From Pseudomonadota bacterium (GTDB lineage: Bacteria > Pseudomonadota > Alphaproteobacteria > Rhodospirillales > Rhodospirillaceae), in NCBI GenBank assembly GCA_020160875.1, contig JAIUPE010000008.1, forward strand, positions 1 through 54,559: a stretch of 54,559 bases of DNA. The letters are read 5' to 3'. Made by a program: the position numbers and the translations under genes. The stretch's first letter is position 1; the number at the start of each line of letters is the position of its first letter. Of this stretch, positions 1-54,559 are shown piece after piece. Below the pieces are notes generated by a model that ran no database searches, was not told the DNA's origin, and saw only the letters and a list, made by a program, of their open reading frames with translations.

Positions 1-1
1 C

Positions 2-124
2 TTCGAATGCAGCGAAGAAGATCCGGCGCTGAGGCTCCTCGACGAGTCGGTGGTGCGCTGGTTCGTCGCGCTCGCCGAGCGTGGGCCACTGGAAGAGGAA
101 GACGCCAGCGACGAAGAGGCGTGA
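2..124 (+). CDS. C-terminal end of an unknown acidic protein (truncated by window start)
   Basis: An open frame enters from the window edge and ends in TGA, giving 40 residues. The tail is strongly acidic, with many Glu and Asp and ending EEEDASDEEA. Base use (GAG, GAC and CTC codons, almost no GATC) matches the adjacent TolC gene rather than the rest of the window. It is convergent with tolC, with three bases between the stops. No family can be assigned from this fragment; it is called coding only because the frame is open and the amino acid composition is coherent. Confidence 0.45.
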   Translation, partial: FECSEEDPALRLLDESVVRWFVALAERGPLEEEDASDEEA

Positions 125-127
125 CGT

Positions 128-1420
128 TCAGCGTTCGCGGCCGAGCGCTGCCAGCAACCGAGCCCGCGCCGCTGCGAGCGTGAAGCCAGCCTGCGCCACC
201 TGCGCGCCCGCCTGGGTGAAGGCTACCTGCGCGTCGGAGAGCTCGATGACGCTGCCGGCGCCTGCCTGATACCGGCCCTCGGCGAGCCGCAGGCGTTCAG
301 CCGCCGCCGTCTTCGCTTCGCCCGCCACCTCGAGCGCTTCTTTCGCCGCGTGCACGTCGAGCTGGGCCTGCTCCACGTCGAGGCGCACGTGCTGCTCGAG
401 CGTCTCGACCTGCGCCTTCGTCGCCGCGAGCGTCGCCTCGGACTCCGCCTGCTGCGCCTGGGTGAGCCCGCCCTGGTACAGCTGCCACGACAACGAGAGC
501 TGTCCGCTGATGTTGGGCACGATGTTGCTCAGCTGTCGCGCCTGCGCGTTCGTCGAGACCTGCGCCGACAGCGTGGGCCAGTACGTGCCCTTCACCGCAG
601 CGAGGGAGAGTTCCTGCGACTGCACGGCCGCTTCCAGCTGCGCCGCCTCGGGCCTGGCCTTCACGCCCTCGGTGACCAGCGCGTCGAGCGAAGCGTCTTC
701 ACTGTCGACGACTCCGGGTGGGCCGTCGGTGAGCACGCCAGGCACCTGTTTCACGCCCATCGACTGCGCGAGCCGCGCGCGGGCGAGCGCGACGGCGTTC
801 TTCGCGTTCAGGTGCGCCAGCTTCGCGTTCGCGACCTCAGCGCGCACCTGCGCCAGGTCGATCTCTGGCCGGGCTCCCGCAGAGACGAAGGCCTGAATCT
901 GCGCGAGGTGCGCCTGCGTGTTGTCGAGCGCGGCCTTCGTGACGCTGACGAGCTCTTCCTGCGCCTTCACCGAGAAGTACGCGGTGCGCACGTTGAGCGC
1001 CGTCGTCAGCTCGAGGCTCTTTGTCTGCGCGGCCTGCCCTTCGGCCGAGCGCTTCGCCGCCTGGTGCCGGTTCCACGTCGCGAAGAAGTCCCAGACCAGC
1101 ATCTGCGCGGTCACGTTGCCGCTGAAGAAGTCGAAGGAGTCGAGGCTCAGGTTCGAGCCCGCGGCCAGAGAGTTGGGAACGGCGCCCGGCCTCGCGACGA
1201 AGTTCGCCGTCGAGCGCGAGTACTGCAGGCCGAGGCTCACCTGAGGAAGCAGCGGCGCGAACGACTCCCGCGCGCGGGCCTGGGCGGCGAGCTCTTGCGA
1301 CCGAGCGGCCTTGAGCGCTGGTACCTGCTCCATCGCCTTCGCGAGCGCTGCGTCGAGCGAGAGGCCCTCTTCGGCGAAGGCCGCCGTCGAGAGAAAGATG
1401 ACGACGAGCGCGCGCCTCAC
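128..1420 (-). CDS. TolC-family outer-membrane efflux protein
   Basis: A 430-residue outer-membrane channel of the TolC family, expected to trimerise and connect to MacAB. Residues 1-16 form a signal peptide (hydrophobic core ALVVIFLSTAAFA, cleaved near AEE). The rest shows the two OEP repeats: long Ala/Gln/Glu-rich alpha-helical stretches, a repeat start around SLDAALAKA and a second half with the WQLYQGGLTQAQ strand-helix junction. The start is GTG and overlaps the macB stop (GTGA), so translation is probably coupled. The length is normal for the family. The codon pattern and protein style differ from downstream genes and resemble Myxococcota proteins; that affinity is from memory and should be tested. 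Function as the efflux exit duct is inferred from the operon. Confidence 0.85.
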   Translation of the reverse strand: MRRALVVIFLSTAAFAEEGLSLDAALAKAMEQVPALKAARSQELAAQARARESFAPLLPQVSLGLQYSRSTANFVARPGAVPNSLAAGSNLSLDSFDFFSGNVTAQMLVWDFFATWNRHQAAKRSAEGQAAQTKSLELTTALNVRTAYFSVKAQEELVSVTKAALDNTQAHLAQIQAFVSAGARPEIDLAQVRAEVANAKLAHLNAKNAVALARARLAQSMGVKQVPGVLTDGPPGVVDSEDASLDALVTEGVKARPEAAQLEAAVQSQELSLAAVKGTYWPTLSAQVSTNAQARQLSNIVPNISGQLSLSWQLYQGGLTQAQQAESEATLAATKAQVETLEQHVRLDVEQAQLDVHAAKEALEVAGEAKTAAAERLRLAEGRYQAGAGSVIELSDAQVAFTQAGAQVAQAGFTLAAARARLLAALGRER

Positions 1421-3444
1421 TCGAACCTCAACGCGGTGACGGGGTCCATTCGTGAGGCCTTGAGCGCGGGGTAGAGCCCGAAGCCCACGCCGACGAGGCC
1501 GCTGAAGCCGGTCGCGAGCGCCACGATGTCGGCGCGTACCAGCAGCGGCCAGCCGAACTGCACCGAGAGCTGCTGCGCCGCGAAGAGCCCGAGGCCCACG
1601 CCGACGAGCCCACCGACGATGGCCAGCACCAGCGCCTCGACGAGGAACTGCGCGAGGATTTGGCCCGGCGTCGCGCCGACGGCCATGCGAATGCCAATCT
1701 CCCTCGTTCGTTCGGTCACGCTCACCAGCATGATGTTCATGACGCCAATTCCGCCGACCAGCAGCGAGATGGCCGCGATGGAGCCGAGCAGGATGGTGAG
1801 GGTGTTCGACGTCGCCGTCGCGGTTTCCAGGATCGAGACCATGTTGCGGATCTGGAAGTCTTCCTGCTTGTGGCGCGCGATCAGAAGCTGGCGCACGGCT
1901 TCTTGGGTGGCGTCGATCTTGTCGACGTCCTGCACCGCGACGGTCACGGTGCGGGCGTAACGCTGGCCGTAGATGCGCTGTGCGCCCGTGGTGATCGGCG
2001 TGAACACCATGTCATCCATGTCCTGGCCGAAGTTGTTGGCGCCCTTGGCCGCCATCACGCCGATGACCTGGAAGGGGTTGTTGCCGATCAGGATGTATTG
2101 GCCGAGCGGATCTTCACCGTTCGTGAACAGGGCCTTCACGACGGTCTGGCCGAGGACCACGACCGGGGCGTAATTGTTGACGTCCTGGTCGCTGAAGAAG
2201 GTGCCCTCCGACGTCGCCCAATCGCGCACCGTCGTATACGGCGCGGTCGTTCCGTTGACCTGTGTTTGCGCGTCGTTCTTGCCATAACGCACCGTGGCGT
2301 TGCTCGGGAACTCCGGCACCGCTTGGTCGACGTTGGGCAATTCCGAAATGGCTTCGGCGTCCGCGGGCACGAGCGACGCGCGCGAGCCGCCGGAAAAACG
2401 CTGATTGGGCGCGCCTGGGCGGACGAGCAAAAGATCCGTTCCCATGGCGGAGATACTGTTCAGCACCTGTTGTTTTGCGCCGTTGCCGATGGCGAGCAAG
2501 GCCACGACGGACGCCACGCCGATGATGATGCCCAGCAGCGTCAGCATGGTGCGTAGCCAGTTGGCGCGCAGCGAACGCACGGCCATCTTGCCCGCCTCGA
2601 CAAGGTCAGGAACGGTGGCGAAGGAGGATACAGGCTCGAAGCCCTGAGGTTGGATCGGACGTTCCGAAGCCGGTGGCACGGGGCCGGAGTCCGACGTGAT
2701 CAATCCATCTTTGATCTCGATCACGCGTTTGGCCTGCTGGGCCACAGCCGCATCGTGGGTGATGATCAGCACGGTGTGGCCGGCGGCGTTCAGGTCTTTG
2801 AGGATCTGCATCACGTCGGTGCCGCTCTTGCTGTCCAGGGCGCCGGTCGGTTCGTCGGCAAGGATCACCGCGCCGCCGTTCATCAGAGCTCTGGCAACGG
2901 ATACGCGCTGCTGCTGCCCGCCGGAAAGCTGACTCGGGCGATGATCCATGCGCTCGCCGAGGCCGAGTTGAGTCAAAAGCTGTTCGGCGCGCGCCACCCG
3001 GTCGCTGTGCATCAGCCCGGCGTAGATCGCCGGCACTTCCACATTCTCGACCGCCGTCGCCGTGGCCAGCAGATTGTACTGCTGGAAGATGAAGCCGAAG
3101 GCGCTCCGGCGCAGGAGCGCGCGTTGATCGGCCTCGAGCTGCGAGACTTCTTCGCCCGCGAAGCGGTAGCTGCCCGACGTCGGCCGGTCGAGGCAGCCGA
3201 GCAGATTCATCAGCGTCGTTTTGCCCGAGCCGGACGAGCCCATGATCGCGACGAACTCGCCCGGATAGATGTTGAGCGATACGCCGTGCAGGACCTGCAC
3301 CGATAATTCGCCGTTGTTGTAGGTTTTGGTGATGTCCTTCAGCGCGATCAGAGGCTGCGTGTCGGCATTGGAGGCCTGCCCGCGCCACTGAAGATCGGTC
3401 GCAGAACCTTTCGCCGCCGATGAGGTGCTGCTGAGCTTGTTCAT
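1417..3444 (-). CDS. macB: MacB-type ABC exporter (ATPase fused to FtsX-like permease)
   Basis: A 675-residue inner-membrane transporter that with MacA and TolC expels macrolides, peptides or lipids. The N-terminal ~30 residues are a non-conserved extension. The ATPase domain (about 33-255) has Walker A GSSGSGKT, signature LSGGQQQRVSVARAL, Walker B VILADEPTGALD and an H-loop TH. A first membrane helix (about 295-318, LLGIIIGVASVVALLAIG) precedes a large periplasmic MacB_PCD domain, and three C-terminal helices form the FtsX permease. The conserved stretch MNIMLVSVTERTREIGIRMA lies near 1680-1745. ATGA overlap with macA upstream and GTGA overlap with tolC downstream indicate one transcript. 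The 3' third of the gene differs in composition from the 5' part (almost no GATC below ~1830), so the gene may be a recombinant or an assembly chimera. Confidence 0.92.
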   Translation of the reverse strand: MNKLSSTSSAAKGSATDLQWRGQASNADTQPLIALKDITKTYNNGELSVQVLHGVSLNIYPGEFVAIMGSSGSGKTTLMNLLGCLDRPTSGSYRFAGEEVSQLEADQRALLRRSAFGFIFQQYNLLATATAVENVEVPAIYAGLMHSDRVARAEQLLTQLGLGERMDHRPSQLSGGQQQRVSVARALMNGGAVILADEPTGALDSKSGTDVMQILKDLNAAGHTVLIITHDAAVAQQAKRVIEIKDGLITSDSGPVPPASERPIQPQGFEPVSSFATVPDLVEAGKMAVRSLRANWLRTMLTLLGIIIGVASVVALLAIGNGAKQQVLNSISAMGTDLLLVRPGAPNQRFSGGSRASLVPADAEAISELPNVDQAVPEFPSNATVRYGKNDAQTQVNGTTAPYTTVRDWATSEGTFFSDQDVNNYAPVVVLGQTVVKALFTNGEDPLGQYILIGNNPFQVIGVMAAKGANNFGQDMDDMVFTPITTGAQRIYGQRYARTVTVAVQDVDKIDATQEAVRQLLIARHKQEDFQIRNMVSILETATATSNTLTILLGSIAAISLLVGGIGVMNIMLVSVTERTREIGIRMAVGATPGQILAQFLVEALVLAIVGGLVGVGLGLFAAQQLSVQFGWPLLVRADIVALATGFSGLVGVGFGLYPALKASRMDPVTALRFE

Positions 3445-4829
3445 CTGAACCGCGGGCCGCCGCCAAAGCCGCCCGGGCCGCCGAGCAGGCCGCCGCCGGG
3501 ACGCTGTTGTTGTTGTCCGCCGCCCGCCGGAGCTTCCATCACCACAACGTCGCCGGGTTCGAGACCCGACTTCACTTCCGCGACGAGACGGTTCATGGCG
3601 CCGATGGTGATCTCCTTCTGCACACGTTCGCCGTCCTCAAGAACGGTGACGGTGTAATGCATACCGTCGCTGGCCGTGCCGCCACGCGGCCCGGGGCCGC
3701 CTTGGCCGCGCATGCGGCGGCGTTCGCCGGCCGCCGGCGCGCCGCCTGCGTCAGGCGTTCCATGCGCCGCCACGTCGGCGCCATTGGGAGAGGCCGGTTT
3801 GGCGGCGTCCGCGGGCGGCGCTTGGCGCGGCTGACGCGCGGCGGGGCGCAGGGCGGATACCGACACGATCGGTACGTTATGCGCTTCCGAAACCACGAAA
3901 TAGACCTGCGCGCTCATTTGCGGCAGGAGATCTTTTTCCGGGTTCTCGACGTCGAACAGACAATTGTAGAGCACGACGTTGTTCACCACTTCCGGCGTGG
4001 GTACGATTTGACGCAGCGTGCCGTAGCGGCGCTTGTCCGAGACGCCGAGGGTCGTGAAGTAGGCGCGCATGCCGATCTTCAGCTTCGGCACGTCGGCTTC
4101 CGACACCTGGGCGTACACGGTCATCGTATCCAGGTCGGCGATGCGCAGGATCAGGGGCGCGGTTTGGTTCGCGTTCAGGGTCTGGCCCTGCTTCGCGATC
4201 AGGTTCACGACCTGTCCGGCCATCGGCGCGAAAATCTTGGTGTACGACAGGTTGGCGGTATCGCCCTTCAGCGTGGACTCGGTCTGTCTGATTTGGGCTT
4301 GCAAAGCGGCGATCTGCGCGGTGGTCACCTTAAGGCGGGAGTCGGCGCTGTCGAAGGCATCCTGGCTGGTGGCGTTGGCGGCCAGCAAATCCTTCTGTCG
4401 CTCGAACTGCTGTTGGGCGAGCAGGCGTTCCGCCTGGCGCTGGGTCAACTGCGCCTGGAAATTCTGCAGCGAGGCTTCCGTCGCGCCCTTGCGCGATTCG
4501 TAAATCGTCGGATCGATCTCGGCCAGGAGTTGGCCCTGTGTGACGGTCTCGCCGTAATCCACGTTGATCTTGCGGAGCTGTCCCGAGACCTGCGTGCCGA
4601 CGTCGACGAACTGCAATGGCTGCAGCGTGCCCATGGCGGTCACGGTATCCTCCACGTCGCCCATCATGACTTCTTGCGTGATGAACGCATCCTGCGGCGT
4701 GGTCCGGCCCTTGAAGAACCAGACACCGCCGCCGATGAAGGCGGCCGCCAGGACTGCGACGGACACCATCCCCCGGCGCGAGCGCACGAAGGAGGTGATT
4801 TTGGGAGAGGAGAGCTTGGGAGCGGGCAT
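3441..4829 (-). CDS. macA: MacA-type periplasmic adaptor (HlyD/RND-MFP family)
   Basis: A 462-residue membrane fusion protein linking MacB to TolC. The start MPAPKLSS at 4829 is preferred over an upstream in-frame start because the extra 51 residues are unlike the family and cover the divergent promoter region. Residues about 19-37 form one inner-membrane anchor helix (MVSVAVLAAAFIGGGVWFF). It is followed by barrel-sandwich half VDVGTQVSGQL, a coiled-coil hairpin rich in Gln/Ala (LTQRQAERLLAQQQFERQK), the second lipoyl half IFAPMAGQVVNL, and beta-barrel and membrane-proximal domains. A Pro/Ala-rich linker (about 355-400) and a Gly-rich C-terminal tail are unusual additions. Its TGA overlaps the macB ATG. 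First gene of the macA-macB-tolC operon. Confidence 0.9.
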   Translation of the reverse strand: MPAPKLSSPKITSFVRSRRGMVSVAVLAAAFIGGGVWFFKGRTTPQDAFITQEVMMGDVEDTVTAMGTLQPLQFVDVGTQVSGQLRKINVDYGETVTQGQLLAEIDPTIYESRKGATEASLQNFQAQLTQRQAERLLAQQQFERQKDLLAANATSQDAFDSADSRLKVTTAQIAALQAQIRQTESTLKGDTANLSYTKIFAPMAGQVVNLIAKQGQTLNANQTAPLILRIADLDTMTVYAQVSEADVPKLKIGMRAYFTTLGVSDKRRYGTLRQIVPTPEVVNNVVLYNCLFDVENPEKDLLPQMSAQVYFVVSEAHNVPIVSVSALRPAARQPRQAPPADAAKPASPNGADVAAHGTPDAGGAPAAGERRRMRGQGGPGPRGGTASDGMHYTVTVLEDGERVQKEITIGAMNRLVAEVKSGLEPGDVVVMEAPAGGGQQQQRPGGGLLGGPGGFGGGPRFR

Positions 4830-4937
4830 AGGATTGATCAGAAGCCTCGAGAATACAGGCCCAATATAGACCCCGAATTTATGGCATTCATCCGTGGAAA
4901 CGGTGACTGTATTGTAATCCGTCGATATTTTATTTCT

Positions 4938-4953
4938 GGCCGAAGGATCGGCC
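4938..4953 (+). promoter_or_regulatory. Small hairpin carrying the Shine-Dalgarno in its loop
   Basis: GGCCGA-AGGA-TCGGCC forms a perfect six-base-pair stem with a four-base loop. The loop AGGA is the only good ribosome-binding sequence for the gene starting at 4958, with ten bases between it and the ATG. Such a stem could limit ribosome access. The structure is read directly; a regulatory role is inference. Confidence 0.35.
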
Positions 4954-4957
4954 GTCC

Positions 4958-5740
4958 ATGAACGTTCAACTATCCCCCTCACCGCAGAAAGAACGCGCGG
5001 CTTTACGGTTCCGGACCGGGGTCTATGTGACCCTGGGCGGCGGCGCCGTTGCCGCGATCGCCACGGCCGTCGCCTCCCTTTCGCCGTTCACCGAAGGCTT
5101 CGTGATCGGGGCCCTCATTCCTTATCTGATCGTCGGCTTGGTGGTCGTCGCCAAAATCGCCGCCTATCACCCGTACGAGACATTTGGCGTCGCCAATGCG
5201 CTCACGCTCACGCGTCTCGTGATCACCGCGCTTCTGGGCGGTCTTGCGTACGAAGTGACGCTGCATGGATTGAAGCCCATTCCGTGGATCGCCTGGAGTT
5301 TCTGCGCCATGGCGGTCGGCGCTATCGTCGTCGACGGTCTCGATGGCTACAGCGCGCGGCGCCAAAACCTTGCGTCTGATTTCGGGGGCCGCTTCGACAT
5401 GGAAGTGGACGCCTTGCAGATCCTGCTCCTGTGCGTGGTCGCGGTTGCTTTGGAGAAGGCGGGCGCCTGGATTCTCATCGGCGGCGCGTTGCGCTACGCC
5501 TACGAAATCGCCGCGGTGTTTTGGTCGGCCCTGAAACGGCCCTTGCCGCCCTCGTTCCGTCGCAAGTTGATCTCGGTCGTCATGGGCAGCACGCTCGCCG
5601 CTCTGCTGGCGCCCGTGATCACGCTGCCCTTCAGCACGATCCTTGCCGCGGTGGCGCTGGCGCTTCTCATTTATTCTTTCGCGGTCGATGTGATCTGGCT
5701 GGCCGTCGACGACGCACGGGCACGGCGGGCCGCAGGATGA
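4958..5740 (+). CDS. CDP-alcohol phosphatidyltransferase family membrane enzyme
   Basis: A 260-residue integral membrane enzyme predicted to transfer a phosphatidyl (or other phosphoalcohol) group from a CDP-activated donor. The family signature D-G-x2-A-R-x8-G-x3-D-x3-D is complete: DGYSAR at about residues 128-133, then G, D and D in GGRFDMEVD. About six hydrophobic helices surround it. The N-terminus carries an extra pair of hydrophobic segments (VTLGGGAVAAIATAVASL and FVIGALIPYLIVGLVVV) before the catalytic domain, so it is longer than PgsA. Its stop overlaps the next gene (ATGA), implying coupled translation with the LtaS-like enzyme. The alcohol acceptor is unknown; a ribityl or glycosyl compound made by the neighbouring cluster is a speculative possibility. 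Confidence 0.85.
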   Translation: MNVQLSPSPQKERAALRFRTGVYVTLGGGAVAAIATAVASLSPFTEGFVIGALIPYLIVGLVVVAKIAAYHPYETFGVANALTLTRLVITALLGGLAYEVTLHGLKPIPWIAWSFCAMAVGAIVVDGLDGYSARRQNLASDFGGRFDMEVDALQILLLCVVAVALEKAGAWILIGGALRYAYEIAAVFWSALKRPLPPSFRRKLISVVMGSTLAALLAPVITLPFSTILAAVALALLIYSFAVDVIWLAVDDARARRAAG

Positions 5741-7314
5741 AACGCATTTTTTCCGAGAAGCAGAACACCCCCCGCGTGATCGCGACGCTGCTCGCGCTCC
5801 TTCTGCTGCATGCGGTTCTCTTGCTGCCGACCTATCCCGAAAATATCGTTCCGCGGGCCTTCGCTTATATTCCCATCGAGCTTCCCGTGCTGATCCTTCT
5901 GTGCGCGCTGCCGTTTGGGAGGTTAGGGTTCGTGTTGCGCGCCCTGATCGCGTTCGCGCTCACCGTTTTCGCCGTGATCAAGTTTGCGAATATCGCCACT
6001 TTTCTCGGCTTCAATCGCGCCTTCAACCCCGTCGTCGATCCTTCGTTGATCCCGATCGCCATTGAAACCCTCGGCATGACGAGTACGGGGCTCGTGGTCG
6101 CCGCCGTCGCCGGGACCGTGATCCTGGTCGGCGCGCTCATCGCGTTGTTCTTCTGGTCGACCCGCGTCTTCGCGCGCCCCGCGATGCTGGTTTTAGGGGG
6201 GATTCTGTTGGCGACGGCGGTGGGCCTGAAGTTCACGCCCTGGCGTGACTACAGCACAACGGATGCCAGCGTCTTCGCGCGCGACCAGATCGCCAATGTC
6301 GGTCTCAGTCTCGCCGCCGCCGAACAATTCAAACGCGATGTCGCCGCCGATCCTTTTCGCGATATCCCCGGCGAACGACTGCTGACTCGTCTCAAGGGCA
6401 ACGACGTGCTTCTGATTTTCGTGGAAGCTTACGGCCGCACGGCATTTGATCTCGAAGCGCCCGTGCGTCAGCTCCGGAACTCCGAAGCCGCGCTGCGCGC
6501 CGCCGGCTACGCCATGCGCAGTAGTTGGTTGGTCTCGCCGACCTTCGGCGGCGCAAGCTGGCTCGCGCACAGCACCTTTGTCACGGGCCTCGCGATCGCG
6601 GATCACCAGCGCTACAACACGCTCTTTGTCAGCGGCTACAAGACGCTCATTCACGATTTCGCGCGGGCCGGCTGGCGCACGTCGGCGGTGATGCCGCTGT
6701 TCACGCGTCCCTGGCCCGAAGGCGGTTTCTTCGGCTTCGATGCCGTCTACACGGCGAACAACCTGGGCTACGCGGGGCCGCCCTTCGGCTACATCACCAT
6801 GCCGGACCAGTATGTTTTGTCCGCGTTCCAGAAGCGCGAGCTCGACGTGCCCGGCCGCAAGCCGGTGATGGTGGAGATGGCGCTGAACTCGAGCCATCTG
6901 CCTTGGACGCCGCGCCCGAACTTCCTACCGTGGGACAGCGTCGGCGATGGCGCGGTTTTCGCGACCGAGCGCGAGGGCGAGGATGTCGACATGGACTGGC
7001 TCGCCCCGCAGAAGATGCGAAACCAGTATGAGTTGGCCGTTACCTACGCCATCAAGACCGTGTTTTCTTTCGCCGAGACGCAGGTGAAGGCGCCGGCGCT
7101 CATTATCATTCTGGGCGATCACCAGCCCGTCTCACTGGTGTCCGGCACGGGCGCCAGTCACGATGTGCCGGTCCATATCCTCGCGCGCGATCCGGCGCTC
7201 CTGGACTCCTTCACGGGCTGGACCGACGGTCTCGTGCCGGACGCGCAAAGTCCGGTCTGGAAAATGGAGGCGATGCGAGGGCATATTCTCAAGGCCTTCA
7301 GCGCCGAACCTTAA
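5737..7314 (+). CDS. LtaS/sulfatase-like membrane phosphotransferase
   Basis: A 525-residue protein with five hydrophobic helices in the first ~180 residues, then an alkaline-phosphatase-superfamily (sulfatase fold) domain outside the membrane. Visible metal and active-site regions are NDVLLIFVEAYGRTAFD (the first metal-binding Glu), SPTFGGASWLAHSTF (nucleophile region), SSHLPW and the C-terminal LIIILGDHQPVS, equivalent to the GDH of LtaS. The start is the ATG overlapping the previous stop; a much longer open frame upstream runs through the previous gene and is not used. LtaS and OpgB relatives move phosphoglycerol from phosphatidylglycerol to glycans. Together with the CDP-alcohol transferase this suggests phospholipid head-group or phosphodiester transfer at the envelope. 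Substrate unknown. Confidence 0.8.
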   Translation: MKRIFSEKQNTPRVIATLLALLLLHAVLLLPTYPENIVPRAFAYIPIELPVLILLCALPFGRLGFVLRALIAFALTVFAVIKFANIATFLGFNRAFNPVVDPSLIPIAIETLGMTSTGLVVAAVAGTVILVGALIALFFWSTRVFARPAMLVLGGILLATAVGLKFTPWRDYSTTDASVFARDQIANVGLSLAAAEQFKRDVAADPFRDIPGERLLTRLKGNDVLLIFVEAYGRTAFDLEAPVRQLRNSEAALRAAGYAMRSSWLVSPTFGGASWLAHSTFVTGLAIADHQRYNTLFVSGYKTLIHDFARAGWRTSAVMPLFTRPWPEGGFFGFDAVYTANNLGYAGPPFGYITMPDQYVLSAFQKRELDVPGRKPVMVEMALNSSHLPWTPRPNFLPWDSVGDGAVFATEREGEDVDMDWLAPQKMRNQYELAVTYAIKTVFSFAETQVKAPALIIILGDHQPVSLVSGTGASHDVPVHILARDPALLDSFTGWTDGLVPDAQSPVWKMEAMRGHILKAFSAEP

Positions 7315-7316
7315 AT

Positions 7317-8069
7317 ATGCTCACGCCCTACATCCATCTCACGCAGCCTGATCTGCCTCTGAAAGGCGCCGTCGCGATCATTCCGCTGGCGTCGATGGAA
7401 ACCCATGGTCCGCATCTCCCGCTTGGTACCGACGGCCTCATCGCCGAAGGAATTCTCGCGCAGGCCGCTGCGCGAATCGCCGCGCGCGCCGTATCGTTGC
7501 CCACCTTGTGGCTCGGCGCGTCGTCCGAGCATTGTTCTCATGCGGGCACGCTGAGTGCGGAGCCCGAACAGATGATCGGCGCCATCGTCGCGCTGGGCGA
7601 GGGGCTGGCGCGTGCCGGTATCGACCGCGTGGTTCTCTTCAACGGGCATGGCGGCAATATCGCGCTCGGCGCCATGGCCGCGCTCAAGCTGCGCACGCGG
7701 TTCGGGATGCTCGCCGCCTCCGCCCATTGGCTCGACTTCGGCCTGCCGGCGGGCCTGACGCCACCGGCCTCCGTAAATGCCGACGTTCACGGCGGATGGG
7801 TCGAAACGTCGGTGATGCTGCATCTCGCGCCGCATCTCGTGAAAAGGGAAAAGGCCAAGGCGAACGAAGCCAAGGTGCCGGCCGCCAGCCTCTTTCCGGC
7901 GGGCCCGGTCAATTGGGGCTGGAAAAGCGAAGACCTCGCCGCCGGCGGATGGGTCGGGCGCCCGGACCTCGCGCATGTCGATTTCGGCAAGGCGATGGTC
8001 GCCCATGCCGCGGCGGCGCTTGCGAGTCTGATCGACGAACTCGCGGCGGCGAAGTGGCCTATTTCCTAA
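7317..8069 (+). CDS. Creatininase-family amidohydrolase (ArfB/MftE-like)
   Basis: A 250-residue soluble metal-dependent amidohydrolase. The ligand motif E-x-H-G-x-H-L-P-L-x-T-D is intact (METHGPHLPLGTDG, residues about 23-36). So are the second His in VVLFNGHGGN (about 104-113) and the Glu in HGGWVETSVM. The family includes creatininase, the mycofactocin peptidase MftE and archaeal ArfB, which removes formyl from the product of GTP cyclohydrolase III in riboflavin synthesis. It starts two bases after the upstream stop, and its 3' end overlaps the convergent GTP cyclohydrolase II gene by 11 bases. That context favours a pyrimidine substrate over creatinine, but this is inference from gene order. 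Confidence 0.85.
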   Translation: MLTPYIHLTQPDLPLKGAVAIIPLASMETHGPHLPLGTDGLIAEGILAQAAARIAARAVSLPTLWLGASSEHCSHAGTLSAEPEQMIGAIVALGEGLARAGIDRVVLFNGHGGNIALGAMAALKLRTRFGMLAASAHWLDFGLPAGLTPPASVNADVHGGWVETSVMLHLAPHLVKREKAKANEAKVPAASLFPAGPVNWGWKSEDLAAGGWVGRPDLAHVDFGKAMVAHAAAALASLIDELAAAKWPIS

Positions 8070-9198
8070 GGCGCGCGATCTCGCCCAGAAGGTGACCCGC
8101 GCGGATCGCCTTGGTGCTTAAGTAATCCTGATTGTGCGGATTGACGTTGCCGATGAGGCGCTGATGCCCCACCACATTGACCCCGAAATCCTCCAGCGCG
8201 CTGATCTTTTCGGGATTGTTGGTCATCAACGTGATCTGGGTGAAACCCAATAGCGCCAGCATCGCGCCCGCGATGCCGTAACGGCGCTCGTCGGGTCCAT
8301 AACCCAGCACCGCGTCCGCATCGACCGTGTCGTGGCCCATTTCCTGAAGGCGATATGCGCGCATCTTGTTCAGAAGCCCGATGCCGCGCCCTTCCTGATC
8401 CAGATACAGAAGAACCCCACCGCCTTGAGCGGTGATCTCGTTCACCGCCATGCGCAGCTGATCGCCGCAGTCGCATTTCAGGCTGCCAAACAGATCCCCG
8501 GTCAGACACGCCGAGTGTAAGCGGGTGAGAGCCGGCTTTTTGGGATCGGGGTTGCCGATCACGATGGCGATTTGATCGCGTAAACCCTCACCGCCCCGGA
8601 ACACCACGAATTCGGCATCCTCGGCTTCGGACAGTGGCACGCGCGTGCGCTGGATGATGGAGACGTCGCGGGCCGCGCGATCGTGGAACGTATCCACGGC
8701 CGACGCATCGACCGTGATCATGTGGCCATAGTCTTCTGTCGCCGGCAGCACCACGGCCGCGGGTAAAAGATAAGCGCGCTTTACGAGTTCAAGCGCGCTT
8801 GCTTCGAGCCGCGTCGCGGCCTGATGGGCCAGCAGGGGGACATTGGGTTTGACGGCCATGAGCACATCGTCGATGTCGAAGGCCGTTAGGTCGGCGAGAT
8901 TCACATGCGCCGGACCGGGCATGATGATCCCAAGGTGGCGCAGACGCGGCGCCGGCAGGATCAACCCGATGGAGCCGGCGGGGGTCATGCCGGGCGTGGT
9001 GGCCCATTCCGCGATCCGTTCGCCGCCCAGCATATCGGCGGCGGCAACGACCAACGCCTCGCTGCCCGCCACGAGGCGTACGGGACGGCCCTCGCGCAGC
9101 TCATGCACCGCGCGCTGCACCGACAGGCGGCCGGCGTCGCCGAACCACCTTGCCAAGTCACCGTCTACGGTACCAATCTTTACGTCTTCGTTCGGCAC
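8059..9198 (-). CDS. ribA: GTP cyclohydrolase II (RibA family, long N-terminus)
   Basis: Opens GTP to 2,5-diamino-6-ribosylamino-pyrimidinone phosphate. The catalytic domain occupies the C-terminal ~200 of 379 residues. Zinc Cys residues are in ACLTGDLFGSLKCDCGDQL, the GTP-binding loop is YLDQEGRGIGLLNKMRAYRL, and the family motifs TNNP and a final DYLSTKA are present. The Tyr in KMRAY corresponds to E. coli RibA Tyr105, so the usual deformylated product is expected. The N-terminal ~175 residues are not a DHBP synthase and resemble the extension seen in other alphaproteobacterial RibA proteins. I chose GTG at 9198 because GTGAGG sits just upstream; a TTG at 9213 is possible. It is divergent from the reductase gene, with only 26 bases between starts. 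Whether this is the housekeeping enzyme or a cluster-specific paralogue cannot be told here. Confidence 0.9.
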   Translation of the reverse strand: MPNEDVKIGTVDGDLARWFGDAGRLSVQRAVHELREGRPVRLVAGSEALVVAAADMLGGERIAEWATTPGMTPAGSIGLILPAPRLRHLGIIMPGPAHVNLADLTAFDIDDVLMAVKPNVPLLAHQAATRLEASALELVKRAYLLPAAVVLPATEDYGHMITVDASAVDTFHDRAARDVSIIQRTRVPLSEAEDAEFVVFRGGEGLRDQIAIVIGNPDPKKPALTRLHSACLTGDLFGSLKCDCGDQLRMAVNEITAQGGGVLLYLDQEGRGIGLLNKMRAYRLQEMGHDTVDADAVLGYGPDERRYGIAGAMLALLGFTQITLMTNNPEKISALEDFGVNVVGHQRLIGNVNPHNQDYLSTKAIRAGHLLGEIARLRK

Positions 9199-9224
9199 TC
9201 TCGCCTCACGCAAAAGAAGAATTC

Positions 9225-10004
9225 ATGACAGGTATTGTGGACTGGGATAGGGACGCTCCGCAATGGCCGGTCCTGCTCGACATCGCCCACGGCCCTAACG
9301 CCGCCCATCGCGCCGCCGTTGGACCGGCGGAGGATATGCTTTGGCGGATCTATGGCCCGCTTGTCCGGCGTAACGCTTCCAGGGCTTCATTTGTTATCGG
9401 ACAAATGGGGCAATCTTTGGACGGCCGTATTGCAACCCAAACAGGCCATTCCCATTACATCAACGGTCCCGCCGCCATTCTGCATCTCCACCGCTTGCGG
9501 GCGTTGGCCGACGCGGTTGTGATCGGAGTCGGCACCGCGATCGCCGACGATCCTCAGCTCACCGTACGCCATGTGGATGGTCCGCAGCCCGCCCGTGTCG
9601 TGATCGACCCGAAAGGACGTCTGCCCGGTTACATGCGCTGCCTGCAACAAGATGGCGCACGGCGCATTGTGGTCGGCGACGGCGCGCCTTTGGCCGGTGT
9701 TGAACATGTACGGTTGAGATCCGGTCCCGAAGGTCTTGCGCCGTCCGCTATTATCGGCGCGCTAAACGATCTCGGCCTGAGGCGTATTCTCGTCGAAGGC
9801 GGCGGGCAGACCGTGTCGCGCTTTCTCGAAGCGGGGGCGCTCGATCGTCTGCATGTGATGGTGTCGTCCATGGTGATCGGCGCAGGCCCCGTCGGTCTCA
9901 GTTTTGGCGCGATCTCCGATCTCAAGGACGCGCTGCGCCCGACCGTCACCACCTACGCCATGGCGGGCGGCGACACGCTCTTCGATTGCGCGTTTGAAGG
10001 ATAG
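9225..10004 (+). CDS. Stand-alone RibD-type (ArfC/Rib7-like) pyrimidine reductase
   Basis: A 259-residue protein consisting of the RibD C-terminal reductase (dihydrofolate-reductase-like) domain preceded by ~55 non-conserved residues. Family motifs are FVIGQMGQSLDGRIA, ADAVVIGVGTAIADDPQLTVR, RVVIDPKGRLP and RRILVEGGGQTVSRFLE (NADPH and substrate contacts). The zinc deaminase domain (HAE and PCxxC) that precedes this domain in bacterial RibD is absent. A stand-alone reductase acting before deamination is the arrangement in fungi (Rib7) and archaea (ArfC). Predicted reaction: NADPH-dependent reduction of the ribosyl to a ribityl side chain on the diaminopyrimidine made by the divergent cyclohydrolase. 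The start ATG follows AAGAAG. Downstream, cytochrome b561 begins four bases after the stop. Confidence 0.87.
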   Translation: MTGIVDWDRDAPQWPVLLDIAHGPNAAHRAAVGPAEDMLWRIYGPLVRRNASRASFVIGQMGQSLDGRIATQTGHSHYINGPAAILHLHRLRALADAVVIGVGTAIADDPQLTVRHVDGPQPARVVIDPKGRLPGYMRCLQQDGARRIVVGDGAPLAGVEHVRLRSGPEGLAPSAIIGALNDLGLRRILVEGGGQTVSRFLEAGALDRLHVMVSSMVIGAGPVGLSFGAISDLKDALRPTVTTYAMAGGDTLFDCAFEG

Positions 10005-10008
10005 GTCG

Positions 10009-10539
10009 ATGCAGACGCAGACGCCCCGGTATACCGGCGCCGCCAAGCTCTTCCACTGGCTCACGGCGCTCTCGGTCATGACGGCGATTGTCCTCGGTTT
10101 CGCGATGGTCGACGCCAGTCCGGGGCCGGGACAGAACAAGCTTTACGACCTCCACCGTTCTTTCGGCGCGCTGATCCTTCTTCTTACGGGGCTGCGTTTG
10201 TTGTGGCGCCTGTATGCGCCGCCGCCCAAGGTGCCGGGCCTGCCGGCGTGGCAGGAGAAGGCGGCGCTATATCTGCACCGCCTGTTGTACGTCGTGCTTT
10301 TCGCGATGCCGCTCTTGGGCTGGGCCGGGACGTCCGCGTTCCCCGCCACGATCATGGTCTTCGGCCTGTTCGAACTGCCGCCTATCGTGGGACCCGACCG
10401 CGAACTCTCCAAGCTTCTGCTCGGCATTCACTGGCGGCTGGCCTTCGTGCTGTGCGCGATGATCCTTGGTCACATCGGCGCGGCACTCTATCACCACTTC
10501 ATCCTGAAGGATGAAACCTTGAAGCGGATGTTGCCCTGA
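10009..10539 (+). CDS. Cytochrome b561 family di-heme membrane protein
   Basis: A 176-residue protein with four membrane helices, expected to carry electrons between quinol and a periplasmic acceptor such as superoxide. Candidate heme ligands are in AAKLFHWLTAL, LYDLHRSFG, LYLHRLLY and GIHWRL, and the C-terminal helix ends LGHIGAALYHHF. The length is normal for YodB/CybB-type proteins. It starts four bases after the reductase stop, so the two are probably cotranscribed. It is convergent with the methyltransferase gene, the two stop codons being directly adjacent. A redox role in the cluster is possible, but these proteins also occur as lone genes. Confidence 0.85.
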   Translation: MQTQTPRYTGAAKLFHWLTALSVMTAIVLGFAMVDASPGPGQNKLYDLHRSFGALILLLTGLRLLWRLYAPPPKVPGLPAWQEKAALYLHRLLYVVLFAMPLLGWAGTSAFPATIMVFGLFELPPIVGPDRELSKLLLGIHWRLAFVLCAMILGHIGAALYHHFILKDETLKRMLP

Positions 10540-11385
10540 TTATCCCGCGCGCGGTTTCGCGAACACGTCGCGGTGGCCGATCGTCAGCAGCCGCGTATTG
10601 ATCACGCTGGCGCGCAACCATTGTTCGATATCTTCCGGCGGGATGGTCTGCATCTCCTGCACCGCCGCGGCGATCCCGGCCAGTGTCGCATATAAAAGCG
10701 CCGACGCGCCGCGATCGATCGCCCAGGGGCTTTCGCCCACTTCGATCTCATAGCCGGCGGTCTCGAGCGTCGCTTCAAGGACCTCCGCCGCGCGCGGGCC
10801 GGCGGCGGGGCCGAATCCTTTGTCGCGCTGCTGGTGTCCGCAAAACGCATCCGCCACCGCGCGGTCGAGGGGGTGTTCCGGCTCGGCGGCCATCGATCCG
10901 TCGAAGGTCAGCATGCTGAGCAGCGAAACCTTCTGCGCCGCAAGCCGTGCGACAAACGCATCGAGCCAGCGGGCCGAGGTCAGATCGAACAGCGCCGAGG
11001 CTGTCACGAGATCCGTGTCTTTCGGCCAGCAGGCCGGCGTCGCGGCGAGGTCGCACGCATGTGTGCGCACATAAAGCTGACGGTCGCCCTTTCGCAGCAT
11101 CAGGCCGCCGTCATAGGCTTTCACGTCGCTGCCCCAGCGCGCGAGTTGTTGGAACGCCGCCGACAGATTGTTCTCGTCGCTGTCGACCAGCGTCCAGAAC
11201 TGACGGCGGGGCAGCAGGTCCACCAGGGCGCGCACGGACGCTCCTGTCCCGGCGCCGATGTCGCAGACATTGATGCTGTCTTGATCCGCGAAGGCGCGTG
11301 CGCAAGCGTTCATGACGTGACGATTGCGCGCCGTGAGGTCGGCAGGTTCACGCAGGGCGAGCCATTCCGGCGAGAAGCCGCTCAT
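10540..11385 (-). CDS. Class I SAM-dependent methyltransferase
   Basis: A 281-residue cytosolic protein with a Rossmann methyltransferase core. Motif I is NVCDIGAGTGASVRAL (about residues 41-56), the acidic end of strand 2 is FWTLVDSDENNL, and the motif IV region is DLVTASALFDLTSARWLDAFV. The C-terminal third has no feature I recognise. The start ATG overlaps the glycosyltransferase stop (ATGA). It is last in the minus-strand run dehydrogenase, PTPS-like protein, glycosyltransferase, methyltransferase, so it probably modifies the product of that run. Substrate unknown. A much longer frame upstream of the chosen start runs through the glycosyltransferase gene and is discarded. Confidence 0.82.
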   Translation of the reverse strand: MSGFSPEWLALREPADLTARNRHVMNACARAFADQDSINVCDIGAGTGASVRALVDLLPRRQFWTLVDSDENNLSAAFQQLARWGSDVKAYDGGLMLRKGDRQLYVRTHACDLAATPACWPKDTDLVTASALFDLTSARWLDAFVARLAAQKVSLLSMLTFDGSMAAEPEHPLDRAVADAFCGHQQRDKGFGPAAGPRAAEVLEATLETAGYEIEVGESPWAIDRGASALLYATLAGIAAAVQEMQTIPPEDIEQWLRASVINTRLLTIGHRDVFAKPRAG

Positions 11386-12437
11386 GCCGCCGCCTCCAAG
11401 GTCAGATTCAGCGCGCCCGCCACGGCGCGGGCCGTATCGCTCCACTGCGGCAGCGCCTGTCCGTGACGCCAGGCCGCGTCCGCCAGGCTCACGCGAAGCG
11501 TGCTGTCCGTCAGCATCCGCCGCAGGGTATCGGCAAAAGCGCGCACGTCGTCCGGCGGCGTCAGGACGCCGGCGTCTCCCGGGACCGTGTCGATCACCGC
11601 GCCGGCGGCGCATGCGGCGATGGGCAGGCCGTGCGCCAGGGCTTCGGCGAACACCATGCCGTAGCCCTCATAGCGCGAGGCGAGGGCGAAGATGTCGGCG
11701 CGGCCGTAGATCTCGCGCAGCGCGCCGCCGCTCATCTCGCCGGCCAACGTGACGCGCCGTTCCAGATTGTGATGTTCGATGAGTTTGCGCAGGAGCGCCG
11801 TTGTCGCGAGATCGCGCTCCTTACTCCCGACGATTTGGCTTTTCCACGGAAGGTCCGCGACCTCCGCCAGCGCCGCGATCAGCACGTCGTGACCCTTGCG
11901 CGGTGTCAACGTGCCGACGGTCAGAATGAGCGGGACGTCACCGCCACCGCGCGCGCGGTGCGCACGTTCGGTTCCCGGTAGCGCGACGTGGATTTTCTCT
12001 CGTGGGACGCTGAACTCTTGCACGAGGGTTTGCGCGGTCACCGGGCTCGTGACCACCACGCGCCGCGCAAGGGTCAGCGCGGCCCGTTCGGTCTTTTCGA
12101 AATGCGCCGCATCGTCGGCGGCGATGCCGCTTTCACGGGCCAGCGGATGATGCACCAGGGCGGCAATGCGCACATGCAATCCATCGATCACGGAAGTAGG
12201 CAGCGCGCCGTAGGCAAGTCCGTCGATCAGAACGGTCGCGCGCGGCGGCAAGGCCTCCAGACTCGCGCGGACGCTCTGAAGGTCCTCTGCGCCGGGGTGC
12301 GGAAATGTCCCCGGCCAGGAGAGCAGCCGCGGCGTCCAACCGGCCGCCGGCAGCGCCTCCATCAGCCGGCGCGCGTAGACATATCCACCCGTGAGGGTCT
12401 CTGGGTCGCCGGGTATGGCGAACCAGACCTCAGGCAT
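11382..12437 (-). CDS. Family 4 (GT-B) glycosyltransferase
   Basis: A 351-residue retaining glycosyltransferase. The N-terminal acceptor domain begins MPEVWFAIPGDPETLTGGY, with the glycine loop near the start. The donor domain carries PLILTVGTLTPRKGHDVLI and the E-x7-E element in SRYEGYGMVFAEALAHGLP, which binds the nucleotide-sugar phosphates. No membrane segment. The start ATG at 12437 overlaps the PTPS-like gene by eight bases; an upstream in-frame ATG (15 residues longer) is less likely. It overlaps the methyltransferase by ATGA. Tight coupling on both sides indicates a shared pathway, perhaps attaching a sugar to the pyrimidine or pterin product; donor and acceptor are unknown. Confidence 0.87.
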   Translation of the reverse strand: MPEVWFAIPGDPETLTGGYVYARRLMEALPAAGWTPRLLSWPGTFPHPGAEDLQSVRASLEALPPRATVLIDGLAYGALPTSVIDGLHVRIAALVHHPLARESGIAADDAAHFEKTERAALTLARRVVVTSPVTAQTLVQEFSVPREKIHVALPGTERAHRARGGGDVPLILTVGTLTPRKGHDVLIAALAEVADLPWKSQIVGSKERDLATTALLRKLIEHHNLERRVTLAGEMSGGALREIYGRADIFALASRYEGYGMVFAEALAHGLPIAACAAGAVIDTVPGDAGVLTPPDDVRAFADTLRRMLTDSTLRVSLADAAWRHGQALPQWSDTARAVAGALNLTLEAAA

Positions 12438-12837
12438 GAACGAGATCTGCTTCGAATCCCGCGCGCGCCGCGTGGGATTCATGCAGCATGATCTTCAGGC
12501 GCTTCAGCCCCGACGCCGACGGGCCGAGACGCCCGGCGTTGATGGCTTCCTGCACGCGCAGGAACACCCAGCGGGCGACCGCTTCCGTCGTCGAACGGCG
12601 GCCTTTGAAATCCGGATGTTCGTCCAGGTTGTTGAAATTGATCGACGACAGGATCTGTTTCACCGTGTCCGTCGCGAGGCCTATGTCCACGACGATGTCG
12701 TACTCGTCCAGTTCTTCGCGCATGAAGCAGACGTCGATCACATAAGTCGCGCCGTGCAGTTTTTGGGCCGGTCCAAACACTTCACCGGGAATGCTATGAG
12801 CGATCATGACGTGATCGCGGACTTCAACGGAGTACAT
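12430..12837 (-). CDS. 6-pyruvoyltetrahydropterin synthase/QueD homologue lacking canonical active-site residues
   Basis: A 135-residue T-fold protein clearly of the PTPS/QueD family: an N-terminal beta strand and His (IAHS), the KLHGA box, an acidic VVDIG strand, STTEAVARWVF and a final HESHAARAGF. Against E. coli QueD from memory, His14 and His28 match two zinc ligands, but the third (HGH) is Ala30. The catalytic Cys is Ala24, and the Asp-His pair is Asn67-Phe68. The Glu in HES is retained. So it should not perform the standard dihydroneopterin triphosphate reaction. It lies between the dehydrogenase (ten bases upstream) and the glycosyltransferase (8-base overlap). I remember similar proteins in other alphaproteobacteria and actinobacteria annotated as carboxytetrahydropterin synthase; their reaction is not known to me. 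Confidence 0.82.
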   Translation of the reverse strand: MYSVEVRDHVMIAHSIPGEVFGPAQKLHGATYVIDVCFMREELDEYDIVVDIGLATDTVKQILSSINFNNLDEHPDFKGRRSTTEAVARWVFLRVQEAINAGRLGPSASGLKRLKIMLHESHAARAGFEADLVHA

Positions 12838-12847
12838 GGTTTTTCCT

Positions 12848-13810
12848 TTAGTAACGCAGCACGGTCATGAGGCCTGAGCTATCACCGCTCAGGACGGCGG
12901 GCAATCGCTTTGGCGCTTCATCGAACGGGATTTCGCCGGTGATGAGCGCGTCGAACTTCTCGTCCTGCAGCAAGTCCAGCGCGCGGGCCATCCGCGCGGC
13001 GTGGGTCACGCTGCCGCGGTGACTGGGCGCGACGCTGCCGACCTGCGAGGAGATAATCTGTAAGCGCTGCGCGTGAAAGGCGGCGCCGAGCGGGAGTGTC
13101 ACGGTGCGCTCGCCGTACCAGCTTGCCTCCACGATTTTCGCCTCGAAAGCGGCGCATTCCAGGGCGCGCAGCAAGCCGTCCTCGGTCGCGCTGGTGTGAA
13201 TCACCACATCCTGGTCCGTCGGGGCCGCTGCCGGCGGCGCGAAGTTCGCGCCCATCTTTTGCGCCGCGCCCGCCCGCGATGCCAGCACGTCGACGACCGT
13301 GACCTGGGTGTTCGGCACCGACGATGCGACGGCCGCGGTCAGCAAGCCCAGCACGCCGCCGCCGATGATCAGCACCTTCTGTCCGGGTGCGAGTTGGGCG
13401 TCCCACGTCACATTCAGCGCTGTTTCCATGTTGGCCGCCAGGCAGGCGCGTTTGGGCGGCAGGCCCTTGGGCAGAGGACGGACGAACGAGAGCGGTACGC
13501 GCGCGGTGCGTTGGTGGGGATGGAGCACGAACGCGTGCTCGCCCTTGAGGTGCGCCGGACCATCCAGGACCCGTCCGACCAGGGCGTAGCCGTATTTGAC
13601 GGGGAAGGGGAAGTTGCCTTCCTGCAACGGGCAGCGCATGCGCGCGTGTTCGCTGCGCGGCACGCGGCCTTGCAGCACCAGGGTTTCGGTCCCGCGGCTG
13701 ATCCCAGAGTAAAGCGCTTCAAGGGTCACGTCGCCCGCGCCCGGAAGCTCCACGGTCCGGTGTTCGGCCTGGCCGGGGGCTGTGTACCAAAGGGCTTCGC
13801 TATGAGACAT
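12848..13810 (-). CDS. MDR-family dehydrogenase without catalytic zinc ligands
   Basis: A 320-residue medium-chain dehydrogenase/reductase. The N-terminal GroES-like domain shows YSGISRGTETLVLQG, where classical alcohol dehydrogenases have the zinc Cys. Ser replaces it, as in BchC-type enzymes. The Rossmann domain carries QKVLIIGGGVLGLLTAAVA and TVVDV, whose acidic residue suggests NAD(H). It is shorter than zinc ADHs (~350), consistent with loss of the structural zinc lobe. Start ATG at 13810 with CAGGAG about ten bases upstream. It is the first gene of the minus-strand run leading into the PTPS-like, glycosyltransferase and methyltransferase genes, so the promoter for all four probably lies in 13811-13976. 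Probably oxidises or reduces a side chain of the cluster product. Confidence 0.83.
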   Translation of the reverse strand: MSHSEALWYTAPGQAEHRTVELPGAGDVTLEALYSGISRGTETLVLQGRVPRSEHARMRCPLQEGNFPFPVKYGYALVGRVLDGPAHLKGEHAFVLHPHQRTARVPLSFVRPLPKGLPPKRACLAANMETALNVTWDAQLAPGQKVLIIGGGVLGLLTAAVASSVPNTQVTVVDVLASRAGAAQKMGANFAPPAAAPTDQDVVIHTSATEDGLLRALECAAFEAKIVEASWYGERTVTLPLGAAFHAQRLQIISSQVGSVAPSHRGSVTHAARMARALDLLQDEKFDALITGEIPFDEAPKRLPAVLSGDSSGLMTVLRY

Positions 13811-13976
13811 GTCGGGAATTGCTCCTGAAGGGCCCCGAAGCTAAGGGTTCAAGCGCGCAAGTAACAGGTGTAAAAAAAATCGAAGGTTCACCGGGCCATT
13901 GCTGGCTCCCGAGCGTTCTGTCACAAAAATCCACAAGAGCTATCCAGCCCACCCCCGGGCTTTTACCTTTTCGCTG

Positions 13977-15827
13977 ATGATCCTGACGAAGAAGCTAACG
14001 CGATCGCTTTGGGCGGTCCTCCTTGTGACGGCGATGCCGTCGGCGCCGGTCGTTGCGGCCGACGAGTCCGTCGCCGAAGTCGCGCCGGCCGAAGGTCCGA
14101 TCGCGTACACTATCAAAATCGAGGGCGCGCCGGGCGGCCGGGTCAAAGACCTGTTGGAGGAATCCTCTCAGCTCATTCGCCTGCGCAATAGCCCGTCCAT
14201 GACCTTCGCCGCGCTCGGGCAGCGCATCGCGCGCGATGAACAGCGTTTTCGCGCTGCGCTTGAATCGGAGGGCTACTACGCCGCCACGGTCGTCACGTCG
14301 ACGTCGGATGAAAAGGGCCGCGTGGCCGTCATCGTCACGGTCGATCCCGGCCCGCGGTATACGGTGACCTCCGTCGTTTTTGATCTGGCGCGCGAGGAAC
14401 CGGCGACCGTCGCGCTCATCAAGCCCGAGGACTACGAAACGCCGCTCAAGGGGATCGTCGGCCGTCCGGCGCGCGCGGCCGACGTGATTCTTGCCGAGGA
14501 TATGGCGCTCGATCTCTTGCGCGCGGAAGGGTTCCCCTTTGCCCGGCGCGGCGATCGGCAACTCGATGTAGACCACACGACGCATACCATCGCGGTGAAT
14601 TTGCCGGTGGAGCTCGGACACCAGGCCCTCTTCGGCGCGACGCATTTCTCGGGCCTCGAAAGCGTGAACGAATCGCACCTCCAGCGCCTGGTGCCCTGGC
14701 CCGCCGGCGATATCTTTAGTCTCAAGACGCTCGATGCGTTTCGCGAAGATTTGATTTTAGCCTCTCTTTTTACCTCCGTGCGCGTTGAGCCCGCTGCCGC
14801 GAGCGTGCCGGAAAATGGCGCGCCGCTTGACGTGAATGTCATCGTCGCGGAAGGGCCCCATCGTTCTGTCGGGACGGGGGTGACCTATGCGCGCGACAAA
14901 GGCATCGGTGGCTCGGCCTATTGGCGCCACCGCAACCTGTTCGGCAATGGCGAGCGCTTCGAAGCCAATCTCGACGGCAACAAGCTCGACCAGACCGCCG
15001 AACTCTCGCTTGCCAAGCCCGGCTTTCTCTCCCGGCGCAACACGTTGAAGCTCGGGGCGACGGGGCATCACGAAGACACCGACGCGTTCACCGAATACAG
15101 CGGCACGCTCAGCGGTGCGGTCGAACACAAACTGAACGATCTCTGGCGCATCGCCGGCGGCACGACCTTCGAGTTCGCCGCGCTCACGGAAGATGGCGTT
15201 CAGCGCAACTCATATCTCGCCGGACTGCCCATGGGCGTCTCGCGCGCGGTGGACGAGCGCCTCGCCGTGGTCGAAATGACGCGCGGCTGGCGCCTGCGCG
15301 CCAACGTGACGCCCTACATCGGGCGCTACACCGGCACCACGACCTTCGCTCACCTTGAAACCGAAGTGGACGGCTACTGGCCCGCACTCGGCGGCAACCG
15401 GCTCGTCCTTGCGGGCCGCGTCAAGCTCGGCAGCCTGCTCGGCGAAGGCACGGACGACATTCCGGCCAACAAACGTTTCTACGCGGGCGGCGGCGGATCC
15501 ATCCGCGGTTTCGGCTATCAGCTCGTCGGGCCGCTCAACGCCGACAATGCGCCCATGGGCGGGCGCGGCTTGATCGAAACCAGCGCCGAGGCGCGCATCC
15601 GCATCACCGACACCGTCGGCATCGTGCCGTTTGTCGACGCGGGCATGGTCTCGCGCGGCGGTCTGCCGGGGGGTGACGGCGATATCCGTGTCGGCGCCGG
15701 CATCGGCGCGCGCTACTACACGGGTGCGGGTCCCTTGCGCGTCGACTTCGCGATGCCGCTCAATCGGCGCGGCGGCGGTGTCGACAAGTCGTGGCAGTTC
15801 TACGTCAGCTTCGGGCAGGCCTTCTAG
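13977..15827 (+). CDS. tamA: TamA-type outer-membrane assembly factor (Omp85 family)
   Basis: A 616-residue Omp85 protein that with TamB inserts or transports envelope components. The chosen start MILTKKLTRS gives a clean signal peptide (about residues 1-27, ending PVVAAD); an upstream in-frame start adds 26 unlikely residues. Three POTRA-like domains occupy about 40-290 (first strand AYTIKIEGAPGGRVKDLLE). The C-terminal ~320 residues form a 16-stranded barrel with the family loop motif FYAGGGGSIRGFGYQ (the G-R-G-F type motif VRGF/IRGF) and VPFVDAGMV, ending in YVSFGQAF with a terminal Phe as expected for Bam recognition. tamB follows 100 bases downstream, separated by a palindromic repeat. 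Confidence 0.92.
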   Translation: MILTKKLTRSLWAVLLVTAMPSAPVVAADESVAEVAPAEGPIAYTIKIEGAPGGRVKDLLEESSQLIRLRNSPSMTFAALGQRIARDEQRFRAALESEGYYAATVVTSTSDEKGRVAVIVTVDPGPRYTVTSVVFDLAREEPATVALIKPEDYETPLKGIVGRPARAADVILAEDMALDLLRAEGFPFARRGDRQLDVDHTTHTIAVNLPVELGHQALFGATHFSGLESVNESHLQRLVPWPAGDIFSLKTLDAFREDLILASLFTSVRVEPAAASVPENGAPLDVNVIVAEGPHRSVGTGVTYARDKGIGGSAYWRHRNLFGNGERFEANLDGNKLDQTAELSLAKPGFLSRRNTLKLGATGHHEDTDAFTEYSGTLSGAVEHKLNDLWRIAGGTTFEFAALTEDGVQRNSYLAGLPMGVSRAVDERLAVVEMTRGWRLRANVTPYIGRYTGTTTFAHLETEVDGYWPALGGNRLVLAGRVKLGSLLGEGTDDIPANKRFYAGGGGSIRGFGYQLVGPLNADNAPMGGRGLIETSAEARIRITDTVGIVPFVDAGMVSRGGLPGGDGDIRVGAGIGARYYTGAGPLRVDFAMPLNRRGGGVDKSWQFYVSFGQAF

Positions 15828-15875
15828 CGCATGAACCGGAACAAGGGACGCCGATTTTCCGACAGGGGCATGCGC
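15827..15875. repeat. Intergenic palindrome, family A, copy 1
   Basis: An inverted repeat starting at the last base of the tamA stop: outer arms GCGCATG/CATGCGC and inner arms CGGAA/TTCCG. It shares the order outer stem, CCGGAA, spacer, TTTTCCGA, outer stem with the copies at 29295 and 40823. It sits between tamA and tamB and may stabilise or attenuate the message. Confidence 0.65.
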
Positions 15876-15928
15876 CGGAATAAAAGGGCGGCAACCGCCA
15901 TGAGCATGGCTGATCTGGTCGCACGCCG

Positions 15929-18900
15929 ATGCGCATGAAGGTCATCGCCGCTATTTTGGTCGTTGTCGCTCTCCTCGGCGCGGGCGTCGCTTTTTTTGTC
16001 TCCGCGCCGGGCGGTCAGCGCTTCCTCACGGACCGCATCACGCGCGCCCTCGGCGGTGGCGATCAAACGATCACCGTGAAAGAGGTCGGCGGCGACTGGC
16101 CATCGCACATCGTTTGGACGGGTATTGCCGTAAGCGACCGGGACGGAACCTGGCTCACGCTCGATCGTCTTGAGCTGCGCGTGCGTCCTGGCGCGCTGCT
16201 GACCGGTGATATTGAAATCGATCGTGTGGCCGCCGGTACCGCGCATATGCTGCGTCAGCCGGTCGGAGCGCCGCCCAATCGCCCGCCGTCGCCGCCGCTC
16301 ACGGTGGGCGAAATCGCGCGCGGGTTCAGCAACATCACCGTGCATGATGCGCGCGTCGATACGCTTTTTTTGGATCCGGCGGTCATAGGCCGCGCGCTCG
16401 AGGTGACGCTTGCCGCAAGCCTTCAGGACGATCCGGCGAGCAAGCTGCATACGCTGTCGCTGGAAGGCCGCCTGCGCAGCGAGCCGGGTTCGGTTGCGCT
16501 CAAGTTCGCCGCCGGCCGCAATGCGACGGTCGTTCAAGTAAATGCGGCCGCTGAGATCGTGACCGCTGACGGCGCCATCACCATCAACAACCGCTCCAAT
16601 GCGCTGTCAGGCGCTCTCAAGTTGAACTGCCGCAGCGTGCCGGTCTGCTTCGCCTGGCCGAACGGCAAGGTCGGCGCCGTGACGGCCGATCTGTCGCTCA
16701 CCGGAACGCTGCAGTCGCCCGAAGGTCAGATCGATTTCCGCGCGCAGGATCTGGCTTTCCAAACCCGCAAACTCGCCGCCTTCGAGGGCCGGATCAGCGC
16801 GCGCTCCAAAGCGGACGCGGCGCACGGCCTCATCGCCGTGACCGGCGCGGGCATTGTGGCCGGCGTACCGCTCGCCTTGCCTGAAGGGCGCCCGCTGGTC
16901 GGTGAGACGGGCAAGTGGTCTTTCGCGCTCACGCGCGCGCCGGACGGTACGCTTGTCCTCGATACGGCGGTTCTCGAAACCGGAGATGCGGTCGCGCAGG
17001 TGACCGGCTTTGGGCTCGCGCCAAAGCTCATACCTGGAACGGTGGGTCTGTCCTTGAAGGGTGGGGGCCGTTTCCTTGGGCTGAACGACCCGGTCTCGCA
17101 AACCGAGGCCAGCTTGCGCATCGACCGTCTGGAACAGGGCGGCGTTGGCGGCGGGCGCCTTTCGCTCAAGATGACGGGGTTTCCGGACGCGGCGGGCCTT
17201 CGGCCGCTTCTGCAAGGCGACCTCACGCTCGAGGTGGATGTCGCGGCCGCTGCCGATCGGGTGCGCTTTTCGAATCTTTCCGTCCGCTCCGGCGCGGCGG
17301 CGGTTCGCGGGGCAAGCACCTGGACTCGCGCCCCCCGGTTCGATCACGCGAACTCGGCGTTGACGGTCACGCTTCCACCCACGAGCACGGTGCTGCCCGA
17401 ACCTACGCAGGTCGATGTGACGCTGAAAGGACCGCTCGCAACCGTCCATGCCGATGTTTCCGCGACGGCGCCTGTGATTCTCCTGTCCCGCGCCCCGGTC
17501 CGTGACGCGGTGGTTGTGGCGGCGCTCGACCGGACGTCGGCCGGCTTCACGGCCGCCCTCGACGGCAACGGTCAATGGATTGATGGTCCCCTCGTGTTTT
17601 CGGCCAAGGTGTCGCAATCCAAGGCCGGTTTCATTGATATCGCCGGGATCACCTGGAAGAGCCCGACCACCGATCTTTCCGGTGACCTTCACGTCGCGGC
17701 CGATACGGGTCTCATGACCGGTGGCCTCAATGGTCCCGTGAGCGATCTTGTGCCGCTCACGGCGGTCTTCGGCGTGGCGTCCGCGGGCCGTGCCGATGTC
17801 ACCGCGACGTTCAGCGCCGCCAAGGGCCAGCGTCTTGATGTCACGTTGGCGGGACGCAAGGTGGAGAATGCGGCTTTGCTGGCGGAAACCCTTACGTTCA
17901 CCGGACGCTTCGACAACCTGTTCGGGGACGTACAAATGGCCACCCGCGCCCAGGCGGCCGGCGCGCGGCTGTTTGACCGCCCGCTTGCCGCTCTGAGCGC
18001 GCGCGCCGATGGCGATTTGAAAACGCTGAAAGTCGTCGCGGAGGCCAAGGAAGCAGGCGATACGCCGTTCGCGTTGACTTCGGTCACGGACATCGCGTTC
18101 GGGGCGTCGACAACCATCACCTTCCAACGCTTCGTCGGTCAGGGGGGCGATCTCGACATCGCGTTGCTGGCGCCCGCGCGGCTTACACTCGGTGCCGACG
18201 CCATGACCCTCGCGCCGGCGCGCCTGGCGGTCAAAGGCGGCGATCTGCGGGCGGAGTTCACCTGGAACAAGATCAAGGACACCTTCGATGGCGCGCTTCA
18301 CGCACAGAAGGTGTCGCTGCCCGCCTTCACCACGATCCCCGGTCAAACCACATCCGTGGTCGTGAGCGGCGATGTGACTTTGTCTGGCCCAATGACGTCG
18401 GTGAACGGCGCGGCCAATATCACCGGCACGTTGCCGGGTGCGAAAGGTCAGCCGCCCATCGTCCTTTCCGCCGCCATCGCGCTCAACAATGGCCGCGCCA
18501 AGGTGAACGCAACCGCCGGCGGCCTTTCCAAGAAACCCGCGGTCCTCGTGGCCGACGTGCCCGCGCGGCTCAACCTTTCGCAGGCGCGCTTCGCGCTTGT
18601 CACCACCGAGCCCGTGAGCGGAACCTTGACGTGGACGGGAAATCTCGCGCCGCTCTGGCGCCTCATCCCGGCGGACGAGAATGTGCTGGCCGGCGATGTG
18701 GTGATCGACACCGCATTGTCCGGCACGTTGGATAATCCCGTGCTCGCCGGAAGCTTCAATCTCACCAAGGGGACGTACGAGAACCTGGTGGGTGGCGCCG
18801 CCCTGCGTAACATCGAAGCCGCCATCGGGGGCGACGGAGAAGGCGGTTTCACGCTATCCATGAAGGCCCAGGACATGAACGACGGGACCGTTACCCTGTC

Positions 18901-19855
18901 GGGCCGTATCGCCAACGATGAGCGGCTGACCGCCGATATCACCGCCGATATGTCGCGCCTTGACGTTCTGCACCGCGACGACGTGATCGCCGCCGCCACC
19001 GGCAAAATCACCTACACGGGCCCCGTTGCCGCCGGTCAATTCAAAGGCGATGTCGCGATCGTGAATTCGCTCGTGCGGCTTGGCGGCAGCTATATGCCCG
19101 AGATACCGCTCCTGCGCGCGCTGCCCGGGTTCGATCCGGTGCGCAACGACGGTATGCCGTCCGGTATCACCATGGACATCGCGGTCACCACATCCAATCC
19201 GATGCGCATCGAGGGGCAGGGTCTCGATTCCCTTTGGCGCGGCGAGATGAACGTCGCCGGGTCTCTCGCGGTCCCCGATGTCCGCGGCACGCTCACCCTC
19301 GATCGCGGTTCCTTCTCGTTCCTGGGCCAGTCCTTCACGCTCGACAGCGGCACCGTGACCTTCACCGGCGGCGGCACCATCGATCCGCAGCTCAATATCG
19401 TCGCGGTGCGCGAGGCGTCCGATATCACCGCGACCGTGAATATCACCGGCCGCGCCCGGGCGCCTGACGTGCAGCTTTCTTCGCGCCCGGCCTTGCCGCG
19501 CGATGAAATCCTCGCACGCCTCCTGTTTCGTAAAGGGACCGGCGAACTCGGTCCCATCGAGTCCATTCAGCTCGCGAGCGCCGCCTCCGATCTTGCCGGA
19601 ATCTCCAACGGCGGCATCAACGGGGTCCTGCGCCGCACCTTGGGTGTCGACGTCAGCACGGGCGCGGAAGGTAATTCGCTGATGGTGGGCCGCCAGATCG
19701 GCCGCAATCTCTACGTCAGCGTCGGGCAGAGCCTGACCGAGCAAGAGCGCGAGATCGTGGTCGAATGGCGTCTCTCGCGCTCGTTCTCCCTGAAGTCCAC
19801 CACCAGCGATGTCACCGGGGCTGATATCGGCGTGTTCTGGCGGAAGGATTATTAG
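15929..19855 (+). CDS. tamB: TamB-family translocation/assembly module protein (DUF490)
   Basis: A 1308-residue AsmA-like protein predicted to bridge the periplasm as a long hydrophobic beta-groove for lipid transport or outer-membrane protein assembly. One N-terminal anchor helix (VIAAILVVVALLGAGVAFFV, residues about 4-23) is followed by over a thousand residues of repetitive beta strands. The conserved TamB C-terminal domain includes RGTLTLDRGSFSFLGQSF, TVTFTGGGTIDPQLNI, LSSRPALPRDEILARLLF and a final VEWRLSRSFSLKSTTS ending GVFWRKDY. Length is typical for the family. ATG at 15929 or 15935 are equally possible. Its position directly after tamA is the standard arrangement. Confidence 0.93.
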   Translation: MRMKVIAAILVVVALLGAGVAFFVSAPGGQRFLTDRITRALGGGDQTITVKEVGGDWPSHIVWTGIAVSDRDGTWLTLDRLELRVRPGALLTGDIEIDRVAAGTAHMLRQPVGAPPNRPPSPPLTVGEIARGFSNITVHDARVDTLFLDPAVIGRALEVTLAASLQDDPASKLHTLSLEGRLRSEPGSVALKFAAGRNATVVQVNAAAEIVTADGAITINNRSNALSGALKLNCRSVPVCFAWPNGKVGAVTADLSLTGTLQSPEGQIDFRAQDLAFQTRKLAAFEGRISARSKADAAHGLIAVTGAGIVAGVPLALPEGRPLVGETGKWSFALTRAPDGTLVLDTAVLETGDAVAQVTGFGLAPKLIPGTVGLSLKGGGRFLGLNDPVSQTEASLRIDRLEQGGVGGGRLSLKMTGFPDAAGLRPLLQGDLTLEVDVAAAADRVRFSNLSVRSGAAAVRGASTWTRAPRFDHANSALTVTLPPTSTVLPEPTQVDVTLKGPLATVHADVSATAPVILLSRAPVRDAVVVAALDRTSAGFTAALDGNGQWIDGPLVFSAKVSQSKAGFIDIAGITWKSPTTDLSGDLHVAADTGLMTGGLNGPVSDLVPLTAVFGVASAGRADVTATFSAAKGQRLDVTLAGRKVENAALLAETLTFTGRFDNLFGDVQMATRAQAAGARLFDRPLAALSARADGDLKTLKVVAEAKEAGDTPFALTSVTDIAFGASTTITFQRFVGQGGDLDIALLAPARLTLGADAMTLAPARLAVKGGDLRAEFTWNKIKDTFDGALHAQKVSLPAFTTIPGQTTSVVVSGDVTLSGPMTSVNGAANITGTLPGAKGQPPIVLSAAIALNNGRAKVNATAGGLSKKPAVLVADVPARLNLSQARFALVTTEPVSGTLTWTGNLAPLWRLIPADENVLAGDVVIDTALSGTLDNPVLAGSFNLTKGTYENLVGGAALRNIEAAIGGDGEGGFTLSMKAQDMNDGTVTLSGRIANDERLTADITADMSRLDVLHRDDVIAAATGKITYTGPVAAGQFKGDVAIVNSLVRLGGSYMPEIPLLRALPGFDPVRNDGMPSGITMDIAVTTSNPMRIEGQGLDSLWRGEMNVAGSLAVPDVRGTLTLDRGSFSFLGQSFTLDSGTVTFTGGGTIDPQLNIVAVREASDITATVNITGRARAPDVQLSSRPALPRDEILARLLFRKGTGELGPIESIQLASAASDLAGISNGGINGVLRRTLGVDVSTGAEGNSLMVGRQIGRNLYVSVGQSLTEQEREIVVEWRLSRSFSLKSTTSDVTGADIGVFWRKDY

Positions 19856-19902
19856 GCCGCGCGCAGCAAAGGGTGCGTGCGGTTTTGTGCCTGGGCGCGG
19901 CC
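19855..19902. terminator. Possible terminator hairpin between convergent genes
   Basis: GGCCGCGC (19855-19862) and GCGCGGCC (19895-19902) are perfectly complementary over eight bases with a 32-base loop. They lie between the tamB stop and the convergent transporter stop. There is no clear U-tract on the plus strand, so intrinsic termination is uncertain. Confidence 0.35.
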
Positions 19903-19909
19903 GATAAAA

Positions 19910-21151
19910 CTAGTGAGATGGCCGCAGGATGCGGCCTTTCTCGGTGATTAGAACCACCGTCAGCACCGCGATTCCGCTTGCGAGATAACCCAGCGTCAGC
20001 GGCACGGTCGTGCCGTCGAACTGTTGACCGATGATGAAGCCGACCACGGCGGCGCCGATGGTCGAGCAAAATCCCTGCACCGAGGAGGCCGTACCCGCGA
20101 TGTGGCCCATGGGCTCCATGGCGAGGGCTCCGAAGTTCGAGCCCATGAGGCCGAAGCAGAACATCATCCCGCCCTGGAGGACCGCGAAGGTCCACAGGGT
20201 TTCGTAACCGAACCAGGACACGGCCGCGTGGGCGCCGGTGAAGAACACATAGCCCAGGATCGCGGTGTGCGAGACCACGCGCATGCCGAGGCGTTCCACG
20301 ATGCGTGAATTGAGCAGTGAGGCGACGGCGAGCGAGATCGCGGTCCCGGCGAAGATCAGCGGGAATAGCTTTGCTGCATTGAGCGGCCCGGCGAAAACCT
20401 GCTGCGCCGAGTTGATGAAACCGAGCAATCCGCCGAAGGCGAGGCTCATCGCCGTCATGTAGCCCACCGATTGGCGTGTCGACAACGTCAGGCGGAACGC
20501 GTTTCCAATCGCCGCGATCGAGAAGGGCCGCTGATCTTCAGGATGCAGCGTCTCGGGCAGACGCGACATCGACCAGATCAAGAGTATCCCGCCGAAGATC
20601 GCGAGCAGGCCGAAGATCCAGCGCCACGGCGCGATGAGCATGATCGCCGTGCCCACCGACGGCGCGATCACCGGGATCGCCAGGAATACGATGAACACCA
20701 GCGACATCACGCGCGCCATTTGGCGGCCTGCGAAGCGGTCGCGCACGATCGACACCGCCAGCACGCGTGTCGCGCCCGCGCCAAGGCCTTGGCCCATGCG
20801 CGCGATGATGAGAGTCTCGAAGGAATAGGCGAACGTCGCGAGGATGCCGAACAGCGTATAGATCACGAGGCCGATCAACAGGTTCGGCTTGCGTCCAAAC
20901 CTGTCCGCAAGCGGTCCATACAAAATCTGCCCCACGCCGAAGCTCAACATGAATGCGGTGATGATCCACTGCCGGTCGTTCTCGGTGGGAATGCCGACCG
21001 CGTCGCCGATGGCCGGCAGCGCCGGCAGCATGATGTCGATGGCCAATGCGTTCGCGCCCATCAGGGCGGCGATCAGCGCGACGAACTCGCGGAAACCGAG
21101 TTCAGGGCCAAGCAGCGGACGGGAGGGGGCGGAGGTCGTCATCGGGGCCAT
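19910..21151 (-). CDS. Bcr/CflA-type MFS drug exporter
   Basis: A 413-residue, 12-helix major facilitator of the DHA1 class. Family marks are the helix-1 motif LMGANALAIDIMLPALPAIG, the A-like loop GPLADRFGRKPNLLIG after helix 2, and helix 4-5 RMGQGLGAGATRVLAVSIVRDRF (motif C-like glycine run). Bcr/CflA members export bicyclomycin, sulfonamides or dipeptides. It lies 68 bases downstream of the amidase on the same strand and could be the last gene of a cyclase-amidase-exporter transcript. ATG at 21151 or 21142 could serve as start; neither has a strong ribosome-binding site. Confidence 0.86.
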   Translation of the reverse strand: MAPMTTSAPSRPLLGPELGFREFVALIAALMGANALAIDIMLPALPAIGDAVGIPTENDRQWIITAFMLSFGVGQILYGPLADRFGRKPNLLIGLVIYTLFGILATFAYSFETLIIARMGQGLGAGATRVLAVSIVRDRFAGRQMARVMSLVFIVFLAIPVIAPSVGTAIMLIAPWRWIFGLLAIFGGILLIWSMSRLPETLHPEDQRPFSIAAIGNAFRLTLSTRQSVGYMTAMSLAFGGLLGFINSAQQVFAGPLNAAKLFPLIFAGTAISLAVASLLNSRIVERLGMRVVSHTAILGYVFFTGAHAAVSWFGYETLWTFAVLQGGMMFCFGLMGSNFGALAMEPMGHIAGTASSVQGFCSTIGAAVVGFIIGQQFDGTTVPLTLGYLASGIAVLTVVLITEKGRILRPSH

Positions 21152-21219
21152 AACGCGCGAAGGGGCGAGGGTGATACCTCAAGTTGCCCCGCTCTCAAAG
21201 CAACAGATTGTGAAAGGCG

Positions 21220-23490
21220 CTATTTCAGGGCGCCGAATTGCGGCGGCGGGATGCGATGTTTCGTGGCGGCCTCATAGGCGCCGGCGGCCTTGAGCACGGC
21301 TGGTTCCTCGCCCGGTGCCGCCCAGAAAAGCAAACTGACCGGCATCGGATGGTTGAGAAGGCCCTTCTCGGTGCCCGTGACCAGGCGATAGCTCTTCTTG
21401 TCCGCGCTCAGCACATAGTGGGCGTCGTAGACGACTTGGTTGTAGCCCGCGGGCACCGCGACCTCGGGCCCGCCCATGGTGTCGGTGAGCCATGGCCCTG
21501 CCGCGGCGCGGCCGTCGATCACCGGCTCGCGGTCCGTGCCGATTTTCCATTGCGGCACACCCATGTTCGGATGCACCAGGACGTCGAGTTTGTTCTCGCG
21601 CATCACCTTCGTGACCACCATGCGGATCACGGTCTGCATCTTCATCCGGTCGACGCCTTGTGTGGCGCGCAGGTCCTGGATGTTGCGCGTGGCGGCATTG
21701 CGCGAACCGGCGGCGATATCTTCCGCCCGCCACTTGGCGTTCGCGACATAATCCGTCCAGGTCTTGATCCTTGCATCGCCGCGCGCGGCCAGGTAGCGCG
21801 CCATCATGAAGGCGTCGCGCTCCGTATTGTCGAGGCCCGCCGTCAGGCGGCGCAGATTCAGCTTCGGGGACAACGGCGCGCGGCGCAGCGACAGGGCCAC
21901 CAGATAGTCACGCGACCGTACGTCCCATCCCGGCACCGCGAATTCCGGCGCATCGCCCTCCATCTGATGAAAATATTCCGGCGCGTTGACCGGAAGAATT
22001 TCAGCCAGCGCGTCTTGGAACGTGGTGGTCATGTTGGGCACGTCGGCATCGTCCGGCCATTTGGGATCCACGGACTCCACGATCTCGGCGCCGAGCTTGT
22101 CGCGCAGCACGGCCTTGACTTCCGCGTCGATCAAATCGGTGATCGCGCCGTCGTTGGCGGCGTGTTTCACCATGTATTCGCGCACGATCCCGATGCGCAG
22201 GCCGGCCAGGGGCTTCGTGCCGCTCGCGGCCGTGTAACTCGCATAGGAGGCGGCGGGCCGTAAGACCGCCGGCATGGCGGTGAACATGTCGCGCGAATCG
22301 TAGAAACCCTCTTGATCCTTCATCGCGTCGACGACGCGCGCCGCATCGCCCAGCGTGCGGCAGATGGCGCCGGAGCGATGATTGATGTGCTGCGCCGTCG
22401 CGGTGCCGTCTTCCGACGTCAGGCCCTTCGTGGTCACGAAGCTCACCGCCGCGTTCTGGCCGGCAGGTTCCCGGCATGAGCCGCTGGTGGTTTCGCAGAT
22501 CGAGCAAGTGGCGAGGTTGGCCGCCACCGACACGCCCGCGCCGCCGCTGGATGGCCCCGCCGAACGCTCGGTGTCATAGGGATTGCAGACGTGCCCGGCC
22601 CAGGAGCTGCGGATGCTGCCGCCGCCGCCGACAAAGTTGCGGCGCGGCGTTTCCGGTCCGCTGGCGATGTGCGTCACCTCGGCGGCGATACTTACGCCGA
22701 AGATGATCGCGCCTTTTTCGCGCACTTGGCGCACGGCGGTTGAATCGCGCGGCGCGGCGTCCATGGCGTAGGCGACGTCGTTGCCGCCCGTCGAGCGCAT
22801 GTCCTTGACGTCGTACCAGTCTTTCACGGTCATGACCGTGCAGTAGAGCGGCAGTTTCGCGAGGTCGGGTTTGCGTCCGTATTGCGCATCGAGTTCCGCC
22901 GCGCGCTCCAGCGCGTCGGGATAGTGGCGGAAAGCATCGCACTGCGCGGGGCAGTGTGCCGGGTTCGCGCCCTTGCTGGGCGGCGTATCGCAGGCTGCTT
23001 TGCACGTCACCGAACGCTCGCCCCGGATGTTCAGGGTCTCCAGCGCATTCACCGCCCCGGCGTCCTTGCGTCCCGCCACCATGCCGTACTGTTGCTGCAC
23101 GCTGGGATCGGACGCGGTCGCCTCCATGCGCCCGAAATCCAGCGGCGCGCCTTGGTATTGATCGAGGTTCGGTAGGAAGCTCGCGGCGGCCCTGGTTTGC
23201 GCCGGGAATTTCAGCGGCGTGCCGCCGCGCACGGCGCCCATGCCGCCGCGTACGGGTTTGCCGTCCGCCGTCACAAGATTGGTGCAGATCCCGTTATAGG
23301 CCTTCGCGCGCGCGAGATAGGCCTTCACCACATCCTGGCAGGTGGTCGCGCCCGATTGGATCGCACCTTGGATGTCTGCGATGGTCGCTTCTTCGATGCG
23401 GAACGTATCCGCCGCACGCGTCGGGGTGGCCAGCGCGCCCGCCAGCAGAAGAACGCTCAGCGATGCGCGCAAGCTCACGGCCAGTCCCAC
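21220..23490 (-). CDS. Secreted amidase-signature family hydrolase, oversized
   Basis: A 756-residue periplasmic or secreted protein with a signal peptide (LSVLLLAGALATPTRAAD). Amidase-signature enzymes cleave amide bonds with a Lys-Ser-Ser triad. The Lys is in LPLYCTVMTVKDWYDV, the Gly/Ser-rich loop with the cis-Ser is AGPSSGGAGVSVAANLAT, and the nucleophile region follows at CSICETTSGSC. It is about 250 residues longer than usual; an insert between residues ~75 and ~215 precedes the Lys. At least a dozen Cys residues (pairs CKAAC, CPAQC, CSIC) suggest disulfides. GTG start, two bases after the stop of the upstream cyclase gene, so they are probably cotranscribed. Substrate unknown. Confidence 0.82.
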   Translation of the reverse strand: MGLAVSLRASLSVLLLAGALATPTRAADTFRIEEATIADIQGAIQSGATTCQDVVKAYLARAKAYNGICTNLVTADGKPVRGGMGAVRGGTPLKFPAQTRAAASFLPNLDQYQGAPLDFGRMEATASDPSVQQQYGMVAGRKDAGAVNALETLNIRGERSVTCKAACDTPPSKGANPAHCPAQCDAFRHYPDALERAAELDAQYGRKPDLAKLPLYCTVMTVKDWYDVKDMRSTGGNDVAYAMDAAPRDSTAVRQVREKGAIIFGVSIAAEVTHIASGPETPRRNFVGGGGSIRSSWAGHVCNPYDTERSAGPSSGGAGVSVAANLATCSICETTSGSCREPAGQNAAVSFVTTKGLTSEDGTATAQHINHRSGAICRTLGDAARVVDAMKDQEGFYDSRDMFTAMPAVLRPAASYASYTAASGTKPLAGLRIGIVREYMVKHAANDGAITDLIDAEVKAVLRDKLGAEIVESVDPKWPDDADVPNMTTTFQDALAEILPVNAPEYFHQMEGDAPEFAVPGWDVRSRDYLVALSLRRAPLSPKLNLRRLTAGLDNTERDAFMMARYLAARGDARIKTWTDYVANAKWRAEDIAAGSRNAATRNIQDLRATQGVDRMKMQTVIRMVVTKVMRENKLDVLVHPNMGVPQWKIGTDREPVIDGRAAAGPWLTDTMGGPEVAVPAGYNQVVYDAHYVLSADKKSYRLVTGTEKGLLNHPMPVSLLFWAAPGEEPAVLKAAGAYEAATKHRIPPPQFGALK

Positions 23491-23492
23491 AA

Positions 23493-24476
23493 CTAGAATG
23501 TCGCGATCGGGTTCACCGGCGAGCCCGTGCCGTTCTCGATGCGAAGCGGCGCGATCGTCACCATGAACTCCCAGCGCTTGCGCTGTGCCGCCGCGGCGGC
23601 GAGAGCATCGAGGTTGGTATTGTCGATCAGCGGCATGCCCAGGATCACCAGCACGAAATTATGCACCGGCAGATAGTCGTCGGGATTGGTGATGGTCTTC
23701 GGGATGGGCGTCGCGTCCACGGCGTACTCGGTGCCCATCAGCGCGATATCCCGCGCGCGCAGCCACGGCAGCACCTCGGGCGCGAGGCCCGGCATCTGTT
23801 CGTTGACGTTCCACGGGCCGGTCTTCGCACGCCGGGTCCAGCGTCCGGTGCGCACGAAGATCGCGTCGCCCGCGCCGATCTTCACGCCCGCCATTTTTTC
23901 CCAAGCTTCGAGGTCGGCGACCGTGATGCGCACGCCCGGCTCCAGGTAATCGACGCCCTTCAAGCGCGGGATATCGATCAAGATGCCGCGCGTCATCACG
24001 CCGTCCTGCGCCGTGGTGATTGCACCGCGCTCGGCGCCCCTGGCTTCCGTCACGAATTGATCGCGGCCGAAGCCGTTGTACATCTTGCCGTCGATGAAAT
24101 GGTGGCCCAGGGCGTCCATGTGGGTGTGGGCGCTGCCGTGGAAATTGATGGTGAACCGGTCGCTCGACGCCGCCGGGCGGATCGGGTTCATCGTCCGCTC
24201 GAAGGGCGAGCTGTTGTCGACCGATTTTTCCGTATCGAGATTGCGCGCCAGCGAAACCGTCACGCCCTCCTTCACCAGGGCCGCCGCCTGCTTGCGCTTC
24301 TCGGGCGTGATCAGATTGAGGGTGCCTTTCTGATCTTCCTTGCCCCAGCGGCCCCAGTTGGACAGCTCGGTTTTCCACTTGTCGAGTTGGGCTTGTGTCA
24401 CATCGTCCGCGCCGAGCGCGGGAATCGCCGCCATCAGCATTCCCGTAACCGCCGCAATTCCAATCGCCTTGCGCAT
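23493..24476 (-). CDS. Secreted cyclase-family (KynB-like) hydrolase
   Basis: A 327-residue protein of the cyclase/kynurenine-formamidase-like family. The metal motif is HGSAHTHMDALGHHF (residues about 112-126, matching H-x-G-T-H-x-D-x-x-x-H with small changes). The later GTEYAVDATPI and LPVHNFVLVILGMPLIDN are typical of the longer subgroup. A signal peptide is present (IGIAAVTGMLMAAIPALGAD), so it acts outside the cytoplasm. Strong ribosome-binding site GGAGGGG upstream of the ATG. It is the promoter-proximal gene of cyclase, amidase and possibly the MFS exporter. Both enzymes hydrolyse amide or lactone-like bonds, suggesting extracytoplasmic degradation of one substrate, which I cannot identify. 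Confidence 0.83.
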   Translation of the reverse strand: MRKAIGIAAVTGMLMAAIPALGADDVTQAQLDKWKTELSNWGRWGKEDQKGTLNLITPEKRKQAAALVKEGVTVSLARNLDTEKSVDNSSPFERTMNPIRPAASSDRFTINFHGSAHTHMDALGHHFIDGKMYNGFGRDQFVTEARGAERGAITTAQDGVMTRGILIDIPRLKGVDYLEPGVRITVADLEAWEKMAGVKIGAGDAIFVRTGRWTRRAKTGPWNVNEQMPGLAPEVLPWLRARDIALMGTEYAVDATPIPKTITNPDDYLPVHNFVLVILGMPLIDNTNLDALAAAAAQRKRWEFMVTIAPLRIENGTGSPVNPIATF

Positions 24477-24557
24477 TTCCGTCCCCTCCGCCGTTGGCCC
24501 GTGATGACCGCTAGCATAGGATAGCGGCGCCTCAGGAATGAACCGAAAAGTCGGGTG

Positions 24558-25244
24558 ATGACCATGCGCAGTGTGCTTTTCGCCGTTACGATAGTCCTGG
24601 CCTCAACGGCGTTCGCCGCCGCGCAGAGCGTCCGCCCGGGCATCAACGACACCTATCTCAACCCGGGTATAAATGCGGAGGCGCAGAACAAGGGCTTCAC
24701 CTCCGAGAACCGGGAGACGTTCGCCAATCGCATGGAGGTCGCCGCCGCCATTGGTCTCAAGCCGGGCATGGCCATCGCGGACGTCGGTGCGGGCACCGGC
24801 ATCTACGAACCCGTCTTCTCGAAAGCCGTCGGCGCGTCCGGCAAGGTCTACGCCGTGGACATCTCCAAGCCGCTGCTCGCCTTCATCGAGAAGGCGATGA
24901 AGGAGGCCGGCATCACAAATGTCACGACAGTTGTCGGCAGCGACAAGGCGGTCAACCTGCCGCCCAATTCCGTCGACGTCGTATTCACCTCCGACGTTTA
25001 CCACCACTTCGAATATCCCGATGCGATCCTCGCGAATATCCGTGCCGCCCTGAAGGATGGCGGTCAATTCATCGTCGTCGACTACGATCATGTGCCGGGC
25101 GTCACTGCGCCTTCGATGCTGCGGCATGTGCGCACCGACAAGAAAACCGTGATCGCAGAAGTCACAAAGGCGGGATTTCAGCCGCCAGAAGAAGTGAAGA
25201 TCTCCGGTTTCAAGAGCAGCTTCTTCCTGCGCTTCAAGAAGTAG
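24558..25244 (+). CDS. Class I methyltransferase with an N-terminal signal peptide
   Basis: A 228-residue protein with a clear signal peptide (SVLFAVTIVLASTAFAAAQS) followed by a Rossmann methyltransferase: motif I IADVGAGTGIYEPVF, strand 2 VYAVDISKPL, motif IV VDVVFTSDVYHHFEYPD and FIVVDYDHVPG. The motif HHF and overall order resemble UbiE-like or arsenite-type methyltransferases. SAM is not known to be available in the periplasm, so the export signal is odd. The start could be GTG 24555, ATG 24558 or ATG 24564. It is divergent from the cyclase gene and convergent with the next gene, whose stop is adjacent. Confidence 0.8.
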   Translation: MTMRSVLFAVTIVLASTAFAAAQSVRPGINDTYLNPGINAEAQNKGFTSENRETFANRMEVAAAIGLKPGMAIADVGAGTGIYEPVFSKAVGASGKVYAVDISKPLLAFIEKAMKEAGITNVTTVVGSDKAVNLPPNSVDVVFTSDVYHHFEYPDAILANIRAALKDGGQFIVVDYDHVPGVTAPSMLRHVRTDKKTVIAEVTKAGFQPPEEVKISGFKSSFFLRFKK

Positions 25245-25976
25245 CTATCGCTTCACCGGCTTGAGGCCCGCGTTGGCATAGGCCTTCGCGGCCTCCGCCG
25301 ACAGAAGCACGTCGACAACCTTCCTGGCGTCGCGCGCGCGGGAGGTGCCTTGTACCGTGGCTGCCGTGAGCACGAGGTCTGTCTGCAGGGCCGCCGGCAG
25401 CGGCATGATGTTCTTGAGCCCCGCGAGCTTGAGTTCGCTCACCTGCTGCGCGGCGGCCGCGACCTTTCCGTCCTTCAGGAGATTGCCCGGCAGGCCGCCG
25501 CTGGTGGTGACCTTCGGTTTAATCTCCTCCGTCAGGCCCAGTTTCTCGATCACCGCGGCCATATGCTGGCCGCTGAGGCTGGTCGAGCGGGCAAGGGAGG
25601 GCGTGGCCTTCAAGAACGCCGCCACATCGCCCGGCGTGTTGAGGGCCGGGACCGGCGCGGTGTCCGCGACCGCGAGCGCGACGTTCGAGACCGCCACATC
25701 GGTCTGCGCCTGAAGGCGGTCCTTCACGGCGGGCAGCGATTCCCGGTACGTCACCACCATGTCGATCTTATCGCCTTTCAAAAGGCGTTCGGGAATTCCA
25801 CCCGTGCCGACGATCTCGATGTCGACAGGCCCGCCAATCGTCTTTTCGATCAGGGGCTCCAACTCCAGCATCGCGAGTTGGCCATAGCCGGGCGTCAGGA
25901 TCTTGAGCGGCGCCTCCGCCGCGAACGCAGGACCGGCAACAAGAAGGACGCAGAGACCAACGGCAAACCGGCGCAT
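25245..25976 (-). CDS. ModA-like periplasmic binding protein (orphan)
   Basis: A 243-residue secreted protein with signal peptide (FAVGLCVLLVAGPAFAAE) and the type-II periplasmic binding fold of the ModA/extracellular solute-binding group. It begins PLKILTPGYGQLAMLELEP and has SARSTSL-type and GGLPGNLLKDGKVAAAAQQVSEL segments. There is no ModB/ModC permease or ATPase beside it. It lies nine bases after a paralogous binding protein on the same strand. Ligand residues cannot be assigned by eye. Alternatives are a sensor or enzyme-associated binding subunit rather than molybdate uptake. Confidence 0.78.
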   Translation of the reverse strand: MRRFAVGLCVLLVAGPAFAAEAPLKILTPGYGQLAMLELEPLIEKTIGGPVDIEIVGTGGIPERLLKGDKIDMVVTYRESLPAVKDRLQAQTDVAVSNVALAVADTAPVPALNTPGDVAAFLKATPSLARSTSLSGQHMAAVIEKLGLTEEIKPKVTTSGGLPGNLLKDGKVAAAAQQVSELKLAGLKNIMPLPAALQTDLVLTAATVQGTSRARDARKVVDVLLSAEAAKAYANAGLKPVKR

Positions 25977-25985
25977 GACGAAGTC

Positions 25986-26735
25986 CTATTTGGCGAGCGG
26001 TTTGACCAGCGAGCGCGCCCACGCGGGGCCGGCCTCGGCGGAGGACATGATCCGCACCGCCGTTGCGGCGGACTTGTTCTGGACGGTGCTGCGCATGATC
26101 GCGACGCTGAAGGTCGTCGGCACCTGCATCTCATCGGGGAAGCGCACGAAGTTCTTCGCGCCCGAGGCTTTCAGCTCGGACAGTTGCTGCACCGCCATCG
26201 CGACTTCGCCTTTGAGAAGGCGCGTGCCGGTGAAGCCTTCTTCCACCAGCACGGTGTGTTTCTCCAGCACGTCGTTCAGGCCGAGGTCGCGCATCATCTG
26301 CTGAAGACGAAGGCCGCTCACGCCGCGCGCGGTCACCGCGATGGACGGCGTTGCCGCGACGAGTTTTTTGAAATCTTCGATGTTGCGGATGACCGGTGTC
26401 GGCGCATTGTCCGCCACCGCGAGACCTTCCTCGCTCACAAAAAGATCCACGGCCTTGATCGCTTTGCCTTCCTTCACCAATCGGTCGACTCCCGCCTTGC
26501 CGATCAGCACCAGATCGGCGGTTTCGCCCTTCTGTAGCCGTTCGGAGATCGGCACCGATGCCGAGAATTCCACGTCCATGGCCACGCCCGCGCGGCGGAT
26601 CATAGGTTCGATCTCCTTGAACGCGCCTTGCGCGGCCATGGACGACAGCACCTTCAGTGGCAGGGCGTCGGCGGCGAACGCGCGCGGCGCGACGAGGGAC
26701 GCTAAAGCCGTCGTGAGAAGTGTGCGGCGTTTCAT
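25986..26735 (-). CDS. ModA-like periplasmic binding protein (orphan, paralogue)
   Basis: A 249-residue secreted binding protein with signal peptide (LTTALASLVAPRAFAAD). The mature part starts LPLKVLSSMAAQGAFKEIEP and includes SVPISERLQKGETADLVLIG and GTRLLKGEVAMAVQQLSELK, closely paralleling the downstream gene (both share KGE/KD-VA-A-QQ-SELK). The pair probably arose by tandem duplication. It lies 12 bases after the disrupted SDR gene on the same strand, so all three were probably one transcript. No ABC transporter partner is present in the window. Confidence 0.78.
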   Translation of the reverse strand: MKRRTLLTTALASLVAPRAFAADALPLKVLSSMAAQGAFKEIEPMIRRAGVAMDVEFSASVPISERLQKGETADLVLIGKAGVDRLVKEGKAIKAVDLFVSEEGLAVADNAPTPVIRNIEDFKKLVAATPSIAVTARGVSGLRLQQMMRDLGLNDVLEKHTVLVEEGFTGTRLLKGEVAMAVQQLSELKASGAKNFVRFPDEMQVPTTFSVAIMRSTVQNKSAATAVRIMSSAEAGPAWARSLVKPLAK

Positions 26736-26747
26736 CGGGACCTCCTG

Positions 26748-27493
26748 TTAGCCGCGTCCGACCAGCGGCATCTGGGTCGACATGATCGTCATGCGCAGGA
26801 TATTCGCATCCAACGGCAGCTCGGACATCATCAACACCGCTTTACCGACATCGGCTACATCCATCGTCGGTTCCACGGCGATGGTGCCGTTCGGCTGCGG
26901 CACGCCCTTGGCCATGCGCGCTGTCATCGGCGTCGCGGCATTGCCGATGTCGATCTGCCCGCAGGCGATGTTGAACGCGCGTCCATCGAGCGCCAGCTGT
27001 TTGGTCAGCCCCGTCACCGCATGTTTGGTCGCCGTATAAGGCGCCGCGTGCGGGCGCGGTTTCTGCGAGGACACCGAGCCATTGTTGATGATGCGCCCGC
27101 CTTGCGGATCTTGCGCCTTCATCATCTTCCAGGCGGCTTGGGCGCACAGGAAGACGCCGGTGAAATTGATGTCCACCACCTGCTTCCAGGCGTCATAAGT
27201 GATCTCATCGAAGGGCACGCGCGGCGCGCCGATCCCGGCGTTGTTGAACAGCACGTCCAACCGCCCAAATTTGCTTTTGGTCTGGGCGAACAGGTTGTCG
27301 ACACGGCAGGTTGGCTCACGTCCGTGGAGACGATCAGCGCCTGGCCTTTGCCGTCTGCGAGGTCCACGGTCTCTTCCATCTCCGGGATGCGCCGGCCGGC
27401 GAGGGCGACGCAATAACCGTGCTTGAGAAAGGCCAAAGCCACCTCACGGCCGATCCCCGAACCCGCACCGGTGACAATCGCGACCTTCGCCAT
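26748..27493 (-). pseudogene. Short-chain dehydrogenase broken by a -1 frameshift
   Basis: The N-terminal part ([20 protein letters not shown], cofactor loop TGAGSGIG) reads from an ATG at 27493 behind a strong GGGGAGG site. Near 27303-27309, after STDVSQPA, the frame shifts. The rest of the SDR continues in another frame as [20 protein letters not shown], then NNAG, the catalytic Tyr/Lys in PYTATKHAV and a C-terminal end at 26748. Restoring one base would give a normal ~248-residue enzyme. Either a genuine recent mutation or a single-base sequencing error. The intact enzyme would be an NAD(P)-dependent alcohol or sugar dehydrogenase, fitting the divergent sugar-acid dehydratase. Confidence 0.8.
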
Positions 27494-27520
27494 CTAAATA
27501 GTCCTCCCCACTCGATCTGC

Positions 27521-27560
27521 GCATATAGTAAATGCACGATCCTCGTCTGATAGCATATAG
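27521..27560. promoter_or_regulatory. Repeated GCATATAG boxes between divergent genes
   Basis: The 76-base gap between the SDR and dehydratase starts holds two exact copies of GCATATAG (27521-27528 and 27553-27560), 32 bases apart start to start, close to three helical turns. They could be operator half-sites for a regulator of both genes. No regulator gene is adjacent, so this is inference. Confidence 0.3.
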
Positions 27561-27569
27561 GATAACGCG

Positions 27570-29318
27570 ATGAGCGAGCAGGACAAGAAACCGCCCACGC
27601 CTACTCCCACGGGCCTTGGCTTCAGACGCGGGCTCACCAACTACGGTGATCCGAAGTTCAGCATCTATCTGCGCCGGTCCTTCGCCCGCTCCATGGGCTA
27701 CAGCCGCGAGATGCTCGACAAGCCCATTGTCGGCATCTGTCATTCCGCCAGCGGCTACAATAACTGCCACCGCGACATGCCGGCCCTGATCGACGCCGTG
27801 AAGCGCGGCGTGCTCGCCGCCGGCGCGCTCCCTATCGACTTCCCGACGATTTCGCTCGGTGAGACGTTCCTCACCCCCACCAGCCTCAAGTACCGCAACC
27901 TCATGTCCATGGACGTCGAGGAAATGATCCGCGCCCAACCCATGGACGCGGTGGTGCTCATCGGCGGCTGCGACAAGACCGTACCGGCCCAGCTCATGGG
28001 CGCGGCCTCGGCGGATATTCCCACCGTGCAGGTCGTCACCGGTCCGATGTCCACCAGCCGGTATAAGTCTGAACGCCTCGGCGCTTGCACCGACTGCCGC
28101 CGTTTCTGGGCGACATATCGCGCCGGCAAAATCACTGACGCCGAAATCGACCAAGTCGAGGGCCGCCTTGCCTCCACCACCGGCACCTGCGCCGTGATGG
28201 GCACCGCCAGCACGATGGCGTCTATTGCCGAGGCCCTCGGCATGATGCCCGCGGGCGCCGCCGCCGTGCCCGCCGTTGACGCCGACCGTCTTCGGATTGC
28301 GGAAGCCAGCGGCAAGCTCGCCGTCTCGCTCATGGGCAGCGATATGCGCCCCAGCAAGATCATCACGGAAAAATCGGTGGAAAACGCGCTGCGCGTGCTT
28401 CTGGCCATCGGCGGCTCCACCAATGCCATCATCCATCTCACCGCCATCGCGGGCCGCCTTGGCATCAAGATCGATTTGAAGCGCCTGAACGCGCTGTCGG
28501 ACACAACGCCTGTCCTCGTTGACCTGAAGCCCAGCGGTTCCGGTTACATGGAAGATCTCGCCGCCGCCGGAGGCGTTCCTGCCGTGATGCGTGAACTGAA
28601 ACCGCTTCTGCACCTCGACTGCATCACCATCACCGGCGAGACGATTGGCGAGCGTATTGACGCGTGGGAGCCGTGGGTGGACCGCAATGTCGTGCGTCCG
28701 CTGAAGGAGCCGCTGCAAGCCGTCGGCGGCCTCGTCGCGCTGTTCGGCAATCTCGCGCCCAACGGCGCCATCCTGAAACGCGCGGCGGCGGACTCCGCCT
28801 TGTTCGAGAAGGAAGGCCGCTGCGTGGTCTTCGAATCCCTCGAAGACTTGTCCAACCGTATCGACGCGCCCGATCTCGATGTCACCGCCGATGATATCCT
28901 CGTCCTCAAGAATGCCGGCCCCATGAGCGAAGCCTGCATGCCTGAAGCCGGTTATCTGCCGATTCCGAAAAAACTCGCCGCCGCCGGTGTGAAAGACATC
29001 ATGCGCATCTCCGACGCGCGCATGAGTGGCACGGCGTTCGGCAGTGTGATCCTGCACGTCTCGCCGGATTCAGCGTCCGGCGGCACGCTGGCCCTGGTCG
29101 AGAACGGCGACCGTATCCGTCTCAGTGTCTCGAAGCGTTCGCTCGAATTGCTGGTGGATGAGAAGACTCTCGCCGCCCGCCGCGCGAAACGTCCACCCGC
29201 GCCGCCGCCCGCGGTGCGCGGCCACTCCTGGCTGCACGATCAATTCATGACCCAGGCGGAAGAGGGCTGCGACTTCAGTTTCCTCAAGAAAGAAGGGGCC
29301 TGTTCCGGAAAAGTGTGA
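27570..29318 (+). CDS. IlvD/Edd-family dehydratase, probably for sugar acids
   Basis: A 582-residue iron-sulfur dehydratase that converts a 2,3-dihydroxy acid to a 2-keto acid. Cluster and metal motifs are present: GICHSASGYNNCH (first Cys, residue about 57), GGCDKTVPAQ (second Cys) and GACTDCRRFW (third region, where the carbamylated-Lys neighbourhood of IlvD is replaced as in the sugar-acid subgroup). C-terminal marks are KNAGPMSEACMPEAGY and RISDARMSGTAFG. L-arabinonate, D-xylonate or galactonate dehydratases are the nearest functional relatives in my memory. The divergent SDR and the convergent MFS carrier fit a sugar-acid pathway. The last codons (CSGKV then stop) lie inside a palindromic repeat, so the C-terminus may have been altered by its insertion. 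Confidence 0.87.
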   Translation: MSEQDKKPPTPTPTGLGFRRGLTNYGDPKFSIYLRRSFARSMGYSREMLDKPIVGICHSASGYNNCHRDMPALIDAVKRGVLAAGALPIDFPTISLGETFLTPTSLKYRNLMSMDVEEMIRAQPMDAVVLIGGCDKTVPAQLMGAASADIPTVQVVTGPMSTSRYKSERLGACTDCRRFWATYRAGKITDAEIDQVEGRLASTTGTCAVMGTASTMASIAEALGMMPAGAAAVPAVDADRLRIAEASGKLAVSLMGSDMRPSKIITEKSVENALRVLLAIGGSTNAIIHLTAIAGRLGIKIDLKRLNALSDTTPVLVDLKPSGSGYMEDLAAAGGVPAVMRELKPLLHLDCITITGETIGERIDAWEPWVDRNVVRPLKEPLQAVGGLVALFGNLAPNGAILKRAAADSALFEKEGRCVVFESLEDLSNRIDAPDLDVTADDILVLKNAGPMSEACMPEAGYLPIPKKLAAAGVKDIMRISDARMSGTAFGSVILHVSPDSASGGTLALVENGDRIRLSVSKRSLELLVDEKTLAARRAKRPPAPPPAVRGHSWLHDQFMTQAEEGCDFSFLKKEGACSGKV

Positions 29319-29343
29319 GCGGTTTTCCGATAAGAACAGCCCC
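29295..29343. repeat. Intergenic palindrome, family A, copy 2 (overlaps a stop codon)
   Basis: Outer arms GGGGC(C)TGTTC and GAACAGCCCC with inner arms CGGAAAA and TTTTCCG. The dehydratase stop codon (29316-29318) is inside the loop, so the final residues of that protein are encoded by the repeat. It lies between two convergent genes and could serve as a bidirectional terminator. Confidence 0.75.
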
Positions 29344-29357
29344 AAAAACAAAGCGTG

Positions 29358-30632
29358 TTACGCCTTAACTTTGAGAAGGCGCACGGACAGCGCCAGTAAA
29401 GCCGACAGCACCATCGATCCGGCCAGGAAATAGAGCGCGGCGTTGAACGAGCCTGTCGTTTCACGCAGCCATCCGATGGCATACGGCCCCATGAAGCCGC
29501 CGAGATTCCCAAACGAGTTGATGAGTGCGATGCCGCCGGCTGCGGCCGCACCCGATAAAAAGCGCGGCGGAATACAGAAGATCGCCGGCCGCGCGCCGCT
29601 CATGCCGATCAGGCCAACCGAAACCCCCGCCACCGCCAGCCATAGATTGTCGAACAGCACCGAGAACAGGAACCCCAGGCCCGAGACGATGCAGCCGATC
29701 ACATAGTTCTTGAGATAGGCGCGCGAGCGGTCGAGCGCGTAGGACCACAGGATGAGCGCGATGGAGCCCGCGATGTAGGGGATCGCCGAAACGAAACCGA
29801 CCTCCTGGTTTGAAAGCCCGAAGGGCTTCAAGATCTGTGGCAACCAGATGCCGGCGCCGACGGATCCGGTCACGAAGAAGAGGTACGCGAGCGACAAGAC
29901 AAGGACCCGCGCATCGGCCAGCGCGGACCACAGATCCTTTTTAAGTTCCGGATACGCTTCGGACTCGAGTTTCGCCCGCAGCGCGCGCTGCTCATCGTCC
30001 GTCAGCCATTTCGCATCCTCCGGGCGGTCGGCCAGCGCGAACAGCGTGATCGCACCCATGACGCAGGCGGGCAGCCCTTCAATGATGAACAGCCACTGCC
30101 AGCCGACGAGACCCAAGCCGTTGATCTTGAGCAGCGCCGTCGATACCGGCCCGCTGATGACCGACGACAGCGGCACCGCCACCACGAACCAGGCGAGGAT
30201 GCGCCCGCGCACCGCCACCGGGAACCAGGTCGCGATATAGAAGATCGCGCCGGGATAAAAACCGGCCTCGGCCACGCCGGTGATGAAGCGGATGACGCTG
30301 TAACTCACGGGCCCCGTCGCAAAGGCGGTCGCTGCGGCCGCGATCCCCCATGTCACCATGATGCGCGCCAGCCAGCGCCGCGCGCCAAAGCGTTGTAAGG
30401 CGACGTTGCTTGGGAGTTCGAACAGACAGTAGCCGATGGAGAACATGCCGGCCGCGAAGCCGAACTGCTTCGCCGTCAAGCCCAACGCCGCGTTCATATC
30501 CAGCGCCGCGAAGCCGACGTTGGTGCGGTCGATGTAACTGATGATGTAAGCGACGCAGAGCAGGGGGATCAACCGCCACGCCGCCTTGCGCACCGCGCGC
30601 TGCGTGGTCTCGTCCAAAGCCGCGTCCGTCAT
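29358..30632 (-). CDS. MFS carrier of the anion:cation symporter (ACS) type
   Basis: A 424-residue, 12-helix transporter. The ACS hallmark YIISYIDRTNVGFAALDM is in helix 1, and helix 4-5 carries RFITGVAEAGFYPGAIFYIATWFP, both diagnostic for phthalate, glucarate or galactonate permeases. The central loop AKWLTDDEQRALRAKLE is typical too. It is convergent with the dehydratase across a palindromic repeat, so uptake of the same sugar acid is likely though not proven. It follows the sensor-kinase gene by 62 bases on the same strand, but with no evident functional link. Confidence 0.87.
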   Translation of the reverse strand: MTDAALDETTQRAVRKAAWRLIPLLCVAYIISYIDRTNVGFAALDMNAALGLTAKQFGFAAGMFSIGYCLFELPSNVALQRFGARRWLARIMVTWGIAAAATAFATGPVSYSVIRFITGVAEAGFYPGAIFYIATWFPVAVRGRILAWFVVAVPLSSVISGPVSTALLKINGLGLVGWQWLFIIEGLPACVMGAITLFALADRPEDAKWLTDDEQRALRAKLESEAYPELKKDLWSALADARVLVLSLAYLFFVTGSVGAGIWLPQILKPFGLSNQEVGFVSAIPYIAGSIALILWSYALDRSRAYLKNYVIGCIVSGLGFLFSVLFDNLWLAVAGVSVGLIGMSGARPAIFCIPPRFLSGAAAAGGIALINSFGNLGGFMGPYAIGWLRETTGSFNAALYFLAGSMVLSALLALSVRLLKVKA

Positions 30633-30694
30633 GAGTCCCCCCGAATCGATGACGGGACCAAGTCTAGGTGAGTTTGTATCTCCGGGTCACGCCT

Positions 30695-32056
30695 TTATGC
30701 GGCGCTGACATCCGGTAGACGCAGCCGCGCCAGCAATCCGCCGCTGAACGCTTTCTCGAGCTCCAGGTCGCCGCCATAGAGCCGCGCAAGGTCGCGCGCG
30801 ATGGCTAGTCCCAACCCGCTTCCCGCCTTGCCTTCGTCCAGCCGCGCGCCGACGTCGAATACCTTGTCGCGCATATCGTCGGCGATGCCGGGTCCGTCGT
30901 CGGTGACCTCGATGACGATGCCGCCGTCGCCATGGCGCGCCGCGATCCGGATATTTGTGCGCGCCCACTTGCAGGCGTTGTCGATCAGGTTGGAAAGGAT
31001 TTCCGAAAGGTCGCCCTCGTCGCAGTTCACCGTTAGCCCGGTGGAGATGTCGACGACGAAGGAAAGATTGCGGCTGGCGTGCAGGCGCTGCATCGCGCCG
31101 ACGATGTTTTGAACGGCCGCGTGCAGGTTGGCGGCGAAGCTGGTCATGCGCGTGCCCGCCGCCCGTGCGCGCATCATGTGGTAGTTCACCTGCCGGCTGA
31201 TCTTGCGGCACTGCGCCTGGATGAAGGTGGCCGCCGTGTCGTCGCCTTTGCGCGCGAGTTGTTCGGCTTCGTCGCTGATGAGGGCCAGCGGCGTACGCAA
31301 GCCATGCGCCAGATTGCCCGCCTCGACCCGCGCGCGCTGCACCAGCGCCGATTGATTGTCGAGCAGGGCGTTCAGCCGCGTCACGATGCCGCTGAATTCC
31401 GCCGGCGCGTCCGAGGACAGTCGCGGCACGTCGCCGCGGCGCAGGCGTTCGATATCGTCGGCGATGCGTTGCGCGGGGCGAAGGCCGTAGGTCGTCTGCA
31501 AGGTCGCGCCCGCCAGCATCAGAAGCGCGAAGACGGTCAACGAGATGGTGAGGTCGCGGTTGAACCCGGCGATGGCTTCGCCGAGGATGCGCCGTTCGAC
31601 GGCGATGGTGAAGTTCAGCGCCGGCCCGCCGGTCCGCGACGGCGCCGAAATCCCGCACATCAGGACTTCGCCGTAAGGGCCGTCGGCCCAATCCATCTTC
31701 TCCTGGATGCCTTTTGCGAAACTGCCGTCCAGGCTTCGCGCGCCCAGGGTCGTGGATTTCAGCGTTTGGTATCCAGCGCGTTCGATCTGCCAATAGAAGC
31801 CGCTGTCCTCCATCTGGAAGCGCGGGTCGGAAAGCGGCCGGTCCAAGGTCGGATTGCCCATCTCGTCGGTCTCGGACAGGCGGATGAGTTCCACCAGATG
31901 GATGTCGAGTTCGTTGTGGAACTGGCCGGTGAGGTGCGAGCGGTAAAGGTAGGAGATCACCGCGCCGGCGACGGCGGTCGCGATGCTCACCCACAGAAGC
32001 GCGGCGAACAGGAAGCGCACGCGCAGGCTTTTGAACTGGGGAAGGAGAATGGTCAT
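30695..32056 (-). CDS. Sensor histidine kinase, partner of the metal-efflux regulator
   Basis: A 453-residue membrane sensor kinase. Helix 1 (residues about 10-30, VRFLFAALLWVSIATAVAGA), a periplasmic sensor region to about 155, helix 2 (LTISLTVFALLMLAGATLQT), HAMP-like linker, then HisKA with the phospho-acceptor in NLAHGLRTPLALISDEAEQL. The ATPase has N box LSNLIDNACKW, G1 DDGPGIAD and G2 GSGLGLAIARDL. The start ATG overlaps the regulator stop by four bases. Divergent placement from a heavy-metal RND operon suggests it senses a periplasmic metal such as Cu, Ag, Zn, Co or Cd. The periplasmic region shows no obvious His/Cys cluster by eye. Confidence 0.88.
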   Translation of the reverse strand: MTILLPQFKSLRVRFLFAALLWVSIATAVAGAVISYLYRSHLTGQFHNELDIHLVELIRLSETDEMGNPTLDRPLSDPRFQMEDSGFYWQIERAGYQTLKSTTLGARSLDGSFAKGIQEKMDWADGPYGEVLMCGISAPSRTGGPALNFTIAVERRILGEAIAGFNRDLTISLTVFALLMLAGATLQTTYGLRPAQRIADDIERLRRGDVPRLSSDAPAEFSGIVTRLNALLDNQSALVQRARVEAGNLAHGLRTPLALISDEAEQLARKGDDTAATFIQAQCRKISRQVNYHMMRARAAGTRMTSFAANLHAAVQNIVGAMQRLHASRNLSFVVDISTGLTVNCDEGDLSEILSNLIDNACKWARTNIRIAARHGDGGIVIEVTDDGPGIADDMRDKVFDVGARLDEGKAGSGLGLAIARDLARLYGGDLELEKAFSGGLLARLRLPDVSAA

Positions 32057-32712
32057 GGTCCGTCCAGAAGACGATAGCCGAGGCCGCGCACGTTGACGAT
32101 GAGTTCGCGTCCGATCTTGCGCCGCAGGCGCCCGATCAGGACTTCGACGGCGTTGCGGTCGCGGTCCTGGTCCAACGGGTACAGGTGATCGAGGATCTCA
32201 TCCAATGCGAAGGTCTGTTTGGGTTTGTACATGAACAGCGACAGCAGACGGAACTCATTGGCCGTGAGACTGACTTCCTCTCCGTTCACCGTCAGCCGTT
32301 TGAGGGACGGATCGAGCGCGAGCGGCCCGGCGACAAGCTGCGGCTGCACTTGCCCGGCCGCGCGGCGCGCCAAAGCGCGCATGCGCGCCACGAGTTCCTC
32401 GACATGCGCGGGCTTCACCAGATAATCGTCCGCGCCCGCGTTCAAGGCTTCGACCTTCTCCTGCCAACTGCTGCGTGCCGTCAGGACCAGGATCGGCGTG
32501 CCCGCGCCGTGTCCGCGCACATGCCGGATCAGATCGAGTCCGCTCGCGCCGGGAAGGCCGAGGTCGATCACAAGCGCATTAAACACATCGGCATCGAGCA
32601 GCTTGGCATCTTCTGCGGATGAAACCCATTCGCATGTCATGTCGTGCTGCGCGAGTTTGGCGACAAGCCGCGTCGCGAGTTCCGCTTCATCTTCAACGAC
32701 CAGGATGCGCAC
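32053..32712 (-). CDS. OmpR/PhoB-family response regulator
   Basis: A 219-residue two-domain regulator. The receiver has acidic EDE at 7-9, phospho-acceptor Asp in ALVIDLGLPGASG, Thr in LVLTARSS and Lys in YLVKP. The C-terminal winged helix begins GPLALDPSLKRLTVNGEEVSL and ends RLRRKIGRELIVNVRGLGYRL. GTG start with a weak ribosome-binding site. Upstream on its own strand lies a perfect TATAAT (plus-strand ATTATA at 32745-32750). It probably binds the TGTCAG repeats at 32773-32797 and controls both its own operon and the efflux operon. Confidence 0.9.
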   Translation of the reverse strand: MRILVVEDEAELATRLVAKLAQHDMTCEWVSSAEDAKLLDADVFNALVIDLGLPGASGLDLIRHVRGHGAGTPILVLTARSSWQEKVEALNAGADDYLVKPAHVEELVARMRALARRAAGQVQPQLVAGPLALDPSLKRLTVNGEEVSLTANEFRLLSLFMYKPKQTFALDEILDHLYPLDQDRDRNAVEVLIGRLRRKIGRELIVNVRGLGYRLLDGP

Positions 32713-32744
32713 GCCGTGTCCGTTCGTACCGGATAATAATCACT

Positions 32745-32750
32745 ATTATA
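32745..32750 (-). promoter_or_regulatory. Perfect -10 box for the regulator operon
   Basis: The minus strand reads TATAAT, 33 bases upstream of the regulator start codon. The corresponding -35 position is not a good TTGACA match, as expected for an activator-dependent promoter whose upstream side touches the TGTCAG repeats. Confidence 0.5.
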
Positions 32751-32772
32751 TGCATCTCTTTCTGAAGAACCG

Positions 32773-32797
32773 CTGACAAATGTCAGGCGGCTGTCAG
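32773..32797. promoter_or_regulatory. Probable response-regulator operator (TGACA-TGTCA palindrome plus direct repeat)
   Basis: CTGACAAATGTCAG (32773-32786) is an inverted repeat, and TGTCAG recurs at 32792-32797, exactly 11 bases after the first TGTCAG. One-turn-spaced direct repeats are typical for OmpR-family regulators, and the TGACA..TGTCA core resembles the CusR/CopR box as I remember it. It sits between the divergent regulator and efflux operons, upstream of a TATAAA. Confidence 0.6.
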
Positions 32798-32808
32798 GAA
32801 TCTCCGGC

Positions 32809-32814
32809 TATAAA
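32809..32814 (+). promoter_or_regulatory. -10 box of the metal-efflux operon
   Basis: TATAAA lies 12 bases downstream of the second TGTCAG half-site, placing that site over the -35 region, a common position for an OmpR-type activator. The implied leader before the ATG at 32834 is very short but contains GAAGGGG as a ribosome-binding site. Confidence 0.45.
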
Positions 32815-32833
32815 GCCGCCGAAGGGGTACACC

Positions 32834-33892
32834 ATGCAAAGAACGTCATTCCTGACATTGGCCATTCTCATGGCGCTGTGGAGCGGAGCCCCACGGGCGG
32901 CGGAACGATCCGATTTGCTCGCGCTTTCGGGCGCGCAAGTCAAAGGGCTCGCCCTCAAATTCGCGGCCGCGGAAAAGGCCGACGCCTATCTTGTCGCGAC
33001 TCTGCCCGCCATCATTGCGCCGCCGCCCGACGCGCGGATCGCCGTCGCGGCCACCTTTCCCGGAACCGTGTTGCAGATGCTCGCCGTCGAAGGCGACGTG
33101 GTCAAAAAAGGTCAGCCGCTCGCAATTATCGCAAGCCGTGAAATTCTCACGCTGTCGGCTGAACTTGCGGGCGCCCGCGCCCGACTCGCCGCCGCCAGCG
33201 CCAATGCAAAGCGCCAATCGACCCTGAACGAAGAAGGCATTGTCTCCGGCGCGCGCGCCGAGGAAGCCGAAGCCGAGCATCAGCAGGCGCGCGCCGAGGT
33301 GGACGAAAAGTCGCGTATGCTCACGGCCGTGAACGCCGATGGCGTGAAAGGGACCTACACACTGAGCGCGCCCTTGGACGGGGTGGTGGCGGCGGCCAGG
33401 CTTGAAACCGGCGCGCCGGTCGACGGCATGGCGCCGGCCTTCGTGGTCGATGCGACCGATCGGTACGAAGTTCAAGCGCAGGTGCCCGAGCGCTTGATCG
33501 GCCAGATCGAACCCGGCATGCGCGTTGTCGTCGACGGCAAGATCGAGGCCAAGGTGACGTCGGTCGGCAAGGTCCTGAATCCCGAGACGCGCTCGGCCGC
33601 GCTGAAGGCGGCGATCGCCAAGGGAACCGAAATCGTCGCGGGCCGCACGGCGTCCGCGGCCGTTTATGCGAACGCCAAAACGGCCGCGGTCAGCATCCCA
33701 CGCGCGGCGGTGGTCGAACTGGATGACGGCGCTTTTGTTTTCGTGCGCGCCGAGGGTGGCGTGCTTGTGCGTAAAGTCGATGCCAGCGCCGCGGCGGGCG
33801 CCCGGATCGTGATTTTGTCCGGCCTCAAAGCGGGCGAAGAGGTCGCGGTCAACAGCCTCAGCGAGCTGAAATCGCTCGCGCTCGCGAAGTAG
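32834..33892 (+). CDS. RND-efflux periplasmic adaptor (CzcB/CusB type)
   Basis: A 352-residue membrane fusion protein. The start ATG (MQRTSFLTLA) follows GAAGGGG; a longer frame from 32780 would begin inside the operator. Signal peptide or anchor LTLAILMALWSGAPRAAE. The lipoyl halves flank a hairpin of Ala/Glu-rich helices (ELAGARARLAAASANAKRQS to EEAEAEHQQARAEVDEKS): RIAVAATFPGTVLQMLAVEGD before it and YTLSAPLDGVVAAARLETG after it. The beta-barrel domain contains YEVQAQVPERLIGQIEPGM. No His-rich metal-binding N-terminus is seen, unlike some CzcB proteins. First gene of adaptor-pump-DUF3240-TolC. Confidence 0.87.
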   Translation: MQRTSFLTLAILMALWSGAPRAAERSDLLALSGAQVKGLALKFAAAEKADAYLVATLPAIIAPPPDARIAVAATFPGTVLQMLAVEGDVVKKGQPLAIIASREILTLSAELAGARARLAAASANAKRQSTLNEEGIVSGARAEEAEAEHQQARAEVDEKSRMLTAVNADGVKGTYTLSAPLDGVVAAARLETGAPVDGMAPAFVVDATDRYEVQAQVPERLIGQIEPGMRVVVDGKIEAKVTSVGKVLNPETRSAALKAAIAKGTEIVAGRTASAAVYANAKTAAVSIPRAAVVELDDGAFVFVRAEGGVLVRKVDASAAAGARIVILSGLKAGEEVAVNSLSELKSLALAK

Positions 33893-33898
33893 GGGCAC

Positions 33899-36800
33899 AT
33901 GCTGCGTCGTCTTGTCGAACTCTCGCTTTCGTCGCGTCTGTTTGTCCTGCTGCTTACGGTGATCGTGGCCGGGCTGGGGCTTTGGTCCTTTCTGAGGCTT
34001 CCGGTCGACGCTTATCCGGATATCGCCCAGACCCAGGTCAAGATCATCCTGAAAGCGCCGGGCATGACGCCCGAGGAAGTTGAAACGCGCGTCATCGCGC
34101 CGATCGAGATGGAGATGCTCGGCATCCCGCGGCAAGCGGTGCTGCGCTCGATGGCCAAGTATGCCATCGCCGATATCACAATCGATTTCACGGACGGCAC
34201 GGATATCTATTGGGCGCGCTCCCAGGTGAGCGAACGCCTCGCCGGTGTGATGGGCAGTTTGCCGAGCGTCGTTGACGGGGGTCTTGCGCCGGCCTCCACC
34301 CCGCTTTCGGAAATGTTCATGTTTTCCGTCGAAGGCCCGCTCAGCCTGACCGAAAAGCGCACGCTTCTCGACTGGACGATCCGACCGGCCTTGCGCACCG
34401 TTCCAGGCGTGGCCGACGTGAACGCGCTCGGCGGTTTGGCCAAAACCTTCGAGATCAAGCCGGATCCCGCCGCCCTGGCGAACACGGGCCTGACGTATGG
34501 CGAACTTCGCGACGCCGTGGAACGCGGCAATCGCAATGACGGCGCGGGCCGCCTCAACGAAGGTGAGGAGGCGCTGATCGTCCGCGCGGTCGGCGCGGCG
34601 CAGTCGGTCGCCGATCTCGAGAACATGGTTCTAACCGCGCACGACGGCGCGTTGATCCGGCTAGGGGATGTGGCGAGCGTCGGCGTCGGCAGCCTGACGC
34701 GTTATGGCGCCGTCACCATGGACGGCAAAAGCGAAGTGGTCGAGGGGCTGGTCGTATCCCTCCGCGGCACGGATGCGCGGCAGGTCGTGGATGGCTTGCG
34801 CGCGCGAATCAAGGACCTGGAGCCGGCTCTGCCGCCGGGAACGACGCTGAACGTGTTTTATGACCGGTCCGATCTCATCGAGCGTGCGGTTTCCACCGTG
34901 GAGCATGCGCTGATCGAAGCCACGGTTCTTGTCGTTTTTCTTCTTATTCTGTTTCTGGGCGATTGGCGCGCCGCGGCAATCGTCGCGACGACCTTGCCCA
35001 TGGCGGCGCTCATCACGTTCCTTGTTATGGGCGGGACGGGCCTGTCGGCGAACCTCATGAGCCTGGGAGGGCTCGCCATCGCGATCGGCATGCTTGTCGA
35101 TGGCGCCGTCGTCGTCGTCGAGAATGTGGTCGAACGCCTCACGCATGAACACAAAGGCGAACATCCCCGCTTGAACGTGGTCTTCCGCGCGGTGACGGAA
35201 GTGATTGTCCCCGTCTCGGCCGGCATCGCGATCATTGCTCTGGTTTTTCTGCCTTTGCTCACCTTGGAGGGGCTTGAAGGAAAATTGTTCTCGCCCGTCG
35301 CGTTGACCATCGTTTTCGCGCTGGTCGGCTCGCTGGTGATCGCGCTCACGCTGATTCCGGTGCTTTCATCCTATGCGCTGACAGGCGGTCACGGCGAACC
35401 CTGGCTGATGCGTAAGATCACGCCCGCCTACAGGAAGCTCCTGGACCGCTCGTTCGCCAACACGCGCGTTGTCTATATCGTTTCGGGCATCGGTCTTGCG
35501 GCCGCGGTCGGCGCTTATCTCATGGTCGGCAAAACCTTCATGCCGTCGATGGATGAAGGCAGCATCGTCATGCAGACGATCAAGCTGCCATCCGTGAACC
35601 TGAACGCATCGGTGCAGACCGACCTCGTGGTGCAGCGCGCCATCAAGGCGGCGGTCCCCGAGGTCGATCAGATCGTTTCACGTATGGGCTCCGACGAACT
35701 CGGGCTCGATCCAATGGGTTTCAATGAAACCGATGTTTTCATGGTCTTGAAGCCGACAAGCGAATGGCGCGGCGACAAGGCGTTCATCACCGACGAGCTT
35801 CGCAAGGTGATGGAGACAATTCCGGGTATCGAGGCATCCTTCACCCAGCCGATCGAGATGCGTGTGTCGGAAATGCTCACCGGCGCGCGCGGCGACTTGG
35901 CGGTGAAGATTTTCGGACCGGATAATGCCGTGCTTTCCGACCTCGCCGGTCGTATCCAAACGGTCCTGTCCGAGGTCCGGGGGGCGTCCGAGGTCCTCAC
36001 GGCCGCCAACGACACCTTGGATTATCTGCAACTGGATCTCGACCGGGCGGCGGCGGGCCGCTACGGCATGCCGTTCGACACGCTGGTGGATGCGTTGCGT
36101 GCGCAGGTCGACGGGATTAGCGCCGGCGTCATCATCGAGGGTCAGGCTCGCGTTCCGGTCGTGGTGCGCGGCGGCGATGAAATCCGCGACAACCATGAGC
36201 AGTTCTCGGATGTTCAGCTTCGTACGCCGCAAGGCACGCTCGCCCGGTTGAGCGACATGGCGCACATTCAGAAGGTCGAAGGCCCGGTGCGCCTCAACCA
36301 CGAAAATGGCCTGCGTTACGCTCTCGTGCAGGCCTTTGTCTCGGGCCGCGATCTCGTCGGTTATGTCGAGGACGCCAAAGCCGCCGTCACGGCGAAGGTG
36401 AAATTGCCGCAGGGTTACTCCATGGTCTGGGGTGGCCAATTCGAGAACCAGCAACGCGCCGCGGCGCGTCTGCTGCTGGTGATCCCGGTGGCACTCGGTC
36501 TTATCCTCTGCGTGCTGTACGTGACGCTTCGTTCCTTGCGCGCGTCGTTTCTCATCCTCGTGAACATCCCCTTCGCGATGGTCGGGGGCATTATCTCCCT
36601 GTGGATTTCCGGGGAATATCTGTCCGTGCCGGCGTCGGTCGGGTTCATCGCGCTGCTCGGCATCGCCGTGCTTAACGGCCTGGTCATGGTGGCCTACTTC
36701 CTGCAGCTTCGCGCCGAAGGCCGCGACATGATGGAAACGGTGAAGCTCGGCGCCGAACGGCGTCTGCGTCCGGTCCTTATGACCGCCTGTATCACCGCCT

Positions 36801-37000
36801 TCGGTCTCGTGCCGCTGCTGCTCGCCACGGGGCCCGGGTCCGAGATTCAGCGCCCCTTGGCGATTGTCGTGATCGGCGGGCTTATGACGTCGACACTTCT
36901 GACACTTGTGCTTCTTCCCATCCTTTTCGCGCGTTTCGGCGAAGGGCCGGAGGATGTGACCAGCAACCCGGACGATAAGATCGTGCCCAGCCATGGATGA
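33899..37000 (+). CDS. Heavy-metal RND efflux pump (CzcA/CusA family)
   Basis: A 1033-residue, 12-helix proton/metal antiporter of the HME-RND family. The N-terminus LRLPVDAYPDIAQTQVKI and TVIAPIE-type segment ETRVIAPIEMEMLGIP are diagnostic. Helix 4 reads GGLAIAIGMLVDGAVVVVEN: the second Asp and the Glu used for proton relay are kept, but the first Asp of CzcA (LDFG) is Ala, as in CusA-type pumps. A Met-rich neighbourhood (FMPSMDEG, MRVSEML) is present in the periplasmic part. This leans towards monovalent Cu/Ag, yet the overall sequence is also CzcA-like, so the metal is undecided. Its end overlaps the next gene by eight bases. Confidence 0.9.
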   Translation: MLRRLVELSLSSRLFVLLLTVIVAGLGLWSFLRLPVDAYPDIAQTQVKIILKAPGMTPEEVETRVIAPIEMEMLGIPRQAVLRSMAKYAIADITIDFTDGTDIYWARSQVSERLAGVMGSLPSVVDGGLAPASTPLSEMFMFSVEGPLSLTEKRTLLDWTIRPALRTVPGVADVNALGGLAKTFEIKPDPAALANTGLTYGELRDAVERGNRNDGAGRLNEGEEALIVRAVGAAQSVADLENMVLTAHDGALIRLGDVASVGVGSLTRYGAVTMDGKSEVVEGLVVSLRGTDARQVVDGLRARIKDLEPALPPGTTLNVFYDRSDLIERAVSTVEHALIEATVLVVFLLILFLGDWRAAAIVATTLPMAALITFLVMGGTGLSANLMSLGGLAIAIGMLVDGAVVVVENVVERLTHEHKGEHPRLNVVFRAVTEVIVPVSAGIAIIALVFLPLLTLEGLEGKLFSPVALTIVFALVGSLVIALTLIPVLSSYALTGGHGEPWLMRKITPAYRKLLDRSFANTRVVYIVSGIGLAAAVGAYLMVGKTFMPSMDEGSIVMQTIKLPSVNLNASVQTDLVVQRAIKAAVPEVDQIVSRMGSDELGLDPMGFNETDVFMVLKPTSEWRGDKAFITDELRKVMETIPGIEASFTQPIEMRVSEMLTGARGDLAVKIFGPDNAVLSDLAGRIQTVLSEVRGASEVLTAANDTLDYLQLDLDRAAAGRYGMPFDTLVDALRAQVDGISAGVIIEGQARVPVVVRGGDEIRDNHEQFSDVQLRTPQGTLARLSDMAHIQKVEGPVRLNHENGLRYALVQAFVSGRDLVGYVEDAKAAVTAKVKLPQGYSMVWGGQFENQQRAAARLLLVIPVALGLILCVLYVTLRSLRASFLILVNIPFAMVGGIISLWISGEYLSVPASVGFIALLGIAVLNGLVMVAYFLQLRAEGRDMMETVKLGAERRLRPVLMTACITAFGLVPLLLATGPGSEIQRPLAIVVIGGLMTSTLLTLVLLPILFARFGEGPEDVTSNPDDKIVPSHG

Positions 37001-37292
37001 GATTGTGCTCACGTTTCATTGCGCGGCGTCCGAAGCCGACGCCATCGCCAACTGCCTGCGGACCGAAACCGGCCGTCCCGTTCATGTGCGTCAGGAAACC
37101 GTGTACGGCCGCGATTTCAGCGACGCGCGCGTGGGCGAACAGGTCACCGGTACACTCATGCGGGCGGCGGTCGAAGTCGTGGTGGCGCGCGCGCGCATCG
37201 AGGCGTTGACCGCCGCCGTCGGGTCCGCGCGCCGCGCGCATCCGGTACGTTGGCAGGCCACGCCTCTCATCGCCCAAGGGAGGCTCGCATGA
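36993..37292 (+). CDS. Small DUF3240-like protein of metal RND operons
   Basis: A 99-residue cytosolic protein that starts inside the pump gene and ends in an ATGA overlap with the TolC gene, so it is translationally tied to both. It begins EIVLTFHCAASEADAIANCL and has an alternating beta-alpha-beta pattern like PII/CutA-type folds. I recognise it as like DUF3240 proteins, which I recall near CzcA-type pumps; the assignment is by eye and moderate. His9, Cys10 and Cys19 could bind metal. Possible roles are a metal-responsive regulator of the pump or a chaperone; unknown. Confidence 0.65.
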   Translation: MDEIVLTFHCAASEADAIANCLRTETGRPVHVRQETVYGRDFSDARVGEQVTGTLMRAAVEVVVARARIEALTAAVGSARRAHPVRWQATPLIAQGRLA

Positions 37293-38551
37293 GGATCGCC
37301 GTCGCCCTCGGTCTCCTCTTTGCCTCGGCCGCGCACGCGCAGTCGTTGCCGTCCGGCTTTCCGGCCGACGCGCAGGTTCAGGCCGCGCTCAACGCTTATC
37401 CCGGCGTCGCCGCGGCGCGCGCGCGTGTCGATGCCGCGCTCGCCGACCGGGACATGCTTCGCGCCGGCCCCTACGAATTCACGTTGTCCGGCTCCTACGC
37501 CCGCCGGGATGTCGAGCGCGAAGGCCGCTTCAAGGAAACCGACGTAATGCTTTCGCGTACCATTCGCCTGCCGTGGAAGGGCAGCCTCGACCGCAAGGCC
37601 GGTGCGTTGGGTGTGGAAGTCGCCGAGAACGAGCGCGAGGACACGCGCCACCACGCCGCGCTTGTGCTGTCGGAGCTGTGGCACGACTGGATGGAAGCCG
37701 GCGAACTCCTGAGAAGCGATCAGCAGGCGTTGGAGATGCAGAAAGCCGCGGTCGCTGCCGTCCGCCGGCGTGCGGATCTGAAGGACGCCGCCGCGCTCGA
37801 TTTGGATCAAGCGGCGGCCGCCGAATCGTTGGCCGTGGCTCAACTCGCCGACTCCCGCGCTAAATTTGAGAAGGCGCGCGTGACTCTCGCGGCGACCTTT
37901 CCGGAAATCCCGCTGTCCGCCGAGGCGCCTCCCATCCCGGCGCCGGAAATGCCCGCCGCGGGCGTCGACCGTCTGCGCGATCTCGTGATTTCGCGCAGCC
38001 ATGAGATTCGCGCCGCCGAGAACGAGGCCGAACGGCTCTCCATCGTCGCGCGCCGCACCCAGGCCGACCGCATTCCCGATCCCACGGTCGGCATCCGTAC
38101 TTTCCGCGAGCGAGGTGGACTGGAGAACGGCGTCGGTGTGCACCTTTCCATTCCTTTGGGTTTCAGCCATCGCCGCGCCGCGGCGTCGAAGGCCTCCGCC
38201 CAGGCCAGCGCCGCCGGGTTCTCGCGCGATGAAGTCCGCCGCGAGATTCAAGCCATCGCCGACGCCGACGCGGCGGATGTGCGCACGCGCATCGCGGCGT
38301 GGAGCAGCACCGCCGAGTCCGCGCGCAGCGCGGGGACGGCGGCCGCGCGCACCGATCGCGGTCATCAATTGGGCGCGATCGATCTCGCCGATCTGCTTTT
38401 CATCCAAAAGCAGGCCAACGAGGCCCGGCGCGCGGAGATCGCGGCGCGTGCGGCGGGTTCCCGGGCGCTCTTGAAGTTGCTGATCGACTCCCACGAAATC
38501 TGGGCCGAAGCCCATGACGAACATGACGAGGCCGGTCACATCGATCATTAA
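37289..38551 (+). CDS. TolC-family outer-membrane channel (CzcC type) with His-rich tail
   Basis: A 420-residue outer-membrane factor completing the metal efflux tripartite system. The start ATG (MRIAVALGLLFASAAHAQ, a signal peptide) overlaps the upstream stop. Helical Ala-rich repeats, a conserved RIPDPTVGIRTF strand and VHLSIPLGFSHRRAAASKA near the middle mark the OEP family. The C-terminus HDEHDEAGHIDH holds four His and several acidic residues in its last dozen positions, which could bind metal at the periplasmic end. Much longer frames upstream run through the small DUF3240-like gene and are not used. Confidence 0.86.
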   Translation: MRIAVALGLLFASAAHAQSLPSGFPADAQVQAALNAYPGVAAARARVDAALADRDMLRAGPYEFTLSGSYARRDVEREGRFKETDVMLSRTIRLPWKGSLDRKAGALGVEVAENEREDTRHHAALVLSELWHDWMEAGELLRSDQQALEMQKAAVAAVRRRADLKDAAALDLDQAAAAESLAVAQLADSRAKFEKARVTLAATFPEIPLSAEAPPIPAPEMPAAGVDRLRDLVISRSHEIRAAENEAERLSIVARRTQADRIPDPTVGIRTFRERGGLENGVGVHLSIPLGFSHRRAAASKASAQASAAGFSRDEVRREIQAIADADAADVRTRIAAWSSTAESARSAGTAAARTDRGHQLGAIDLADLLFIQKQANEARRAEIAARAAGSRALLKLLIDSHEIWAEAHDEHDEAGHIDH

Positions 38552-38908
38552 GCTTCTTGAAAGTCGGAATTTTGCGCGCCCAATAAAGAACGGATGCGCG
38601 CGGCGCCGCGCACGGCGATCTCCGTGCATTCCCATTTCACCCGTAGGTCGCACCGGGTCGCATATCTGAAGGCGTGCTGCGGCTATATCCTCACGCGTGA
38701 CGCCGACGCGCTAACCTTCACATCTCTTTAGCTTTTCGCCCGTTCACGCGCTTGTAAAGCCACTGACACGGTCCCGCGCTTGCCCGCACGGAGCCGCCAA
38801 CCTATACGTGCCCCGCTTACCATCGGCTCGCCATTGTCGGTCCACTAAAAGACCACATTCGGGGGCCAGAGTTTCTATGTCGTTGTTGTGTTCAAGTGAG
38901 GAACGAGG
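38552..38908. other. Intergenic region, no gene seen
   Basis: 357 bases between the efflux operon and the Sel1 gene. It holds one perfect 14-base palindrome GCGCGGCGCCGCGC (38598-38611) without a following T-tract. I see no tRNA, no convincing promoter match and no supported small gene. A good ribosome-binding site GAGGAACGAGG directly precedes the ATG at 38909. Confidence 0.5.
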
Positions 38909-39628
38909 ATGAGAAAGCTGTTTTATTGCGCAGCTGTCGGTGCGGCCCTGTTTTCGACATCAGTGCTGGCGCAGTCCTATGACGAAGGCGCGAAGGCTTA
39001 TAACAAGCGCGACTTCAATACCGCGATGAAGAACTGGAAGCCGCTCGCCGAACAAGGCGATGTGAAAGCGCAGTACAACGTGGGTCTCCTCTACGCGCAA
39101 GGTCTCGGCGCCGACCAGAGCTACAAGGACGCCGTCAAGTTTTGGACCATGGCGGCCAACAAGAACAGCCAGGAAGCTTCGCTGCAGCTCGGCCGCACAT
39201 TCAGCCAAGGCCGCGACGGCGTCGACAAGAACCCGGCGGAAGCCGCCAAATGGCTCCGCAAGGCGGGCGATCTCGGCAACGCCGAAGCGCAAGCCGAACT
39301 CGCCGGTTTGTATGAGCGCGGCGAAGGCGTCGCAAAGTCCGAGAAGGACGCGGTCAGTTGGACCAAGAAAGCCGTGGCGCAGGGCTATACCCCGGCGATG
39401 ACGTCCATGGGTGTGCGCTATGAGACCGGTAAGGGTGTGCCGCAGGACAAGACCAAGGCATACACCTATTTCACCCTGGCTGTGGCGAAGGCCACCGGCA
39501 AGGAAGCGGAAACCGCCACCGCAAGCCGTAATCGGGTCGCGGCCCAGCTGAAGCCCGAGCAGGTGAAGGCCGCCCGTGACGCCGCCAGCAAATGCATGGC
39601 CGCCGACTACAAAAACTGCGCGCTATAA
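38909..39628 (+). CDS. Secreted Sel1-like repeat (TPR) protein
   Basis: A 239-residue periplasmic protein. Signal peptide LFYCAAVGAALFSTSVLAQ, then about five Sel1 repeats of ~36 residues: the pattern A-x-x-W-x-x-x-A-x-x-G-x-x-x-A-x-x-x-L-G recurs in NTAMKNWKPLAEQGDVKAQYN, DAVKFWTMAANKNSQEASLQL, EAAKWLRKAGDLGNAEAQAEL, DAVSWTKKAVAQGYTPAMTSM and KAYTYFTLAVAKATGKEAET. Such proteins scaffold interactions in the envelope. The C-terminus CMAADYKNCAL has two Cys that could form a disulfide. It is a lone gene followed by a strong terminator hairpin. Confidence 0.88.
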   Translation: MRKLFYCAAVGAALFSTSVLAQSYDEGAKAYNKRDFNTAMKNWKPLAEQGDVKAQYNVGLLYAQGLGADQSYKDAVKFWTMAANKNSQEASLQLGRTFSQGRDGVDKNPAEAAKWLRKAGDLGNAEAQAELAGLYERGEGVAKSEKDAVSWTKKAVAQGYTPAMTSMGVRYETGKGVPQDKTKAYTYFTLAVAKATGKEAETATASRNRVAAQLKPEQVKAARDAASKCMAADYKNCAL

Positions 39629-39653
39629 TTCTTCTGGAGCGCGGCGACTTTCC

Positions 39654-39690
39654 GGCGCGGGCCGCCTTAGCGGCTCGCGCCGTTCCTTTT
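39654..39690 (+). terminator. Rho-independent terminator of the Sel1 gene
   Basis: GGCGCGGGCCGC-CTTA-GCGGCTCGCGCC forms a 12-base-pair stem (one G-U) with a four-base loop at 39654-39681, followed by GTTCCTTTT. It lies 26 bases after the stop codon. Confidence 0.8.
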
Positions 39691-40002
39691 CAGGCGTGAA
39701 CCTTTTTCGCACCGCCCCTCACTCCCGGCGGAGATTCCGGTGATGATACTTGCGGGCGTCTGTCGCTCATCAAGTCATTCGCCGCGCCACCGGCCCGCGC
39801 AAAAAAAGCGTCGGTTGATCCGCCGGATGTAACGGGCCGCGGTGACGGACCTGTTACAATTGTCCATACCCTTGAGCTGAATTGGGAATCGCCGCGAGCC
39901 TGGGCGCCGGGCTATGATCCCGCGCGTGAATTCACGCCGCATGCCGCGCTGTCTTTCATCGTCCTTAAGCCGCCAACGTCCCAAAAAGCCCGGAGATCCG
40001 CC
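39691..40002. other. Intergenic region with an inverted repeat TGTAAC..GTTACA
   Basis: Upstream of the secreted methyltransferase. TGTAAC (39829-39834) and GTTACA (39854-39859) are exact inverse complements, 25 bases apart start to start, a possible regulator site about 145 bases before the start codon. Otherwise no gene or RNA is seen. The antisense frame across this region and the next gene is a shadow. Confidence 0.3.
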
Positions 40003-40821
40003 ATGATCAACTTGCGTAACATCGCTCTTGCCTGCGCCGTATCCGCCTTCGCGCTCACCAGCGCCGTTGGTCACACCTCGTTCGCCGCCGAAGCTCCGTT
40101 CAAGCCGCAATCCGGCCAGGCCGGCAAGGACGTGGTGTGGGTGCCTACGCCCCAGGCTCTCGTCGATCGCATGCTCGACATGGCACAGGTCACCAAGGAC
40201 GATTACCTCATCGATCTCGGCGCCGGCGACGGCCGCACCGTCATCACGGCGGCCAAACGCGGCGTGCGTGCGCACGGCATCGAATATAATCCGGACATGG
40301 TCAAGCTCGCGCAGTTCAATGCCGAGCAGGAGAAGGTCACGGATAAAGCGACCTTCGCCCAGGCGGATATCTTCAACTCCGATTTCTCCAAGGCCACCGT
40401 CATCACCTTGTTCCTCCTGCCGCAGCTCAATGTGAAGCTGCGCCCGACGCTGCTCAACATGAAGCCGGGCACGCGCGTGGTGTCCAACTCCTTCAACATG
40501 GGCGACTGGGAACCGGATGAAACCATTATGGCGACCGCCGACTGCACCAGCTGGTGCACGGCCTACAAGTGGATCATCCCGGCGAAGGTCGACGGCGCCT
40601 GGAAGTTCGGGAATGGCCAACTGGCTCTGAAGCAGACCTACCAGAAGCTCGACGGCACCTTGACGATGGACGGTAAGGCGCAGCCTATCAGCGAGGCTAA
40701 GATGGACGGCGCCAACATTTCCTTCACCGCCGGCGGCAAGAAGTACACCGGACGTGTCGACGGCAATGCGATGAAAGGCAGCGTCCAGGGCGGCTCGGCC
40801 TGGAGCGCCAGCAAGGCCTAG
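40003..40821 (+). CDS. Class I methyltransferase with signal peptide and C-terminal beta domain
   Basis: A 272-residue protein. Signal peptide (IALACAVSAFALTSAVGHTSFAAE), then a methyltransferase domain: DDYLIDLGAGDGRTVITAAK (motif I), AHGIEYNPDMVKLA (strand 2) and ATVITLFLLPQLNVKLRP (motif IV region). The arrangement recalls protein-lysine methyltransferases of the FAM173/ATPSCKMT type. The last ~95 residues are beta-rich with repeated K-x-D-G patterns. Like the protein at 24558 it is exported, where SAM is not known to occur. No operon partner; two palindromic repeats follow. Confidence 0.82.
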   Translation: MINLRNIALACAVSAFALTSAVGHTSFAAEAPFKPQSGQAGKDVVWVPTPQALVDRMLDMAQVTKDDYLIDLGAGDGRTVITAAKRGVRAHGIEYNPDMVKLAQFNAEQEKVTDKATFAQADIFNSDFSKATVITLFLLPQLNVKLRPTLLNMKPGTRVVSNSFNMGDWEPDETIMATADCTSWCTAYKWIIPAKVDGAWKFGNGQLALKQTYQKLDGTLTMDGKAQPISEAKMDGANISFTAGGKKYTGRVDGNAMKGSVQGGSAWSASKA

Positions 40822-40822
40822 A

Positions 40823-40865
40823 GCGCGTTCCGGCGAAGTGGAAGCCGGTTCGCCGTAGAACGCGC
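40823..40865. repeat. Intergenic palindrome, family A, copy 3
   Basis: GCGCGTTC/GAACGCGC outer arms and CGGCGAA/TTCGCCG inner arms around GTGGAAGCCGG. It is the most perfect copy of the family in the window and begins immediately after the methyltransferase stop. Confidence 0.8.
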
Positions 40866-40881
40866 GGCCAAATAAGAATCG

Positions 40882-40920
40882 AGGGCGTGTTGGCGATTCG
40901 ACATGACTTCAACACGCCCT
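40882..40920. repeat. Intergenic palindrome of a second family
   Basis: AGGGCGTGTT (40882-40891) and AACACGCCCT (40911-40920) are perfect inverse complements, separated by GGCGATTCGACATGACTTC. It is 16 bases after the preceding family A copy. I recall similar GGCGTGTT-GATTCGACATGA elements in alphaproteobacterial genomes. Confidence 0.75.
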
Positions 40921-41090
40921 AGAGGCCGGTACGCGGAGCCGCAGCGGCTCCGTTCACCCCGGTCGTGACGCTGCGCGGCAACACGGTTCCCTTGCCCGAC
41001 CTTTCAAGGGTTCCCGATCTTCCAAGCTTCCCGGATGTAAATCATCCTGACGGTCCGGTGCGTCATGGTGCGCGCACGGACTGGCGCGTC

Positions 41091-41852
41091 TTAATTTGGA
41101 TCAAGCTGATGTGTGGTTTGCGCGATGAACCGCGAGCGCGGCTGCGCCACGCGTGTCGGCGTGCGTCCGATGCGGTGGGCAAGGGCCGCGGGATTGCTCA
41201 GCGTCAACTGCCCCGAACTCCAGTTGGCGTCGCCGTCGCGCCGCATCGTTTTTAGGGTGCGGTTGACATGCACGGTGGTGAGCCCGGTCATGTCCGCAAC
41301 CAGTTCCTGCGTCAGCGGATGATGGAACGTATAACCCGGTGCCAATCCGGCAAGGGCCAGGCGCTCCAAAAGCTCAAGGAAGAGGTCGGCCAATCTGTCG
41401 GACGCATTCATGCGTCCGAGCCGCGTGATCTGCGCCAGCAGATAAGCCTCGTCGAACGCGTGGCTCATGGCGTAAGCGCAGCGCAGCGAGTCCTCCTGCT
41501 CGGGCGCCGGCGCCTTGCATGTCATGAGTTCCGTCAGCGCGATGACGCTCGATAGGGCCACCGGCTGCGGTTGGTAGCAGTGTCCGATCAGATCGCCCGG
41601 CAGCAGAAGCCCCAGGATTTGACGGCCGCCGTTGGGCACGATCCGCACGCGCGCGGCCCAACCGCTCAGGATCAACTGCGGTTCGCCCACGGCTTTTCCT
41701 TCCGCGCACAACTCATGTTGCCCCGGCGTGATGCGGCAGCGTTGACCGGCCTTGTTCAGCGCGCGCGCGGACGCCTCATCGAGCAGTGTCAGTTTCGACA
41801 GCCGGTGAACCGCCACCGCATTGGCCGCGTGTGGGATGCGCCCCGCGCTCAC
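41091..41852 (-). CDS. Crp/Fnr-family transcription regulator
   Basis: A 253-residue regulator. The cyclic-nucleotide-binding-like beta roll includes PQLILSGWAARVRIVPNGGRQILGLLLPGDLIG, then the dimer helix and an HTH LTQELVADMTGLTTVHVNRTLKTM. The N-terminus has no FNR-type Cys cluster, so an iron-sulfur oxygen sensor is unlikely. The recognition helix has TVHVNR instead of the E-x-x-S-R used by FNR/FixK for TTGA half-sites, so its DNA target probably differs. GTG start preceded by GGTGGAG. A Cys at residue ~49 (HELCAEG) and others could sense redox. Monocistronic. Confidence 0.87.
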   Translation of the reverse strand: MSAGRIPHAANAVAVHRLSKLTLLDEASARALNKAGQRCRITPGQHELCAEGKAVGEPQLILSGWAARVRIVPNGGRQILGLLLPGDLIGHCYQPQPVALSSVIALTELMTCKAPAPEQEDSLRCAYAMSHAFDEAYLLAQITRLGRMNASDRLADLFLELLERLALAGLAPGYTFHHPLTQELVADMTGLTTVHVNRTLKTMRRDGDANWSSGQLTLSNPAALAHRIGRTPTRVAQPRSRFIAQTTHQLDPN

Positions 41853-42455
41853 GGGACTCCACCGGCAAGGGGGGCCGTTGCGGGGAAAAGCCGAATCGCA
41901 AAACCAAAATCCAATACACCACCGCGCGCGGCTGGGGTTTATGCCAAAATTTGGTCCGCCAAGGGGGGTATGTTGTACCCGTAAGTTAAGCGATGCCGCG
42001 GATGCGCCGCCTTCCGTGACGCGAACCGATCGAGATCGGCCCCGCTGGGAAACTCGCCCTCACCGGTGAGGATGCGTTTCCCGGAGGCCGTCGCCTGTGA
42101 TCCCTCTTGGGGCCCCGGTGGCAAAAGCACGCATCGGCGCTTGGCGTTAAGAACAACGTACGCGCGCAGGAAATGCTCCACCTTGAATGCAAGAAAAACG
42201 CCCCGTCTTCGCCCGGCGGTCCCGGCATTCTCGCGCGCTGTCTCCTAACACATTGAAACCTGGGCTGAATCGGATGCCGGACCGTCCAGACTACGTATCT
42301 AAAATGATTGCCCGGAACCCGATATAATCCATGTTAATCCGGCCCTCCGAACCGCTTTCGCCCGGTGTGGGATGTCCCAGCGTGCCGGTTGGGTGCGTTC
42401 CATGTGTTTGAATCGCGGCCACGCCATGTAAAAAGGTAAGGCGCGGCGGACGGAT
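41853..42455. other. Long intergenic region without a supported gene
   Basis: About 600 bases. Short frames on both strands (60-80 codons) lack ribosome-binding sites and coherent protein composition. A perfect 14-base palindrome CCTCACCGGTGAGG lies at 42058-42071. Slightly lower GC stretches (around 41900 and 42300) could hold promoters or a small RNA, but I find no defined structure. Confidence 0.4.
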
Positions 42456-42469
42456 TTGACCTCCGTCAA
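42456..42469 (+). promoter_or_regulatory. FNR/FixK-type binding site TTGAC-N4-GTCAA
   Basis: TTGACCTCCGTCAA is a perfect inverted repeat matching the TTGAY-N4-RTCAA form of FNR/FixK/DNR sites. A -10-like TACATT at 42489-42494 puts its centre about 40 bases before the likely transcription start, the class II position. The regulated gene would be the small membrane protein at 42532. Confidence 0.55.
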
Positions 42470-42531
42470 TACGTGCGCGCCCGCATGCTACATTCTCGCG
42501 GCCCTTGCCCACCCGCTTGCCGCATCAGTTT

Positions 42532-42825
42532 ATGCCGCCGGACACTTCAGACGCCGACCTGCTTCCCACGCTGGACGATGACCCGGTTCCTTTTGAGAGG
42601 CCCGCGCGGCGTACGGGCGGCGTGGCGCGTGCGCGTAAACGCAAGAACAAGAAGAGGCGCGCCGCGCCGGTCGGACTCTTCGCCCTCGTTTACGCGCTTG
42701 GCGCGGTCGGCATTGGGGTGCTCGATCATGGCGGCTGGTATCTTCTCGCCTGGCTCGTGACGGGGCCGGTGACCTTCGGTGTTGTCCGCGCGATCCGCGC
42801 GCGGCCTAAACCCTTACGCCCCTGA
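42532..42825 (+). CDS. Small basic membrane protein, unknown function
   Basis: A 97-residue protein: an acidic N-terminus (SDADLLPTLDDDPVP), a highly basic stretch (RARKRKNKKRRAAP, about residues 32-45), then one or two membrane helices (VGLFALVYALGAVGIGVL and WYLLAWLVTGPVTFGVV). It lies behind an FNR-type box. ATG at 42532 is preferred to a TTG nine codons upstream. No family recognised; the charge pattern predicts a cytoplasmic N-terminus that could bind nucleic acid or phospholipid. Confidence 0.6.
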   Translation: MPPDTSDADLLPTLDDDPVPFERPARRTGGVARARKRKNKKRRAAPVGLFALVYALGAVGIGVLDHGGWYLLAWLVTGPVTFGVVRAIRARPKPLRP

Positions 42826-43005
42826 CTGACCCCTCGGGCGGACGAATGCCGTGCGTTTCCAACGGGCGCGGGGGCCGGGCGGGCCGGCGGCCACCTTTGA
42901 AACGTTCAAAAACCTAATACTTCGGCTCTATATCCGCATACTTCCTCGCGCGTGCCCATTTGTAACGGCGGGCATATCGTCCTCCCAACGGTCATGGAGG
43001 ATTCG

Positions 43006-44490
43006 ATGTTTGCCACACGCCTACAAACGGAGATGAAAGCAAAGCTCGCCGCGCTCGATAAGTCGCAAGCCGTCATCGAGTTCGAGCCCAGCGGCATCGT
43101 CCTCGGCGCAAACCAGAATTTCCTCGCGGCCCTGGGGTACGAACACGGCGAGATCCGCGGCCGCCACCACAGCATGTTCGTCGATGCCCAAGTGCGTGGG
43201 TCGAAGGATTACCAGCGCTTTTGGCACGAACTCGCGAGTGGCAAATTCCAGGCCGGCGAATTCAAGCGTATCGCCAAGGGTGGCAGGGAAATCTGGATTC
43301 AGGCCACCTACAACCCGATCGTCGACGGCAAGGGCCGCGTCATGAAGGTTGTGAAATTCGCCTCCGATGTGACCGCCGCCAAAATCCAATGCGCCGATTA
43401 TGCCGGCCAGATTGCCGCCATCGGCAAGTCCCAAGCCGTCATCGAGTTCGACGTCGACGGCGCCATTCTCACCGCCAACGCGAATTTCCTCGGCGCCCTC
43501 GGCTATACGCTCGATGAGATCAAGGGCCGCCATCACAGTATGTTCGTGGATGCCGAAATGCGCGACAGCGCCGAGTATCGGCAATTCTGGGCGGCGCTCG
43601 CGCGCGGCAAATATCAGGCCGCCGAATATAAGCGCATCGGCAAGGGCGGGAAGGAGATCTGGATCCAAGCCTCCTACAATCCCATCCTCGATCTCAACGG
43701 CAAACCGTTCAAGGTCGTGAAATACGCCACCGATACGACGGCGCAGGTGACCGCCCGCTTACGCAACGAACGGGCGCAGAAGTCCATCACCCGCAATCTC
43801 GACGACATCGCCCAGGCGATCTTGCTGGCCAGCAAGCAGTCGACCACGGCCGCGCAAGCTTCGACCGAAACCACCAACACCGTTCAGGCCATCGCCTCGG
43901 GCGCCGAACAGTTGGACGCCTCGGTGAAGGAAATCGCCGAAACCATGAGCAAGTCGCGCCTGGCGACCGATAGCGCGGCGGAATCCATCCGGAACGCCAA
44001 CCAGGCGACGGCCACCCTGACAACCGCTGCGCAGGCGATGAACGGAATCGTCGAGCTCATCGAAGGTATCGCCGACCAGATCAATCTTCTCGCGCTGAAT
44101 GCGACCATCGAAGCGGCGCGCGCCGGCGAGCAGGGCCGCGGGTTCGCCGTTGTCGCGACCGAAGTGAAAAATCTCGCGGGTCAAGCGAAGGGCGCCACCG
44201 AACAGATCGCGCGCGAGATCGCCAACGTGCAGGAGGTATCGAGCAACGTCGCCGGTATCCTTGGCGCCATCGGTCAGTCCATGGACTCCTTGCGCCAGTA
44301 CGTCGGCGGCGCGGCCGCCGCGGTTGAGGAGCAAAGCGCGGTGACGCGCGACATGTCCGCCAATATGCAGATGACCGCCTCCTCCGTGGCGACGGTGAGC
44401 GACAACCTCGTGCAGATCGCTCAGTCGGCCGATCGGGCGAATTCCTCGGCGCAGCAGCTCAAGGAAGCGGCGCTGGCGCTGGCGGCCTAA
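43006..44490 (+). CDS. Soluble PAS-PAS methyl-accepting chemotaxis protein
   Basis: A 494-residue receptor with no membrane helix. Two near-identical PAS domains come first (about residues 12-125 and 135-245). Each contains [18 protein letters not shown], a YKRI/FKRI-GKGG-EIWIQA segment and a final strand before a short linker, a recent internal duplication. The C-terminal half is the MCP signalling coiled coil with the conserved tip [20 protein letters not shown] and [16 protein letters not shown]. The layout matches BdlA-type biofilm-dispersal sensors and other soluble redox receptors. GGAGG precedes the chosen ATG by five bases; the upstream in-frame start is rejected. PAS ligand unknown (heme or FAD possible). 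No che genes are nearby. Confidence 0.92.
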
Positions 44491-44494
44491 GCGC

Positions 44495-44938
44495 CTAACG
44501 CAGCGCACCGCCGAGGTCGGTGATCGCATCCACCACCATGTGCGTCCCAGCGGCGAGCATCAGGATGTCGCCCGCGACGCGCACATATTCATGGTTCGGC
44601 GGCGGCGGGCCGAGGCGCACAATCAACGCGGACGGCAACGGCTCATACACGACGGCGGCCGGCAGCGGCTGGCCCTTGGTCCATTGTTTCTTCGCTTGTC
44701 CCGGGGGCTGGCATCCGTTGCGCTTCTTGGCGAGTCCCGGCGGGCAGTTTCCGTTTTTGATATCCAGCGCGAAATAACCGCGCACCGCGTCCCGGTCGGC
44801 GCCGCGGAAGCCCACGCCCGCGTCCTTCTCCGACTTGGGATGAGACCGCGCCATCACGGGGCTGGTCACGGCCAGGCACAGTATCGCGGTAATGGTGTAC
44901 ATCAGCGCCTGCGTGGCGGCGCGCGGAGTCTTGGTCAT
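44495..44938 (-). CDS. RcnB-like periplasmic protein
   Basis: A 147-residue exported protein with signal peptide (LMYTITAILCLAVTSPVMARS). The mature part has the RcnB pattern: CPPGLAKKRNGCQPPGQAKK, QPLPAAVVYEPLP, GPPPPNHEYVRVAGDILML and a final VVDAITDL. RcnB tunes Ni/Co export in E. coli, but many homologues are unstudied. The two Cys in NGNCPPGLAKKRNGCQPPG are unusual in the PPG repeats. The start MTKTPR is chosen because it gives a signal peptide. Convergent with the chemotaxis receptor gene, four bases between stops. Confidence 0.8.
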   Translation of the reverse strand: MTKTPRAATQALMYTITAILCLAVTSPVMARSHPKSEKDAGVGFRGADRDAVRGYFALDIKNGNCPPGLAKKRNGCQPPGQAKKQWTKGQPLPAAVVYEPLPSALIVRLGPPPPNHEYVRVAGDILMLAAGTHMVVDAITDLGGALR

Positions 44939-45035
44939 TGTCTCGCTCCTGGAAGATGGCTCGTGAAGCCTGTGCGGATGGATCATGTCAGCAACGCGCG
45001 TCCGGCAACCGTGGTTGCATGCGGCGCGGGCGGGT

Positions 45036-46472
45036 TTACGGCTTAGGCTTGGTGAAACCTTGCCGCGCCGGCTTTTCCCACTCCATGCGCCCGCGCATGT
45101 ACTGCCACCAGCCTTGCACGCGCCAGACCGTATTGATCTGGCGGTAGCCGAAGTTCTCGACGATGGCCGTCAGCATCAGCACCAGCAGATAGGATGCTTT
45201 TGGATACCGCCGCAGCTCCAGTTCCTCGAGCACAAGCGCGCCGACGCTGATGAACACGCCGAAGATGAACGTCAGCGCGATATAGGCCATGAACACCTCG
45301 AAATCGAGAAGCCCCATGACATACAGCACCGGCATGAGCGCGTATCCCAGCACCTCGAGCGGCGGGCCGATCACGTCCGTGATCAGGATGTGGAAATAAC
45401 CGACGGTTCCGGCAAGCCCGTATTCCGACCTTCCCATGATCGCGCGGTGACGGAAGAAGGTCTCGAGCGATCCGCGCTGCCAGCGGCGGCGTTGCCCGGC
45501 GAGTCCGCCCAGGGTGCGCGGTGCTTCCGTCCAGCATACGGGTTCGGGCACGAAGCGCATTTCGTCGCTTTTGCCGTTCTCGGACAGATAACGATGGATC
45601 TTGATGATCACTTCCATGTCCTCGCCGACGGTGTTCAGCGAGTAACCGCCCACGTCGACCATGATCTGGCGCTTGAAGATGCCGAATGCGCCCGAGATCA
45701 GCATCATCGCGCCCATCTGGCTCCACGCCAGCCGTCCGATCAGGAAGGCGCGCAGATATTCGACGATCTGGAACAGACTAAGGAGATCCGTCGGTAATTC
45801 GATGCGCGCGACGCGGCCGCGCACCACGTTGCTGCCGTTCACCACGCGGATCGAGCCGCCGCAGGCAACGACCTTGTCGTAATTTTCGATGAATGGCTGT
45901 ACGGCACGCAGTAGCGAATCCGATTCCAGAAGCGAGTCCGCGTCCATCGCGCAAACCAGCGGCGATGCGGCGATGTCGATGCCCGCATTCAGCGCGTCGG
46001 CCTTGCCGCCGTTCGGTTTGTCGATCACCACGAGTTTGGGGAATCGCGGCGATCCGAGCACGCTGCGTATCGGCTGATGCGGCAGTTGCTCGCGATAGGC
46101 GCGTTTGATCGGCGCGAGTCCGAACGCCGCGATAAGAACCCGCAGCGTATCGTCCTTCGATCCGTCGTTGATGACCACCACTTCGAAGAAGGGATAGTTC
46201 AGCGCCAGCATGGACCGCACGCTTTCCACGATCGTTTCTTGCTCGTTGTACGCGGGCGCCAGCAGCGAGATCGGCACGGTCTGATCGCGGTAACGCCACC
46301 AGGCCGAGCTTGGCGTGCGCGCGGCGCGCCGTCCGCGCAGCGCGAAATAGGCGACCACCGTCTGCACGGTATAGAGCAGATTGAGCAGCGCGCCGTTCAC
46401 GAAACAAAGCCAGCCGATCGCGATCGCGATCACGGTCAAGGTCTCGAGCAGCGTCGTGCCGAGGGTCCCCAT
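45036..46472 (-). CDS. Processive family 2 glycosyltransferase (polysaccharide synthase)
   Basis: A 478-residue membrane GT2 of the cellulose/poly-GlcNAc/NodC type. An N-terminal helix pair (LETLTVIAIAIGWLCFVNGA, LLYTVQTVVAYFAL) is followed by the catalytic domain with the processive set: NDGSKDD, DADSLLESD, VGEDME and GQRRRWQRGSLE (Q-x-x-R-W). The C-terminus has four helices forming a translocation channel. There is no PilZ domain, so direct c-di-GMP control is not evident. Its ATG overlaps the HEAT-repeat gene stop. Last gene of regulator, barrel, HEAT and synthase. Polymer unknown; likely a beta-linked hexose or hexosamine polymer. Confidence 0.88.
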   Translation of the reverse strand: MGTLGTTLLETLTVIAIAIGWLCFVNGALLNLLYTVQTVVAYFALRGRRAARTPSSAWWRYRDQTVPISLLAPAYNEQETIVESVRSMLALNYPFFEVVVINDGSKDDTLRVLIAAFGLAPIKRAYREQLPHQPIRSVLGSPRFPKLVVIDKPNGGKADALNAGIDIAASPLVCAMDADSLLESDSLLRAVQPFIENYDKVVACGGSIRVVNGSNVVRGRVARIELPTDLLSLFQIVEYLRAFLIGRLAWSQMGAMMLISGAFGIFKRQIMVDVGGYSLNTVGEDMEVIIKIHRYLSENGKSDEMRFVPEPVCWTEAPRTLGGLAGQRRRWQRGSLETFFRHRAIMGRSEYGLAGTVGYFHILITDVIGPPLEVLGYALMPVLYVMGLLDFEVFMAYIALTFIFGVFISVGALVLEELELRRYPKASYLLVLMLTAIVENFGYRQINTVWRVQGWWQYMRGRMEWEKPARQGFTKPKP

Positions 46473-47500
46473 CACAGATGCCGCTCCGAGAGCGCGAATT
46501 CCGCGATCGGCGCGTGCTCCGGGTCGGCGCGCAGGCTTTCCAGGATCGCGACGCCCCGTTCGCCGAGACGGGCCAGGGCTTGCGTGCTGCGCAGTTGCAA
46601 CCACCAGTTCGAATCCCGCGCCAGGCCTTCAAGAATGGGCAGCGCGTCCATCACCCGCATGCGCCCGGCGGCGATCGCGGCCTGGCCTTTGACCTCCCAC
46701 GCCGGATCGGCAAGGGCGCCGAGGACGGCGCCGTCGAACGCCCGGTCGTTCATCAGGCCAATGGTCCGCACCGCCGTGGCGCGCACGTCGACGTTTGGGT
46801 GCATGGCGACGATATGCGCGAGGCGCCGTAGCGCCGCCGGGCTCGGCATGCGCGCAAGCGCGTCGATCGCCAGGACGGCGACCGCCGGGTCCTTGTCGTC
46901 GATCAAGGCGAGAAGGGCGGCGGCGTTGTGCGGCGCCAATTTCCGGAAAATATCGCGCACGGCGCGGTGGCCCAGCATTCTCCGCGCTTCCAGCTTGGGC
47001 ACGATGTCGATCAGGCTCAACGTCTGGCCCGTGGAGATCAGCGAATTGATCGCCGCCAGCACGACTTGAGGGTTGGGATCGCTGATGGCGTCGCGCAGGG
47101 CGTCTTGGACGACGCTCGACTTCGCCCAGAACAGGCGTGCGGCGATCTTGGCGCGATCTTCCGGCGCGCCTGTCCGTAAGCCCCGCGCCATCCGCTGCTG
47201 GTCGATGTTCTTGTCGAGCAGATCGATCAGCTGGTCGCGCATCGTTCCGGTGATGCCGCGCATCATCTCGGTTACAAGGCTGAGAAGGATGCGTTGTTCG
47301 TCTGGTGTGAAGGTCCGCGCGTTGTCCGCCGTGCCGCCCAGCACCGCGTAGACGTAATCCTGCAGCGCGGCGCGCTTGAGGTTTTGGCGCGCCATGCGCG
47401 CATCGATGATGAGACGCCGGAAGTACAGGAAGATCAGCATGGCGATGGTGAGGCCCGCGAGCCCGACAGATCCCCACCAGATGATCTCGAAAATGTTCAA
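46472..47500 (-). CDS. Membrane-anchored HEAT-repeat protein
   Basis: A 342-residue protein with one N-terminal membrane helix (WWGSVGLAGLTIAMLIFLYF, about residues 8-27) followed by a basic segment, implying a cytoplasmic C-terminus. From about residue 110 onwards a series of HEAT-like helix pairs is seen, for example DALRDAISDPNPQVVLAAIN, LLALIDDKDPAVAVLAIDAL, LAHIVAMHPNVDVRATAVRT and LGALADPAWEVKGQAAIAAG. HEAT solenoids bind partner proteins, so it may scaffold or regulate the GT2 synthase, to which it is translationally coupled (ATGA). Starts 23 bases after the barrel gene. I know no equivalent in characterised exopolysaccharide systems. Confidence 0.85.
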   Translation of the reverse strand: MNIFEIIWWGSVGLAGLTIAMLIFLYFRRLIIDARMARQNLKRAALQDYVYAVLGGTADNARTFTPDEQRILLSLVTEMMRGITGTMRDQLIDLLDKNIDQQRMARGLRTGAPEDRAKIAARLFWAKSSVVQDALRDAISDPNPQVVLAAINSLISTGQTLSLIDIVPKLEARRMLGHRAVRDIFRKLAPHNAAALLALIDDKDPAVAVLAIDALARMPSPAALRRLAHIVAMHPNVDVRATAVRTIGLMNDRAFDGAVLGALADPAWEVKGQAAIAAGRMRVMDALPILEGLARDSNWWLQLRSTQALARLGERGVAILESLRADPEHAPIAEFALSERHL

Positions 47501-47523
47501 GGGCTGTTCCTCGAGAACTTTCC

Positions 47524-48822
47524 CTAGAAACGTACGGCGATGCCGATGCTGACCTCGTCGCGCAGGTAGCCGCCGCTGCGGTTGTCGTGGGTGAAATCGG
47601 CGCGCACGGTCAGCGTCGGCGTGATGTCGTAGCCAAGGCCCGCGCTCCAGGACCGTGTATCGGCGACGATGCCGGCATCGGACTCCGGCGCATTCGCGTA
47701 AGACGCGCGCACCGAGATGCGGTCCATGGGGATCGCCGTCACCCCCGCGCTCCAGCCGGTCAGGTGTTTGCCGGTGTCGTCTATGGAGTTGATGAACCGT
47801 CCGGAGACGGAAAGGCGGCGTTCCATGAAGAATTGCTCGCCGCCGACGTTGAACCCGGACACGGTGCCGGTCGCGTAGTGACGCACGCTGCCTTCCAGCA
47901 TCAACGCGGTTTCATCGAAGATATTCGCCGTGACGGACGGCGCGAGGCGCCAGCGCGGCAGGAAGTCGGCGGCCGGCGTGACGCTGGCCTCGAGGCGCGC
48001 CGAAACGCCTTCCATCAACGGCGCGCCTGCGGCGGCCGTGAGTTCGACGTCGGTCATGCCGAAACGGCGGTAACGGCCGGCGGCGCCGGTCACGTAGCTG
48101 CCCGCACCCGTCATGCGGGTGAGCGCGATGGATTGCGACGACCAGTCCGGCAGCGCCGTCCGGTCGAGCCAGCTATGGGTTCCGCCCACGTCGAGCCGCC
48201 ACAGCGGCCCGTCGGGCTGTTTTGTCGCCAGGCGGTCGGCGACGTCTTTCGATCCGGGGTCGATCTCGCGTGCGCGCAGGAAGTATGTGCGCGCCGCGGC
48301 GTCGTTGCCGCGCGCGCGTTCCACGTCGCCGAGGCCCAGGACCGCGTCCAGGTTCTGCGGATCGGCGGCCAGGGCGGCGTTGAACGCGCGTTCAGCTTCC
48401 GCGTTCTGCGTGCGGTAGAACGCGATGCGCCCGCGCAAGGCCAAGGCTTCGCTATCCTTCGGTCTTGCGGCGGCAACACGGTCCACAAGCCGGGCCGCTT
48501 CTTCGTAACGCATCGACCACGCCAGCACGCGGGCCTTTGTCAGCGAGATATCCAAATCGTTCGGGGCCAGTGCTTCGGCGCGGTTCACGCTTTCAAGGGC
48601 GTCGGCGTATCGCGCCTGATAGCCCTGCACGAGCGCCAGCGCGTTCCAGGCCTCGGCGGATTGCGGCGCCGCCTCCACGGCCGCGCGATAGGACCTTTCA
48701 GCCGCCGGGAAATCGCCGCTGCGCCGTGCCGCATTGCCCGCGGCGAAGTGATCGGTTTGGGCCAGCGCCGGCGCGCCGAGCGCAAGAAGAAGGAGCGCCG
48801 CGGCGCCGAACGGGGATCTCAT
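47524..48822 (-). CDS. TPR protein with C-terminal YaiO-type outer-membrane barrel
   Basis: A 432-residue exported protein: signal peptide (GAAALLLLALGAPALAQ), about five TPR units (residues ~25-200: ARRSGDFPAAERSYRAAVEA, ARYADALESVNRAEALAPND, NAEAERAFNAALAADPQNLD and so on), then a ~220-residue beta-rich domain ending IGIAVRF with terminal Phe, as in YaiO-family outer-membrane barrels. Periplasmic TPR plus barrel is the design of PgaA, BcsC and AlgK-AlgE exporters. I chose ATG at 48822 because it overlaps the regulator stop (ATGA). Predicted export port for the polymer made by the GT2. Confidence 0.85.
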   Translation of the reverse strand: MRSPFGAAALLLLALGAPALAQTDHFAAGNAARRSGDFPAAERSYRAAVEAAPQSAEAWNALALVQGYQARYADALESVNRAEALAPNDLDISLTKARVLAWSMRYEEAARLVDRVAAARPKDSEALALRGRIAFYRTQNAEAERAFNAALAADPQNLDAVLGLGDVERARGNDAAARTYFLRAREIDPGSKDVADRLATKQPDGPLWRLDVGGTHSWLDRTALPDWSSQSIALTRMTGAGSYVTGAAGRYRRFGMTDVELTAAAGAPLMEGVSARLEASVTPAADFLPRWRLAPSVTANIFDETALMLEGSVRHYATGTVSGFNVGGEQFFMERRLSVSGRFINSIDDTGKHLTGWSAGVTAIPMDRISVRASYANAPESDAGIVADTRSWSAGLGYDITPTLTVRADFTHDNRSGGYLRDEVSIGIAVRF

Positions 48823-49229
48823 GAATGTGCGTCTCTTTCCCATTGACGCGCGGCGCCGAGCAGGCGTTTCAATCGCGTCAGCAATTCTTCGGGGCGGAAC
48901 GGCTTCACCAGATAGTCGTTCGCGCCGAAATCGAATCCGGTGATGACGTCGCGCTCCAGGTTGCGCGCCGACAGCATCATGACCGGGATATCCGCCGTGT
49001 TCGGATCGTTGCGCAGGGTCTGCAGCACTTCATAGCCATCGAGGCCCGGCATCATCGCGTCGAGGATCACCGCGTCGGGGCGCCGCGATTTGATCAGCGC
49101 CAGCGCCTCCTCGCCGTCGCGCGACATGATCGCCTCATAGCCGTTCTGCTTCAGGACATGGCCGATGATCGTGCGGACCACGTCTTCGTCCTCGGCGACC
49201 AGGATTCTTTTCGGCGAACTGTCGGACAT
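48819..49229 (-). CDS. Single-domain response regulator
   Basis: A 136-residue receiver domain with no output domain. Acidic pocket EDED at residues 13-16, phospho-acceptor Asp in AVILDAMMPGLDGYEVL, Ser in MMLSARN and Lys in YLVKPF. The start ATG is preceded by no strong ribosome-binding site. First gene of the polysaccharide operon, overlapping the barrel gene (ATGA). No kinase is adjacent, so it must be phosphorylated by a sensor elsewhere. It probably acts by protein contact, perhaps on the HEAT protein or synthase. Confidence 0.88.
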   Translation of the reverse strand: MSDSSPKRILVAEDEDVVRTIIGHVLKQNGYEAIMSRDGEEALALIKSRRPDAVILDAMMPGLDGYEVLQTLRNDPNTADIPVMMLSARNLERDVITGFDFGANDYLVKPFRPEELLTRLKRLLGAARQWERDAHS

Positions 49230-49608
49230 GAGCGTGATCTCGGGTTTAGGCGAACAAAAGGGGAGCGCGGCGGCGGTCTATAAGCGGCGATCCATAATAA
49301 GTATATATAAGTATATTCCGGTTCGGGGGAGGCATGAACCTGCGCGCCCTCCTGTGGCCTGTGTCCGTGATTCATATCCGTCGTCTACGCTTGCGACAGG
49401 CCGGGCGTTGCGCGCGGCGCGTAAGTCCACGCTGATTCCACGGCCTCCTTATACCTAAACCTGATTTTTTCGCGTAGAGGTAAGAAAAAGGGTGATGGCG
49501 GCTCCTTGCGGGGCGCAGGGGTTCTCCCGCAGCGGCTTTAAACCGCTTCGGGAATATGGTGAGGTGGTTGCGGCGAGCGCCTTGGTCGAATGATGGAGGG
49601 TTGTACGA
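49230..49608. other. Divergent promoter region with AT-rich island
   Basis: 379 bases between the regulator operon (minus) and a small gene (plus). The regulator-proximal part carries an AT-rich island with a tandem 10-mer. Further on are an inverted repeat GCCTGT/ACAGGC (49357-49403) and a small stem AGCGG-CTTTAAA-CCGCT near 49531. I see no supported gene. Confidence 0.45.
49297..49316. repeat. Tandem 10-mer ATAAGTATAT x2 in an AT-rich island
   Basis: Two back-to-back exact copies of ATAAGTATAT, one helical turn each, 67 bases upstream of the regulator start codon in an otherwise GC-rich sequence. It could be an UP-like element, an operator or part of the -10/-35 region for the polysaccharide operon. 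Confidence 0.5.
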
Positions 49609-49824
49609 ATGAACGTTCCTTATCGCGTCCAGTTGTCGAATGGAAAGCCACAAGTGATCGACGAAGCGGGGCAACCCGTGTCCGGCGCCCTCGTTCTGAA
49701 AATCGCATTCGGCCATGAACCTTTGACCGACAGCGAGGGCACGACCGTCATCCTGACCGGCCACAACTCGGCGACGATCGTCGTCAGCCGCCAAAAGATC
49801 TACGACGTGCCGCTCGTCGGCTGA
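49609..49824 (+). CDS. Small beta-rich protein, unknown function
   Basis: A 71-residue protein preceded by GGAGG about ten bases from the ATG, which supports translation. It begins MNVPYRVQLSNGKPQVIDEA and alternates hydrophobic and polar residues throughout (ALVLKIAFG, TTVILTGHN, ATIVVSRQKIY), suggesting a compact beta sandwich. No signal peptide or membrane helix. It lies upstream of a long hairpin and the first TonB-dependent receptor. No family recognised. Confidence 0.6.
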   Translation: MNVPYRVQLSNGKPQVIDEAGQPVSGALVLKIAFGHEPLTDSEGTTVILTGHNSATIVVSRQKIYDVPLVG

Positions 49825-49845
49825 CTCTCCCCGCGCGCACTCTCC

Positions 49846-49885
49846 CCTTAACAGACGGGCGCCGTTTCTCCCGTCTGGATTAAGG
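49846..49885 (+). terminator. Extended hairpin between the small gene and the TonB receptor
   Basis: CCTTAACAGACGGG (49846-49859) pairs with CCCGTCTG-GA-TTAAGG (49870-49885): 14 base pairs with a two-base bulge and a ten-base loop CGCCGTTTCT. There is no T-tract, so it may be a processing or stability element rather than a simple terminator. Confidence 0.55.
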
Positions 49886-49934
49886 CCGCCTCAGCAAGTA
49901 AAGAGGGGGCTTCATATTGGGGAGGCGAGGTTAC

Positions 49935-51911
49935 ATGTCGTACAGCGGCCGGCGCCGCGCGCGTACTAAACGCGCGCGTATCTACGCTTTATTGCCGATT
50001 TTTGTGATGGTGGCGCTATCGCCGGCACGCGAAGCGGCCGCCCAGCGCGCGAACGACAACGCGCTCGCCGCCGCCGAGGATGCTTTTGGCACCTCGGTCG
50101 GGAATGAAAGCGTTGGCCTGTACGGCGTCGGCATGGTGCGCGGATTCAGTCCCGTGGACGCGGGCAATGTGCGCATCGAAGGCCTGTATTTCGATCAGAA
50201 GGCGGGGCTCGGCAGCCAGATCGTGCGCGGATCGACGGTGCGTGTCGGGGTGACGGCGCAAGCTTATGCCTTTCCCGCGCCAACGGGCATTGCCGACTAT
50301 CGCCTGCGTTTGCCGGGTGACAAGGTCGTGCACAGCGCGGTGCTCAGCGCCGGACCCTATGACTATGCGTCCCTCGATCTTGTCAGCCAGGTGCCGCTGA
50401 TCGAGTCCAAGCTCGGGCTGGTCGCGGGGGCGAGCATCAGCCACGACGCCCCGCGTGAATGGGTGGCCGATTCCATCACCTGGACCGGCGGGGCGCTCCT
50501 GCATTGGCAGCCGAGCGACATGATGACCGTCACCAGCTTCTGGAGCCGCTCGCAAATGAGCGATCAGGAAGCGCGCCCCGTGATCTACACCAACGGCGCG
50601 CTCCCGCCGCGTTTCGACCGCAGCGCCTATTTCAGCCAGGAATGGGCCGATACGGCGGCGCGCGACACCAACTTCGGCGTCATCTCGACCGTCGCGCCGT
50701 CGTCCGACTGGACTCTGCGCGCCGGCGTCTTCCGCTCGCGCGCGAGCGTGCCGGAAAACCATGTGATCGCCTACCGCCTCACCGCGCCGGACGGGACGGC
50801 GAACATCGATGCGCTGGCCGATCCGCCGACCTATGCCGGTTCCTACTCGGGCGAAGTGCGTCTTTCGCGCCGCCTGATCGAAGGCGACCGCGCGCACACA
50901 TTCCATCTCGCCGTCCGTGCCCGCGACGCGCGGCGTGTCTTCGGCGGTGGCGACAGCGTCGATCTCGGACCGGGTTTTATCGCGGTCTATAAGCCGATGC
51001 CGGAGCCGGTGTTCAATTTCGGGCCGCAGCGCAAAGACATCGTCAAGCAGGGCACGGCCGGGCTCTCGTACAGCGTCAACTGGCTGGGAGTCGGCGAATT
51101 CAGCGCCGGCCTCCAGAAAACGCATTATACGCGCGAGCTGATGCCCGCGACCGGCGGCGCGGTGCTGACCAAGTCCACCAGTAGCCCGTGGCTGTACAAC
51201 GCGACGGCGGCGATTTCGCCGACGAAGGCGCTCGTCGTCTACGCCGGCTACACGCGCGGCCTCGAAAACTCCGCGGTTGCGCCGGATAACGCGACCAATC
51301 GCGGCGAAGCGCTTTCCGCCAACATCACCCGTCAGGCCGACGCCGGTATCCGCTACGAATTCAGTCCCGCGTTGCGCATGGTCGCCGGTGTGTTCGAAGT
51401 GAGCAAACCGTTCCTCGACCGCGACGCGGCGAACCTGTTCCGCCCCGTGGGACGCATCCGCAATCGCGGCATCGAGGCCTCGGTCACGGGCACGGCGTTT
51501 ACGGACCTCACCGTCGTCGCCGGCGCGGTCCTCATTCAATCGCGCGTGTCGGGCCTGACCGTCGACAATGGCCTCATCGGAAAAGTCCCGCCGGGCGTTT
51601 GGTCGCGTGTGCTCAGCCTCAACGCGCAATACGGCCCTAAGTCATGGAACGGCCTGTCGGTGGAAGCCGAAGTGACGAACCGCGGCGACTACTTCGCGGA
51701 TCGCCGCAACACGTTCAAGGTGCCGGGCGAGACGACACTGAACCTCGGCGGCCGCTACCGGTTCGAGATCGGAGACTCGCCGGCCAGCTTCCGTGCGCGC
51801 ATCGAGAACGTGACCAACGACTACAATTGGCATGTTCATGCGCCCGCCGGCGGCTGGTTCCACGCCCAGGCGCGCCGCCGCTATTCGGCGTCGCTGTCGG
51901 TGGATTTCTGA
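49935..51911 (+). CDS. TonB-dependent outer-membrane receptor (first of a tandem pair)
   Basis: A 658-residue receptor, predicted to import a siderophore or other nutrient with TonB energy. Signal peptide (ALLPIFVMVALSPAREAAAQ) after a very basic N-terminus. The plug is short: it opens EDAFGTSVGNESVGLYG and reaches the conserved RGFSPVDAGNVRIEGLYFDQ within ~60 residues, and I see no clear TonB box. The barrel has alternating aromatic strands and ends RYSASLSVDF with terminal Phe. GGCGAGG precedes the chosen ATG; a TTG six codons upstream is less likely. Clearly paralogous to the next gene. Confidence 0.87.
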   Translation: MSYSGRRRARTKRARIYALLPIFVMVALSPAREAAAQRANDNALAAAEDAFGTSVGNESVGLYGVGMVRGFSPVDAGNVRIEGLYFDQKAGLGSQIVRGSTVRVGVTAQAYAFPAPTGIADYRLRLPGDKVVHSAVLSAGPYDYASLDLVSQVPLIESKLGLVAGASISHDAPREWVADSITWTGGALLHWQPSDMMTVTSFWSRSQMSDQEARPVIYTNGALPPRFDRSAYFSQEWADTAARDTNFGVISTVAPSSDWTLRAGVFRSRASVPENHVIAYRLTAPDGTANIDALADPPTYAGSYSGEVRLSRRLIEGDRAHTFHLAVRARDARRVFGGGDSVDLGPGFIAVYKPMPEPVFNFGPQRKDIVKQGTAGLSYSVNWLGVGEFSAGLQKTHYTRELMPATGGAVLTKSTSSPWLYNATAAISPTKALVVYAGYTRGLENSAVAPDNATNRGEALSANITRQADAGIRYEFSPALRMVAGVFEVSKPFLDRDAANLFRPVGRIRNRGIEASVTGTAFTDLTVVAGAVLIQSRVSGLTVDNGLIGKVPPGVWSRVLSLNAQYGPKSWNGLSVEAEVTNRGDYFADRRNTFKVPGETTLNLGGRYRFEIGDSPASFRARIENVTNDYNWHVHAPAGGWFHAQARRRYSASLSVDF

Positions 51912-52009
51912 CCGCGGCGCCGGGTGTAACGGCGCCCCGTCGCGCCGGTTCCTGTGATGGTCAGCCGCCGCCCGCCGCGTTATAACCGGTGGCGCAGGGG
52001 GAGATCGAT

Positions 52010-53968
52010 GTGCGGGTAATCAGGGGAGTGGCGGCCGCGCGGGCCGTGGCCGTGGCCGTCGTTATGGTTGGTGCCGGCGCAACGGCGGCGCGCGCGCAGC
52101 GCGCCACCGAAAATGCCGTGACGAAAGCCGAGGACGCTTTCGGCACGCAAATCGGCAATGAGAATGTCGGTCTCTACGGCACGCAGAGCGCGCGCGGCTT
52201 CAGCCCCGAACAGGCCGGCAATCTGCGTATCGAGGGTTTGTATTTCGACCAGCAGGCGCGGTTCGGCAACCGCATCTCCCGCGGCACCATCATGCGCGTT
52301 GGCCTCAGCGCCTTGTCCTATCCGTTCCCCGCGCCCACGGGCATCGGCGATATCCAGCTTCGCCTTCCCGGCGATGAAGCGCAGGGCAGCGCCGCCATCA
52401 GCTACGCGTATCCGACCGGCCAGCCGCAGGCCTCCGTGTCCGCCGATGCGGAAGTCCCGGTCATTCCCGGCACGTTCGCGGTCGGATTGAGCTTGAGCGC
52501 CTACCGGCGTGTCGCCGAATGGCGCGGCGGCAATGACGGCGTCAACGCGGGCGCCACCACGCGGTGGACGCCGAACGAGAACCTTGAGGTCATCTCGCTC
52601 ATGACCTTGAATTACCAGCTGCGCGACGAAGACACCCAGCCCCTGATCCTGACCGGCGGCGCCTATCTTCCACCCGAGATCGACCGCGACGTTTTCACGA
52701 CGCAGAAGTGGGCCGACCACGCCACGAAGGACGCCAACTACGGGGTGATCGTGCGCGGCGGCTTGCCGGACGGATGGCGGCTTCAAGTCGGGGCTTTCCG
52801 CTCGGCGCGCGAGGAAGCGCGCAATGTCACGCTGTTTTACCGCAACGTGCAGCAAAACGGCGCGGCGACTCTCGACGCCTTTGCCGATCCGGCGCAAAGC
52901 CGCACCTCCTATTCCGGCGAAGTGCGCCTCTCGCGCACCTTCGACGATGGCGTGCGCTTGCATACGGTGCACGTCTCGGCCAAGGGACGCAATGTCGCGC
53001 GAATGTTCGGCGGCGGCTCCGGCGCGGCGCTGGGACCAACGACCTTCGGTGTGTACACGCCGCTGCCGGAGCCGGCGTTCACCTTCGGCGCGAGCAGCCA
53101 CGACAAGGCGCGCCAGCTCTCTCCCGGCGTTTCCTACATTGGCTATTGGCCGAAGGTCGGCGACATCAGCTTCGGGATTCAGAAATCCTTCTACCGGCGC
53201 CATGTGTCCCAGCCCAATCTGCCCCGCGCCAGCACCGAAAGCGCGCCGTGGCTTTACAACGGCACCGTCACCGTGTTCGCGACCGACGACCTCGCCTTTT
53301 ACAGCAGCTTCACGCGCGGGCTGGAGGAATCCGGCATCGCGCCCGAGAACGCCAGCAACCGCGGCGAAGCCTTGCCCGCCAGCATGACCAAGCAGGTGGA
53401 CGGCGGCCTGCGTTACCGCATCTCGCCGCGCCTCACCCTGCTTGCCGGCGTGTTCGAGGTCAGCAAACCCTATTTCGACCGCGATCCGGCCAATCTGTTC
53501 ACCACCGTCGGCGATGTGCGTCACCGCGGTGTCGAGATCTCGCTCGCCGGCCAGCCGATCCCCGATCTTACGATCGTCGCCGGCGTCATGCTTTTACAGG
53601 CCCGCGTTTCCGGCTCGACGGTCGACCGCGGCCTGATCGGCGCCGTGCCGCCCGGACGTACGCCGCAGCTTGTGCGCTTCAACGCCAACTACGCGCCGCC
53701 GTCCTGGCGCGGGTTCTCGCTCGAAAGCCAGATCGACTACAAGGGCGGCGCCATGGCGAACCGCCTCAACACATTCAAAGTGCCGGGCGCCATGCTCATC
53801 GACGTGGGCGGCCGCTATAAATTCACCGTGCTCGACTCTTCGGCGTCCTTCCGTCTGCAACTCCAGAACATCACCAATGCTTACGGCTGGTCGGTGACGC
53901 CGTCGTCGGGCTCATTCGCTTACGAAAGTCCGCGCCGCTTCTCCGCGCGCCTCGCGGTGGATTTTTAG
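52010..53968 (+). CDS. TonB-dependent outer-membrane receptor (second of a tandem pair)
   Basis: A 652-residue paralogue of the preceding receptor, with the same short plug (EDAFGTQIGNENVGLYG, RGFSPEQAGNLRIEGLYFDQ), matching segments such as FPAPTGIGDIQLRLPGD and NTFKVPGAMLIDVGGRYKF, and a C-terminal RFSARLAVDF. Signal peptide GVAAARAVAVAVVMVGAGATAARAQ has a long Val/Ala core. I prefer GTG at 52010 because GGGGGAG lies just before it; GTG at 51989 would add seven residues. About 100 bases separate it from the first receptor. Ligand unknown; divergence in extracellular loops suggests a different or broadened substrate. Confidence 0.86.
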   Translation: MRVIRGVAAARAVAVAVVMVGAGATAARAQRATENAVTKAEDAFGTQIGNENVGLYGTQSARGFSPEQAGNLRIEGLYFDQQARFGNRISRGTIMRVGLSALSYPFPAPTGIGDIQLRLPGDEAQGSAAISYAYPTGQPQASVSADAEVPVIPGTFAVGLSLSAYRRVAEWRGGNDGVNAGATTRWTPNENLEVISLMTLNYQLRDEDTQPLILTGGAYLPPEIDRDVFTTQKWADHATKDANYGVIVRGGLPDGWRLQVGAFRSAREEARNVTLFYRNVQQNGAATLDAFADPAQSRTSYSGEVRLSRTFDDGVRLHTVHVSAKGRNVARMFGGGSGAALGPTTFGVYTPLPEPAFTFGASSHDKARQLSPGVSYIGYWPKVGDISFGIQKSFYRRHVSQPNLPRASTESAPWLYNGTVTVFATDDLAFYSSFTRGLEESGIAPENASNRGEALPASMTKQVDGGLRYRISPRLTLLAGVFEVSKPYFDRDPANLFTTVGDVRHRGVEISLAGQPIPDLTIVAGVMLLQARVSGSTVDRGLIGAVPPGRTPQLVRFNANYAPPSWRGFSLESQIDYKGGAMANRLNTFKVPGAMLIDVGGRYKFTVLDSSASFRLQLQNITNAYGWSVTPSSGSFAYESPRRFSARLAVDF

Positions 53969-54035
53969 GGCGATTGTTGAACGCCGCCGCGCCGGTTCGG
54001 CGTATACGTCAGGTTCATTCGTTCAGGAGTTTTCC

Positions 54036-54557
54036 ATGACCATTTCCCCCGCTATCTCCATGTACCAGGCCAGCATCCCGCGGTTCGTCACGATCCTCGG
54101 CAATCTCATGAACATCCTCGACAAGGCGCAGGCGCATGTCGACGCCAAGAAGATCGACCCCGAGGTGCTCACGCGTTACCGCCTCTTCCCCGACATGCTG
54201 CCCATGTCCATGCAGGTGCAGATCGCCTGCGACTTTGCGCGCGGCGTCTCGGCACGCCTGGCCGGCGTCGAGGTACCCAAGCATGCAGACGACGAGACCT
54301 CCTTCGAGGAGCTGCAAACCCTGATCGCCCAGACCCGCAGGTTTATCGGCAGCCTGGCGCCGGCCCAGTTCGACGGCAGCGAGGAACGCGAAATCGTCAC
54401 GCGTCCCGGCACGCCGAAAGAGAAGCGCTTCAGCGGCAGCGCCTATCTGCTCAGCTACGGCCTGCCGCAGTTCTTCTTCCATGTGACTACGGCTTATGCA
54501 CTGCTGCGCCACAACGGCGTCGAAGTCGGCAAGCGCGACTACATGGGACTGAAGTAA
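54036..54557 (+). CDS. DUF1993-family protein
   Basis: A complete 173-residue cytosolic protein. DUF1993 marks are SMYQASIPRFVTILGNLMNI at the start, RLFPDMLPMSMQVQIACDFA in the middle, and a final LPQFFFHVTTAYALLRHNGV followed by GKRDYMG. The fold is a DinB-like four-helix bundle; function is unknown in the family. CAGGAG precedes the ATG. The stop lies two bases from the window end. No operon partner is visible. Confidence 0.85.
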   Translation: MTISPAISMYQASIPRFVTILGNLMNILDKAQAHVDAKKIDPEVLTRYRLFPDMLPMSMQVQIACDFARGVSARLAGVEVPKHADDETSFEELQTLIAQTRRFIGSLAPAQFDGSEEREIVTRPGTPKEKRFSGSAYLLSYGLPQFFFHVTTAYALLRHNGVEVGKRDYMGLK

Positions 54558-54559
54558 AC

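Follow-up and report, generated by a model that had tools for sequence, protein, structure and literature searches.

The window analysed here is a 54,559-nt stretch of contig JAIUPE010000008.1 (assembly GCA_020160875.1). The block under study (4958-13810) contains the ten genes that an earlier note on this DNA had described as overlapping:

4958-5740, + strand: CDP-alcohol phosphatidyltransferase (CDPPT; PF01066, 54.3 bits)
5737-7314, + strand: alkaline-phosphatase-superfamily membrane protein (SULF), N-terminal helices followed by an alkaline-phosphatase-type domain
7317-8069, + strand: creatininase-family amidohydrolase (CREA), candidate formamide hydrolase (PF02633, 203.4 bits)
8059-9213, - strand: GTP cyclohydrolase II (GCH II, RIBA) whose N-terminal half is RibB-like but degenerate (PF00925, 176.1 bits)
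9225-10004, + strand: stand-alone RibD_C reductase (RIBD) without deaminase domain (PF01872, 122.6 bits)
10009-10539, + strand: cytochrome b561 (PF01292, 114.8 bits)
10540-11385, - strand: class I SAM-dependent methyltransferase (MTASE; fold matches of the predicted model)
11382-12482, - strand: GT4 glycosyltransferase (PF00534, 98 bits)
12430-12837, - strand: PTPS-IV (FGPAQ) T-fold protein (PF01242, 73.3 bits)
12848-13810, - strand: medium-chain dehydrogenase (MDR) of BchC-like type that lacks the first zinc motif (TIGR01202, below cut-off)

Four small overlaps were found (5737-5740, 8059-8069, 11382-11385 and 12430-12482). The block is not a single operon because the strand switches three times (4958-8069 plus, 8059-9213 minus, 9225-10539 plus, 10540-13810 minus).

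The PTPS of the cluster is encoded in at least 589 candidate stretches of the genome collection. We compared 122 loci, 80 of which are the best-scoring of these at least 589, and the counts describe relatives near the query; 96 loci, the window included, are flanked by 8 kb or more in either direction. Among the 96, the complete core MDR-PTPS-GT4-MTASE is present in 88. Gene by gene, we detected MDR in 95, GT4 in 93, MTASE in 91, the reductase (within about 10 kb) in 76, CDPPT in 53, GCH II in 45, creatininase in 32, cytochrome b561 in 28 and SULF in 22; the GT4, MTASE, CDPPT and GCH II counts come from cleaned profiles, earlier ones having taken in fused ORFs, and the SULF counts come from that first profile set. 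Same-strand adjacency across all 122 loci is frequent (MDR-PTPS 115, PTPS-GT4 116, GT4-MTASE 108), with GT4 and MTASE fused in 13, and the arrangement recurs far above chance in the sampled loci. The loci come from proteobacteria (alpha, beta and gamma classes) and actinobacteria, plus one contig that carries an Acidobacteria label; sampling identified the cluster in 27 of 398 genomes for the phylum and in 36 of 289 for the class. A pattern search of viral contigs returned no relatives of the PTPS or the creatininase.

The earlier note had proposed a dedicated gene set, an idea to be given up if its ribA were the only one in the genome or if the neighbours were not conserved together in relatives. 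The neighbours are kept together across proteobacterial classes and actinobacteria, and other contigs of the same genome encode a complete operon ribD-ribE-ribBA-ribH and another intact GCH II. Both results speak for a dedicated set, and the block is not the riboflavin set of this genome.

The FGPAQ signature is present in the window T-fold protein and in 119 of the 122 PTPS relatives. PF00925 and PF01872 are both encoded in the window, matching the neighbourhood with PF00925 and PF01872 (RibD_C) given for PTPS-IV (FGPAQ) of COG0720 in passages of a 2017 study (AGeNNT, PMC5445326), where the PTPS-IV network comprises 561 sequences. The same passages label PF00925 as GTP cyclohydrolase I/FolE2, whereas the window protein is a GCH II by sequence, and they mention no creatininase, GT4, methyltransferase, phosphatidyltransferase or pathway; the term CDP is absent, and so is PF02633 from the main text. 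The closest solved relative is SCO6650 of Streptomyces coelicolor (structure 3d7j, E 7.2e-41). With this neighbourhood published and that structure solved, the word "undescribed" in the earlier note was too strong. Our literature search, in which subscription journals were thinly covered, turned up no publication that treats the entire cluster or its product. SCO6650 is said to have a pterin-like pocket and to lack zinc and PTPS activity.

The PTPS/QueD motif (PTPS-I, II and III), as given in excerpts of the published descriptions, is an HGH zinc site preceded by Cys or Glu. All 122 cluster PTPS proteins have HGAT, not HGH, and their zinc triad is incomplete, with one ligand missing. Relative to QueD of the same genome, Phe replaces the catalytic His in the window protein (Tyr, Phe, Leu or Met across all 122), and Asn replaces the catalytic Asp, which 7 of 122 relatives keep. 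Positions 22, 24 and 25 are Gly, Ala (Gly in one) and Gln (Arg in two). E85 and E120, which we take to hold the 2-amino-4-oxo ring edge, are kept in 122 of 122 proteins. PTPS-IV would then retain a pocket for this edge without PTPS/QueD catalysis. One alternative is that the substrate of PTPS-IV is a pterin supplied by GTP cyclohydrolase I (folE), with the pyrimidine genes only tuning GTP or flavin pools. Part of a review states that most PTPS relatives use folE products, but the incomplete triad and missing catalytic His throughout, together with the absence of folE from the annotated regions and named neighbour families (an annotation-level look), make this alternative very unlikely.

The window GCH II equals the E. 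coli enzyme at all twelve positions checked (among them the three zinc Cys and the active-site Arg/Glu and Tyr), and it keeps, as the earlier note had read, the equivalent of E. coli Tyr105. Its N-terminal half aligns with the RibB profile (E 4.3e-11 in hhalign) and lacks the acidic loop DDENREN. In the tree it clusters with other cluster GCH II proteins, apart from the C1 copy of its genome; three cluster-linked GCH II proteins (L051, L053 and L066) fall with the housekeeping type, which counts against the explanation that we favour. GCH II occurs without the reductase in 1 of 45 loci.

The reductase ORF contains no deaminase motif, in agreement with the earlier reading, and the genome's own RibD has one. 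With a positive control that worked, the motif was found in 0 of 92 cluster reductases, so that none shows the deaminase domain of bifunctional RibD, and no relatives of the deaminase half were detected in the 122 loci. The nearest solved relative (6p8c, E 3.4e-25) is annotated as 2,5-diamino-6-ribosylamino-4(3H)-pyrimidinone 5'-phosphate reductase. At least two RibD_C matches are present in 33 of 36 cluster-bearing genomes.

Bacteria normally make riboflavin with RibA and the bifunctional RibD, and archaea use ArfA (GTP cyclohydrolase III), the deformylase ArfB and the reductase ArfC. The cluster resembles the archaeal set in its creatininase-family enzyme and stand-alone reductase, but GCH II replaces GTP cyclohydrolase III, no later riboflavin genes are adjacent, and the scores lie below the cut-offs for ArfC (TIGR01508, 94.2 against 186.45 bits) and ArfB (NF033501, 29.6 against 180 bits). 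GCH II, creatininase and reductase could nevertheless be an extra riboflavin supply, for example for secreted flavins, as in the two-module proposal for Sinorhizobium meliloti. PMC9478397 describes BrbF of that species, a creatininase-family formamidase that acts on the formylated GCH product and is needed for riboflavin, which favours such a supply, as do the housekeeping-type GCH II beside three clusters and one genome (G161) whose sole RibD_C match is the cluster copy. We nevertheless regard it as improbable: relatives of RibB, RibE and RibH are found in 1 of 122 loci (L063) and the other 121 have no adjacent relatives of these or of the deaminase, the core is commoner than the riboflavin-like genes, and a whole rib operon lies elsewhere in the genome. 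By the description in PMC9478397, the brbF gene (SMc02977) adjoins MarR and CobW genes, which sets it apart from the window creatininase with its neighbours SULF and GCH II.

The earlier note credited the creatininase with all metal ligands. This holds for E28, H30, D39, H111 and E163, which all 36 cluster relatives share, but where creatininase has the Glu of its NGHYEN motif (Glu122), presumably a metal ligand, the window protein and all 36 have Gly. The protein scores below the cut-offs for MftE (TIGR03964, 115.5 against 172 bits) and creatininase (TIGR04448, 78.1 against 235 bits). On the cluster profile it reaches 317.8 bits, and the other seven family members of its genome score 33.0-63.5 bits. 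Of the 32 loci that have the gene, one lacks the reductase.

From the Tyr of GCH II the earlier note had argued that formyl release is probably already complete and that the creatininase may act on another amide. This argument proved weak. Tyr is kept in 50 of 54 GCH II rows, 26 of 28 with creatininase and 24 of 26 without, and given this independence we rejected it as a creatininase marker. The Streptomyces cluster L040 pairs a short GCH II that has Met at the Tyr site with a creatininase. SCO6655, the GCH II of S. coelicolor, reportedly halts at the formylated product owing to its Met120; the window enzyme differs from it in its Tyr and RibB-like N-terminal half. Separately, Asn, Thr or Ser replaces Ile two residues past EGR in 15 of 26 creatininase-less GCH II rows and in 0 of 28 creatininase-positive rows; 12 of the 15 were in the tree, and because all 12 form one group (96, starred), the change may be a single event.

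It is nonetheless quite possible that, within the same pathway, the creatininase comes in at a late stage, with an amide or lactam further along the route as its target and not the formyl group left after GCH II. The Tyr in most creatininase-positive rows, the distance from the ArfB cut-off and the 6 of 32 creatininase loci without nearby GCH II (a stricter filter adds a seventh, L040) are consistent with a late role. On the other side stand the same-family precedents for deformylating such intermediates, ArfB and BrbF (PMC9478397), the pairing in L040, and the association of creatininase with GCH II (Fisher p 2.4e-5, in a test that treats loci as independent, though they are related).

The MDR scores 55.2 bits against BchC (TIGR01202, cut-off 291.25); 111 of 119 relatives have the motif SRGTE, and none of the 119 has a GxCGSD-like motif. 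PDB sequence searches with GT4 and MDR matched broad families only and were rejected as a basis for naming their functions. The predicted MTASE model (mean pLDDT 97.2) matched 711 folds at E <= 0.001, many of them class I methyltransferases, and these generic matches were likewise rejected for naming a substrate. The cyanobacterial UDP-glucose:tetrahydrobiopterin glucosyltransferase (5ze7), which makes pterin glycosides, is also a GT4 enzyme and matches the window GT4 weakly (E 9e-5), but Tll1590 (E 6.3e-24) and D-inositol-3-phosphate glycosyltransferase (E 4.2e-11) are closer.

The membrane genes differ from locus to locus; four were counted, and 23 of the 96 loci lack all of them. SULF scores 24.2 bits against Pfam Sulfatase (cut-off 25). 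The nearest folds to its AlphaFold2 model (mean pLDDT 88.5) are MCR-1, EptA, LtaP/LtaS and GacH, with E 4e-9 and weaker and TM about 0.4 by query. E230, S274, D461 and H462, which by their motif would be metal and nucleophile residues, are identical in 17 of 17 aligned rows. Judged from the model, SULF is a candidate phospho-alcohol transferase-like membrane protein. The CDPPT motif DGx2ARx8Gx3Dx3D is present in 63 of 65 relatives of CDPPT type, and CDPPT accompanies SULF in 21 of 22 loci and a flippase-like gene in 14 of 14. SULF (22 loci) and an MdoH-like gene (28 loci) never occur in the same locus.

Another alternative is that two modules travel together without a common product, one of GTP-pyrimidine type (GCH II, creatininase and reductase) and one of glycolipid type (MDR, PTPS, GT4, MTASE, CDPPT and SULF). 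In its favour, the core occurs without the reductase in 20 of 96 loci and without GCH II in 51. However, the genes stay together across phyla and in many arrangements, and the PTPS pocket, by the probable roles of its residues, fits the very edge of the ring that would be preserved in a route without deaminase. In addition, six genomes with reductase-less loci were followed, and two encode a cluster-type reductase elsewhere (three have weaker relatives only and one has no match). We consider two separate modules unlikely.

We tentatively favour a dedicated cluster, apart from riboflavin synthesis, that would convert GTP through a ribityl-diaminopyrimidine into a glycosylated and methylated envelope metabolite. 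It is supported by the separate rib genes, the core complete in most loci, the same-strand adjacency and GT4-MTASE fusions, the rarity of creatininase or GCH II without the reductase, the lack of deaminase motifs, the invariant E85 and E120, and the way SULF and the flippase-like gene go with CDPPT while SULF and the MdoH-like gene exclude each other. It is weakened by the incomplete linkage of reductase and GCH II, the variable membrane genes, the creatininase loci without GCH II and two Streptomyces plasmids that carry a PTPS-IV gene without an annotated cluster partner (their gene tables are incomplete). The steps and their order that we infer are the following. GCH II would open GTP, giving a 2-amino-4-oxo-pyrimidine ribosyl 5'-phosphate with or without the formyl group, and the creatininase-family enzyme, where present, would take this group off in the manner of BrbF and ArfB. 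The RibD_C enzyme would then reduce the ribosyl to a ribityl chain and leave the 2-amino group in place; the sequences thus point to the diaminopyrimidine intermediate proposed in the earlier note. The MDR without zinc motif might oxidise a side-chain hydroxyl to a ketone, and PTPS-IV might bind this product and steer ring chemistry, for example closure to a pterin-like ring. GT4 would add a sugar and MTASE a methyl group, and CDPPT with SULF or the flippase-like protein, or else the MdoH-like transferase, would carry the product up to the inner membrane or through it.

In a bolder and highly speculative version of this dedicated pathway, a pterin-type ring would be made from GTP by a second route that bypasses GTP cyclohydrolase I. 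After ring opening by GCH II and formation of the ribityl chain by the RibD_C enzyme, MDR would re-oxidise C2' and PTPS-IV would close the ring via the 5-amino group, reduction and oxidation together standing in for the Amadori step that GTP cyclohydrolase I performs. Once glycosylated and methylated, the ring would be presented on a lipid on the outer side of the inner membrane and would serve there as a redox carrier used by cytochrome b561 and YceI-type partners.

Genes of this cluster are currently annotated as riboflavin or queuosine enzymes. Were its product found, the PTPS-IV subfamily, the SCO6650 structure and many second GCH II genes would gain a function, and the compound itself may prove to be a new envelope molecule or cofactor.

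The cluster's ten genes occupy positions 4958-13810. Four junctions overlap, by 4, 11, 4 and 53 bases, the coding strand switches three times within the block, and Pfam and NCBIfam bear out the families previously named for the genes. Judged from translations, the genes directly before it (128-4982) encode an outer-membrane efflux protein, a MacB-like ABC permease and a MacA-like adaptor, and those directly after it (13899-19855) a TamA-like and TamB-like pair. An RND efflux adaptor and an AcrB-type pump lie at 32780-36997.

Among the genomes sampled, 36 of 289 from the class and 27 of 398 from the phylum encode a relative of the PTPS-IV T-fold protein (PTPS); further relatives came from 20 plasmid records and at least 589 genome-contig stretches. 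The spread is patchy: the family's one other member has no PTPS, nor do five members listed for the order. The comparison set of 122 loci consisted of the window plus 35 loci from genomes, six from plasmids and 80 from genome contigs (the best 80 of at least 589). Genes were counted over the 96 loci flanked on each side by 8 kb or more.

Occurrence of gene families in 96 loci (loci were selected by PTPS, so its count is uninformative)
Medium-chain dehydrogenase (MDR): 95
PTPS: 96
Glycosyltransferase (GT4): 93
Methyltransferase (MTASE): 91
RibD_C reductase (RIBD): 76
CDP-alcohol phosphatidyltransferase (CDPPT): 53
GTP cyclohydrolase II (GCH II, RIBA): 45
Creatininase family (CREA): 32
Cytochrome b561: 28
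MdoH-like: 28
Alkaline-phosphatase-type membrane protein (SULF): 22
Flippase-like: 14
YceI: 8

The core of MDR, PTPS, GT4 and MTASE is whole in 88/96 loci, and its genes are same-strand neighbours in most of the 122 (MDR-PTPS 115, PTPS-GT4 116, GT4-MTASE 108). GT4 and MTASE form a single ORF of 641-670 residues in 13 of the 122, namely in Halomonas, Vreelandella and Halovibrio (L099, L100, L114, L116, L122, L127, L137, L138, L147, L152) and in Marinobacter (L101, L135, L158). Hosts include Methylosinus trichosporium OB3b, Neorhizobium, Streptomyces fungicidicus, Microbacterium and Thiodictyon and, among genome contigs, Vreelandella titanicae, Variovorax paradoxus, Xanthobacter autotrophicus and Amycolatopsis rubida. 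Gene order closest to that of the window was found in two lake MAG contigs labelled Candidatus Marinimicrobia (L079 and L081; PTPS 77-78% identical), a label that may reflect an error or a transfer. In two Streptomyces plasmids (L196, L197) a PTPS-IV gene stands apart from any annotated cluster partner; its surroundings hold BTAD regulators, sigma factors, cupin and MBL-fold genes. A YceI-domain protein lies near the core in 11 loci (e.g., L148:7398-8090); b561 and YceI do not co-occur above expectation in the compared loci (p = 1).

The window's own genome (219 contigs, 90.87% complete, 3.76 Mb) has a separate riboflavin set, and the cluster is not that set. Contig 121 carries glyA, nrdR, ribD, ribE, ribBA and ribH (glyA, nrdR, ribE and ribH named from translations); the zinc cysteines are gone from the GCH II half of this RibBA (L159:4336-5469), and an intact GCH II is encoded on contig 1 (L160:7266-8510). 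The RibB-like half of the contig 1 protein lacks the acidic loop. RibB and GCH II functions seem to be split between these two worn fusions. All three zinc cysteines and the equivalent of Tyr105 are intact in the window GCH II. Comparison of profiles identifies its N-terminal half as a degenerate RibB domain (E 4.3e-11) from which the acidic DDENREN loop is missing. In a quick tree of 61 GCH II domains, which 39 of 54 cluster-linked rows entered, the window's group (SH-aLRT 89) takes in 32 cluster rows plus a single unlinked one. The contig 1 protein sits among other non-cluster proteins, as do cluster-linked L051, L053 and L066; cluster-linked L040, L061, L084 and L139 are placed elsewhere. 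Counting cluster and RibBA copies, at least two GCH II matches were found in 31 and at least two RibD_C matches in 33 of the 36 cluster-bearing genomes; G161 and G096 have a single RibD_C match and G064 (68% complete) none. Two genomes of ~1.4-1.6 Mb, G161 (L072) and G259 (L075), retain the cluster with its GCH II, creatininase and reductase genes, and the sole RibD_C match of G161 (96% complete) is the cluster's.

The cluster reductase is similar to DARP reductases of solved structure (6p8c, E 3.4e-25). The 2-amino group of guanine likely stays through the route, because the deaminase motif occurs in 0/92 cluster reductases, a deaminase-half relative in 0/122 loci, and RibB, RibE and RibH relatives only in L063, where a rib operon lies ~9 kb off. 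FGPAQ is present in 119/122 PTPS proteins; in all 122, two of three zinc histidines are kept, the third is Ala, the catalytic His is absent, and E85 and E120 are kept. We take these to be the glutamates gripping the 2-amino-4-oxo edge in structures of the family, and thus the edge kept by the route would be the one for which the T-fold is built. Of 119 MDR relatives, 111 carry SRGTE and none has a zinc motif of the GxCGSD kind; in structural terms both GT4 and MTASE are generic.

The creatininase had been described as having all metal ligands; E28, H30, D39, H111 and E163 are indeed kept, but Gly replaces creatininase Glu122. Of its 32 loci, one (L040) has no reductase and six or seven have no GCH II; the seventh is L040 itself, whose short GCH II was filtered out. 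The earlier note suggested from the cyclohydrolase Tyr that the creatininase may act on another amide. The Tyr is present but does not discriminate, being kept in 26/28 creatininase-positive and 24/26 creatininase-negative GCH II rows, and is thus undecisive. ArfB is a family precedent for deformylation. Another is BrbF (JBC 2022, PMC9478397). Deformylation is favoured because of such precedents, and we put the chances that the cluster enzyme is a deformylase at about even. Eight creatininase-family proteins are encoded in the 3.76 Mb genome.

Attachment of the product to a phospholipid had also been raised as a possibility. The full CDP-alcohol motif is present in 63/65 CDPPT relatives, and the modelled fold of SULF resembles EptA/MCR-1, LtaS and GacH, enzymes that transfer a phospholipid head group. 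CDPPT accompanies SULF in 21/22 loci and the flippase-like gene in 14/14, while MdoH-like (28 loci) and SULF (22 loci) never occur together (p 2.8e-4, relatedness ignored), which suggests interchangeable ways of finishing or exporting one product at the membrane. All four are missing from 23/96 loci.

Among the papers accessible to the literature search, none treats the cluster as a whole or the compound it would make. AGeNNT 2017 (PMC5445326) places PF00925 and RibD_C as neighbours of its PTPS-IV node, and a 2016 review assigns PTPS-IV to archaeal F420 synthesis on unpublished work, a role that nothing seen in this analysis speaks for. A structure entry was found for SCO6650, a PTPS relative. 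With separate rib genes and recurrence across loci, the dedicated pathway proposed earlier stands firmer than sequence alone could show. The cluster is a putative GTP-derived, cofactor-type metabolism, new as a variant and in part noticed earlier.
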